A program made the position numbers and the translations under genes. The notes under the pieces are model-generated. The model ran no database searches. It had not been told where the DNA came from and was given only the letters and a program-made list of their open reading frames with translations. DNA of 40,743 bases from Chthoniobacterales bacterium (GTDB taxonomy: Bacteria > Verrucomicrobiota > Verrucomicrobiia > Chthoniobacterales > JACTMZ01): NCBI GenBank assembly GCA_014879535.1, contig JACSRX010000045.1:1-40743 (forward strand). Direction: 5' to 3'. Shown one piece after another: positions 1 to 40,743 of the stretch (positions are counted from its first letter, which is position 1; every line of letters begins with the position of its first letter).

Positions 1-1116
1 CCGGCGGAGTCCATTCCGGACGCCATCGAGGTGGACCTCAATCCCTCCGGATGGGAGCAGCACGGGCACGCCACCAACCCGGACTACGAAGGAGTCGTGT
101 TGCACGTCATCGTCCAACATTCGACGCGGCGGTATTTCAGTCGCACCGCAGGCAACTCCGAAGTCCCCCAAGTCTGCCTGGCTGACCACGCACCGGCGGA
201 AGCGGAATGGGACGCAATTGCTCCTGCGCGCCCGGGACGATGCCTCGCGCCATTGCGCAGCTTGGATTCCGGGAGCCTGCTCGCCTTGCTCGCCACGGCA
301 GCCACGCGGCGGATCGAACGCAAGGGCGCCCTTTTGGAGACGATGATTGCCTCCCGGGGTGCAGATGCCGCCCTTTACGAGGCCATCGCGATCACTTTGG
401 GCTACAAGAACAACAAGCTCCCCTTCCAACTTCTCGCCCAACGCGTGCCACGTCGTATCGCCGCCACCCCGCGGGGGGAAGCCGCGCTCTTCGGTATCTC
501 CGGTTTCCTTGAGCGGCCTGCACCACCCGCGGGAGCCGCCCGCGGGACCGCGGCCCGGCTCTGGGCATCCTGGTGGAAACAGCGCGCCGCCTGCGCCAAC
601 AGCATCCTCCCGCGCACCTTGTGGAAACTCGCAGGCGTGCGCCCCGCCAACCACCCCCTGCGACGCGTTGCCGCCCTCGGCGTCATGGCACGGCGTTGGA
701 AATCGATCCGGGCGGCGCTGGAATCGGCGGACCAAGAACGGTTGCACGACGCCCTCGGCGCCTTGGAGCATCCCTTCTGGTCGTTTCACACCACCTGGAA
801 CAGCCCCCGGCACCGAAAACCCCTCGCGCTTCTCGGCCCCGATCGCATCCGCGACATCTTCGCCAACGTCGCCCTGCCGCTGGCGGTTTCCCGCGGGCAC
901 GACCCGGCATGGCTCGGACTTCCCGCCGCCGCCCCGAATGCCGCCTTGGCCGTCGTCACCACCCGCCTGTTCGGAACACCGAATCCGCGTGTGCTTCCCC
1001 GGAAGCTGTTCGTGCAACAGGGCCTTTTGCAAATTTACCGCGATTTCTGCCTGCACGACCACAGCGAGTGCGCACAATGCGCTTTCCCCGGATTGGTGGG
1101 ACAGCTCTCCGGCTAA
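1..1116 (+). CDS. DUF2851 family protein, 5' end missing
   Basis: The reading frame is open from the first base of the window, so the start lies upstream and this is the C-terminal part of the gene. The visible beginning, with W-E-Q-H-G-H followed by D-Y-E-G-V-V-L-H-V, matches the family pattern in which a tryptophan and an HGH motif precede a 'Y..VvLHV' strand. The C-terminus carries a cysteine cluster (FC...C..C) typical of these proteins and probably binds metal. The GTG at 31 is only the first possible start inside the window; the family needs more N-terminal sequence. Function is unknown for the family, which is common in Bacteroidetes and Verrucomicrobia. It lies 85 bp before a DUF5069 gene on the same strand. 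The family call is fairly sure; no function can be given. Confidence 0.75.
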   Translation, partial: PAESIPDAIEVDLNPSGWEQHGHATNPDYEGVVLHVIVQHSTRRYFSRTAGNSEVPQVCLADHAPAEAEWDAIAPARPGRCLAPLRSLDSGSLLALLATAATRRIERKGALLETMIASRGADAALYEAIAITLGYKNNKLPFQLLAQRVPRRIAATPRGEAALFGISGFLERPAPPAGAARGTAARLWASWWKQRAACANSILPRTLWKLAGVRPANHPLRRVAALGVMARRWKSIRAALESADQERLHDALGALEHPFWSFHTTWNSPRHRKPLALLGPDRIRDIFANVALPLAVSRGHDPAWLGLPAAAPNAALAVVTTRLFGTPNPRVLPRKLFVQQGLLQIYRDFCLHDHSECAQCAFPGLVGQLSG

Positions 1117-1201
1117 GACGCCGATTCCGGATACATCTCCGATGCATGGAGAACACGCAGCCGTCGCTTGACCCTCCCGGCCGTCAACCTAGGCTCGCCG
1201 C

Positions 1202-1657
1202 ATGAGCGATTCCATCCCGCCCACGGATCTCACACGCCGTCCACCGCGCAGCCCACGCGTCCGTCTCGGAGGCTATGCTCTTCTTCCCCGCCTGATCGAC
1301 AAGGGCCGTGCCACCGCGGACGGCACGAACGGGGATTACAACTACGCCTGTCCTCTCGACGCCATGTTCTTCGAGTTCACTTCGATATCCCCCGGAGATT
1401 TCAAAGCGCAAATTGATGCCGGCCTCGGCGACGGCGAACTCTTGGAGTGGGTCGGCCGCAATGCGGGTGCCGGGCGTTCCCCGCACGAGATCGCTTTGTG
1501 GTCCCGGTTCATCGAGGACCGCGTCCCCTCCGACGTGGAAACGCGGGAATATTTCAACGGACTCCATAAATCAGCAGGCGGCTCGCGTGGTGACATTGCC
1601 ACTTGGTGCGATCTGCTCGACATGGATGATTTCGCCAGCTTCGGAGGTCTGATCTGA
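1202..1657 (+). CDS. DUF5069 domain protein
   Basis: A 151-residue protein. The start D-L-T-R-R-P-P-R-S-P followed by R-L-G-G-Y and L-I-D-K-G-R-A is the hallmark of the DUF5069 family, which is frequent in Verrucomicrobia and Planctomycetes. There is no signal peptide or membrane segment, so it is probably cytoplasmic. The length fits a single-domain member. It stops two bases before the pdxJ start, so the two genes are almost certainly co-transcribed and perhaps translationally coupled, but this gives no firm clue to function. The family has no assigned biochemical activity that I know of. Confidence 0.8.
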   Translation: MSDSIPPTDLTRRPPRSPRVRLGGYALLPRLIDKGRATADGTNGDYNYACPLDAMFFEFTSISPGDFKAQIDAGLGDGELLEWVGRNAGAGRSPHEIALWSRFIEDRVPSDVETREYFNGLHKSAGGSRGDIATWCDLLDMDDFASFGGLI

Positions 1658-1659
1658 GC

Positions 1660-2406
1660 ATGCCGCTCCGTCTCGGTGTCAACATCGACCACGTCGCAAC
1701 CCTGCGGCAGGCGCGCTACGCGCGTGATCCGGAGGGCGTCCTTGTCGAACCCGATCCGGTCGGCGCCGCCCTTATCGCGGAGCAGGCGGGCGCCGACGGC
1801 ATCACGGCCCACCTGCGTGAAGACCGACGCCACATCCAGGACAAGGACGTCAGGCGCCTTCGTCAGTCCCTCGGCACCAAACTCAACCTCGAGATGGGCA
1901 ACACGCCCGGAATTGTCGCCTTTGCCCTGCGCATTTGCCCCCACGATGCCTGCCTCGTGCCGGAAAATCGCCACGAAGTGACCACCGAGGGCGGATTGGA
2001 CTGCGTCGCGCACCGCACCGAGCTGGCCGGGACGATTTCGCAACTGCAGGACACCGGCACGACGGTCAGCCTGTTCATCGATCCCGAACCGGATCAAATC
2101 CGTGCAGCAGCGGCTTTGCGGGCGGAATTCATCGAACTGCACACCGGGGCGTTTGCCAATGCCACCGGGGAAATCCGGGCACGGGAACTGCAGCGGTTGA
2201 TCGACGGGGCATCCATGGCCCGCGAACTCGGACTGCGGGTGAATGCCGGCCATGGACTCAACTACGACAATGTGAGGGAGCTTTTCGCCATCCCCCACCT
2301 CGAGGAACTCAACATCGGCCACGCCATCGTTTCCCGCGGCCTGTTCACCGGTCTCGCCGCCGCCGTGGCGGAAATGAAGGCCATCTGCGGCGAATATCCG
2401 GGATAA
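1660..2406 (+). CDS. pdxJ: Pyridoxine 5'-phosphate synthase PdxJ
   Basis: Catalyses the last ring-closing step of the DXP-dependent vitamin B6 pathway, joining 3-amino-2-oxopropyl phosphate and 1-deoxy-xylulose 5-phosphate to pyridoxine 5'-phosphate in the cytoplasm. At 248 residues it has normal family length. Family motifs are in order: LGVNIDHVATLRQAR near the N-terminus, GADGITAHLREDRRHI with the conserved His and Arg residues, LNLEMG with the catalytic Glu, VPENRHEVTTEGG, and near the C-terminus VNAGHGLNYDNV and ELNIGHAIVSR for phosphate binding. The ATG follows the DUF5069 stop after two bases. It is convergent with ribF, with only 10 bp between the two stops. Confidence 0.96.
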   Translation: MPLRLGVNIDHVATLRQARYARDPEGVLVEPDPVGAALIAEQAGADGITAHLREDRRHIQDKDVRRLRQSLGTKLNLEMGNTPGIVAFALRICPHDACLVPENRHEVTTEGGLDCVAHRTELAGTISQLQDTGTTVSLFIDPEPDQIRAAAALRAEFIELHTGAFANATGEIRARELQRLIDGASMARELGLRVNAGHGLNYDNVRELFAIPHLEELNIGHAIVSRGLFTGLAAAVAEMKAICGEYPG

Positions 2407-2416
2407 CCCCCGGACC

Positions 2417-3346
2417 TCAGACTCCGCCACGATCCTTGGTCACCGAGGCAATATCGCGGGCGATCTGCGCTCTCAACTCATCCACCGAGCCGAATTTTTT
2501 CTCGCCGCGGAGGAACTGCAGGAACTCCACCTCCAGTTCCTGCCCGTAAAGGTCCCCTTCGAAACGGAGAAGATGGACCTCCACCACACGCTTGGCACCG
2601 GATGTCACCGTGGGACGCACGCCCAGATTCACCACGCCGTGGAACCTCTCCGAGCCAGCGCGCACCTGCGCCGCATACACCCCGTCCGGAGGCAGTTGAA
2701 ACCCGTCCGGATCGATGTTCGCCGTGGGGAATCCCAGCTTCCTCCCGGTGCGCTGTCCGTGAACCACCGGTCCCAGCACGGCATAAGGCCTGCCGAGCGC
2801 CCTTGCCGCAAACTCCAGATCCCCCCGCGCCACCGCCGATCGGATCGCCGTGCTCGAGATCGCCTCGCCCTCCTGATGCACTGCCGGAATGCCGTCCACC
2901 TCGAAACCCCGCGCGGCACCGAGCTCCTTCAGCAACGCGACATCCCCGGCACGACCCTTCCCGAATCGCCATTCCGCTCCCACGCAGATTCCGCCGAGCG
3001 GACGGCACGCCCCGCAGAGCTCCTCAACAAAATCCCCCGCCTCCTGCCCCGCACGCGCCGCCTCGAACGGCAGCACCGTCAGATGCGTCACACCGAGCCG
3101 ATCGAGAAGCAGCTCCTTGTGCCTCGGACTCGACAACCTCCGCGGCGCGCCCGCGGGCTGGAAAAACATCATCGGGTGCGGTTCGAACGTCATCACGACC
3201 GCGGTGCCCCCCGCTTTTGCGGCATCCGCCTGCGCCTCGGCCACGAGGGCCTGATGCCCGCGGTGCACGCCGTCAAAAATCCCGATGGCCAGATACACCG
3301 GCCCCGGAAGTGACCGCAATTGCTCCAACTCCCTCAGGACCTGCAT
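2417..3346 (-). CDS. ribF: Bifunctional riboflavin kinase / FAD synthetase RibF
   Basis: Converts riboflavin to FMN and then FAD. The N-terminal nucleotidyltransferase half shows G-I-F-D-G-V-H-R-G-H (the HxGH-like ATP site) at about residues 23-32, then F-E-P-H-P, and the I-S-S-T-A-I-R motif near residue 165. The C-terminal riboflavin kinase half begins with G-P-V-V-H-G and G-R-K-L-G-F-P-T-A-N-I, the usual flavin and ATP site. Its 309 residues are normal for the bifunctional enzyme. It is the last gene of the leftward nusA-infB operon, 12 bp after truB, a placement seen in many bacteria. Its stop faces the pdxJ stop. Confidence 0.95.
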   Translation of the reverse strand: MQVLRELEQLRSLPGPVYLAIGIFDGVHRGHQALVAEAQADAAKAGGTAVVMTFEPHPMMFFQPAGAPRRLSSPRHKELLLDRLGVTHLTVLPFEAARAGQEAGDFVEELCGACRPLGGICVGAEWRFGKGRAGDVALLKELGAARGFEVDGIPAVHQEGEAISSTAIRSAVARGDLEFAARALGRPYAVLGPVVHGQRTGRKLGFPTANIDPDGFQLPPDGVYAAQVRAGSERFHGVVNLGVRPTVTSGAKRVVEVHLLRFEGDLYGQELEVEFLQFLRGEKKFGSVDELRAQIARDIASVTKDRGGV

Positions 3347-3358
3347 CGGATGTGCGGG

Positions 3359-4084
3359 TCACACCCCGCGCAGGCGGGAAACCTCGGGCAGGCTGAGAAT
3401 CCGGGCCTTGACCTGCTCCACCGGCAGGGTGCGGATCTCATCGACCGTCAGGACGCCATCCACGCGGAACTTGCCCGACGCGGTCCGGCGCAGGGCCTTC
3501 AGGTGAGCGCCACAGCCGAGAAGTCCGCCGATATCGTGCGCGTAGGTCCGCACGTAGAATCCCTTGCTGCATACCACGCGGAAATCGACCTCCGGCAGTC
3601 CCACGCGCAGGATCTGGTGCCCGTAAACATGCACCAGCCGCGGCTCGCGCTCGACCGTCTTCCCCTGCCGGGCGAGCTTGTAAAGCGGAACGCCGTCCTT
3701 CTTGATCGCCGACACCATCGGCGGAGTCTGGTAAAAATCCCCCTGGAACTTTCCGAAGGCTTCCTCGAGCTGATCCCGCGTGAGCTCCGGCACGGGCCTC
3801 TCCTCCACCACCTCACCGTCCGCATCCTGGCTCGACGTCGTCTGGCCGAGATGGATGGTTCCCTCATACTCCTTGTCCTCGCTCATGAGGAGGTCCTGGA
3901 TCTTGGTGCCCCGGCCGATCGTGATGATGAGCAACCCGGTCGCCAGCGGATCCAAGGTCCCGCAATGCCCGACCTTGCGCGTGTCCAGCACGCGGCGGAT
4001 GATCGCCACGACATCGTGCGATGTCATGCGCGGGGCTTTGTCAATGAGGAGGACGCCGTCAATCATGGGAGCAGATGTCATCAC
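3359..4084 (-). CDS. truB: tRNA pseudouridine(55) synthase TruB
   Basis: Makes pseudouridine 55 in the T-loop of tRNAs. The catalytic aspartate is D45 in the motif G-H-C-G-T-L-D-P-L-A-T-G at residues 39-50, counted from the ATG at 4084. The protein opens with I-D-G-V-L-L-I-D-K, the standard TruB N-terminus. The 241-residue length is that of the short form. Starts are possible at 4084, 4081 and 4066; the family core begins at the last of these. In all cases the gene begins inside or at the end of nrnA, so the two are translationally coupled. It belongs to the nusA-infB operon. Confidence 0.95.
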   Translation of the reverse strand: MMTSAPMIDGVLLIDKAPRMTSHDVVAIIRRVLDTRKVGHCGTLDPLATGLLIITIGRGTKIQDLLMSEDKEYEGTIHLGQTTSSQDADGEVVEERPVPELTRDQLEEAFGKFQGDFYQTPPMVSAIKKDGVPLYKLARQGKTVEREPRLVHVYGHQILRVGLPEVDFRVVCSKGFYVRTYAHDIGGLLGCGAHLKALRRTASGKFRVDGVLTVDEIRTLPVEQVKARILSLPEVSRLRGV

Positions 4085-5048
4085 AGACCGCTTTCAGGAC
4101 TTTCTCCACCGCTGCCGACAGCGGCCCCGGCAGACGCGCCCCGGCCGCCAGAGGATGGCCGCCGCCGCCGAACAAAGCGCAGATCTTGCACGCGTCGAAT
4201 CGGAGGTCCTTGGATCGCATGCTTACCCGGACTTTGCCCTCCGGAAGTTCCTCGAAAAACACGGCGACCTGCACGCCTTCGACGGCGCGGAGGTGGTCGA
4301 TCAGCCCCTCGTTGTCTTCGGGAAGCACCCCGAGCTCGTTGCTTTTCCCGAGGGAAAGAGTGAAGCTGGCCACGCGGTCGCCGCAATCGAACCGCACCCC
4401 ATTGAGCAATGACTTGAGCAACTCGAGCCGGCGCCGCGGGTAGCTGTCATACATCGCCTTGGACAACGCCGGGACATCCACGCCGATTTCGACAAGGTCC
4501 GCCGCCAACCGGAATGTGTGCGGCGTCGTCTTGTCGTATTGGAATGACCCCGTGTCGGTCGAGATCGCGGCGTAAAGATTGGCGGCCATGGACGGCGTGA
4601 TCTCCGCCCCGGCGGATGTGAAGTAGTCATAGAGAATCTGTCCGGTTGCCGGGGCAGTGGCGTCGATGTAGTTCAAATCACCGTAGCGGTGGTTGCTCAC
4701 GTGGTGGTCCATGTTGATCCATGTGCCGACTTGGCCCGTGGATTTGAGCACGCGGCCGAGCCGCTCCTTTGTCGAGGTGTCCAGTGCGACGAACACATCG
4801 AAATCATGCGTTCCCTCGGGCGGCGCCGTCACCAGCCCGCTTTCGGGAAGATAGCGGAATTTGTCGGTCATCCCCTCCTCGTTCCACACGCTCACATCCT
4901 TGCCCTGCGACTTGAGATGGAGCGCCATCGCGATCGCGCATCCGTAGGCGTCGCCGTCCGGGCGCACATGGCTCGAAACCAGAATCCGCGCCGCCGCATC
5001 CAGCGTGTGCCGTATCTGCCCGAAGGTCGCATCGATGCCCCCGCTCAT
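4059..5048 (-). CDS. nrnA: DHH/DHHA1 phosphoesterase, NrnA type (oligoribonuclease / pAp phosphatase)
   Basis: A 329-residue protein with the layout of bifunctional oligoribonuclease/pAp phosphatases, which degrade very short RNAs and recycle 3'-phosphoadenosine 5'-phosphate. The DHH part shows S-H-V-R-P-D-G-D-A near residue 25, V-A-L-D-T-S, and N-M-D-H-H-V-S-N-H, which supply the metal-binding His and Asp residues. The DHHA1 part ends with the glycine-rich F-G-G-G-G-H-P-L-A-A-G-A. The gene sits between rbfA and truB, as in many Gram-positive and PVC operons. Its start overlaps the rbfA stop by four bases (ATGA), and its 3' end overlaps the truB start. Confidence 0.9.
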   Translation of the reverse strand: MSGGIDATFGQIRHTLDAAARILVSSHVRPDGDAYGCAIAMALHLKSQGKDVSVWNEEGMTDKFRYLPESGLVTAPPEGTHDFDVFVALDTSTKERLGRVLKSTGQVGTWINMDHHVSNHRYGDLNYIDATAPATGQILYDYFTSAGAEITPSMAANLYAAISTDTGSFQYDKTTPHTFRLAADLVEIGVDVPALSKAMYDSYPRRRLELLKSLLNGVRFDCGDRVASFTLSLGKSNELGVLPEDNEGLIDHLRAVEGVQVAVFFEELPEGKVRVSMRSKDLRFDACKICALFGGGGHPLAAGARLPGPLSAAVEKVLKAVCDDICSHD

Positions 5049-5398
5049 CGGGCTTCGTTGCCCTCCGATTCGAGTTCATCCATGATGTCCAGCACCCGGA
5101 GCCCGCGCTCGACGGATTCGTCGAGCCTGAAGCGCAGGTGCGGCGTGAATTTCAACACCACCCGCTTCGCGCTTTCCGCCTGCAGCAGGACGCGGTGCTG
5201 CTCCAGCCGCTCGAGCGCCTGCTTCTGCTGCGCCGCCGTGCCGAGGACCCCCACATGCACGGTCGCGTTGCGCAGGTCGGGCGAGACATCGACACCGTTG
5301 ACCGTGATGAGCGCCCCCTCCGAGGGAACCTCCCGCAGGATGATCGCGCTCAACTCGCGTTTCAAAATTTCGGCCACGCGGGCCAGACGGTGTTTCAT
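5045..5398 (-). CDS. rbfA: 30S ribosome-binding factor RbfA
   Basis: A small KH-fold protein that assists late maturation of the 30S subunit and 16S rRNA 5' end processing. The N-terminus (K-H-R-L-A-R-V-A-E-I-L-K-R-E-L) and the central V-D-V-S-P-D-L-R-N-A-T-V-H-V strand are typical. At 117 residues it has normal length. It follows infB after 54 bp and overlaps nrnA by four bases, the classical operon order. Confidence 0.94.
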   Translation of the reverse strand: MKHRLARVAEILKRELSAIILREVPSEGALITVNGVDVSPDLRNATVHVGVLGTAAQQKQALERLEQHRVLLQAESAKRVVLKFTPHLRFRLDESVERGLRVLDIMDELESEGNEAR

Positions 5399-5452
5399 GG
5401 CTTCGATGAGGGGCGGTCGCGCGTCCGGCCTTGTCAGCGCGGTGCCCGTCGG

Positions 5453-7510
5453 TTATTCGAGCTTTTGGGCGACTTTTTCGAGTGTGTAGCACTCGATGAT
5501 GTCGCCCTGCTCGTATTCGGAATAATCCCCCAGCTTGATGCCGCACTCGAACCCGTTGCGCACCTCCTTGACGTCGTCCTTGAAGCGCCGCAACGTCGAG
5601 ATGCCGCCGTCGTAGATCGGCTGCTTGCGTCGCAGCACGCGGGCTCTGGCGGTTCGCAGAATGCGCCCGTCGGTGACCATGCAGCCGGCCACCATGCCCT
5701 TGGTCAGGTCGAACACCTGCCGCACCTCGGCGTGTCCGATCACCGCCTCGCGCAGTTCCGGCTCGAGCATTCCCGCCATGGCCTCCTTGAGCTGGTCGAT
5801 CAATTCGTAAATGATGCTGTAAAGCTTGATCTGCACGCCCTCACGCTTCGCCGCGGTGGCCGCGCTGTTCTCAACCTTGACCCCGAACCCGACCACGATG
5901 GCATCCGAGGCGGTGCCCAGCAGGATGTCGGACTCGGTCACGGGCCCGACCGCGGCGTGGATGATTTCGAGGTCGATCTGCTTCGCCTTGATCTCTTCCA
6001 GCGCCTGCACGAGCGCCTCGAGCGATCCCTGCACGTCGGCCTTGAGCACGACGCGCAGCACCTTGCGCTGGTTGTCCGCCAGGTTGTCGAACAGGCTCTC
6101 GAGCGTCGCCCTCTGCGGCGCCGCCAGTTTCGTCGTGCGCTGCTCGGCCTGACGCTCCTCGCTCAAGGTCCGGGCGGCGCGCTCGGATTCCATCACGACA
6201 AGCTCGTCGCCGGCCTTGGGGAGCCCGTCGAAACCCAGAATCTTCACCGGCGTGGCCGGGCCGGCCTCCTTGACCGGTTTGCCCAGGTCGTTGATCAAAG
6301 ACTTCACCTTCCCCCACTGCAGCCCGCACAGGAACGCCTGGCCGACCTTGAGGGTTCCCATCTTCACGATGACCGTCGCCGTCGGCCCGCGCCCCGGCTC
6401 CATCTCGGCCTCGATGATGGTGGCTCGCGCCGGAACCTTGGCGCTGCTCTTCAATTCGAGCACCTCGGCCTGCAGGTTCATCATCTCCAGCAGTTGATCC
6501 ACACCGGTGCCCTTGGTCGCCGAGACGGGACAGACAATCGTCGAGCCGCCCCAATCTTCCGGGGTGAGGTCGTGCTCCTGCAACTGCTGCTTCACGCGGT
6601 CCAGGTTCGCCGAGGGCAGGTCGATCTTGTTGACGGCCACGATGATCGTGACACCGGCGGCCTTGGCATGGCTGATCGCCTCCTCCGTCTGCGGCATGAT
6701 GCCGTCATCGGCCGCCACCACGAGAACCACGATGTCGGTCACGTTCGCCCCGCGGGCGCGCATCGCCGTGAAGGCCGCGTGGCCCGGGGTGTCCAGAAAC
6801 GTGATGCGATGGCCGCCATGCTCCACCGAATAGGCGCCGATATGCTGCGTGATGCCGCCCGCCTCGCCCGCGGCCACCCGCGCCTTGCGGATATGATCCA
6901 TGAGGGAGGTTTTGCCGTGGTCCACATGGCCCATGAAGGTGATCACCGGCGGACGCGACTCGAGGTCGTCCTTCTTCTCGTCAATGACGGGCTCGGGCGG
7001 CGGGGCGACCACGGGCTCCGCCTTGTGCACGCCGGCACCGGCCTGACGCTTCTCCTTCTCGAAAGTGAACCCGTGCTTCTCGCAGATCTGCGACGCCACC
7101 GACGGATCGATCGTCTGGTTGAGGTTGGCGAAGATGTTCAGGTCCATCAGGTCCTTGATGACCACGAATGCCTTGATGCCGAGCGCCACCGCCAGGTCCT
7201 TGACCACGATCGGCGGCTTGATGTTGATGATCTTCTTGCCGTCCTCGGTCACCTCCGGCTCGGAGGAGACAACCTCCGCCACGGGGGCGGGCTCCGGCGC
7301 AGCCACAGGCACCTCGACCGGCTCGGGAGCCGGCTTCTTTTTCGACGGCTTGTCGATGAGCGAAACCACCTCGACCTTCGGCTTGGGTGCGGGCTTCGGA
7401 GCCGCGGCCTTGGGGGCCTCGGGCTCCGCCTTCGCGCCGCGCGCGCGCGACGCCGTCTTCGGCGCCGGCTTGGTCGCTGCTGTTTTCTTGGCTGGTGCTT
7501 TCGCGGGCAT
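5453..7510 (-). CDS. infB: Translation initiation factor IF-2
   Basis: The GTPase that brings initiator fMet-tRNA to the 30S subunit and promotes 50S joining. At 685 residues it is short for the family. The first 90 residues are a low-complexity Ala/Lys/Pro/Glu linker. An IF2_N-like domain follows at about 95-155. The GTPase begins with [15 protein letters not shown] (G1 at 194-201), then D-T-P-G-H (G3) and N-K-I-D (G4). The C-terminal half has the usual beta-barrel and fMet-tRNA-binding C2 domain. The ATG lies 20 bp after the nusA stop. Its high GC leaves very long antisense open frames, which are not genes. Confidence 0.97.
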
Positions 7511-7530
7511 GCAGGTCTTTCGGATGAAAC

Positions 7531-8808
7531 TCAGGATTCGGTTGTTGTTCCGCCGGGTTTGGAAAGGCCGCGGGCGCCCTCGAGAATCTCAGCCGCACGC
7601 GTTTCGTCCACTCCGATCATTTCGACCAGGTCGGCCACCTCCACCCCGCCGACCACGAGATCCTGCGGGCTGCTGATCCCGCCTTGGACCAATTTCGCGG
7701 CGGTCTCCTCGTCGAGGCCGAGCTGGGTCTTGAAAGCTTCCGTGGCGCTGGTCACCAGATTCTCGAACGCCTGCTCCTTCGAGGCGTCCTTCTCGATGTC
7801 AACCTCCCACCCGGTGAGCTTCGCCGTCAGGCGTGCATTCTGCCCCTTCTTGCCGATGGCGATGGAAAGCTGGTCCTCGTCCACCGTGACCTTCACCGTC
7901 TTGGTCGCCTCGTTGATCTCGATATTCTTGATCTTGGCCGGCTTGAGCGCCTCGACGACGAATTCCTTCGGCTCGTCGCTCCACTTGATGATGTCCACCT
8001 TCTCGTTGTTCAGCTCGCGGACAATGTTCTTCACGCGCGCGCCGCGCATGCCGACGCAGGCCCCGACCGGGTCCACCTTGCTGTCCGCGCTGGCCACCGC
8101 GACCTTCGTGCGGATGCCGGCCTCGCGGGCGATCCCCTTGAGCTGCACCGTGCCGTCGGCGATTTCGCTGACCTCCAACTGGAAAAGCTTGCGGACAAAA
8201 TTCGGATGGCTGCGCGAGAGGATGATCTGCGGGCCGTCCTTGCCGTTCTCCACCGCCACCACGTAGGCGCGCAGGCGGTCGCCCACGCTGTAATCCTCGG
8301 TCACCACGCGCTCGCGGGCCGGCATCACCGCCTCGAACTTGCCGAGGTCGATGATCACGTCGCTCTTCACGAAACGCCGCACGGTGCCGCTGACGATGTC
8401 GCCCGCGCGGTCCTTGAATTCGTCGTAAATCCGCTCCTTCTCGACCCGGCGGATGCTCGACATGATGGCATTGCGCGCGACGCCGGCGGCGATGCGGCCG
8501 AAGGCGGCCGGCTCGACCTCGACCTCCACCGTGTCCCCCACCCGGATGCCCGGCTTCATCACCTGGGCGCGGGCCAGCAGGATTTCCTCCTGCGGATTGG
8601 TCACCTTGTCCACCACGAGGACATTGGCCACGCCGCGGATCTTGCCGGTCTTCGGGCTGATCTCCACGCGCAGTTCCCGCGTGAACCCGCCGAACCCCTT
8701 GCCCGCCGCCTTGATGATCGCTTCCTGCATGGCCAGCAGCAGGGTCTCGCGCTCGATCCCGCGCTCGCGCTCAAGGTATTCCAGCATTGTCAGCAATTCG
8801 TTACTCAT
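7531..8808 (-). CDS. nusA: Transcription termination/antitermination factor NusA
   Basis: An RNA polymerase-associated factor that modulates pausing, termination and antitermination. From the ATG at 8808 the protein has 425 residues: an N-terminal RNAP-binding domain, an S1 domain (about residues 140-200, with G-T-V-R-R-F-V-K-S-D-V-I-I-D-L), two KH domains (with V-G-M-R-G-A-R-V and I-G-K-K-G-Q-N-A-R-L), and a short helix-hairpin-helix tail. An in-frame ATG at 8856 would add 16 residues absent from the family and would place the start inside the terminator hairpin, so 8808 is preferred. It heads the infB operon; no rimP gene lies between it and the upstream tRNA. Confidence 0.96.
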   Translation of the reverse strand: MSNELLTMLEYLERERGIERETLLLAMQEAIIKAAGKGFGGFTRELRVEISPKTGKIRGVANVLVVDKVTNPQEEILLARAQVMKPGIRVGDTVEVEVEPAAFGRIAAGVARNAIMSSIRRVEKERIYDEFKDRAGDIVSGTVRRFVKSDVIIDLGKFEAVMPARERVVTEDYSVGDRLRAYVVAVENGKDGPQIILSRSHPNFVRKLFQLEVSEIADGTVQLKGIAREAGIRTKVAVASADSKVDPVGACVGMRGARVKNIVRELNNEKVDIIKWSDEPKEFVVEALKPAKIKNIEINEATKTVKVTVDEDQLSIAIGKKGQNARLTAKLTGWEVDIEKDASKEQAFENLVTSATEAFKTQLGLDEETAAKLVQGGISSPQDLVVGGVEVADLVEMIGVDETRAAEILEGARGLSKPGGTTTES

Positions 8809-8832
8809 GGTCGGTCGGTTTCTTCTAAGGAT

Positions 8833-8860
8833 AAAAAAAAGTGGGCGCGAACCCACTTTT
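8833..8860 (-). terminator. Intrinsic terminator / attenuator in the nusA leader
   Basis: Read on the minus strand, AAAGTGGG (8859-8852) pairs perfectly with CCCACTTT (8845-8838) around a six-base loop. A run of eight T follows directly (8840-8833). This is a textbook Rho-independent terminator 25 bp before the nusA start. It may end the tRNA-Val transcript, but it also lies downstream of the best nusA promoter, so it can act as an attenuator. An alternative hairpin, CTTTTC-TGAC-GAAAAG (8871-8856), shares bases with the 5' arm and would exclude the terminator. Confidence 0.8.
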
Positions 8861-8881
8861 CGTCAGAAAAGGTTGTCGGAC

Positions 8882-8910
8882 AGTATGCTGAAATCCCTCC
8901 AGCCTGTCAA
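8882..8910 (-). promoter_or_regulatory. Sigma70-type promoter of the nusA operon
   Basis: On the minus strand a perfect -35 box TTGACA (8910-8905) and a -10-like CATACT (8887-8882) are separated by 17 bases. Transcription would start near 8875, about 65 bases before the nusA ATG, and would read through the terminator hairpin at 8860-8833. Confidence 0.65.
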
Positions 8911-8948
8911 GGGATGGAGGGAACTGTGACGCCCGCAACTCCGAAGAA

Positions 8949-9020
8949 TGCGCGATGCAGGGTTCGAACCTGCGACTTCTTGCGTGTGAAGCAAGCGCTC
9001 TACCACTGAGCTAATCGCGC
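8949..9020 (-). tRNA. tRNA-Val (anticodon CAC)
   Basis: On the minus strand the seven-base acceptor stem GCGCGAT pairs with ATCGCGC. The D arm is GCTC/GAGC, the anticodon stem CTTGC/GCAAG holds the loop TTCACAC with anticodon CAC (codon GUG), and the T arm is GCAGG/CCTGC with loop TTCGAAC. The discriminator is A and no CCA is encoded. It lies directly upstream of the nusA leader on the same strand, reminiscent of the E. coli arrangement where a tRNA gene (metY) precedes the nusA operon. Confidence 0.97.
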
Positions 9021-9307
9021 TTTTCCCTCGTGCAGGAGGCGGGACCTTACGATTGACGATGCCCAGTCGCAAGCAAATCCGGAAATGCCCGTGGCAACGA
9101 ATCTCCCGCTGGCCTGAAACAAGGCTGCCAGATTGCATCCGATCTCGAATCAACCGGTCCTGGCAATACTAGCTCAGGACAATCTCGTCCCATGAAGGGC
9201 GGGGTGCGGCGCCCCTGTAGTGCCCCAGATTTTTGCCGCGATCCTTCGCGAAATCATGGCTATCCTCTCCCCCCTGAATCATACTCTGTCGCAGCCGCAA
9301 ACGCGTT
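9021..9307. other. Intergenic region, no gene seen
   Basis: This 287-bp stretch separates the leftward tRNA-Val(CAC) from a rightward DUF4288 gene, so promoters for both must lie here. I see no strong promoter match, repeat or structured RNA. A weak TTGCGA / TAAGGT pair with 17-bp spacing lies upstream of the tRNA on the minus strand, but it is not convincing. Confidence 0.5.
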
Positions 9308-9745
9308 ATGGCATACGTCCCAAAAGATGCAGAGTGGTTCCTAGCCAATTTGGTGTTGGAGATTCGAGTTGCCGGCAGCAGGCGAAACATCATCCACATC
9401 AACTACGTCATCATCCATGCACAGTCGCCAGCGGCCGCGTATGCTCGCGCCATGCGCATTGGAAAGCGCAGCGAGACATCGTATGAGAATCCTTACGGAA
9501 AGAAGGTCACCACTCGATTCCGAGGCCTGCAGAATCTTGATGTGATTTACGACCCTTTGGGTGACGGGTGCGAGATCATGTATTTCGAGAGATTGGGCAT
9601 CAGCGAGAAGGGCATCCGGAAGCTGGTGCGCCCAAAGCACGAGCTGGAGATTTTTATGCCGATTCGCAAGCGTGTTGGACGGCCAGATTTCAGTTCGCGA
9701 GAGGTGATGGACGAGGTAGCCAAGAGATTAAAGGACAAACAATGA
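9308..9745 (+). CDS. DUF4288 domain protein
   Basis: A 145-residue protein. The layout W-F-L-A-N-L-V-L-E-I near the N-terminus, a central strand ending in a helix rich in Ala (S-P-A-A-A-Y-A-R-A), then Y-E-N-P-Y-G and a strand with R-F-R-G-L, fits the DUF4288 family, whose function is unknown. It is cytoplasmic, with no signal peptide. It stands alone between two leftward units, has visibly lower GC than the neighbouring core genes, and no clear Shine-Dalgarno sequence precedes the ATG. It could be a recent acquisition near the tRNA gene; that is inference. Confidence 0.65.
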   Translation: MAYVPKDAEWFLANLVLEIRVAGSRRNIIHINYVIIHAQSPAAAYARAMRIGKRSETSYENPYGKKVTTRFRGLQNLDVIYDPLGDGCEIMYFERLGISEKGIRKLVRPKHELEIFMPIRKRVGRPDFSSREVMDEVAKRLKDKQ

Positions 9746-9851
9746 CGACTGACCGGGACGCAGTGACAAACCGCCGCCCGGTGGGCCAGCTGACCTTTCA
9801 ACACCAATCTTGGGGCGATGAAGATTTTTCGCTCTCGCCCCCGAACGCTCG

Positions 9852-10892
9852 TTAACGCACAAGGATCCGGTCGCCCGCCGAGAGTCCCTCGAGGACGGGA
9901 TAAAAGCCGTCCAATTCCTCGCCGACCCGGATGCGGACGCTTTCCGGTCCGCTCTCCCCGGCCCCGACACGGAGGACGTAGGCTCCTGATCCCTCCAGCC
10001 GCACGCAGGCGGTCGGCACGAACAACTGCCGGTCGTAAAGCCCGACGACGGCCGTCGCCTCGCCGGTGAGGCCACCCGGCAACGTCAGATCCGCGTTCGG
10101 GAGTTCGGCCTCGATTTGGAAGAGGCGCGTGTTTTCGTCCGATGCGGGCGCCACGTGGCGGACCGGCGCCTCGAAAACCTTGCCCGGCGCGGCGGGAAGC
10201 CGCAGCTGGATGGCCTTCCCCTCCGGAAACGACGCCACGTCCCGTTCGTTCACGTAAAACACCACGCGCAGGCGGCTGACATCGACCATGCGCACAACCG
10301 GCTGGTTGACGTTGACGGCCTCGCCGACCTGGACCAGGCGCTCCACAACGGAGCCGTCGAACGGGGCGCGAATGACATGACGTTCGAGGCGGGCCCGTGC
10401 CGCATCCGCCTCCGCCCCGGCCACGCGCACCTCCGCACGCACGGCCTCGACCTGCGTGCGGGAAACGACGCTGCTCTTCCCGAGCACCTCGGCCTCCGCC
10501 AGCAGACGTTCCAGTTCCTGAAGCCTCGCCGTGGCACGGCGGTATTCGCTCTCGGCGATTTCCTGGTCGAGCAGGACCAAGGCGTCCCCGGCCTTGACCC
10601 TCGAACCCGGCTCGACTTTGACCTCCGACACCCTTCCGGCGAGCTCTGCCGGGATGCTCGACACGAGCCACGGATCGACCGAGGCGGTGTAGCGCCTCTC
10701 GCGCTCGACCGTGCGGGGCTCGACGGTGAAATAGAACTGCTCCCGCTGTTTGAGCGACGCCTTTTCATCTTCCAGCCGGCGGCGCTGCTCGACGACCTCG
10801 AAGTATCGGCCCACGACCGAGAGCAGAACCACAACGACAAGCAGCAGCCCGCTCAGCGCCAGGATGGCGCGCTTGGATTTACGGGCGAGCAT
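9852..10892 (-). CDS. HlyD-type membrane fusion (periplasmic adaptor) protein
   Basis: A 346-residue protein with one N-terminal membrane anchor (about residues 8-27, A-I-L-A-L-S-G-L-L-L-V-V-V-V-L-L). A biotinyl-lipoyl-like half follows (I-P-A-E-L-A-G-R-V-S-E-V-K-V-E-P-G), then a coiled-coil hairpin (about 110-165), the second lipoyl half (I-R-A-P-F-D-G-S-V) and a beta-barrel region. Such adaptors link an inner-membrane pump to an outer-membrane channel. No RND, ABC or outer-membrane partner is encoded nearby, so the pump is unknown. It follows ridA by 41 bp on the same strand. Confidence 0.85.
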   Translation of the reverse strand: MLARKSKRAILALSGLLLVVVVLLSVVGRYFEVVEQRRRLEDEKASLKQREQFYFTVEPRTVERERRYTASVDPWLVSSIPAELAGRVSEVKVEPGSRVKAGDALVLLDQEIAESEYRRATARLQELERLLAEAEVLGKSSVVSRTQVEAVRAEVRVAGAEADAARARLERHVIRAPFDGSVVERLVQVGEAVNVNQPVVRMVDVSRLRVVFYVNERDVASFPEGKAIQLRLPAAPGKVFEAPVRHVAPASDENTRLFQIEAELPNADLTLPGGLTGEATAVVGLYDRQLFVPTACVRLEGSGAYVLRVGAGESGPESVRIRVGEELDGFYPVLEGLSAGDRILVR

Positions 10893-10933
10893 TCCGGGAC
10901 AGGATAGCTTGAAACCAGCCTCTCGTCACGCCA

Positions 10934-11323
10934 TCAGCCGTCCAACCGCACGACGCACTCGATCTCGACCGCCATGTTCATCAGTTGCGCACCCACCGTG
11001 GTGCGGGCCGGGTGATCGCCGGTGAAAAATTCGGTGTAAACCCTGTTCATCTCGGCGAAATTTTTCTCGGTGAGCTGGGCGAGAAAGACGCGGCAACTGA
11101 CCACGTCGCTCAATTTTGCCCCCGCGCCCTCCACGACACGCCGCATGTTCTCCAGCACGAGCCGTGTTTGCTCGGCCACCGGACCGTCGCTCATCTTGCC
11201 CGTGGCCGGATCCATCGGTGTCATGCCGGAAACGAAGAGGAAATTGCCGCTGGCCGCCACAGCCAGGGAGTAGGGACCGATGGCCTTGGGGCCGTCGGGA
11301 ACAGTCGTGTAACATTTGCGCAT
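10934..11323 (-). CDS. ridA: RidA family reactive-intermediate deaminase
   Basis: 129 residues from the ATG at 11323; an upstream in-frame ATG at 11359 would add 12 residues outside the family. RidA hydrolyses reactive enamines and imines such as 2-aminoacrylate released by PLP enzymes. Visible motifs are A-I-G-P-Y-S-L near the start, F-V-S-G-M-T-P, and P-A-R-T-T-V-G with the active-site arginine. The C-terminus E-I-E-C-V-V is typical. GGAGG lies just upstream of the start. It sits between the pseudouridine synthase and HlyD-type genes. Confidence 0.9.
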   Translation of the reverse strand: MRKCYTTVPDGPKAIGPYSLAVAASGNFLFVSGMTPMDPATGKMSDGPVAEQTRLVLENMRRVVEGAGAKLSDVVSCRVFLAQLTEKNFAEMNRVYTEFFTGDHPARTTVGAQLMNMAVEIECVVRLDG

Positions 11324-11390
11324 AAGCCTCCGTTTTCGCGGGTGCGGCGTCAGGCGCAAGCAGGAAATCTCGCGCCGGCACCTTCCGGCA

Positions 11391-12113
11391 TCAACGCGCC
11401 GCCTTGTTCCCCCCGAACCGGCGCGCGGCTTCCTGCAGTGAAGAAACCTCCCTCGCCGTCAATTCGCGCCATGACCCGCGCGGCAGACGCCCCAATTTGA
11501 GCGGTCCCAGCCGCGTCCGTGTGAGGCGGCGGACCTTGTAGCCCAACGCGGCGAACATCCGCCGGACCTGCCGGTTGATCCCCTGCGTGAGGACCACCCG
11601 CAGATGGTTCGGCGCCTCGATGTGAACGTGGGCCGCCTTCGCCCGCCCCTCCTCAAGGTAGATGCCCTTGAGCAGCTTCGCCGCATGCGAGGGATCGAAG
11701 GAACGGTCGAGGATCACCTCGTATTCCTTCTCCACGTGGCGGGAGGGATGCGTGATGGCCTGCGCAAGCGCGCCGTCATTGGTGAAAAGCAGCAACCCCT
11801 CGCTCTCGGCGTCGAGACGCCCCACATGCGGAAGGTTTCCCAACTCGCGCGGCAGGAGATCGTAAACCGTGGGCTTGCCGCCCTGCGACACGCGCGAACT
11901 CAGGCACCGGACCGGCTTGTGCAGGACCACGTAACGATGGCAGGCCGGCTGCACCACCCGTCCGCGCGCCACCACGGTATCGCCGGGCGCCACCTGCGTG
12001 GCCAGATCCCGCACCGGGCGCCCGTTCAGGCGCACGCTGCCTGCAAGGATGATCTCCTCGCAGGCCCGGCGCGAGCCGAGCCCGCAGAGGGCAAGGTAAC
12101 GGTTCAGGCGCAT
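11391..12113 (-). CDS. rRNA pseudouridine synthase, RsuA/RluB/RluF group
   Basis: 240 residues from the ATG at 12113 (M-R-L-N-R-Y-L-A-L-C-G-L-G-S-R-R), which opens an S4 RNA-binding domain. The catalytic domain has the motif G-R-L-D-A-E-S-E-G-L-L-L-F-T-N-D, whose Asp attacks uridine, and the C-terminal G-I-N-R-Q-V-R-R-M-F. The family modifies helix 93 region uridines in 23S rRNA or U516 in 16S rRNA; the exact target cannot be decided here. Longer upstream starts are open in frame but run through the terminator and the small basic protein gene, so they are rejected. The start lies 74 bp after the small basic protein gene, with a terminator hairpin in between. Confidence 0.9.
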   Translation of the reverse strand: MRLNRYLALCGLGSRRACEEIILAGSVRLNGRPVRDLATQVAPGDTVVARGRVVQPACHRYVVLHKPVRCLSSRVSQGGKPTVYDLLPRELGNLPHVGRLDAESEGLLLFTNDGALAQAITHPSRHVEKEYEVILDRSFDPSHAAKLLKGIYLEEGRAKAAHVHIEAPNHLRVVLTQGINRQVRRMFAALGYKVRRLTRTRLGPLKLGRLPRGSWRELTAREVSSLQEAARRFGGNKAAR

Positions 12114-12132
12114 CGGAGTGCTGTCGGAGAGC

Positions 12133-12157
12133 AAAACAGGCGGCCGCAGCCGCCTGT
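12133..12157 (-). terminator. Intrinsic terminator after the small basic protein gene
   Basis: On the minus strand ACAGGCGGC (12157-12149) pairs perfectly with GCCGCCTGT (12144-12136) around the loop TGCG, and four T follow (12136-12133). It lies between the small basic protein gene and the pseudouridine synthase gene, so downstream genes would need read-through or their own promoter. Confidence 0.75.
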
Positions 12158-12187
12158 CGTGATTCTTGCTTGGATCGGAACGATGCC

Positions 12188-12343
12188 TCAGGCGTCGGGC
12201 TTGGTTTTCGGCAGGCCGATCACGCGCTGGTTGTCCTTGAACTGCCCGCGCTTCTTGAGCAATTCGACACGCTCGAACCGCTTGAGCACGTTGCGCTTGG
12301 CCTTGATCGCCCCCTGCCCTTTCAAACTGCTGTGCTGACTCAT
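12188..12343 (-). CDS. Small basic protein, Chlamydiae/Verrucomicrobia family
   Basis: A 51-residue, very basic protein. It begins S-Q-H-S-S-L-K-G, continues with R-N-V-L-K-R-F-E-R-V-E-L-L-K-K-R-G, and ends G-L-P-K-T-K-P. This matches the small basic protein family (TIGR04137, recalled) described from Chlamydiae and Verrucomicrobia, where it is highly conserved. Function is not established; size and charge suggest contact with RNA or the ribosome, which is inference. A strong terminator follows, consistent with an abundant monocistronic message. It is the best taxonomic marker in the window. Confidence 0.92.
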   Translation of the reverse strand: MSQHSSLKGQGAIKAKRNVLKRFERVELLKKRGQFKDNQRVIGLPKTKPDA

Positions 12344-12452
12344 AGGGCGGGGAAGATAGCGCACCCCCCCCCGCCTGCCAATGAAAACCCGCCGGACGGC
12401 GTCCGGCAGGTGACATTTGCCGCCCTGTCAGCATAGCTTTGCCCGCCTCAGG

Positions 12453-13703
12453 ATGAACTCACCCTCCCCCGGACGTTACGCGTGGATCGTGGTGGCGCTG
12501 CTTTTCCCGGTCGCGCTGCTCAACTACCTCGACCGCCAGATGATCGCGGCGATGAAGTTGTCGGTCATGGGCGACGTGCACGACATGGCACTCGAGTCCC
12601 AGTGGGGCTACATGCTCGGGCAGTTCAAATGGGTCTATGCATTCTTCAGCCCGATCGGCGGGTATGTGGCGGACCGCTTCAGCCGGCGCTGGACGATCGG
12701 CGGCAGTCTTTTGGGATGGTCGCTGATCACATGGCTCACGGGCCATGTCACGAGCTACGATGGGTTGCTCTGGACGAGGACGGCGATGGGATTGAGCGAG
12801 GCTTTCTACATTCCGGCGGCGCTGGCGCTCATCTCCGACTACCACCGGGGCGACACGCGGTCGCGTGCAACGGGCATCCACCAGATGGGGATTTACTGCG
12901 GGGTGATCCTCGGCGGCTTCGCCGGCTACGCTGCAGATGCACCGGCCATCGGTTGGCGATCGACTTTCAACTTCACCGGCCTCGTCGGCATCCTCTACGC
13001 ATTCCCCTTGCTCTTTCTGCTGCGGGACCGGCCACGCGGCAACGGCGAAAATTCCGCGCCGAAACCGAAGGCTGTGCATTCCGTGCGAGCGCTGCTCACC
13101 AATGGCTCCTTTCTTCTCCTTGTCCTGTATTTCACCCTCCCCGCGCTGGCGGGCTGGGTGGTGCGGGATTGGATGCCGGCCATCCTCCAGCAGAGTTTCA
13201 ACATCAGCCAAGGGCTCGCCGGGGTGTCGGCCACGCTTTACTGGCAGGCGGCGGCGATCGTGGCGGCCTTCGGCGGCGGATGGCTCGCCGACAAATGGAT
13301 GGGCCGCACCCGCCGCGGACGCATCTACGTGAGCGCCATCGGCATGGCGCTGATCATCCCCGCGCTTTTCGGCGTGGGCAACGCCCCCGGGCTCGGTTCC
13401 TTTTCGCTGGCCATCGCGTCCCTCGTGCTCTTCGGCATCGGCTGGGGCTTCTTCGACACCAACAACATGCCCATCCTGTGCCAGATCGCGAAACCCGAAC
13501 TCCGCGCCACGGGCTACGGGATCATGAATTTCGTCAGCATCAGCTGCGGCGGCTTCGCCGACTGGGGATTCGGCGCGATGCGCGATCGGGATGTCCCGCT
13601 CAATGCCATTTTCGGCGTCTTCGCCGCGGCCTGCGTGATTTCGGTCGTTCTCGTTCTCCTGATCCGCCCCCGCTCGGATCTCGAGCCGGACAGCGGGACG
13701 TGA
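12453..13703 (+). CDS. MFS transporter, anion:cation symporter-like
   Basis: A 416-residue protein with about 12 membrane segments. The first, W-I-V-V-A-L-L-F-P-V-A-L-L-N-Y-L-D-R-Q, carries the N-Y-L-D-R motif typical of sugar-phosphate/hexuronate/organic-anion MFS carriers. The loop 2-3 motif is G-G-Y-V-A-D-R-F-S-R-R, with a second copy in the C-half (G-G-W-L-A-D-K-W-M-G-R). The ATG at 12453 starts right before the first helix; the in-frame ATG at 12417 would overlap the promoter area of the small basic protein. The substrate cannot be told. It is convergent with the MgtE-like gene, 19 bp apart. Confidence 0.85.
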   Translation: MNSPSPGRYAWIVVALLFPVALLNYLDRQMIAAMKLSVMGDVHDMALESQWGYMLGQFKWVYAFFSPIGGYVADRFSRRWTIGGSLLGWSLITWLTGHVTSYDGLLWTRTAMGLSEAFYIPAALALISDYHRGDTRSRATGIHQMGIYCGVILGGFAGYAADAPAIGWRSTFNFTGLVGILYAFPLLFLLRDRPRGNGENSAPKPKAVHSVRALLTNGSFLLLVLYFTLPALAGWVVRDWMPAILQQSFNISQGLAGVSATLYWQAAAIVAAFGGGWLADKWMGRTRRGRIYVSAIGMALIIPALFGVGNAPGLGSFSLAIASLVLFGIGWGFFDTNNMPILCQIAKPELRATGYGIMNFVSISCGGFADWGFGAMRDRDVPLNAIFGVFAAACVISVVLVLLIRPRSDLEPDSGT

Positions 13704-13722
13704 CACCCCGGATGGAGAGCCA

Positions 13723-14712
13723 TCACAACAGCAAAGCCGCCAAACTGAAATAAATCAGCAGCGTGCTCAGGTCAGCGAGAGCCAGCGTGAGCGGACCGGC
13801 GGCAACCTTCGGATCCAATTTGAGGGCGTGCAGCAACGACGGAACGCTGAGCCCGAGGAACCCCGCCATGCCAAGCGCAAGGAATATGCTGGCCCCGATG
13901 ACAAAGCCCTCCAAGGCCGTCCCGCGCCACGCCCATGCAATCAGGCCCACGATCAACCCGCAGGAGACCCCGAGAAGAATCACGGAAAGTCCCTCCCTGC
14001 CGAGCCTCCGCACATACCATGCAATGGATGGCTCCGTCGACCGGAGTGCTTGGATCGCGAGAGCCATGGATTGGACGGCCACGCTTTCGCCGAGGCCGAG
14101 CACCAGCGTGAGGAAGAACGCAAGGATGAGACTCTCAGCCAGTGTCATTTCGAACCAACCCGCGAGCACGGCACATGCGGTCCCGCTGGCGATGGTGGCC
14201 AGCAGCCAGGGGAAACGGAACGTGAACGCACGCCACGGCCCTGCATCACGCACCTGTGAGATGCGCACGCCGATGGATTCGAACACGGCGTTCGTTTCCT
14301 CCCTCTCGGCAATGTCGAAAGCCTCGTCGGCCAGCAGCCCCACATCGACGACCCCGACGATGTGCCTGCTGCTGTCCACAACCGGAAACGCCAGCAGCTT
14401 GTGCATCACGAAGGCCTCGCAGCCCTCCATGACCGTGGCCGTGTCCGGGATCGAGAGCACCTTGCGGACCATGATGTGAGACAACCCGGTCTCCGGGGGC
14501 GACGTGAGCAAACGGCGGGTCGGGAGCACGCCGACCAACCTTTCATCGTCATCCACCACATAGAAGTAGAGGACCTTGTCGCCCAACTTCCGGCCTTTTC
14601 GGCGCACGAGCTCGAGCGCCTCGGCGACCGTGCAATCCCGGTGGAGGGTTGCAAATTCGGTCTTCGCCACCGAGGTGATCGGCTCAAGGAGGTGCTCGTT
14701 GCCGGAAAGCAT
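13723..14712 (-). CDS. MgtE-type Mg2+ transporter lacking the N domain
   Basis: A 329-residue protein. Residues about 10-135 form a pair of CBS domains (I-T-S-V-A-K-T-E-F, V-V-D-D-D-E-R-L-V-G-V-L-P, then F-P-V-V-D-S-S-R-H-I-V-G-V-V-D). From about 160 there are five membrane segments in the MgtE layout, with the conserved G-E-S-V-A-V-Q-S in the second. MgtE channels normally have a further N-terminal superhelical domain of about 130 residues that senses Mg2+; it is absent here, and no open frame upstream restores it. The CBS pair could still gate the channel. The cation may be Mg2+ or another divalent ion. Confidence 0.85.
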   Translation of the reverse strand: MLSGNEHLLEPITSVAKTEFATLHRDCTVAEALELVRRKGRKLGDKVLYFYVVDDDERLVGVLPTRRLLTSPPETGLSHIMVRKVLSIPDTATVMEGCEAFVMHKLLAFPVVDSSRHIVGVVDVGLLADEAFDIAEREETNAVFESIGVRISQVRDAGPWRAFTFRFPWLLATIASGTACAVLAGWFEMTLAESLILAFFLTLVLGLGESVAVQSMALAIQALRSTEPSIAWYVRRLGREGLSVILLGVSCGLIVGLIAWAWRGTALEGFVIGASIFLALGMAGFLGLSVPSLLHALKLDPKVAAGPLTLALADLSTLLIYFSLAALLL

Positions 14713-14768
14713 GCGCGACTATAGCGCGGACAACGCAATCCGGCCCAACGGAATTTCCCGCGGAATGC

Positions 14769-15989
14769 TCAGGCCGCACGCGGCATGCGGACCATGCGCA
14801 GCACGATCAGTCCGCCGACGAAAAACACCAGGGTCACGAGGATCGAAAGCCGCAGCCCGAACATGTCGGCAAGCACACCCATCGTCACCGGTCCGGCAAT
14901 GGCTGCCAGCTTTCCGAAGATCCCCCAGAATCCGAAGAACTCCGCGGCGCGCTCTCGCGGCGACAGCAGGCTGACCACCGCGCGGCTGCCTGCCTGGCTG
15001 GAGCCGATGGCCAAACCCGCCAGGTTCCCGACCACGAAGAACATGGTCTTGTCCGTGGCGAACCACGCACCGAGCGCCACCGAGCACCAGAGCAGCAGGG
15101 AAACGGTCAGGGAATTGATCGAGCCCACACGGTCTTGGAAGTATCCCGCGGCGAACGCCCCCACCGCGCTGCTGATCTGCAGGGACGCAAAGAGAATCAG
15201 GTTCTCCGCCGTGGTGAAACCGAGCACCTTCTCGGAATAGATCGCGGCAAATGCCACCACCGCCCCCAGCCCGCACATGTAGAGGAAAAACGCGACGAGG
15301 AACTTGAAGAGTTCGGGATACTTCGGGAGTTCGTGCGCCGCCCTGCCGATGCTCTGCCATCCGAGCCGCCACCATGACTCGGTGTGGGGCTCCGGCTCCT
15401 TGCGCTCCCGCAGAAAAACAAGAACCGGCACCGTGGCGAGAACCATGAATGCCGCCGTCGCGACGAAAACCATCTGGACGTTGTCCGCATCCAGTTTGAG
15501 CACGACCAGCGCCAACCCCAGCGCGCCGAGACCGCCGAAGTAGCCGAAGCTCCAGCCGTAGCCGGAAATTTTCCCGACGTTCTCGGGCGTGCTGAGCTCG
15601 CTGAGGAAGCTGGCGCAGAAATTCTCGCCGAAGCTGAACGCCGCGTAGGCGATCACGACGAGCGCCACCGCCAGCAGCACCGTCCCGGGACCGGTGAACC
15701 ACAAGGCCGCTGTCGCCGAGGAACAGATCCACATCATCGCGAGGAGGTATTTCTTCTTCGCGCCCCCCCTGTCCGCCATCACTCCCATGGCCGGCCCGAA
15801 GATGATCACCACCGCCTGCGAAACGGCCAGCGTCGCGCTCCACAGCGTGTTCGCCGCGTCGCCCGGCGCGATCACCTTGGTGAAGAACGGCCCGAAGACG
15901 ACCGTGATCACCACCGTGATGAACGCCGAATTGGCGAAGTCGTAGCAACACCACCCGAAAATCTCGCGTTTGCGCACCGGAGGATTCAT
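14769..15989 (-). CDS. MFS transporter, UMF1 / Atg22-like
   Basis: From the ATG at 15989, 406 residues with about 12 membrane segments. The N-terminal E-I-F-G-W-C-C-Y-D-F-A-N-S-A-F is the signature of the UMF1 (Atg22-like) MFS family, distantly related to yeast vacuolar amino acid exporters. G-V-M-A-D-R-G-G-A-K-K-K after the second helix is the MFS loop motif. Two more starts (15995, 16004) lie upstream and would touch the stop of the preceding gene at 16001. Substrate unknown. It probably forms an operon with the rhodanese-YceI gene upstream. Confidence 0.87.
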   Translation of the reverse strand: MNPPVRKREIFGWCCYDFANSAFITVVITVVFGPFFTKVIAPGDAANTLWSATLAVSQAVVIIFGPAMGVMADRGGAKKKYLLAMMWICSSATAALWFTGPGTVLLAVALVVIAYAAFSFGENFCASFLSELSTPENVGKISGYGWSFGYFGGLGALGLALVVLKLDADNVQMVFVATAAFMVLATVPVLVFLRERKEPEPHTESWWRLGWQSIGRAAHELPKYPELFKFLVAFFLYMCGLGAVVAFAAIYSEKVLGFTTAENLILFASLQISSAVGAFAAGYFQDRVGSINSLTVSLLLWCSVALGAWFATDKTMFFVVGNLAGLAIGSSQAGSRAVVSLLSPRERAAEFFGFWGIFGKLAAIAGPVTMGVLADMFGLRLSILVTLVFFVGGLIVLRMVRMPRAA

Positions 15990-16000
15990 GGGCATCAACG

Positions 16001-16903
16001 TCACCCGTTCCCAAAGTCCGCGTGGATCTTGATGTGCAGATGAACGACGTCATTGACCACATGCTTGCCGAGAAATCGGAAGAATTTCCCGGAACCGTAG
16101 ATGCTTCCGAACTCCGTGCGGTCGATGTCGAGCAACGCCTGCCCGGTCAGCCGCCCTCCCCCCGCGTCGGCCACCACGACGGGAAACTCCACGGGGCGGC
16201 TGGCACCCCGGACGGCAAGCGTGCCGGCGAGGAGGAAGTTCGGACGTCCTGCCGAGGCCTCCGGGATCGGTGTCGCCTTCAAGGCCGTGAACTCCGCCAA
16301 CGGATGCTTTTCCGTCTCGAAAAAATCGCTGTGACTCAAATGCTGGAGGAGCAGGCGGTTCATCGCACCGTCCGTGAGGTCCTCGCAGGCGATCGTGCGC
16401 ATGTCCGCCGTGAAGGATGCCGACACGAGTTTGCCCCCCGAGACCGCCAGATTGCCGGATGCAAACCGGATCGTGCCCGAGTGGTGGTTGAAAAGGTTGC
16501 GTCCAGTCCACCGGATCACGCTCTCGGCAACATTCAGCGTGTAGTTCCCATCCGCCGGGCCATTCCCGCCCGCGATGGCCCCGCTCCCTTCGAGCGGCAA
16601 CCCCGCGGCGGACCACCCCTCGAACCCTTCGCGGAATTCCTCCACATGGCGGTAGCCCTGACCGTGCAGGACTTCCGCCGCCACCGCCGCCTCTCGCGAG
16701 TCTGCACCGCTGCCATACACGATCACGCGCGTGCTTTTGTCGGGAATCAACTCCCCCGCACGCTGCGCAAAGACCATTTCATAGACGCAGGCGTTGAGGG
16801 ATCCTGGGATGCGCCATGCGGCAAAGACCTCCTCCGGCAAAACATGGAGCAGAACCGGCCTCGGCGCCTCCTCAAGGGCTCGTCGCAACTCATGGACGTT
16901 CAT
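16001..16903 (-). CDS. Rhodanese-like domain fused to YceI domain
   Basis: 300 residues from the ATG at 16903 (N-V-H-E-L-R-R-A-L). Residues 1-105 have the rhodanese fold pattern, ending E-G-F-E-G-W-S-A-A-G-L-P-L. The active-site loop, which normally starts with Cys, reads V-Y-G-S-G-A-D-S, so sulfur transfer by the usual mechanism is unlikely. Residues 120-300 form a YceI-like lipocalin domain (A-E-S-V-I-R-W-T-G-R-N, D-R-T-E-F-G-S-I-Y-G-S-G near the end), a fold that binds isoprenoid-like lipids in the periplasm. No signal peptide is seen, so it appears cytoplasmic, which is unusual for YceI. The UMF1 transporter follows after 11 bp. Confidence 0.85.
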   Translation of the reverse strand: MNVHELRRALEEAPRPVLLHVLPEEVFAAWRIPGSLNACVYEMVFAQRAGELIPDKSTRVIVYGSGADSREAAVAAEVLHGQGYRHVEEFREGFEGWSAAGLPLEGSGAIAGGNGPADGNYTLNVAESVIRWTGRNLFNHHSGTIRFASGNLAVSGGKLVSASFTADMRTIACEDLTDGAMNRLLLQHLSHSDFFETEKHPLAEFTALKATPIPEASAGRPNFLLAGTLAVRGASRPVEFPVVVADAGGGRLTGQALLDIDRTEFGSIYGSGKFFRFLGKHVVNDVVHLHIKIHADFGNG

Positions 16904-17075
16904 CGGGCGGCGATTAAGCGTCAAAACCCGCCAAGGAGGAACCCCAATCTTCCACCCCCTCCCAGCATCGCGTCCGTCATGGGTGCCGTGCCCCGATTTG
17001 CCTTGCCGGAAAACGCGGCCTAACTTAGAAAATTGCGGTTCAGCCCGGCCAATCAAAGCCGGACACCGAATCCTC

Positions 17076-17147
<72 letters not shown>

Positions 17148-17256
17148 TTCCCCCTCTTCAACCCGAAAACCCTCGGGAACCCGCATAAATACAGGCTTCG
17201 CGGGCGCAACGATCAAAAACAGGAGTTGCACTTGGTTGCCAGCTTTTCAGCCAAGT

Positions 17257-17276
17257 TTGTGGCAAATTGTGGCAAA
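17257..17276 (+). repeat. Tandem 10-bp repeat downstream of tRNA-Val
   Basis: Two exact adjacent copies of TTGTGGCAAA, 110 bp past the 3' end of tRNA-Val(GAC). A small inverted repeat, CTTGG...CCAAG, lies just before. Short direct repeats next to a tRNA 3' end resemble arm-type sites bound by tyrosine integrases; this role is inference. Confidence 0.5.
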
Positions 17277-17468
17277 AATCTGAGGGCTAAAACCGCAGCA
17301 ATCCGCCGAGCTCGCCCACAGCATCTGCCAGGGCAGGTCGGGTGGCTGCTGCCCGACGGATCCAAACAAGGTGGCAGTCGCGAGACCAATCCCCTCGAGG
17401 AAATCGAACCAGGGTCCCTCCCCCGTCGGACGGGAAGGCGGATCCCCGATGCTGACGAAACGGGTTCA

Positions 17469-17597
17469 TCACTCCTTGACCATGGGCGCAATGGCCTCGA
17501 ACCGCTTGGGGCCTATGCCGGGCACGCGCTGCAAGTCCTCCACCTTGCCGTAGGGCCGTCTGTCGATGATTGCGACAGCAGCCCGATGCCCGGCAGC
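17469..17597 (-). pseudogene. ComEA-like helix-hairpin-helix remnant with frameshift
   Basis: The minus strand ends in R-P-Y-G-K-V-E-D-L-Q-R-V-P-G-I-G-P-K-R-F-E followed by a stop at 17469, a close match to the C-terminal helix-hairpin-helix of ComEA DNA-receptor proteins. The first hairpin motif L-P-G-I-G is encoded just upstream (17596-17582) but in another frame. Restoring one base in the C run at 17582-17584 joins L-P-G-I-G to A-A-V-A-I-I-D-R-R-P-Y-G. No recognisable N-terminus or signal peptide is seen further upstream, so the gene is probably a fragment. Full ComEA proteins take up DNA during transformation; this piece is unlikely to work. Confidence 0.5.
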
Positions 17598-17807
17598 GTG
17601 TCTTGCGAGGACGACCCCGACCACCTCGAACCATTCCTTGGCCGCTGCTTCGCCTGCGGTGCCGTTTGGTGCACCGAGTGCGGGCACGTGTTGGACGCAA
17701 ACGAGAAAACCTGTCCGCGCATGGCCGAGCACGATGAAGAGCTTGAGCGAATGATGGAAGAGGGCGACTTGGACCAGCCGCCCGACTCGCTGCCTGAAAA
17801 GCGGTAA
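17586..17807 (+). CDS. Possible small zinc-ribbon protein
   Basis: A 73-residue frame starting at the ATG at 17586. It contains C-F-A-C-G-A-V-W-C-T-E-C-G-H, a CxxC-x4-CxxC arrangement that could hold zinc, plus two further cysteines, and a very acidic tail (E-H-D-E-E-L-E-R-M-M-E-E-G-D). These features are unlikely by chance, but the ORF overlaps the ComEA-like remnant on the other strand and no Shine-Dalgarno is obvious. It may be the end of a larger decayed gene. No function is proposed. Confidence 0.35.
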   Translation: MPGSVSCEDDPDHLEPFLGRCFACGAVWCTECGHVLDANEKTCPRMAEHDEELERMMEEGDLDQPPDSLPEKR

Positions 17808-17879
17808 TGTGCGGGCCGCGGCGATCTATGACACAAAGCAGCCTTGGCGACTCGACACGATCTGGGCAACCTCCCCGCC

Positions 17880-18113
17880 ATGCAGCGGATCGTCCCGCTC
17901 TACGCCAACAAGCACTACGGCCCGGACCACCACATCTGGCACAACAACGGCACGTGGTGAGTCCACTTCAGCGTGACGCGACGCCGCGGCCGGGCGAAGC
18001 GCATCCGGCTGTCCCTCGAGACCAAGAGCAAGGCCGAGGCCAGAGGGCGGAGGGATCAGATCATGCGGGCGCGGCTGGAGCGGGTGGAGGGGATTCGGGC
18101 GGGGTGGTCTTGA
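17880..18113 (+). pseudogene. Integrase-arm-like small gene with in-frame TGA
   Basis: From the ATG at 17880 the frame encodes an N-terminal piece ending H-N-N-G-T-W, then TGA (17958-17960), then continues in the same frame with V-H-F-S-V-T-R-R-R-G and K-R-I-R-L-S-L-E-T-K-S-K-A-E-A-R to a second stop at 18111. The whole reads like the N-terminal DNA-binding part of a tyrosine recombinase or a related small mobilome protein, in which N-G-T-W-W-V is expected; the TGA replaces a Trp codon TGG by one base. The rest of an integrase does not follow. Likely a dead remnant of the element that inserted at the tRNA. Confidence 0.5.
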
Positions 18114-18149
18114 TGTAGGGCAAGTCGTCCGCGGGGAAAGTCGCCGGAC

Positions 18150-18971
18150 CTACAAGCGCAACAAAGCTTCCCGAATAGAACTGCGCCACGTTCCGTCGTC
18201 CCGATGAAACACGCGAGTGATCTCCACCCAGTGAAAGTGGATAAGCTCATACTTCGTCATTCGCGACAAGTGCTGCCAGTCGCCTGCCAAAACGTAAGCC
18301 GCATTGCCGTAATCGCAGCTTTCAAGCAGAACATGGGTAGTGTTCGGATATTCAAATGCAGCATAGCGCTCAAAATCCCCCGCCACCCCGACATAGATGC
18401 CGGAGGCGCCGAGTTCTTGCGCGTGCATCAGCCGCTCTGGCTGCTGGTGGCAACGAGCGTTCTGCGGGATCAACCTGCTCCATCCCATAGCATCGGTCGG
18501 CCACTCACCGGAAGGAAGCAACGTCCAAACTAAACGTTTCACAAGAGGCCATTGCCCCGAGCATTGCAGGAGTTCTTTTTTGCGCCCCTCGGCGATGCGC
18601 CACTTGGTGATATACTCGGCATCATTGGTCGGAGCCTCGGCTTCCCAGAGCGCTTTACGCTCAAGATACTCGGACAGCAACTGCTGGTGTTGTCGGTATT
18701 TCAGGCCATACCCCCCCGCCCATCGTGGCTTGTCCTTGTGAGTCAATTCAGGAAGCGGGGGCGGAGCTTCTGGAAACTGTCTGACCTTGGCGAATAGGAC
18801 GTCAATCAGTGCGGCCCACTGGCCAACCTCCTCGTTTGAAAGTGCCCGTGCCCCAAGCTGGTCGTGAAAATCACGAAGGTGGGCCGAGAGACGGGCGAAC
18901 GGCCAGTTCTGCACCTCCTCAGCGGATGGCAACGACATCTCGCACCCTCCAGCCGGCGGTTCTGGCTTCAT
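18150..18971 (-). CDS. Unrecognised protein, last gene of the defence cluster
   Basis: 273 residues from the ATG at 18971, which lies four bases after the DUF499 gene stop; a second in-frame ATG at 18938 is also possible. I do not recognise the N-terminal two thirds, which are rich in Trp and charged residues and probably mostly helical. The C-terminal 80 residues (G-N-A-A-Y-V-L-A-G-D-W-Q-H-L-S-R-M-T-K-Y-E-L, then a strand ending in F-H-R-D-D-G-T-W) resemble a short module I associate with proteins of mobile elements, but I cannot name it. No membrane segment or nuclease motif is evident. Its tight spacing makes it a candidate accessory subunit of the methylase-helicase-ATPase system. Confidence 0.75.
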   Translation of the reverse strand: MKPEPPAGGCEMSLPSAEEVQNWPFARLSAHLRDFHDQLGARALSNEEVGQWAALIDVLFAKVRQFPEAPPPLPELTHKDKPRWAGGYGLKYRQHQQLLSEYLERKALWEAEAPTNDAEYITKWRIAEGRKKELLQCSGQWPLVKRLVWTLLPSGEWPTDAMGWSRLIPQNARCHQQPERLMHAQELGASGIYVGVAGDFERYAAFEYPNTTHVLLESCDYGNAAYVLAGDWQHLSRMTKYELIHFHWVEITRVFHRDDGTWRSSIREALLRL

Positions 18972-18975
18972 CGGA

Positions 18976-21792
18976 CTATTTCTCGCTGCGGAAGGAATCC
19001 ACATCCAGCCCCAGTTCGCGCAGGGCGGACTTGGTTTCGTCCGCCCGCTCCTTGGAGATTCCTGCTTCGGGATTGGCGTCGAAGGTGACTCTCAGGGTGA
19101 GAGAATTGTCGGTGGCGTATTTGGAGAGCACCTTGGTGTAGAAGTTCATCCACTTCTGCGGAGGGACTGATCCCGTCCAAGTCAGCTTCTTGAAAAAGTC
19201 GGCTTGGCCCGCTGAGCCCTTGTCATCAGGGGCGATAGAGGGGTCCGTTGGTTTAGCCTCTGTGGTGGTTATCGTCGTGGTTGTGGTCTTTCCGGTCTCT
19301 TGGGTCGGCTGGACGGTTCCACTGGCGGCCGCGACTACGGCGTTGCGGTAGCCCTCGGCAGCCTCTCTTTTGAGGATGACGAAGTCCTCGGAGATTTCCA
19401 CGTCGAGTGAACTGAGCGGGGTCTCGAAGATGAACGGCTCGTAGTGGCCGTCGCCGCGCTTTCCGGCGTAGGCGATCTGGCCATTGGTGACACCACGGGC
19501 GACTGTCTCCTTGATCTCCTCAGGGAAGAGAAGGCGGGGCAACTGGGGCGAGGCAAAGAAGGCGTCGCGCACGCTCTTGAGGCTCCATTCGGGCAGGGCC
19601 GGCGGCCAGTTGCGGACCAGGAAGTTCGGGCTGATCCCCTTCTCGATGTCTCCGTCCTGCTGCAACCGGGCGAGGGCCAGATCGACCGGGCTGCCTGCAC
19701 TAGAGGTCACAAGCCCGAGATCCACGACTTTGAGCGTGTTGTCTTTGCCGAGGAGGACGAGAAACTTGTAGGCGCGCCAGATCGATTCGCGCAGGTCGCG
19801 GTGGGCGCGCTTGGCATTCTCGTTGAGCTGACGGAGTTGGGATTCGTCGTAGTTCAGTTGGTCGGACTCGATCTTGATGTCCTCCCAGGCGAGATACTTG
19901 GTCGCCTCCTCGCGCATGATCCGGGCGGAGTCGGCAACCATCCAGATTTGCGCGCTCTTGAACGTGCGGTTTGAGCTGCCGCTCTCGCGGATGACGCCTT
20001 CAATCAGCGCCATGGTTTCTTTCTCGGTCTCCATGTTCTGGTGGTAGTCAGCGACGACCACGGTCAACGCCGGACGATCCGAGACCTGAATGGACTTCTC
20101 GGGGAAAAATATCGGTGAAATCTTGAGTGAGTTCTTCCCGAAGAGAGTCTGAATCTCGCGCCTGATGCACTCTGACGCGGCTGCCGGCTGGATTGTTGCC
20201 CGCCGGTCGGAGAAGCGTTTGTTGAGGTTCTCGCGCAGGCTGAAGCGATAAGCCGCCCGTTCGACATTGAGGTAGTAGCAAGTGGTGGTAAGTCCATCGA
20301 GGGCGGTCTCGACATTGCCGATGTCCAGCGAGGGCTCGCCCACGGCCAGCCGGATTTCGGGGACGGTGGACTCGTGCTTCTCCTTGCCTTGACCGCCGTT
20401 GGACTCGAAGAAAATGGTCGTGGCCACCTTGCGGTGAAGTCGGCCCTTGCGGATTTCGTCGGTGCCCTCCTTATCGAGCCTCACAGCGTGCGCGTTGATG
20501 CTGCCGGCGATATCGGTCGTGACGGCCACTTCAAGATTCCGCTCGCCGAGTTGCTCGAAGCAGGCGGAGCGGAATGTGCTGTCCTGCAGGGGAGCGCTGC
20601 CGAGGGTGATGAGCATATCGCTCAGTCCGCCCTCGTTCCCCTCCTTGTAGGCCTGTGACACCCACAGTGCGAGGAGGCGTAGAATCCCCCGAGTCTGCTG
20701 AAACTTCGGCACGCTCCGCCACTTCCGCTCGAAAACCGAGAGGACTGATGGGTGGAACGGGTAACAATCACGAAACGCCTTCCGTGCATCGTCCACGGAG
20801 AACCATCCGGGGATTTGCTGGCGATGATCGACGGTCCATTGGGCAAACTCGTCGCATGTCTTGGTGGCATCCTTGTCCAAGAGAACCTTGCCGTCGGCAT
20901 TGACCGCGCTCAGATCCCACTCGAACAGCCTTCGCCGAATGATCTCCGAGGTCTCGGCTTCGGCGGACATCATCAGCGCCTTGCCAAGCCGATCCAGGAG
21001 CTTGGTGATGCGGTCGTAGTCCTGCTGATCCTCTGCGTTCATCTCCAATTCAGACGCGGGAATAGATACCGCCAGAACCGCAGAAGACTTTGCCCTCACT
21101 GCCTCCGTGAGATTTTGCAGGAAGTTGTAGAACTGCGCCGCCAGCCCGTTCTTCCGGTTCCTGCTGATGTAGTTCATCAGCTCGTCCATGAGAATCAGGC
21201 ACGGCGTGTCGGGGAGGACCTTGGCCAGCACATCGCCTCCCGGCGACACCGCCTTCGCATCATGCTCCGCCACGAGGGCAAATGCCATCTCTCCGCCAAG
21301 CTGCCAGGCCATCTCGCCCCACGGGGTCTTGCGGAGCGGTGTGCCGTCGTTGCCACCCCGCCCGGTGATCGAGTCGAACTCCGTGCCCACAAAAACGGAT
21401 GCATTGCCGAGCGGAACATCCCGCTGCCCGGCCTTGGCGAGAATCTGTGAGACGCCCGCCCAGTTCTTCCCTGCCGGACCGTGCTTGACGAGGTGGTAGA
21501 GCAGCGTGAGCGCATGGGTCTTTCCGCCGCCAAACTGCGTCGCGAGGTTGAAGATCGATGAGGTCTCGGTTGTAACGCCGTTGAGTCGCCGCACCACCTG
21601 CGACGACAGCTCCAGCATGTTTTTGGTTAGAAAGGTGCGCGCGAAGAACTGCTCGGGTTTCGTGTAAACGTCCGGCGCGTCACCATCACGCACCTTGTCC
21701 AGATGCACGGCGAACTCCGCGGCATCGAGTGGTTTTCCTTCGCGGAGGTCTTCTCGGGGAGTTACGACGTGGCGCCACGGACGGAGTTTCAT
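18976..21792 (-). CDS. DUF499 family AAA ATPase
   Basis: A 938-residue predicted ATPase. The Walker A motif is Q-F-G-G-G-K-T-H at residues 86-93 and Walker B is C-L-I-L-M-D-E at 198-204, both at family positions. The fold is AAA+-like with a long C-terminal region. A threonine-rich linker (about residues 827-840) separates the last ~100 residues, which form an extra domain. DUF499 ATPases are regularly encoded beside DUF1156 methylases and SNF2 helicases in bacteria and archaea and are thought to belong to restriction-like defence complexes. The gene starts seven bases after the Fic stop, so they are co-transcribed. DNA- or partner-dependent ATP hydrolysis is inferred, not shown. Confidence 0.88.
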   Translation of the reverse strand: MKLRPWRHVVTPREDLREGKPLDAAEFAVHLDKVRDGDAPDVYTKPEQFFARTFLTKNMLELSSQVVRRLNGVTTETSSIFNLATQFGGGKTHALTLLYHLVKHGPAGKNWAGVSQILAKAGQRDVPLGNASVFVGTEFDSITGRGGNDGTPLRKTPWGEMAWQLGGEMAFALVAEHDAKAVSPGGDVLAKVLPDTPCLILMDELMNYISRNRKNGLAAQFYNFLQNLTEAVRAKSSAVLAVSIPASELEMNAEDQQDYDRITKLLDRLGKALMMSAEAETSEIIRRRLFEWDLSAVNADGKVLLDKDATKTCDEFAQWTVDHRQQIPGWFSVDDARKAFRDCYPFHPSVLSVFERKWRSVPKFQQTRGILRLLALWVSQAYKEGNEGGLSDMLITLGSAPLQDSTFRSACFEQLGERNLEVAVTTDIAGSINAHAVRLDKEGTDEIRKGRLHRKVATTIFFESNGGQGKEKHESTVPEIRLAVGEPSLDIGNVETALDGLTTTCYYLNVERAAYRFSLRENLNKRFSDRRATIQPAAASECIRREIQTLFGKNSLKISPIFFPEKSIQVSDRPALTVVVADYHQNMETEKETMALIEGVIRESGSSNRTFKSAQIWMVADSARIMREEATKYLAWEDIKIESDQLNYDESQLRQLNENAKRAHRDLRESIWRAYKFLVLLGKDNTLKVVDLGLVTSSAGSPVDLALARLQQDGDIEKGISPNFLVRNWPPALPEWSLKSVRDAFFASPQLPRLLFPEEIKETVARGVTNGQIAYAGKRGDGHYEPFIFETPLSSLDVEISEDFVILKREAAEGYRNAVVAAASGTVQPTQETGKTTTTTITTTEAKPTDPSIAPDDKGSAGQADFFKKLTWTGSVPPQKWMNFYTKVLSKYATDNSLTLRVTFDANPEAGISKERADETKSALRELGLDVDSFRSEK

Positions 21793-21799
21793 AGTTGGG

Positions 21800-23116
21800 T
21801 CAGCGTTTGAGTTTATCGGCCAAGTCCGGCACGGCGCTGAAAATCATCGCCTTCCCCCGCTTGGTCTTGAGGAGCAGGTTGTTCTGGGTCAGTTCAAGGA
21901 GGTCGCGCCGGGCCGTGTCGTAGGCCGTGTTGTGGCTGCGCTGGTGCCCCTCGATCGTGTAGGTTGTCCCGGGGTGCCGCATGGCATGGCTGAGCACCGC
22001 CACCTGCCGGTGGTTGAACTGGCTCCAACTCCGCAAGATCTGCTGACTCTCTTCCAGTTCCTTGGTCTTGCGGTCGATGTAGGCGTGAAGGTGCAGGATG
22101 GCCCGCCGGATCACGTCGGCCTGATGCACCAGGAAATACGTCGCATCGTTGTCATCCGTCTCGGTGTGCAGGAACGCCCTGTAATACTTCGCCGGAGCCC
22201 GGCGCAGGATGTCGGAGATCGAGACGAACTCGAACAGCCAGTATTTCGCGTGGAGCATCGCCCAGTAAAACAACGCCCGCGCCGTCCGACCGTTCCCGTC
22301 CACAAACGGATGGTCATACGCCAGCCAGAAATGCAGCAGCATGGCGCGCACCGCCGGGTGAATGAAGAAACCCGGCGACTCCCCGTTGGCGAAGGCGCAC
22401 ATCATCTCCATGCGCCCCGGCAACTCCTCCGCCTTCGGCGGATGGTGGAAAATGTCGCCGTCTTCATTCTCCACGGTCACCAACTCGTCGGGACGACGCA
22501 GCCGCCCGCCCGCATCCGGCTTGTCCAGCGTCCCGTCCGTGACCTTCCGGTGGATGTGAAAAATCATCTCCGGCGTGAGCGACTGGTCGCGGAGATCGAT
22601 GATCTCCCGCATCGTCAAAAAGTTGTTCAGGATCATCCGCTCGCTCTTGTCGCGCGGGGAGCGTCCGGTCCGGATCATTTCCTTGGCCACCTCCCGCGTC
22701 GTGACCGCCCCCTCAAGCTGGCTCGACGTGATCGCCTCGCGCATCAGGGAACTCACCAAGTATTGGTCGCGGGTTTGCGGGTTCGTCACCGGGGCCGGCA
22801 TCCCTATCTTGCCGCCCGTTCCCATGTCGATCTCGTGCAACTGCTGGGCTACCACATCGGGAACGTGAAATTGGAAGGGCTGCCCCTTCTTGTCCTTCAA
22901 CGGTATCGGCTTCGCATTGCGCCAGCGCCCGATCTTCATCGAGGCCCACCACTCCGGATGCGTGAGCCCCTGCGGCGGCTCCCGATGCCTCACCTCGTCC
23001 CAATGCCAATATTCCTCGACCCCCGGCTCCGTGAGAACACGCTCCAGCTTCTCCAAGAGGTTCGGCTCGCTCAGAATCAGCCCCTTGATGTCCGGCGGTG
23101 TCTGGGGCATTTTCAT
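21800..23116 (-). CDS. Fic family protein (probable AMP transferase)
   Basis: A 438-residue Fic-domain protein. The catalytic motif H-P-F-V-D-G-N-G-R-T-A-R (269-280) is complete, including the His that activates the target hydroxyl. An inhibitory motif S-S-Q-L-E-G (131-136) lies N-terminal, as in class II Fic proteins, where its Glu blocks ATP binding until released. The C-terminus (about 370-438) looks like a winged helix, a common partner in Fic proteins that control their own promoter. The probable reaction is AMP transfer to Ser, Thr or Tyr of a partner protein; the target is unknown. It sits between the methylase and DUF499 genes, with 109 bp of operator-like sequence upstream. Confidence 0.92.
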   Translation of the reverse strand: MKMPQTPPDIKGLILSEPNLLEKLERVLTEPGVEEYWHWDEVRHREPPQGLTHPEWWASMKIGRWRNAKPIPLKDKKGQPFQFHVPDVVAQQLHEIDMGTGGKIGMPAPVTNPQTRDQYLVSSLMREAITSSQLEGAVTTREVAKEMIRTGRSPRDKSERMILNNFLTMREIIDLRDQSLTPEMIFHIHRKVTDGTLDKPDAGGRLRRPDELVTVENEDGDIFHHPPKAEELPGRMEMMCAFANGESPGFFIHPAVRAMLLHFWLAYDHPFVDGNGRTARALFYWAMLHAKYWLFEFVSISDILRRAPAKYYRAFLHTETDDNDATYFLVHQADVIRRAILHLHAYIDRKTKELEESQQILRSWSQFNHRQVAVLSHAMRHPGTTYTIEGHQRSHNTAYDTARRDLLELTQNNLLLKTKRGKAMIFSAVPDLADKLKR

Positions 23117-23131
23117 GGGCTACAAATTTTC

Positions 23132-23201
23132 TACCAATCGAGCAGAAAACGGTATTTTCGAAGCCCCGCCCCGTCAATTACCAATTCGTTATATTTTGGT
23201 A
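23132..23201 (-). promoter_or_regulatory. Operator-like repeats upstream of the Fic gene
   Basis: In an AT-rich 109-bp gap, the plus strand holds TACCAA at 23132-23137 and 23179-23184 and its complement TTGGTA at 23196-23201. The last two form an inverted repeat with an 11-base spacer that covers a TATAAC-like -10 box on the minus strand. This looks like an autoregulated internal promoter for the Fic-DUF499 pair; the bound protein could be the Fic winged helix or the response regulator (inference). Confidence 0.5.
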
Positions 23202-23225
23202 GGAAATCGGTAGTTGCCGCAACCA

Positions 23226-26200
23226 TCACAGCCCCAGTCCTTTCTTCCGCGCCAGCACGCCATCCACCCAGCGTTTTTCGGAGGTGCCGGTGGGATAAAG
23301 GGCACTTAAGGCTTGGGCCAGCTTCCAGAAGCCGGCTTCTTGGCCGACTCCGTCATCAACCAGAAAACGGCGCAAGGCTTCGCCTCGGCCAGTGGCGAAA
23401 AGGATCATCGCTTGGTGGACGCGGTCGAGAATGGTCTCGCCACGCTTGGTCACGGTCTTTTCCTCCCAAGCCTGCTCGGCCACGCCGGGTTCGGTGAGTT
23501 CGGCGAAAAGGTCGAGTTGTTGCTTGGCCTTCTTGCGCTTGGCGGGTTCGGGGGCAGCGGCTTGGTCCTTGCCGAAAAGGTAGGCCGTCCGTTCAGAGAC
23601 GGGTAGCAGGCGGGCTTGATCGCCCTTGATCTCGACGAGGGACTTCAAATCTTCCAAATGCGCCCCGAGTCCTTGGGCGATCTTGCGCGCGGCGTCGAAT
23701 TCGAGCGTGAAACCCTTCGGGGGATTCTTACCCCCGCTCTTGCTGCCTTCGTCGTCCTCATCCTCGTCATCCCCGTCTTCCTTCATCACTCCTTCCTCAT
23801 CCTTCCCTGCGGACAGCGTCCAGAGCCACATGGCCGTGAGCCGGGCATCGGGCTCGAAGCCTTCGACGCTGGCGCCGCTGAAGACGAGCGAGAGGGCTTC
23901 GCGGGCAACGGCGGCCCAGACTTGCTCGAGATATTCGCGAAGGGGGACGGCGTCGCCGCTGGCTTTTTCGACGCGGGAGTAGCGGGAGAAGATTTCGAGC
24001 GCGGGGCCGAGGCAGGCGAAGATGGCGTCGGCACCGACGACGCCTTCCTCGGCGAGGCGGGGCATCCATTCGTGGAGCCGCCGGGGCAGTTCGGCGAGCA
24101 CGTCGCGCCAATCGCCCACTTCGTCCGTGCGCACCGTGCCGTCGGCGGCTTCGCGCGGGCGGACGACGAGGTGGACGGAGGAAGCGAGTCGCGCTTGGCC
24201 TTGCGCCGAAACTCGAGTTTCCATCTCCGTATCAATCGGCCATGAACCGGTGATGACCCATCCCGCCTCAACGACCGCGCGAAGAATCGCCTCCCAACTC
24301 GCTGTGCTCTTGCTCGCGAAAACGATTGTTCCAATTCCCTGCGGGTGAACCACGCGGCGGCCTTCACCGAATGCTCTTTGAAGTTCGCGTTCGTAGAAGG
24401 CGATGTCGTGTGTGGAGTTGCTGAGTTCGTGCATCCGGTCCACCACAATTTCCTCATCCTTGGGGACGGCGTCTCGGGAGAACAACTCCGGGTGAATACC
24501 AGAGAGATTTCGGCGTAACCAAACGTAGAAAAAGTCCGAGAGATATGAATACGGAACAGCGTCGTAGTATGGCGGATCAGTAACGAGCGCGTCAGCGGAA
24601 TCATCTGGCAGCGGATGTCGAGTTGCCGATGCCTGTTGCGGCGACGCACTGCGCCAATCCGAACCGATAGCTTCGAGAATCCCAGCCATTCGGTCTGTCA
24701 GAATGCTCCACGAGCCGCTGGATTCGCCGGAGGGCACCCCCTCGGCGAAATCCCATGTAAACGGAACGGCTTGTCTGCTGAACAAATGCCGTGGGCACTC
24801 TGCAACCGGTTCCCACGGGCAGAGCGAGGTAGCCAAGTCCGCCAGCTTGCTAACGTTCAAGGCAAGGCAGGTTGCCACCGCACATCCAAACTCAGGGTCG
24901 CTTCCGACTCTGCCAGCAACGTCATGCACGAATTTTGAAATCGCGGAGAGCGCCAAGTTCTGACGGGAACTAAACAAGGTGTCCCACGTCTCCAAGCCGT
25001 AAATCATTCCCCAAGTGTGCCGGATTCCACGAATATCGAGCGGCTCATTTGGCACGATGCTGAATGCGCCCTTGTGCGCGGCTTTTCTTTTCTCCAATTC
25101 CTCGCGCCCAGCACTTACAGCGGCGAGGTCGGTATCGGTCGGCAGCCGATAGAAGCGTCCGCCTTCTCCCGCTCGCGTGGAGGCGATGCACATGAGCCGC
25201 GCGTCGTCCGCGCCGCCACGCCGCTCTTTCAACTGAACCCGAACACGGGCGACGGGCGTGGTGTAGCCACAGCACGGGCAGGTGGCGGAGCCTCGGCGCA
25301 CGGTGCCGTCGAAGCCGGGGCTGGCAACATTGGTCTTGCGGTCGTCCTGGGCGACCCAGCCGCCGGGCGTTTTCACGAGGATGCGGAAGTCGCAGCGCTG
25401 GTGCTCGGGCCGCGGGAGAAGCTGAAGGGCGACGGAGCGGCTGGCCTTTTTTGCCAGCCAGAGGGAGCGCACGAGCGGCACCTCGGCGCCGCAGCCGGGG
25501 CCTTCGCAGCGGATGGTGCGCGCCCAGAGGTAGGCGATGGGCGTGGAGCCGTCGTCGCCGCGCGGGTAGAATCGGGCGAGTTCCTTTTCGGCCTCGGCCT
25601 TCACCCACGCGCCCCACTCGCGCACGGCTTCGGCGAGGCGCGCGCCGTGGCGCGGGAGGTATTCGAGGACGACTTTGTTGAGGAGGACGGCGACGGGATT
25701 CAGGTCGCTGGCAAAGGCGTCGGCACCGATGCGGAGGGCTTCGAGCGGGATGGAGCCGCCTCCGGCAAAGGGGTCCACGACCAGCGGCTTCGCTGCAGTT
25801 GAGAGTTGTGCGTTGAGAGTTGAGAGTTTTTCAGACCACTCGCGCTCGTCCATCGGCTCGACGAAGCCGGCGTTGCCGGCGTCGGCGGAGAGGCCGTAGT
25901 GCGCGGCGGCGGTCAGGGCGCGCGCGGTGTCGAGGAAGGCGGGGACGGTGGAGTTGTCCCAATTCGCGAAGTCGGCGATGAAATCGAGCAGGGCCGCGCG
26001 GAGCGTGGTGGGATGCTGCGTGAGCGCGAAGGCCGAGGTGTGCTGGCGGACCACATCGAAAGTGCCCGCGCTCCCAGCGCTGATGCGCGCCCTTTCCTCC
26101 CGCGCCCAACGCCACATGCGCTCGGCGGCGATGATCTGAAAGGCGCGCGGGCAGCGTTCATCCACCGGGTCCGGCCACAACGCCGCGCAAAGCACCGCCC

Positions 26201-26345
26201 GGCAAGCCGCCAACGGCCGCCGCGCCCACCAGATATGCAGCGTGGAGATGTGCCCGTGCCGGATGGATTTCTCCCGCCGCGCATGGTCCGAGATGCGGCG
26301 GATGGGAAGGTCCACCTCGATGAGGCGCTTGGGCAGAGGCTTCAT
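23226..26345 (-). CDS. DUF1156 domain DNA methylase (adenine-specific type, with Zn ribbon)
   Basis: A 1039-residue protein. The DUF1156 start is clear (K-R-L-I-E-V-D-L-P-I, then H-I-W-W-A-R-R-P-L-A-A-C-R-A at 37-50). SAM motif I is D-P-F-A-G-G-G (191-197), zinc-ribbon cysteines are C280/C285 and C356/C358/C359, and the catalytic motif IV is D-P-P-Y (590-593). These are marks of COG1743-type N6-adenine methylases. An acidic linker (about 855-868) precedes a C-terminal helical region. It overlaps the helicase gene by four bases (ATGA), so both are translated together. It probably marks host DNA, and the helicase and ATPases act on unmarked DNA; this is inferred from related restriction-like systems. 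Confidence 0.93.
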   Translation of the reverse strand: MKPLPKRLIEVDLPIRRISDHARREKSIRHGHISTLHIWWARRPLAACRAVLCAALWPDPVDERCPRAFQIIAAERMWRWAREERARISAGSAGTFDVVRQHTSAFALTQHPTTLRAALLDFIADFANWDNSTVPAFLDTARALTAAAHYGLSADAGNAGFVEPMDEREWSEKLSTLNAQLSTAAKPLVVDPFAGGGSIPLEALRIGADAFASDLNPVAVLLNKVVLEYLPRHGARLAEAVREWGAWVKAEAEKELARFYPRGDDGSTPIAYLWARTIRCEGPGCGAEVPLVRSLWLAKKASRSVALQLLPRPEHQRCDFRILVKTPGGWVAQDDRKTNVASPGFDGTVRRGSATCPCCGYTTPVARVRVQLKERRGGADDARLMCIASTRAGEGGRFYRLPTDTDLAAVSAGREELEKRKAAHKGAFSIVPNEPLDIRGIRHTWGMIYGLETWDTLFSSRQNLALSAISKFVHDVAGRVGSDPEFGCAVATCLALNVSKLADLATSLCPWEPVAECPRHLFSRQAVPFTWDFAEGVPSGESSGSWSILTDRMAGILEAIGSDWRSASPQQASATRHPLPDDSADALVTDPPYYDAVPYSYLSDFFYVWLRRNLSGIHPELFSRDAVPKDEEIVVDRMHELSNSTHDIAFYERELQRAFGEGRRVVHPQGIGTIVFASKSTASWEAILRAVVEAGWVITGSWPIDTEMETRVSAQGQARLASSVHLVVRPREAADGTVRTDEVGDWRDVLAELPRRLHEWMPRLAEEGVVGADAIFACLGPALEIFSRYSRVEKASGDAVPLREYLEQVWAAVAREALSLVFSGASVEGFEPDARLTAMWLWTLSAGKDEEGVMKEDGDDEDEDDEGSKSGGKNPPKGFTLEFDAARKIAQGLGAHLEDLKSLVEIKGDQARLLPVSERTAYLFGKDQAAAPEPAKRKKAKQQLDLFAELTEPGVAEQAWEEKTVTKRGETILDRVHQAMILFATGRGEALRRFLVDDGVGQEAGFWKLAQALSALYPTGTSEKRWVDGVLARKKGLGL
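25797..25824 (+). repeat. Four 7-bp tandem units inside the methylase gene
   Basis: Plus-strand units AGTTGAG, AGTTGTG, CGTTGAG, AGTTGAG lie in line, with a partial fifth. They encode L-S-T-L-N-A-Q-L-S-T just before SAM motif I of the methylase. Because the unit is seven bases long, each copy is read in a shifted frame. Confidence 0.7.
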
Positions 26346-29300
26346 GACTGTGTCGATCCGTAGGCGACTCCCTCGTCATGAATGCGCGGAGTGCGCTGAT
26401 CCTCCATCTTGAGTCGGTAGTGCTCGATTTTCACGATGGGTTGCCAGGGGAGTCGGGCTGGATCGCGGAGGATATTGAGCGTGGGGTTGGGTGTGGCGCA
26501 GTGGAAGACGATGTAGAGCCAGTAATCCTGCTTGAGCCGCTCGGCCGTCTTGAATTCGTTGGCTGTGAGGGCCACTTCCCCCCTGTCGGCACGGCCCTTG
26601 ACTTCCACGAACCTCACGCATGGCGCCGCGTTTGGCTCAGCCGAAGCCGGTTTGCGGGCAACAAGGTCGAAGCCACGATTGTCCGCCTCAACGCTCTCCA
26701 CGGTGAACCCTTCGGATTCGAGTGCCTTGGTGGCGATCTGGACCGCCGTGCGCTCGACTTCTTCATCCCGGCGCATCGCACGGCCTGTGGGCGTGTCACG
26801 GTCAGGGTGCGGCAACACCCAGGCGCGTCCCAAGTGCCGTATGTCCGTGACCGAGCATTGCCGTTGACGGGAAAGCTCGCTGCGGCGGGTTTCCAAGCGC
26901 CGGTGGATTTCCTCGATGCGGTTTTCGGCCTGCTTGATCCGACCTTCGAGGCCAGCTTCCTCCGAACCACTCTCACGCTGGGTGACGAGTTCGGCGAGGG
27001 TGCAATTTTCGCGGTTCAGGATCGTGTTGAGGCTGGTTTCGACATGGCTCTCGACGATGCGCGTTTCGCGTTGGCGCTCTTTGCGGACTTCCTCGAGAAA
27101 GGGATTGAGCCCCCGCTCAAGCAGAATCCATTCGAGCTGATCCTTCGGCGGGAGATGAGATCCATCAGGAACCTCCACCGGGTTCTCGGCTGGAACGATC
27201 TCGTGGAAAATGGTGGGTGGGTGGATGGATACAGTTCCATCCATCTCGGTCTGGACAGCGAAAATGCGGCGGTTCAGGACATTGGCGCAGCCGTCACGGA
27301 TCGTCGCCGTGAACACATCGAGTTGGGCCGGGACTTCGCGATGCAGATCGTAGAAAACCGCTCCGCGCTCCAGAGCCGAGACCGTCTCTGCCTCGATCTC
27401 CGCACGGAGGGACTCGAAGAGCGGATGCCCCGGAGTCACCCATTCGGACGATGCGTCCTTTTTGAGCAGTTCCTTGTCGAAGATGACGTCCAGATACTCA
27501 CTGCCCAAGCGCCCGAACTGCGGTTCTTGCTGCTCGCCGCGTGAGAGCAGTTGCCGGGGAATCCTGCCGACGCGGTAAACATGGGAGCGTCCGCGGCTTT
27601 TGGTGAGCTTGAGCCCCACATGCTCCGACGCTTCGACGAAGAAATCCTCGATGACCTCAGGGACAAGCCTGCGCTCTTTGGCTTCGGCGGTTTTTCCAAT
27701 GATGGCCGAGAGGTTGAGTTCGCGTTTGGCCAGTCCTTCCAAAGTGGAGTTGGTGATCTCCGAGAAGCGGTGGATGTCGATGTTGGTGACGATACGGTCG
27801 AGAATGACCTGCTCAGTCTGGTTGCGCGCATACATGTCGCGCAGCATCCGTTCCAGGAGGTTAGACGGAAAAACGTCGCCCAAGACGTTGAAGATCTTCC
27901 CCGTGCGACCAGGATCGAGGTCGTCCTCGATGGCGGCAATGCGGTCGAAAAGCTTCTGCAGGACGCGACCTTCGGCGGTGTTGGTGGCGACGAAATTGAA
28001 GATTAGACAGTCCTTCTCCTGACCATACCGGTGAATGCGACCCATGCGCTGTTCGAGGCGGACAGGATTCCACGGGATGTCGTAGTTCACCATGAGCCAG
28101 CAGAACTGCAGGTTGATACCTTCGCCTGCGGCCTCGGTGGCGACCATCACCTGACATGACTCCTTGAACTCGCGCTCGGCAAAGATCCGACTCCCCGGCG
28201 TGTCACGGTCACCGATCTTCATGCCGCCGTGGATGGTCGTGAGCGAGAGACCCCATTCGCGCAGCTTGCCGAGCGGGCGGCCATCACGCCCATCGCCCGC
28301 GAGGTAATCGAGCGTGTCCTTGTGCTCGGTGAAGATGAGGAGCTTCATCGACGAGTCGGCAAAGATGCCGTGCTCGGTCAGGAGTTCCTTGAGAGCGGTC
28401 AGTTTCGTCTCGTTGGACTTGGCCTCCAAAATCCGTGCTTGGTCAATGAGCTTGCCCAAGTCTTGCACCTCGGCTCTGAGGATGGCGGGGTCAGGGTCCA
28501 GAACCACCTCCTCCAACTGGTCGATGATGGCCTGCTGCTCTTCCTCGTCCAGATCGTCAAACCCCTCGGGGATACGTCGGTTGATCTGCTCGCGCCTGTA
28601 GCCGTCCGGATCGGCCAGAATAGCCTCACGGCGCGCTTTCATGCGCTCCAAGGTGCGACGGGCTGCGTAAAGGCTGGAAGCGAAGCGGCGCTGCAGCATG
28701 GCCATCGTGAAACCAACCGCACGGGCCTGCGGTGAATTGGCTTCAGCCGCACGAATGGACTGATCCTGCACGAACCGGGTCAGGGCGTCGTAAAAGTCGA
28801 GTTCATCATCCGCGATCTCGAACTTCGCCGTCTTGACGATGCGCTTGGTGAAGAGGGATTTGACGAGATTCGTGTCGGGGTCTGGAAACGAGACGAGCGC
28901 CTCTTTGATTCGCCGCAGGTAAAACGGAGCGTCGCGGTTGACCATCGCCTGCTCCAAGCTGCTCACATCGCCGTAAACGTCACGGTCGAGGAGCTTGAGA
29001 AACAGGGCGAAATTCTCCGGGTCGCCCTTGTGAGGAGTGGCCGTCATCAGCAGGAGATGATCGGTCATGTCCGACAGGTCCTTGCCCAGCTTGTAGGCCA
29101 GCGTTTCGCGGTCGGAACTGTAGGCGCTCATCTTGTGAGCCTCATCCACGATCACGAGATCCCAGCGACTGCGGAGGAGGCTGTCACGGGCATCCTCGAT
29201 GCGGGAGACCCACGAAACCGAGGCGATCACTTGGTCATGCTCCTGCCAAGGATTTGTGCCGTAATTCGCCCGCAGAATGTCCGAGCGAATGACTGTGAAC

Positions 29301-29824
29301 TGCTCGCGGAATTTGTCCTTCATCTCGCGCTGCCACTGAAAGGTGAGGTTGGCAGGAGTGACGATGAGGACGCGTTTGATCAGGCCACGAGCCTTGAGTT
29401 CCTTGATCAACAGCCCCGCCATGATCGTCTTGCCTGCACCGGGATCGTCAGCCAGCAGAAAGCGAATCCGTGGCATCTTGAGGAAGTAGTCATAGACCGC
29501 TTCGAGTTGGTGGGGCAGCGGATCAACGCGAGCTATCGAGAGGGAGAAATACGGGTCGTATTCGTATGCCAAGCCAAGGCGCATGGCCTCGATACCAAGG
29601 CGGAATTTGCGGGCATCACCATCAAAGGGCTCCCTCTGAGGATTGACCTCCAGAAGCGCGATCTGCCCGGCATCCAGAATTGGTTGGTAGGTCTGGCCGG
29701 TGTTGACCCCCGTGGCGACGAGCTTCACCGAGGCGCCGTTGGCAATCGTGGTGATGACCTGCACCGGCTCCGGGAACAACGGTCCCCGAACGATGCTGTT
29801 GGGGAGGAGTTGATCAGCCGTCAT
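26342..29824 (-). CDS. SNF2-type helicase with C-terminal DUF3883 domain
   Basis: A 1160-residue SF2 ATPase of the SNF2/HepA group. Visible are the Q-motif region P-L-P-H-Q (Q106), Walker A D-D-P-G-A-G-K-T (126-133), DEAH (227-230), T-A-T-P-H-K-G (motif III) and motif VI Q-R-M-G-R-I-H-R-Y-G-Q. A charged coiled-coil-like stretch is near 925-960. The last ~110 residues are a DUF3883 domain with G-F-D (1051-1053) and E-V-K-G-R (1074-1078), a pattern shared with PD-(D/E)xK nucleases, so DNA cleavage or binding is possible. It is the first gene of the methylase unit and probably translocates on DNA. A 209-bp gap separates it from the response regulator gene. Confidence 0.93.
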   Translation of the reverse strand: MTADQLLPNSIVRGPLFPEPVQVITTIANGASVKLVATGVNTGQTYQPILDAGQIALLEVNPQREPFDGDARKFRLGIEAMRLGLAYEYDPYFSLSIARVDPLPHQLEAVYDYFLKMPRIRFLLADDPGAGKTIMAGLLIKELKARGLIKRVLIVTPANLTFQWQREMKDKFREQFTVIRSDILRANYGTNPWQEHDQVIASVSWVSRIEDARDSLLRSRWDLVIVDEAHKMSAYSSDRETLAYKLGKDLSDMTDHLLLMTATPHKGDPENFALFLKLLDRDVYGDVSSLEQAMVNRDAPFYLRRIKEALVSFPDPDTNLVKSLFTKRIVKTAKFEIADDELDFYDALTRFVQDQSIRAAEANSPQARAVGFTMAMLQRRFASSLYAARRTLERMKARREAILADPDGYRREQINRRIPEGFDDLDEEEQQAIIDQLEEVVLDPDPAILRAEVQDLGKLIDQARILEAKSNETKLTALKELLTEHGIFADSSMKLLIFTEHKDTLDYLAGDGRDGRPLGKLREWGLSLTTIHGGMKIGDRDTPGSRIFAEREFKESCQVMVATEAAGEGINLQFCWLMVNYDIPWNPVRLEQRMGRIHRYGQEKDCLIFNFVATNTAEGRVLQKLFDRIAAIEDDLDPGRTGKIFNVLGDVFPSNLLERMLRDMYARNQTEQVILDRIVTNIDIHRFSEITNSTLEGLAKRELNLSAIIGKTAEAKERRLVPEVIEDFFVEASEHVGLKLTKSRGRSHVYRVGRIPRQLLSRGEQQEPQFGRLGSEYLDVIFDKELLKKDASSEWVTPGHPLFESLRAEIEAETVSALERGAVFYDLHREVPAQLDVFTATIRDGCANVLNRRIFAVQTEMDGTVSIHPPTIFHEIVPAENPVEVPDGSHLPPKDQLEWILLERGLNPFLEEVRKERQRETRIVESHVETSLNTILNRENCTLAELVTQRESGSEEAGLEGRIKQAENRIEEIHRRLETRRSELSRQRQCSVTDIRHLGRAWVLPHPDRDTPTGRAMRRDEEVERTAVQIATKALESEGFTVESVEADNRGFDLVARKPASAEPNAAPCVRFVEVKGRADRGEVALTANEFKTAERLKQDYWLYIVFHCATPNPTLNILRDPARLPWQPIVKIEHYRLKMEDQRTPRIHDEGVAYGSTQS

Positions 29825-29922
29825 CTGCGATGGTCAGGGTCGAGCAGGGTTAATTCTCGGCTTTCAGGCTAAGCTGATGCCATCCAAAACTGTGCATCCA
29901 TTCGTGTAAGCCTGCCCTATTT

Positions 29923-29950
29923 CTTGCTGCCGAAGCTTTGGAGCAGCAAG
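29923..29950. promoter_or_regulatory. Inverted repeat between response regulator and helicase genes
   Basis: CTTGCTGC (29923-29930) and GCAGCAAG (29943-29950) form a perfect 8-bp inverted repeat with a 12-base spacer, in the 209-bp gap upstream of the helicase start. No T run follows on either strand, so an operator is more likely than a terminator. The neighbouring response regulator is a natural candidate binder; that is inference. Confidence 0.45.
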
Positions 29951-30033
29951 CACTGGCCTTCATTCTGGCACAAGAATCTACGGAGGCCGGGGGAGTTTGG
30001 AATCTCTGTTTGTGTCATAAAGGAGATTTCTGT

Positions 30034-31065
30034 TTATCGCCCACTCTTGAGCCGGTAGTGACCGGAGCCCTTCGGTCCAGTGAACTCTATCCTGTCGCCA
30101 AGAGCCATGAGGTCTCGTTTGGCGGTGGCGATGGATACCTTGAACTCGTCCTCGATGTCCTTGCGCCTCACTTTTTTCCGAGCCCGGAGCTGAGCAAGGA
30201 CCCATGCTTGTCGGTCGTCGGTGGTGGGCTCCAAGGACTCCTCCTCAGTCGTCGGGCCGCGCTGGTCGGAGAGGTCTTCGACTTGGAGGTCCTGGTTGAG
30301 CTGGTAGCCGGTGCGACCGGTGACCACAACCGAGTCCTCATCCGCATCAATCCCGCTTGCCTTCAGCGTCTCGACGAGCCTACGCCGGAAGGGGCTGAGC
30401 GCATCGCATATCGCGTTCTGGCCCCGCTCAAGGTCCAGCATGTCCGCCAAGGCCTTGCCGGCAAATGCCCGCGGCCTCCCGTCAGGTCGGCGTTCCTTCA
30501 GGATGTTGAGCATCCTCCACATCGTGCCGCTCGCCGGCGTGCAGATGAGCAAGCCCTCAAGCTCCACGCTCTCCTTGTAGAAAACCAGCCTTCCCCGCGC
30601 GAGTGGACGGCGGTCTTTGGACTCGGGCGGATCATCCACCGGATCGCGCGAGCCCCGGCGACCAACCTGAACGCGGCCGGCCAGGGCCTCTGCGATAGCG
30701 CTCTCCAGGGTCTCGAACGGCTTCTTTACGAAGTCGGTCGCTCCCGCCTTCATGACATCCACGGCCAGGTCGGGGCGGTCGTGCCCGTGCGCGGTCACAA
30801 CAATCACTGGAGTGTCGGCGTGGCGCTCACTCGCCCGAATCTCCTGCAGGAGGTTCTTGCCGGTTTGAATGAGCGGTGTGCGGCCGTAGCGGACGGGCAG
30901 TTCCAGGTCGAGGAGCACGTAGGAGTAGCCACAGCGGGCCATCCGCTCCCGGGCATCGGTCTGGCACGCCACGTTGTGTTGGTCGTGGCCGAGCGATTCC
31001 AGCCGATCCACGAGCGAGGCCCGGATCTCTGGATCATCCTCGATGATGAGAGCCAACGGCTTCAT
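30034..31065 (-). CDS. Response regulator with winged-helix and DeoR-like DNA-binding regions
   Basis: 343 residues. The receiver domain (1-130) has D10/D11, phospho-acceptor D53 in V-L-L-D-L-E-L-P, T91 and K115, so it should be active; a short insert follows D53. The middle part (about 150-270) ends in V-V-V-T-G-R-T-G-Y-Q-L-N, which resembles the wing of an OmpR-type winged helix. The C-terminus (about 285-343, with V-R-R-K-D-I-E-D-E-F-K-V-S-I-A-T-A-K-R-D-L) is a DeoR-like helix-turn-helix. Two possible DNA-binding regions in one regulator is uncommon. Its start overlaps the kinase stop by four bases, making it the kinase's partner. Likely targets are the operators in this cluster. Confidence 0.88.
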   Translation of the reverse strand: MKPLALIIEDDPEIRASLVDRLESLGHDQHNVACQTDARERMARCGYSYVLLDLELPVRYGRTPLIQTGKNLLQEIRASERHADTPVIVVTAHGHDRPDLAVDVMKAGATDFVKKPFETLESAIAEALAGRVQVGRRGSRDPVDDPPESKDRRPLARGRLVFYKESVELEGLLICTPASGTMWRMLNILKERRPDGRPRAFAGKALADMLDLERGQNAICDALSPFRRRLVETLKASGIDADEDSVVVTGRTGYQLNQDLQVEDLSDQRGPTTEEESLEPTTDDRQAWVLAQLRARKKVRRKDIEDEFKVSIATAKRDLMALGDRIEFTGPKGSGHYRLKSGR

Positions 31066-32201
31066 TCCTCCGCCTTTCCGGCGACGGGCAACAGAACAGT
31101 AACCGTCGTGCCCTGATCGACTTGACTCGTGATCGTCAGAGTCCCGCCGTGCGCCTCAAGCGTGCGATGGGCAATCGGCAGACCGAAGCCGGTTCCGAGG
31201 TAGCTTTTGGAAGTGCGCCCCGGAATGAAGCGCCTCACCTCCTCCAATTCGGCCGGGGCCATGCCCATACCATTGTCCTCGATCACGATTCTGACAGCGT
31301 CTGCCTGACCATCCGCCGTGACTTGCACGCGCCCCGGCTGGAACTCAGTTTCGTTGATGCTGAACGCCTCGTGGGCGTTCTTGAGCAGATTGCGTAGGGC
31401 CAATACCAGATGCATTCGCGAGGCGGAAACGCACAGGTCCTCCGAGACGGAGAAGAACACAGAAACAGCCTCGGCGTTACGCGCTGTGGCCTTGAACTCA
31501 TCCCGCACCATCGAGAGAGCGTCGTTGAGCATCGGTCCCACGCGCTCGGTCGCCCGTTCCCTCGACGGAACCTGCGTGTAGTAGCGCATGTCGTTGAGGA
31601 GCCGGTCCAGGAACGAAACCTGCCGGGATAAGCGACGCGCCGCCTTTTTGACGTTCGGATCGGCGGCTTCCCCCGGGGATGCTTCGAGCGACTCCACCGT
31701 GGCCTTCATGGCCGTGACGATGCTCCTCATTTCGTGGACGCTTGCCCCGACCAAACCCTCGTAAAGTCGGTGAGCCATTTCACGTATCGTGCGGGACGCT
31801 TTGGCCCCATGTCGTATTTCGATCTGTCTGATGTCAGCCTCGATGCGGCTCAGGCCCCGCACTCTCTTGGTGTCCATTGCCCGCCCCTTTCGCCGCCTCA
31901 CCAAGGACTGCTCAACGGCCGACTTCACATAGGCGTTCACGTCCCCGGACAACAGGCCCGCGAACACTCCAAAGTCCGAATCCGAGAGTTTATGGAGATG
32001 GTCGGCTACCTGCTTCCTGACCTCCCACTTCGGGTCGGCAGCCAGCAACCGGAGGAGCTCGGCCGAGACGGCGGGCAAGGGTCGCGTCCTCACCACCCCG
32101 CCGAGCAGCTCGCCAGCCACACGCACCCTTTCCGGCCACGGGATCGACTCCGGATCGGCCCGCAGTTCGGCAAGCTTGGATTCTATCGCCTCCGAACGCA
32201 T
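31062..32201 (-). CDS. Soluble histidine kinase with N-terminal HEAT-like repeats
   Basis: 379 residues from the ATG at 32201, one base after the stop of the upstream ATPase gene. Residues about 24-104 look like HEAT repeats (A-A-D-P-K-W-E-V-R-K-Q-V-A-D-H-L). The phospho-accepting histidine is probably H156 in A-S-V-H-E-M-R. The ATPase part has the N box N-L-L-K-N-A-H-E-A-F (271-280), G1 D-N-G-M-G-M (309-314) and G2 G-T-G-F-G-L (336-341). There is no membrane segment and no PAS or GAF domain, so the signal must be cytoplasmic; the HEAT repeats probably bind a protein or DNA. It overlaps the response regulator gene by four bases. The upstream ATPase is the likely sensor partner. Confidence 0.9.
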   Translation of the reverse strand: MRSEAIESKLAELRADPESIPWPERVRVAGELLGGVVRTRPLPAVSAELLRLLAADPKWEVRKQVADHLHKLSDSDFGVFAGLLSGDVNAYVKSAVEQSLVRRRKGRAMDTKRVRGLSRIEADIRQIEIRHGAKASRTIREMAHRLYEGLVGASVHEMRSIVTAMKATVESLEASPGEAADPNVKKAARRLSRQVSFLDRLLNDMRYYTQVPSRERATERVGPMLNDALSMVRDEFKATARNAEAVSVFFSVSEDLCVSASRMHLVLALRNLLKNAHEAFSINETEFQPGRVQVTADGQADAVRIVIEDNGMGMAPAELEEVRRFIPGRTSKSYLGTGFGLPIAHRTLEAHGGTLTITSQVDQGTTVTVLLPVAGKAEE

Positions 32202-32202
32202 T

Positions 32203-34077
32203 TCAGGCCTTGTAGCGTTCCACGCGCCGCCGGAAGGCCTCCTTGCCGCCCTCAAGCAGGGTCACGATCTGCTCCTTGCACTCGTCCACCGACCCGGTCC
32301 AAGCCGTTCGGGCGCGCTCGCCATCGGATTCCATCACAAACACGCGGGACGCATCGCCCAGCACGGGGATGTTCGGATTGTGGGTGACAAAGATGAGCTG
32401 CCTTGAGCGCTTCACCTTCAGGATGCTATCGACCACGGTCTCGAAGATGAAGCGGTTATCGAGGTTGTCCTCCGGCTGATCGATAAGCAGAGGGTTGCCC
32501 CCCTCAAGGAGCAGGATCGGCAACACCGTCGTGCATTTCTGTCCGGTGGAGAGCGCCGAAGAGTCCTTCTGCGACTCGCCAACCCTGAGCTTGATACTCG
32601 GCGCATCCTGCAATTCCACGGTTTCGAGTTCGGCGAGCTTCTCTGGCGAGTTGAACGCAGCCACCACTTCGGCGGCTTGATCGGAATTCAAACCCCCGCG
32701 GTCCATCAGTGCGGCCGGGTCGCCTCCACGCACGAGGTCCGCGAGTTGCTGCGGCGGAAGAGAGCGTGTCAGCTTCTTGGCGACGATGCTGCGCCGAATT
32801 GTCGATCCGCGCAGGGATGCGTCGATCAGCTCGCCGTAGGCGTCGGCCGCACCATCCTGATCGATGACAACCGTGATCATCGGCGCCAGTGCAGCGTTGA
32901 GCCGCTCGGCCACCTCCTTGCGGATCTGAAAGCGCCGGTCTCGAACCTCGGAAAGCTGGGTCAGGAGTTGCAGGCGGCTCTTCTCCGCCACCTTGATCCG
33001 CTTGTTGATCTCAGCCGCCTCCGCTCGGCACTCCAGCACATCGTTGCGTTTGCGCTCAAGGGAAGCCCTCTCTGCCGATTGAGCCTGATGCTGCTTGTGT
33101 TTATCGATCAGTTTCCGGAAGGCAATCTCCTGCTCGTGGTGCGCGACCGTGATCTGGCGACCACTCTCCACCACAACTTCGACGCAACCCTCGACGGCCA
33201 CCTGCGCCGCGTTGAGCCCCTGCTCAACGGCCTTCGCGCACTTGCGGAGACTGTCACTCACCTCGTTCATGAGCTGGCCGTTCGGCCCCTCCACCATCTC
33301 GCGGGTCACCTTGCCAGAGAGTTCGGCGCGGTAGCGGTCCCTGACTTCCGCCAATTCTTGCCCGTAGCGTGTGAGCCAATCGGCCACACTCGAGACAACG
33401 CGCCCCTCCCTATCCCGGAGCGCCTTGGCGGCATGAGCCCGATTTACTGCCTCAGCGATCTTGTCATCGGCTCCGCCAAAGGCCTTTAGCTTCTCCTCGA
33501 TCATCGGCAACTGCTTGATCTTTTCGTTCAGCGCAGCACTGCGCTCGACCAAGGGCGCAAGCTGCTTGGCCTGCGTCACGATTTGCAGCGTGATGTCGGC
33601 CACGGCGCGGTTCATCTCGGCCACCCGGACCGGCTCGAAGCTGTCGATGAGCTCAAGTTGGAACTTTCCATGGTCGGCAATGCTCTCCACCTCGTTCTGA
33701 CTGAAGATGTCGGCGCGGAAGAAAGCATTCTCGTCGAGCGACAGCGCCGTCGCGTTCCTCGATGCGTCAAGCACGATCGGCGCTTCGCCGACCGCTCGCA
33801 CGATGAAGTAGCGCAAGCCATCGCGTGTCTCGACTTCAAGCTCCACTCGCCCACCCTGGAGGTTGCCCTCGACGAGCGAGTCAACCCGCCGGCGGGCAGA
33901 TGGGGAAAGCTCCCTCTTCGGAAGGGCGTCGAGCGCATAACGCACCAATTCAAGCAAGGTCGTCTTGCCCGTGCCGCGCGCACCGATAATGCAATTGAGG
34001 TCTGATGCGAATTTCACTCGGGCTCCGTCCAGAAAGCCCCCAACGATGGCCAGCGAGATGAGTCGGTCGATCTTCAT
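32203..34077 (-). CDS. SMC/TrlF-like AAA ATPase
   Basis: A 624-residue ABC-type ATPase. Walker A is G-A-R-G-T-G-K-T (32-39). A long charged coiled-coil region covers about residues 165-400. The signature L-S-T-G-Q-K starts at 509, Walker B is P-L-L-I-D-Q-P-E-D-N (529-538), and the H-loop is in F-V-T-H-N-P near 563. The T-G-Q-K signature and the D-Q-P-E-D-N-L-D-N block match the ATPase part of TrlF-type defence proteins, but no PHP nuclease domain is fused here. Such ATPases often sense DNA ends or altered DNA and pass a signal to a partner. Here the next gene, one base away, is a histidine kinase, suggesting a sensor-kinase pair. Confidence 0.88.
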   Translation of the reverse strand: MKIDRLISLAIVGGFLDGARVKFASDLNCIIGARGTGKTTLLELVRYALDALPKRELSPSARRRVDSLVEGNLQGGRVELEVETRDGLRYFIVRAVGEAPIVLDASRNATALSLDENAFFRADIFSQNEVESIADHGKFQLELIDSFEPVRVAEMNRAVADITLQIVTQAKQLAPLVERSAALNEKIKQLPMIEEKLKAFGGADDKIAEAVNRAHAAKALRDREGRVVSSVADWLTRYGQELAEVRDRYRAELSGKVTREMVEGPNGQLMNEVSDSLRKCAKAVEQGLNAAQVAVEGCVEVVVESGRQITVAHHEQEIAFRKLIDKHKQHQAQSAERASLERKRNDVLECRAEAAEINKRIKVAEKSRLQLLTQLSEVRDRRFQIRKEVAERLNAALAPMITVVIDQDGAADAYGELIDASLRGSTIRRSIVAKKLTRSLPPQQLADLVRGGDPAALMDRGGLNSDQAAEVVAAFNSPEKLAELETVELQDAPSIKLRVGESQKDSSALSTGQKCTTVLPILLLEGGNPLLIDQPEDNLDNRFIFETVVDSILKVKRSRQLIFVTHNPNIPVLGDASRVFVMESDGERARTAWTGSVDECKEQIVTLLEGGKEAFRRRVERYKA

Positions 34078-34132
34078 GCATGCGAAATAGCCTCACCATG
34101 AGGACCTGCGCCAGCGGAACCGGCCAGCATCA

Positions 34133-34150
34133 TGCAACCCATACGTTGCA
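34133..34150. promoter_or_regulatory. Palindromic operator TGCAAC-N6-GTTGCA
   Basis: A perfect 6-bp inverted repeat with a six-base spacer, about 60 bp upstream of the ATPase start on the minus strand. Size and symmetry fit a dimeric repressor site. The binder is unknown. Confidence 0.5.
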
Positions 34151-34165
34151 GGCGACACCGGCTCA

Positions 34166-34375
34166 TGATGCCAAGGTGATGCCGACTGTGACACTGATGA
34201 TGCCGGTCGAGAGTAGGGCGCGGTGCCCGCATGAAGCCAAACCGGTCAGCGGGTGCGTCTCTGGTGTTGCCACTCCGTGATGCCGGAGTGATGCCAACAC
34301 GATCCGTGTCGGCCTCTCTTATGGCCAACCAGATTGATTCGACGACTCGGGTTTGCAGTCGGGAGACATGATGCC
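34166..34375 (+). repeat. Six direct TGATGCC copies with helical-turn spacing
   Basis: Copies start at 34166, 34177, 34198, 34278, 34289 and 34369. Start-to-start distances are 11, 21, 80, 11 and 80 bp, so most members lie on the same face of the helix. Two of them flank or sit within the palindrome at 34271-34290. The array resembles iterons or a multi-site operator. Confidence 0.7.
34271..34290. promoter_or_regulatory. Palindromic operator CACTCCG-N6-CGGAGTG
   Basis: A perfect 7-bp inverted repeat with a six-base spacer; one TGATGCC copy fills its centre and another begins at its right edge. Located about 165 bp before the Sak4-like gene and 195 bp before the ATPase gene. A phage-type repressor or the cluster's response regulator could bind here. 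Confidence 0.5.
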
Positions 34376-34455
34376 GACGCCAGTGGGACTCTTCGGGCAT
34401 CGCGCAAGCACCAGGTGGTGCCGGCAGCGAAGCAACAAACAACCGGAGATTCCAC

Positions 34456-35409
34456 ATGACCATTCCAACCATCCGCGGCCGCGTGGCCCGCCCGCAGAAA
34501 GCCGTCATCTACGGCCCCGAGGGCGTCGGCAAATCGACGCTCGCCAGCCAGTTCCCCGCGCCCGTCTTCATCGACACCGAAGGCGGCACCCACCACCTCG
34601 ACGTGGTTCGGTTCCCCGAACCCGCCACGTGGGACGACGTCACCGCCACGATTGCCCAGCTCGCGGTCGGCGGGCACGAGTTCAAGACCCTCGTCATCGA
34701 CACAGCCGACTGGCTGGAGAAGCGCCTGGCCGCCCACATCTGCAAGAAGGCCGGCAAGGAATCCATCGAGGATTTCGGCTACGGCAAGGGCTTCACCCTC
34801 GTGGCCGAGGAGTTCGCCAAATTCCTGGCGTCGCTCGATGGCCTGATCCGCCAAGGCATCCACATCGTGTTTCTCGCGCACAGCACGGTGCGCAAGTTCG
34901 AGTCGCCCGACCAGGCCGGCAGCTACGACCGCTACGAGCTCAAGCTCTCCAAGCAGACCGCCCCGCTCATTAAGGAGTGGGCCGACCTGATCCTCTTCGC
35001 CAACTACGTGACAAAGGTGGCCGAGGGCGACACGGGACGCCGTCGCGGCATCGGCGGCAAGGAGCGCGTCCTCTTCACCACCCACGCGGCGGCCTACGAC
35101 GCCAAGAACCGCCACGGTCTCGAGGACCGGCTGCCCTTCGCCTTCGACTCCATCGCCCGCGTCTTTGGTGCGGCCGCAGCGGCTCCGGCTGCTGCCCCCG
35201 AGCCCGCCAAGTCGGTGGCCGACCAGCTCGCCGCCGTCTTCACCGGCCGAGAGGACGCCGTCCGCGAATTCCTCGTCAGCCGCGGTCAGATCAAGGCCGA
35301 AGGCACATGGGCTGACATCCCCGGCGACTACGCCAAGCGCATCCTGTCCGAGCCCGAGCGGTTCCTGCAGGCCGTGGAAGCCAACCAGCAGCAGGAGGCC
35401 GCCAAGTGA
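34456..35409 (+). CDS. Sak4-like phage recombination ATPase (AAA_24)
   Basis: 317 residues. Walker A is G-P-E-G-V-G-K-S (20-27), followed by F-I-D-T-E-G-G-T and a Walker B-like T-L-V-I-D-T-A-D-W. This is the short RecA-like core of Sak4-type single-strand annealing or recombinase proteins of phages. The C-terminal 90 residues are an Ala/Pro linker plus a small helical domain. It probably loads on single-stranded DNA and acts with the next two genes in recombination. GGAG stands nine bases before the ATG. It overlaps the nuclease gene by four bases (GTGA). High GC makes antisense frames open, which are not genes. Confidence 0.88.
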   Translation: MTIPTIRGRVARPQKAVIYGPEGVGKSTLASQFPAPVFIDTEGGTHHLDVVRFPEPATWDDVTATIAQLAVGGHEFKTLVIDTADWLEKRLAAHICKKAGKESIEDFGYGKGFTLVAEEFAKFLASLDGLIRQGIHIVFLAHSTVRKFESPDQAGSYDRYELKLSKQTAPLIKEWADLILFANYVTKVAEGDTGRRRGIGGKERVLFTTHAAAYDAKNRHGLEDRLPFAFDSIARVFGAAAAAPAAAPEPAKSVADQLAAVFTGREDAVREFLVSRGQIKAEGTWADIPGDYAKRILSEPERFLQAVEANQQQEAAK

Positions 35410-36410
35410 GCCTGCGCCCCTCCGCCCTGCCCAAGCTGGCCGAGTGCGCCTGCTACGAGGCCGATCCCAATCCCGGCCCTGCCGCGGAGCGCGGCTCAGC
35501 CCTCGACGCCCTCTTCCGCAGCCGCATGGCCGGCCACCCCGACCAGGCCGAGATGTTCTTCGAGCCCACCGAGGCCGACTTGGACGCGGTGGACTGGGCC
35601 GCGACCACCGTGCGTGCTTTGGCCGGCGGCACGGAGGTCATCACCCGCGAGCAGGACTGCCGCATCGACATCCCCGGGTTTGACAAGCCCGGCACAGCCG
35701 ATGCGCTCATCCCCGACAAGCTCGCCCACGCCGACCTCAAGACCGGGCAGAAGCGCAACTACCGCGAGCAAATGGCGGCCTACGCCTTGGGTCTCATGGA
35801 GCAGCATTTCGCCTCCGAGTGGACCGCCCATCTCATCTTCTGCGACCGGAAGGAAGTCGTCACCCTGCGTTTCAGCTTCGAGGAAGCCAAGCGCCTCGTC
35901 GGTGCGGTGGTTGCCCGCTACCGCGACCCGCAGAAACAGCCAACGCCCTGCGACTACTGCGGATGGTGCGCCAAGCGCGAAACCTGCCCGGCAAGAATGG
36001 CCCTCGCCGCCCAGGCCACCGAGGTGGCGGCCCCGTCGTTCGACTTTGAGGCCGTCCTCTCCGACAACGTCAAGCTCGGCAAGTTCCTCTCGGCCTGCGC
36101 CGTGCTCGACGACTTCCGCGAGCGTGCGGAGGCCGTGGCGAGGGAGCGCCTGCAAGCCGGCCACGAAATCCCCGGCTGGAAGCTCGTCACCCGCCGCGGC
36201 CCCGAGTTCGTCGATCACGTCAGCGTCGGCCAGCACATCCAAGCCCTCGGCTTCGGCCCCGTCCTCGCGGCCTACGGAAACCTCGGCGCGAAGAAATTCC
36301 GCGACCTCTGGGCCGCCCGAATGCCCTCGGAGAAGCCGTTCCCCGAGGAACTCGTCCATCACGGCAAAGCGACCATTTCGCTGCGCCAGTCCAAACAAAC
36401 CAACCAGTAA
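35406..36410 (+). CDS. DUF2800 phage nuclease, Cas4/RecB-like
   Basis: 334 residues, starting with a GTG that overlaps the previous stop. The PD-(D/E)xK core is visible: G-T-A-D-A-L-I (D99), H-A-D-L-K-T-G-Q (D110, K112), then Q122 and Y126. Four cysteines (C182, C185, C188, C194 in P-C-D-Y-C-G-W-C...C) could hold an iron-sulfur cluster, as in Cas4 and AddB. DUF2800 proteins are phage-encoded exonucleases that generate single strands for annealing. It sits between the Sak4-like and DUF669 genes, the usual phage order. The C-terminal 130 residues are helical and of unknown role. Confidence 0.85.
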   Translation: MSLRPSALPKLAECACYEADPNPGPAAERGSALDALFRSRMAGHPDQAEMFFEPTEADLDAVDWAATTVRALAGGTEVITREQDCRIDIPGFDKPGTADALIPDKLAHADLKTGQKRNYREQMAAYALGLMEQHFASEWTAHLIFCDRKEVVTLRFSFEEAKRLVGAVVARYRDPQKQPTPCDYCGWCAKRETCPARMALAAQATEVAAPSFDFEAVLSDNVKLGKFLSACAVLDDFRERAEAVARERLQAGHEIPGWKLVTRRGPEFVDHVSVGQHIQALGFGPVLAAYGNLGAKKFRDLWAARMPSEKPFPEELVHHGKATISLRQSKQTNQ

Positions 36411-36416
36411 CCAACC

Positions 36417-36821
36417 ATGCCTACCTACAAGTCATCCGAACCCACCGCCCGCCCCGACCACGTCCCGGCCGGCGACTACACCGTGGAAGTGCTCAACGCC
36501 GAGGAGTCCGTCTCCAAGCAGGGCAACGACCTCATCGAACTGAAGCTCAAGGTCGAGCCCTCCGGCGCGATCTGCTTCGACAACCTCGTCTTCACGCCTA
36601 ACGCATTCTGGAAGATCGACGCCTTCCGCGCCTCTACCGGTGAGAAGGTCGTTCCGGACGAGGACGTGAACATCGAGCCCGACGACCTCATCGGGCGCAA
36701 AGGCCGCGCCCGCCTCACCGTCGAGGAATACAACGGCCGCAAGCGCAACAAGGTCGCCGCGTGGCTCCTGCCCGAGGCATCGCAGAAAGGAGGCTCGTCG
36801 CATGGAAACAACCCGTTCTGA
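36417..36821 (+). CDS. DUF669 protein, probable phage single-strand DNA binder
   Basis: 134 residues starting six bases after the nuclease stop. It matches the DUF669 pattern: P-A-G-D-Y-T-V-E-V-L-N-A-E near the start, G-N-D-L-I-E-L-K-L-K-V, and the F-W-K-I-D strand followed by G-R-K-G-R-A-R-L-T-V. Its short tail is G/S-rich and ends in N-N-P-F, like the acidic tip of single-strand binding proteins although less acidic. DUF669 genes lie in phage recombination/replication blocks and are believed to encode single-strand DNA-binding proteins. Its 3' end overlaps the helicase start by 20 bp. Confidence 0.82.
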   Translation: MPTYKSSEPTARPDHVPAGDYTVEVLNAEESVSKQGNDLIELKLKVEPSGAICFDNLVFTPNAFWKIDAFRASTGEKVVPDEDVNIEPDDLIGRKGRARLTVEEYNGRKRNKVAAWLLPEASQKGGSSHGNNPF

Positions 36822-38337
36822 CCAGCCAATCTCCCTGCGCGGCTACCAGGTCGATGCGCTCAACGCCATCACCAAAGGCTTCGCCGACTACGACCGGCAG
36901 ATCGCCGTGAAGCCGACGGGGGCCGGGAAGACGATTCTTTTCGCCGCCCTGGCCCGGCACTACCAACCGCGCCGCACGCTCGTCCTCGCCCACCGCGAGG
37001 AACTCATCCAGCAGGCGGTGGACAAGATCGCCCGCGCAACCGGCCTACAAGCCGAGGTCGAGATGGCCGAGCACAAGGCCTCGCTCGAGGCACCCGTGGT
37101 CGTTGCCTCGGTCCAGACGCTCATGCGGGAGTCGCGGCGCCAGCGCTGGCCGCGGGACCATTTCGGTCTCGTGGTCGTTGATGAGTGCCACCACACCCTG
37201 GCCGACAGCTACCTCAACACGCTGCGGCATTTCGACGAAAACGCCCACGTCCTCGGAGTCACCGCCACCCCTGATCGCGGCGACAAGAAGGCCCTCGCTC
37301 GCTACTACCAGAACATTGCCTACGAGATCACCCTGCTCGACCTCATCAAGCAGAGCTGGCTCTCCCCGATCAAGGTCAAGACGGTGCCCCTGCGTCTGGA
37401 CCTGCGCGGCGTGCGCACCACGGCCGGCGACTACAACGCCGAGGATCTCGGTCACGCGCTTGAGCCCTACCTCGAAAAGATCGCCGACGTGATGGCCGCG
37501 CATCGGCACCGGAAGATTCTGGTGTTTCTGCCCCTTATCTCGCTCTCGCAGCGTTTCGCCGCCATGTGCCGCCAGCGCGGTTTGCCCGCTGAGCATGTGG
37601 ACGGCCAAAGCCGGGACCGCCCCGAGGTTCTCGAACGCTACCGCCAAGGGCAGACGACGCTCCTAAGCAACGCCATGCTCCTCACCGAGGGCTACGACGA
37701 GCCGTCTATCGACTGCGTTGTCTGCCTGCGACCGACCAAGGTCCGCAGCCTCTACTCGCAGATCGTGGGCCGCGGCACGCGCATCTGGCCCGGCAAGGAT
37801 CACCTCCTGCTCCTGGATTTTCTGTGGCTCAGCGAGGAGCACAACCTAGTCCGGCCCGCCCACCTCATCGCCCGGGATTCCGAAGAAGCAGATGAAATCA
37901 CCGACGCCCTCGACGAGGAAGGCGACCTTGAGGAGGCCCACGATGAGGTGAATGCCGACCGCACGCGCCGCCTGCGCGAGCGCCTCAAGTTCAACGCCAA
38001 GCGCAGCAGCCGCATCTTTGACGCCCTCGAGTTCGCCGTGGGCATCGCCGATCCGGGCATCGCCGACTTCGTGCCGACCATGCCTTGGCATGGCGATCCG
38101 GTGAGCCCGAAGCAGAGCGACATCCTCACGCGCTCGGGCATCGATGCGGCCAGCGTGCGCTGCAAGGGCCAGGCCTCGCTCATCATCGACAAGCTCTTCC
38201 TGCGCCGCGCCCTCGGTCTGGCCTCGGCCAAGCAGGTCCGCTGGCTGAGCAAACTCGGCCACCCAAGCCCGGAACTGGCCACGTTCGAGGAGGCCACAGT
38301 GTTCCTCGCCCGGAAGTTCGGGCAGGCCGCCGCCTGA
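36802..38337 (+). CDS. SF2 DEAD/DEAH-type helicase (phage type)
   Basis: 511 residues. Motif Ia region and Walker A P-T-G-A-G-K-T (38-44), motif II D-E-C-H (127-130), T-A-T-P (motif III), and motif VI with Q-I-V-G-R-G-T-R identify an SSL2/RAD25-like SF2 helicase, common in phage replication modules. The C-terminal 120 residues hold a helical domain with K-Q-V-R-W-L-S-K-L-G, often seen in phage helicases of this type. The ATG at 36802 overlaps DUF669 by 20 bp, with AAAGGAGG just upstream. It probably unwinds DNA at the phage origin or at recombination intermediates. Confidence 0.88.
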   Translation: METTRSDQPISLRGYQVDALNAITKGFADYDRQIAVKPTGAGKTILFAALARHYQPRRTLVLAHREELIQQAVDKIARATGLQAEVEMAEHKASLEAPVVVASVQTLMRESRRQRWPRDHFGLVVVDECHHTLADSYLNTLRHFDENAHVLGVTATPDRGDKKALARYYQNIAYEITLLDLIKQSWLSPIKVKTVPLRLDLRGVRTTAGDYNAEDLGHALEPYLEKIADVMAAHRHRKILVFLPLISLSQRFAAMCRQRGLPAEHVDGQSRDRPEVLERYRQGQTTLLSNAMLLTEGYDEPSIDCVVCLRPTKVRSLYSQIVGRGTRIWPGKDHLLLLDFLWLSEEHNLVRPAHLIARDSEEADEITDALDEEGDLEEAHDEVNADRTRRLRERLKFNAKRSSRIFDALEFAVGIADPGIADFVPTMPWHGDPVSPKQSDILTRSGIDAASVRCKGQASLIIDKLFLRRALGLASAKQVRWLSKLGHPSPELATFEEATVFLARKFGQAAA

Positions 38338-38348
38338 TCACCACGTCC

Positions 38349-40361
38349 ATGCCACGCTACCGCTCCACCACACCCCGGCCCGCGCTCCCCCGCCGCACGC
38401 TCGACTACCTTGAGCGCGGCGCCCTGGAGGGCTCGCGAAATGCCGAACTCTTCGACGCCGCCTGCCAGTTCCGCGACGCGGGCTTCGGCCAGGACGAGGC
38501 CGAGGGACAACTCATGGCGCGGGCCATGGCAGACGGGCTCGGCGAATCCGAGGCCCGTCACGCCATCGGGTCCGCCTTCTCGCAGGCCGCCCGCGAGGCC
38601 ATCGTGCCACTGCGAACCGGCCGCCTCCCCCCACCCCCGCATGCCGCCGAGGCTGACCACCGCCCGAAGTTCGTGGCCGAACCGCTGGAACTGCCAGCGC
38701 CTCCCGAGGGCGGCTTCCTCCGCCTCCTCGAAGCCTGCTTCGGTCCCGACGACCTTGTCGCCATCGCCCCCGGTATGGAGGACGACGAGGGCAACGTGGT
38801 CCCCAAGCGCGGCGTGACCCTATCCGTCGCCGACTGGCGCAAGCGTGTGGAATCCAAGGGCGGCATCGACCGCTGCTTCTCCACCAAGCTCGGCCTCTTC
38901 GTGCGCCTCAACCCCATGCAGCAGGGCGGCTCGCGCAACGACGAGGTGACCGCCTTCCGCCACGTGCTGGTCGAGTTCGACCGCGACGCCAGCGGAGCTG
39001 ACATCCCCAAGGGCGTGCAGTTCGGCGCCATCGTCGCAAGCGGCCTCCCGGTCTCCGCCGTCATCGACTCGGGCAACAAGTCCATCCACGCCTGGGTGCG
39101 CGTGGACGCACCCGACGCTGGCGAATACCGCCGCCGCGTGGACATCGTCTGGGACTGGCTCGACGGCCTCAACCTCGACAAGAAGAACAAGAACCCCTCG
39201 CGCTTCTCCCGCTGCCCCGACGGGTGGCGCACCGTGGACGGCGAAAAACGCCGACAGCGCCTGCTCGCCATCGGCCTCGGAGCCAAGTCGTGGGCCGAGT
39301 GGGAAGTCCGCATGATCGACGACCAGATCGAGCGCATGCCCGTCTCCGCGCTGGCCGTCTACGACACCTCCAACGACCCCAACTCCGTCCTGGGCGACCG
39401 CTGGCTGTGCCGCAGCGGATCCTTGGTCATCGTAGGCCAGTCCGGCATCGGCAAGTCCTCCTTCTGCATGCAGGTCATGATCTTGTGGGCCTTGGGACGA
39501 CCGGCCTTCGGAATCGCACCGACCGCAGGCCGCCCGATCAAGTCCCTGCTGATCCAAGCCGAGAACGACATCGGCGACCTAGCCGAGATGTATCAGGGCG
39601 TGCGGGCCGGCATGGGGCTCACGCCCGAAGAGGAGCGGCTCCTGGAGGACCGCATCTTCATCTACCGCGACACCACGCACACGGGCGAGGAGTTCACGGC
39701 CCTCGCCGCCAAACTCATCGAGCGCCACAAGCCCGACATCGTCTGGGCCGATCCCCTGCTCAATTACATCGGCGACGACATCAGCGAGCAGAAGGTGGTC
39801 GCCGAGTTTTGCTGCAACCGACTCAACTCGATCGGCCTCCAGACCGGAGTCATCTGGGCGCTGCTCCACCACACCGGCAAGCCCTCGAAGGACCCGAAGG
39901 CCGGCACCCATTGGACCGCCTCGGACCTCGCCTACAGCGGCCTCGGCAGCTCCGCCCTGGTCAACTGGTCGCGCGAGACCGCCGTGATCATGCGGGTCAA
40001 GGCCCCCGACGGCACGCCGCCCACCTTCCAGCTCTCCATGACCAAGCGCCGCCAGCGCGCGGGCCTGCGCGACATGCTGCGGACTCCGACCGACACGATC
40101 TTCATCCGCCACTCGGGCGGATCGGGCATCTGCTGGGAGCAGTGCGCTCCGCCGCCTGCCCCAAGCAAGGGTGCCGCGAGCTATTCGGTCGGCAAGCCGG
40201 GGCGTCCGAGCACTTTCGACGAGGGCAAATTCCGCGCCGTCTTGGACGAATTCGGGGGCTCGCTCACCCGCGAGAACGAAAACGAGGTTGCTGCAAAATT
40301 CGATGTCTCGGTCCGCACGATCTGGAACTGGCACAAACGTTTCTCCGCCAACCCTCAGTGA
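38349..40361 (+). CDS. Phage primase-helicase with RepA-like AAA_25 ATPase
   Basis: 670 residues from the ATG at 38349, 11 bp after the helicase stop. An earlier in-frame ATG at 38085 would overlap the helicase by 250 bp and is not preferred. The N-terminal half looks like a primase of the archaeo-eukaryotic type (V-L-V-E-F-D at 206-211, S-G-N-K-S-I-H-A-W-V at 241-250, N-P-S-R-F-S-R-C-P). The central ATPase has Walker A G-Q-S-G-I-G-K-S (363-370) and W-A-D-P-L-L-N-Y, typical of RepA-like AAA_25 helicases. The C-terminus (about 618-668) is a helix-turn-helix. This is the likely replication initiator of the element. Confidence 0.88.
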   Translation: MPRYRSTTPRPALPRRTLDYLERGALEGSRNAELFDAACQFRDAGFGQDEAEGQLMARAMADGLGESEARHAIGSAFSQAAREAIVPLRTGRLPPPPHAAEADHRPKFVAEPLELPAPPEGGFLRLLEACFGPDDLVAIAPGMEDDEGNVVPKRGVTLSVADWRKRVESKGGIDRCFSTKLGLFVRLNPMQQGGSRNDEVTAFRHVLVEFDRDASGADIPKGVQFGAIVASGLPVSAVIDSGNKSIHAWVRVDAPDAGEYRRRVDIVWDWLDGLNLDKKNKNPSRFSRCPDGWRTVDGEKRRQRLLAIGLGAKSWAEWEVRMIDDQIERMPVSALAVYDTSNDPNSVLGDRWLCRSGSLVIVGQSGIGKSSFCMQVMILWALGRPAFGIAPTAGRPIKSLLIQAENDIGDLAEMYQGVRAGMGLTPEEERLLEDRIFIYRDTTHTGEEFTALAAKLIERHKPDIVWADPLLNYIGDDISEQKVVAEFCCNRLNSIGLQTGVIWALLHHTGKPSKDPKAGTHWTASDLAYSGLGSSALVNWSRETAVIMRVKAPDGTPPTFQLSMTKRRQRAGLRDMLRTPTDTIFIRHSGGSGICWEQCAPPPAPSKGAASYSVGKPGRPSTFDEGKFRAVLDEFGGSLTRENENEVAAKFDVSVRTIWNWHKRFSANPQ

Positions 40362-40513
40362 CCTGCTGCAAAAATGATGAAAAATCTGATGCAAAAATCT
40401 AAAGCTGCAGCTGCTGCAAATAATACCCATCCCCACCCCCCTAAAGGGGGTGGGGTGGTATTTGCAGCTTGCAGCAGGGTGGGAATCCCCCGGCTCGGAA
40501 AGGAGCCTGCCCG
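40362..40513. promoter_or_regulatory. AT-rich repeats and long hairpin after the primase-helicase gene
   Basis: A stretch of A-rich near-repeats (GCTGCAAAAAT, GATGAAAAATCT, GATGCAAAAATCT) at 40364-40400 contrasts with the GC-rich surroundings. It is followed by a hairpin: GCTGCAAATA (40413-40422) pairs with TATTTGCAGC (40459-40468), and inside it CCCCACCCCC (40431-40440) pairs with GGGGGTGGGG (40446-40455). No T run follows. It may be a replication origin, an operator or a strong pause/terminator. Confidence 0.6.
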
Positions 40514-40743
40514 ATGAGTTCCGGGGACTACGCCGCCAAGCAAGCCGTCCGCGATGCCCAGCACGCCAAGGCCTACCGCCAGTGGGTGGCGGGGCTACCG
40601 CAGGACGAGCGCGACCGCCTCGCCGCCCTCGGCCTCGCCGAGCCCCTACCCGACGACCACCGCGCCTCGGGCACCGGCCTCGATGACGACATCGCCAATT
40701 CCCCGGCGGCATCCGTGGCCCCCATCGAGCCGCAGGACGATCT
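40514..40743 (+). CDS. Unrecognised gene, 3' end beyond the window
   Basis: An open frame of 76 complete codons from the ATG at 40514, preceded by AAGGAG at a spacing of eight bases, running to the window end. The sequence begins S-S-G-D-Y-A-A-K-Q-A-V-R-D-A-Q-H-A-K-A-Y and is helical and charged, followed by an Asp/Pro-rich stretch. I do not recognise it. As the next gene of the phage-like module it may encode a small replication or nuclease protein. Confidence 0.6.
   Translation, partial: MSSGDYAAKQAVRDAQHAKAYRQWVAGLPQDERDRLAALGLAEPLPDDHRASGTGLDDDIANSPAASVAPIEPQDD

Follow-up and report, generated by a model that had tools for sequence, protein, structure and literature searches.

Gene content of the locus

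The window, by which we mean the whole 40,743-nucleotide stretch that was analysed (JACSRX010000045.1, 1-40,743), carries a row of eight genes that the original prediction had placed on one strand, and all eight are found on the minus strand at the expected coordinates. From upstream to downstream they are:

32203..34077, minus strand: SMC/TrlF-like AAA ATPase without a PHP domain, presumed sensor (624 aa; Pfam AAA_23, 1e-9; NF045780, 294 bits)
31062..32255, minus strand: soluble HEAT-repeat histidine kinase (397 aa as the longest ORF; HATPase_c, 1e-20; HisKA; weak HEAT)
30034..31065, minus strand: response regulator with a receiver, an OmpR/PhoB-type winged helix and a second, C-terminal winged helix (343 aa; Response_reg, 2e-15)
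26342..29824, minus strand: HmaA, SNF2-type helicase with C-terminal NOV_C (DUF3883) (PDLC00659, 611 bits; SNF2-rel_dom, Helicase_C, NOV_C)
23226..26345, minus strand: HmaB, DUF1156 adenine-type DNA methyltransferase (PDLC00661, 414 bits; N-terminal DUF1156, 6e-21; DPPY motif)
21800..23116, minus strand: Fic protein with HPFVDGNGR and an N-terminal SSQLEG (Pfam Fic, 1e-17; PADLOC SoFic, 132 bits; Fic relatives in the PDB)
18976..21792, minus strand: HmaC, DUF499 ATPase (PDLC00662, 418 bits; DUF499, 9e-21)
18150..19004, minus strand: unknown protein, last of the row (284 aa; overlaps the end of HmaC by 29 bp)

Neighbouring genes overlap or are separated by short gaps, except between the regulator and HmaA (209 bp) and between HmaB and Fic (109 bp). 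For the kinase, an ATG at 32201 is a likelier start than the longest-ORF start at 32255. A 144-aa ORF just upstream of the ATPase (34508-34074) is probably not a gene, since it has no family match and overlies a repeat array described below. The last protein of the row has no match in the family libraries searched (Pfam, PADLOC, NCBI families); weak homologues occur in G330 and on C16 of the window's own genome.

The helicase, methylase and ATPase genes had been likened to the Hma defence type, and comparison with PADLOC supports this resemblance, with all three families matched on the same strand and in order by HmaA, HmaB and HmaC. Judged by these family matches, the five downstream genes comprise a complete Hma system, a Fic gene set within it and one gene of unknown identity. 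Hma is already known (PMC8565338) and has been reclassified as 'DUF499-centred BREX-related type 1' (PMC12839542). The window differs by the Fic gene between HmaB and HmaC, and by the upstream trio of ATPase, kinase and regulator, which is not described in the searched passages of either source. With an HxFx(D/E)GNxR active site (HPFVDGNGR) and an inhibitory-type motif (SSQLEG), the Fic protein is a predicted class II Fic adenylyltransferase. No Fic gene was found near any other Hma locus fetched, and the gene looks like local cargo. Close Hma operons (L051, L052, L053, L238) likewise carry differing extra genes between HmaA and HmaB or between HmaB and HmaC, and differ in what surrounds the core genes. 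In a further Hma-type helicase locus (L058, 5427-19899), a regulator-like gene and a gene for a long TrlF-like ATPase of 913 aa are also present.

Divergent from the trio lies a phage replication/recombination module:

34456-35409, plus strand: Sak4-like annealing protein
35406-36410, plus strand: exonuclease
36417-36821, plus strand: SSB-like protein
36802-38337, plus strand: helicase
within 38085-40361, plus strand: primase

The module (34456-40361) was assigned by PHROGs 124, 69, 378, 16 and 2597 and by Pfam AAA_24, DUF2800, DUF669 and ResIII. The window is the whole contig and ends at 40743, before any virion gene comes into view. In G216 (L255, 1590-11235), the divergent place beside the Sak4 module that the trio occupies in the window holds other large genes, among them those for an HmaB-like methylase and a 1234-aa protein, and this slot may be a site of defence gene exchange; searching the PDB with the module's neighbour in that genome returned nothing informative.

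Several features together suggest an integrated element: synteny with congeners reaches about 12.4 kb, HmaC is absent from ten congeners, and a broken integrase-like remnant follows a tRNA-Val. The last of these lies at 17076-18118, where tRNA-Val (gac) precedes a tyrosine integrase-like N-terminal part with an in-frame stop (identified by eye); this is likely the left edge of the element. Looking for another tRNA-Val end that could serve as attR turned up no second att copy. The tRNA-Val at 8949 was considered as the right attachment site and rejected, as it is conserved in congeners with flanking synteny. Empty-site comparison with congeners was uninformative: the gene to the left of the tRNA is missing there.

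The ATPase-kinase-regulator trio and its neighbours

The window's ATPase matches the TrlF family model NF045780 from column 291 on, so that it lacks the N-terminal PHP part, and its score (294 bits) falls below the cut-off of 350; on both grounds we do not assign it to TrlF. It shares the SMC-like ATPase and a C-terminal signature with the TrlF and Ppl AAA-like ATPases (NF045780, NF042955), and differs from them in having no PHP nuclease domain, in standing beside a separate kinase and regulator, and in scoring below the family cut-offs. Across 63 trio homologues, the residues of its Walker A, ABC-type signature and Walker B motifs show little or no variation. The kinase conserves His174, Asn293 and the G boxes (64 homologues), and Asp10, Asp53 and Lys115 of the regulator are invariant (59 homologues). 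With its H, N and G boxes on one side and the Asp pocket, phospho-acceptor Asp and Lys on the other, the two are predicted to be a functional two-component pair. A structural model of the regulator (pLDDT 83) matches MtrA, RpaA, VanR and KdpE over the receiver and DNA-binding domain, which suggests an OmpR/PhoB-type fold of receiver plus winged helix.

The three genes recur together. Among 289 genomes of the phylum the kinase has four clear relatives (E 1e-35 to 1e-46; next best 1e-19), all of which sit in the same ATPase-kinase-regulator order. Scanning 84,980 species genomes with the ATPase alignment yielded 51 loci, 39 with ATPase and kinase, and in 37/39 of these the regulator follows; IMG/VR added 29 contigs with ATPase and kinase. 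Almost everywhere, adjacent genes of the trio overlap or lie a few bases apart. Dozens of loci show these three genes in one fixed order, so their adjacency is no accident. The trio is very probably a conserved unit, and the claim that ATPase, kinase and regulator form a real, dedicated module is upheld by fixed gene order and catalytic residues kept across about 60 loci. The kinase has no PADLOC match, the ATPase has no close PHROG, and no family in the searched libraries names the trio. No description of it was found in a full-text literature search, most subscription papers lying outside the reach of that search, and a search on phage-encoded two-component switches and PHP-SMC proteins gave nothing useful. 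On its gene content and distribution, the trio appears to be a module that is widespread but had no label until now, and that both phages and many unrelated defence systems carry.

Its partners are exchangeable, and include HNH and BrxL/BrxC/PglZ-like genes as well as the following, which are either immediate neighbours or stand in one row with it:

L067: BREX genes, with BrxL 27 bp from the trio
L068, L069, L071, L082, L083, L088, L116: type III restriction beside the trio
L064: DrmD-like helicase and type IIG enzyme beside the trio
L060: C3a139-type helicase and AAA_12/RNase H-like protein beside the trio
L080: TmtA beside the trio
L077: GajB-like helicase beside the trio
L089: SMODS nucleotidyltransferase (CBASS-like) beside the trio
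L122, L124, L085: DUF1156/DUF499/helicase sets near the trio

Some of these labels come from a small home-made protein set and a longest-ORF rule, so that spurious ORFs figure among the listed neighbours; for the key partners, PADLOC or Pfam served as a check. In a 65-member ATPase tree, defence context requires 10 changes for 11 rows and has therefore been entered many times. Non-self defence neighbours occur at 7/39 trio loci and at 0/40 control loci (P = 0.005 Fisher's exact test), in a rough comparison that uses a small proxy set and samples of differing host range. Here controls were 40 other kinase loci of the phylum, and a locus's own proteins were left out of the reference set. The trio may thus be a general switch for phages and defence systems rather than a special part of the window's Hma.

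Lentisphaera-type genomes and phages (L047, L049, L050, L079, L081, L087, L090, L138) share a conserved cassette in which the trio is flanked by a divergently oriented WYL regulator gene on one side and, downstream, by a gene for a DnaQ-type exonuclease, and the WYL-type trios form almost one group on the ATPase tree. This arrangement recalls the BrxR and WYL-family defence regulators (PMC9122601), whose genes, like the trio, co-localize with many defence types; those regulators are single proteins, whereas the trio is a three-protein phosphorelay.

Sister versions differ in their outputs. A divergent, plasmid-borne trio (ATPase 27% identical) ends in a receiver joined to an APH-type kinase and has no DNA-binding domain; its hosts are conjugative plasmids of Klebsiella, Leclercia and Phaeobacter and plasmids of Caballeronia and Rhodococcus. 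Such ATPase, kinase and receiver-APH kinase sets (L248, 7971-12116; L251, L252, L253, L254) are possibly an unnamed defence or plasmid-maintenance system; a PDB search with the APH-like output was uninformative. At L102 (9983-13838; also L100 and L103), an ATPase of the same family is followed by a protein of ~657 aa and by no kinase or regulator; in L102 this protein has an APH-like HGDxHxxN motif, read from the sequence. Taken with the PHP-fused TrlF and Ppl, these versions suggest one sensor ATPase with exchangeable outputs.

Detocs is a defensive two-component system of a kinase (DtcA), a regulator (DtcB) and an effector with a nucleosidase-type domain (DtcC). The trio resembles it in combining kinase and regulator in a defence setting, and the plasmid sister version has its receiver fused to an enzyme domain; the window's trio differs in its sensor (SMC-like ATPase and HEAT kinase) and in its OmpR/PhoB-type DNA-binding output. 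We rejected an assignment to Detocs, given that the kinase has no PADLOC match and the locus has no nucleosidase-type effector. In Marinomonas, the two-component system PpoS/PpoR sets CRISPR-Cas expression and phage sensitivity (PMC8523701), and so controls defence gene expression much as we consider for the trio. Unlike the trio, PpoS/PpoR is a global BarA/UvrY-type system outside any mobile cassette, with no ATPase partner described in the abstract. Two-component control of defence is thus already known in kind, from PpoS/PpoR and from Detocs.

Repeat arrays upstream of the trio

A repeat array lies in the divergent promoter region that separates the trio from the phage module:

34165..34375, minus strand: six GGCATCAY repeats, candidate operator of the regulator (211 bp; spacings 11, 21, 80, 11 and 80 bp)

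GGCATCAY occurs 12 times in the whole window against 3.4 expected, and the spaced pair GGYRTCAY-N3-GGYRTCAY (11 bp) has two occurrences in the 3.17-Mb genome, both within the array. In L060-L063 a related form, CCGGTRTCA, makes up an array in the corresponding position (L064 has a pair), both where the divergent gene is Sak4-like and where it is another one. Could the array instead belong to the Sak4 phage module? No array was found in 24 loci with a Sak4-like gene but no trio, and that assignment was rejected: the repeats go with the trio rather than with the phage genes. Other phage trios (L127, L125) have different repeats in the same phase. Repeats at a lag of 11 are present in 10/25 phage or divergent regions vs 1/21 others, and no comparable array was found at defence-associated trios.

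PhoB/OmpR-type regulators bind direct repeats about one helical turn apart. Given the 11-bp phasing, a distribution bound to the trio and the OmpR/PhoB-type fold of the modelled regulator, the array is likely the regulator's target; position, spacing and conservation all point to a putative operator. That the trio controls its own promoter is accordingly a claim we would make with reasonable, if not strong, confidence from these sequence features.

Possible control of Hma, phage induction or defence

The original prediction combined the two halves of the row into a sensor-controlled Hma variant that switches on its effectors. In its dedicated form, the trio would be the sensor-regulator of the window's Hma, arming the genes for helicase, methylase, Fic and ATPase when infection occurs. 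The trio and Hma share a strand and lie 209 bp apart, and because no terminator was found between the regulator and HmaA, co-transcription is possible. Elsewhere, trios stand in apparent operons with type III restriction-modification or BREX (gaps 0-78 bp), and the expected recurrence of the kinase-regulator trio with a methylase set was in part recovered, near the DUF1156/DUF499/helicase genes of L122, L124 and L085. These loci, and the many other defence systems near trios, also mean that the two modules do co-occur outside the window. The four closest Hma loci (L051, L052, L053, L238; HmaA 63-66% identical) have no trio, which rules it out as a constant component of Hma. Trios mostly lack Hma, with an Hma-like neighbour in the window and a few loci among 60-odd trios, and such occasional adjacency is expected because both belong to the mobile defence gene pool. 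In L124 and L085, moreover, the Hma-like genes run on the opposite strand. It is the trio, not HmaA, that has the candidate operator array upstream, and the gap before HmaA has a single copy of the motif and no spaced pair. With no recognizable promoter or terminator in that gap, only read-through control of HmaA remains; an alignment of HmaA upstream regions revealed no conserved promoter. We therefore regard any control of Hma by the trio as unlikely and a dedicated Hma sensor as more improbable still.

Two other explanations set Hma aside. The trio could be the lysogeny or induction control unit of a phage family, its internal sensor feeding a two-component relay that stands in the usual place of the repressor and switches the divergent replication operon. 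It is directly divergent from a Sak4-exonuclease-SSB-helicase-primase module in the window and in L060, L063, L113, L120 and L127, with helically phased arrays in between whose motifs differ by lineage, and portal or capsid genes share the trio locus in L047, L114, L134, L135 and L138. Chthoniobacter flavus Ellin428 carries its trio on a prophage (L063/L111). However, many trios sit in defence operons with no phage gene seen (L067, L068, L071, L082, L088), the Sak4 module is often present without a trio, and the slot in L255 seems to hold another defence-like gene set; we consider this role doubtful. We are similarly sceptical that the trio is a stand-alone anti-phage system, an infection-triggered relay resembling Detocs that merely clusters in islands and prophages. 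Such a system would fit the plasmid relatives, which are three-gene units ending in a receiver-APH kinase with no other partner, the ATPase relatives that include a family named anti-phage protein Ppl by NCBI, and the DnaQ exonuclease added to Lentisphaera-type trios. The window-type regulator, by contrast, ends in DNA-binding domains and not in an enzyme, which leaves the trio without an effector unless a neighbouring gene under its regulation plays that part.

On balance we favour, with somewhat better than even confidence, an independent phosphorelay cassette that controls the divergent promoter of its own genes and has Hma next to it as cargo, the two stacked in a phage-derived integrative element. 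In such a cassette, the cytoplasmic SMC/TrlF-type ATPase would sense an intracellular cue, perhaps a phage product or DNA that is foreign or broken, and would act on the soluble HEAT-repeat histidine kinase, the direction of signalling being presumed. The kinase would phosphorylate the OmpR/PhoB-type regulator at Asp53, and the regulator would then bind the helically phased GGYRTCAY repeats located where the promoters of the cassette and of the phage module diverge. Binding to the array would place the cassette's own operon, and probably the phage replication module too, under its control, and the downstream Hma operon with its Fic cargo could be reached by read-through.

More tentatively, the trio may represent a widespread, unnamed sensor family built on an SMC/TrlF-type ATPase. 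The ATPase would report an event inside the cell, namely damaged or foreign DNA, by way of a soluble kinase, and the output would be exchangeable: on plasmids an APH-type kinase, in phages and defence islands a regulator that binds DNA. The phage version would switch the replication module, and the version in defence islands would set restriction, BREX or Hma-like expression. If so, one module would serve both sides, phage and defence. What turns on costly defence systems and prophages from within the cell is a largely open question. A compact, mobile ATPase-kinase-regulator relay that travels with phages, restriction, BREX and plasmids, together with a short candidate operator, would make that question directly testable, and would tie a known anti-phage ATPase family to gene regulation.
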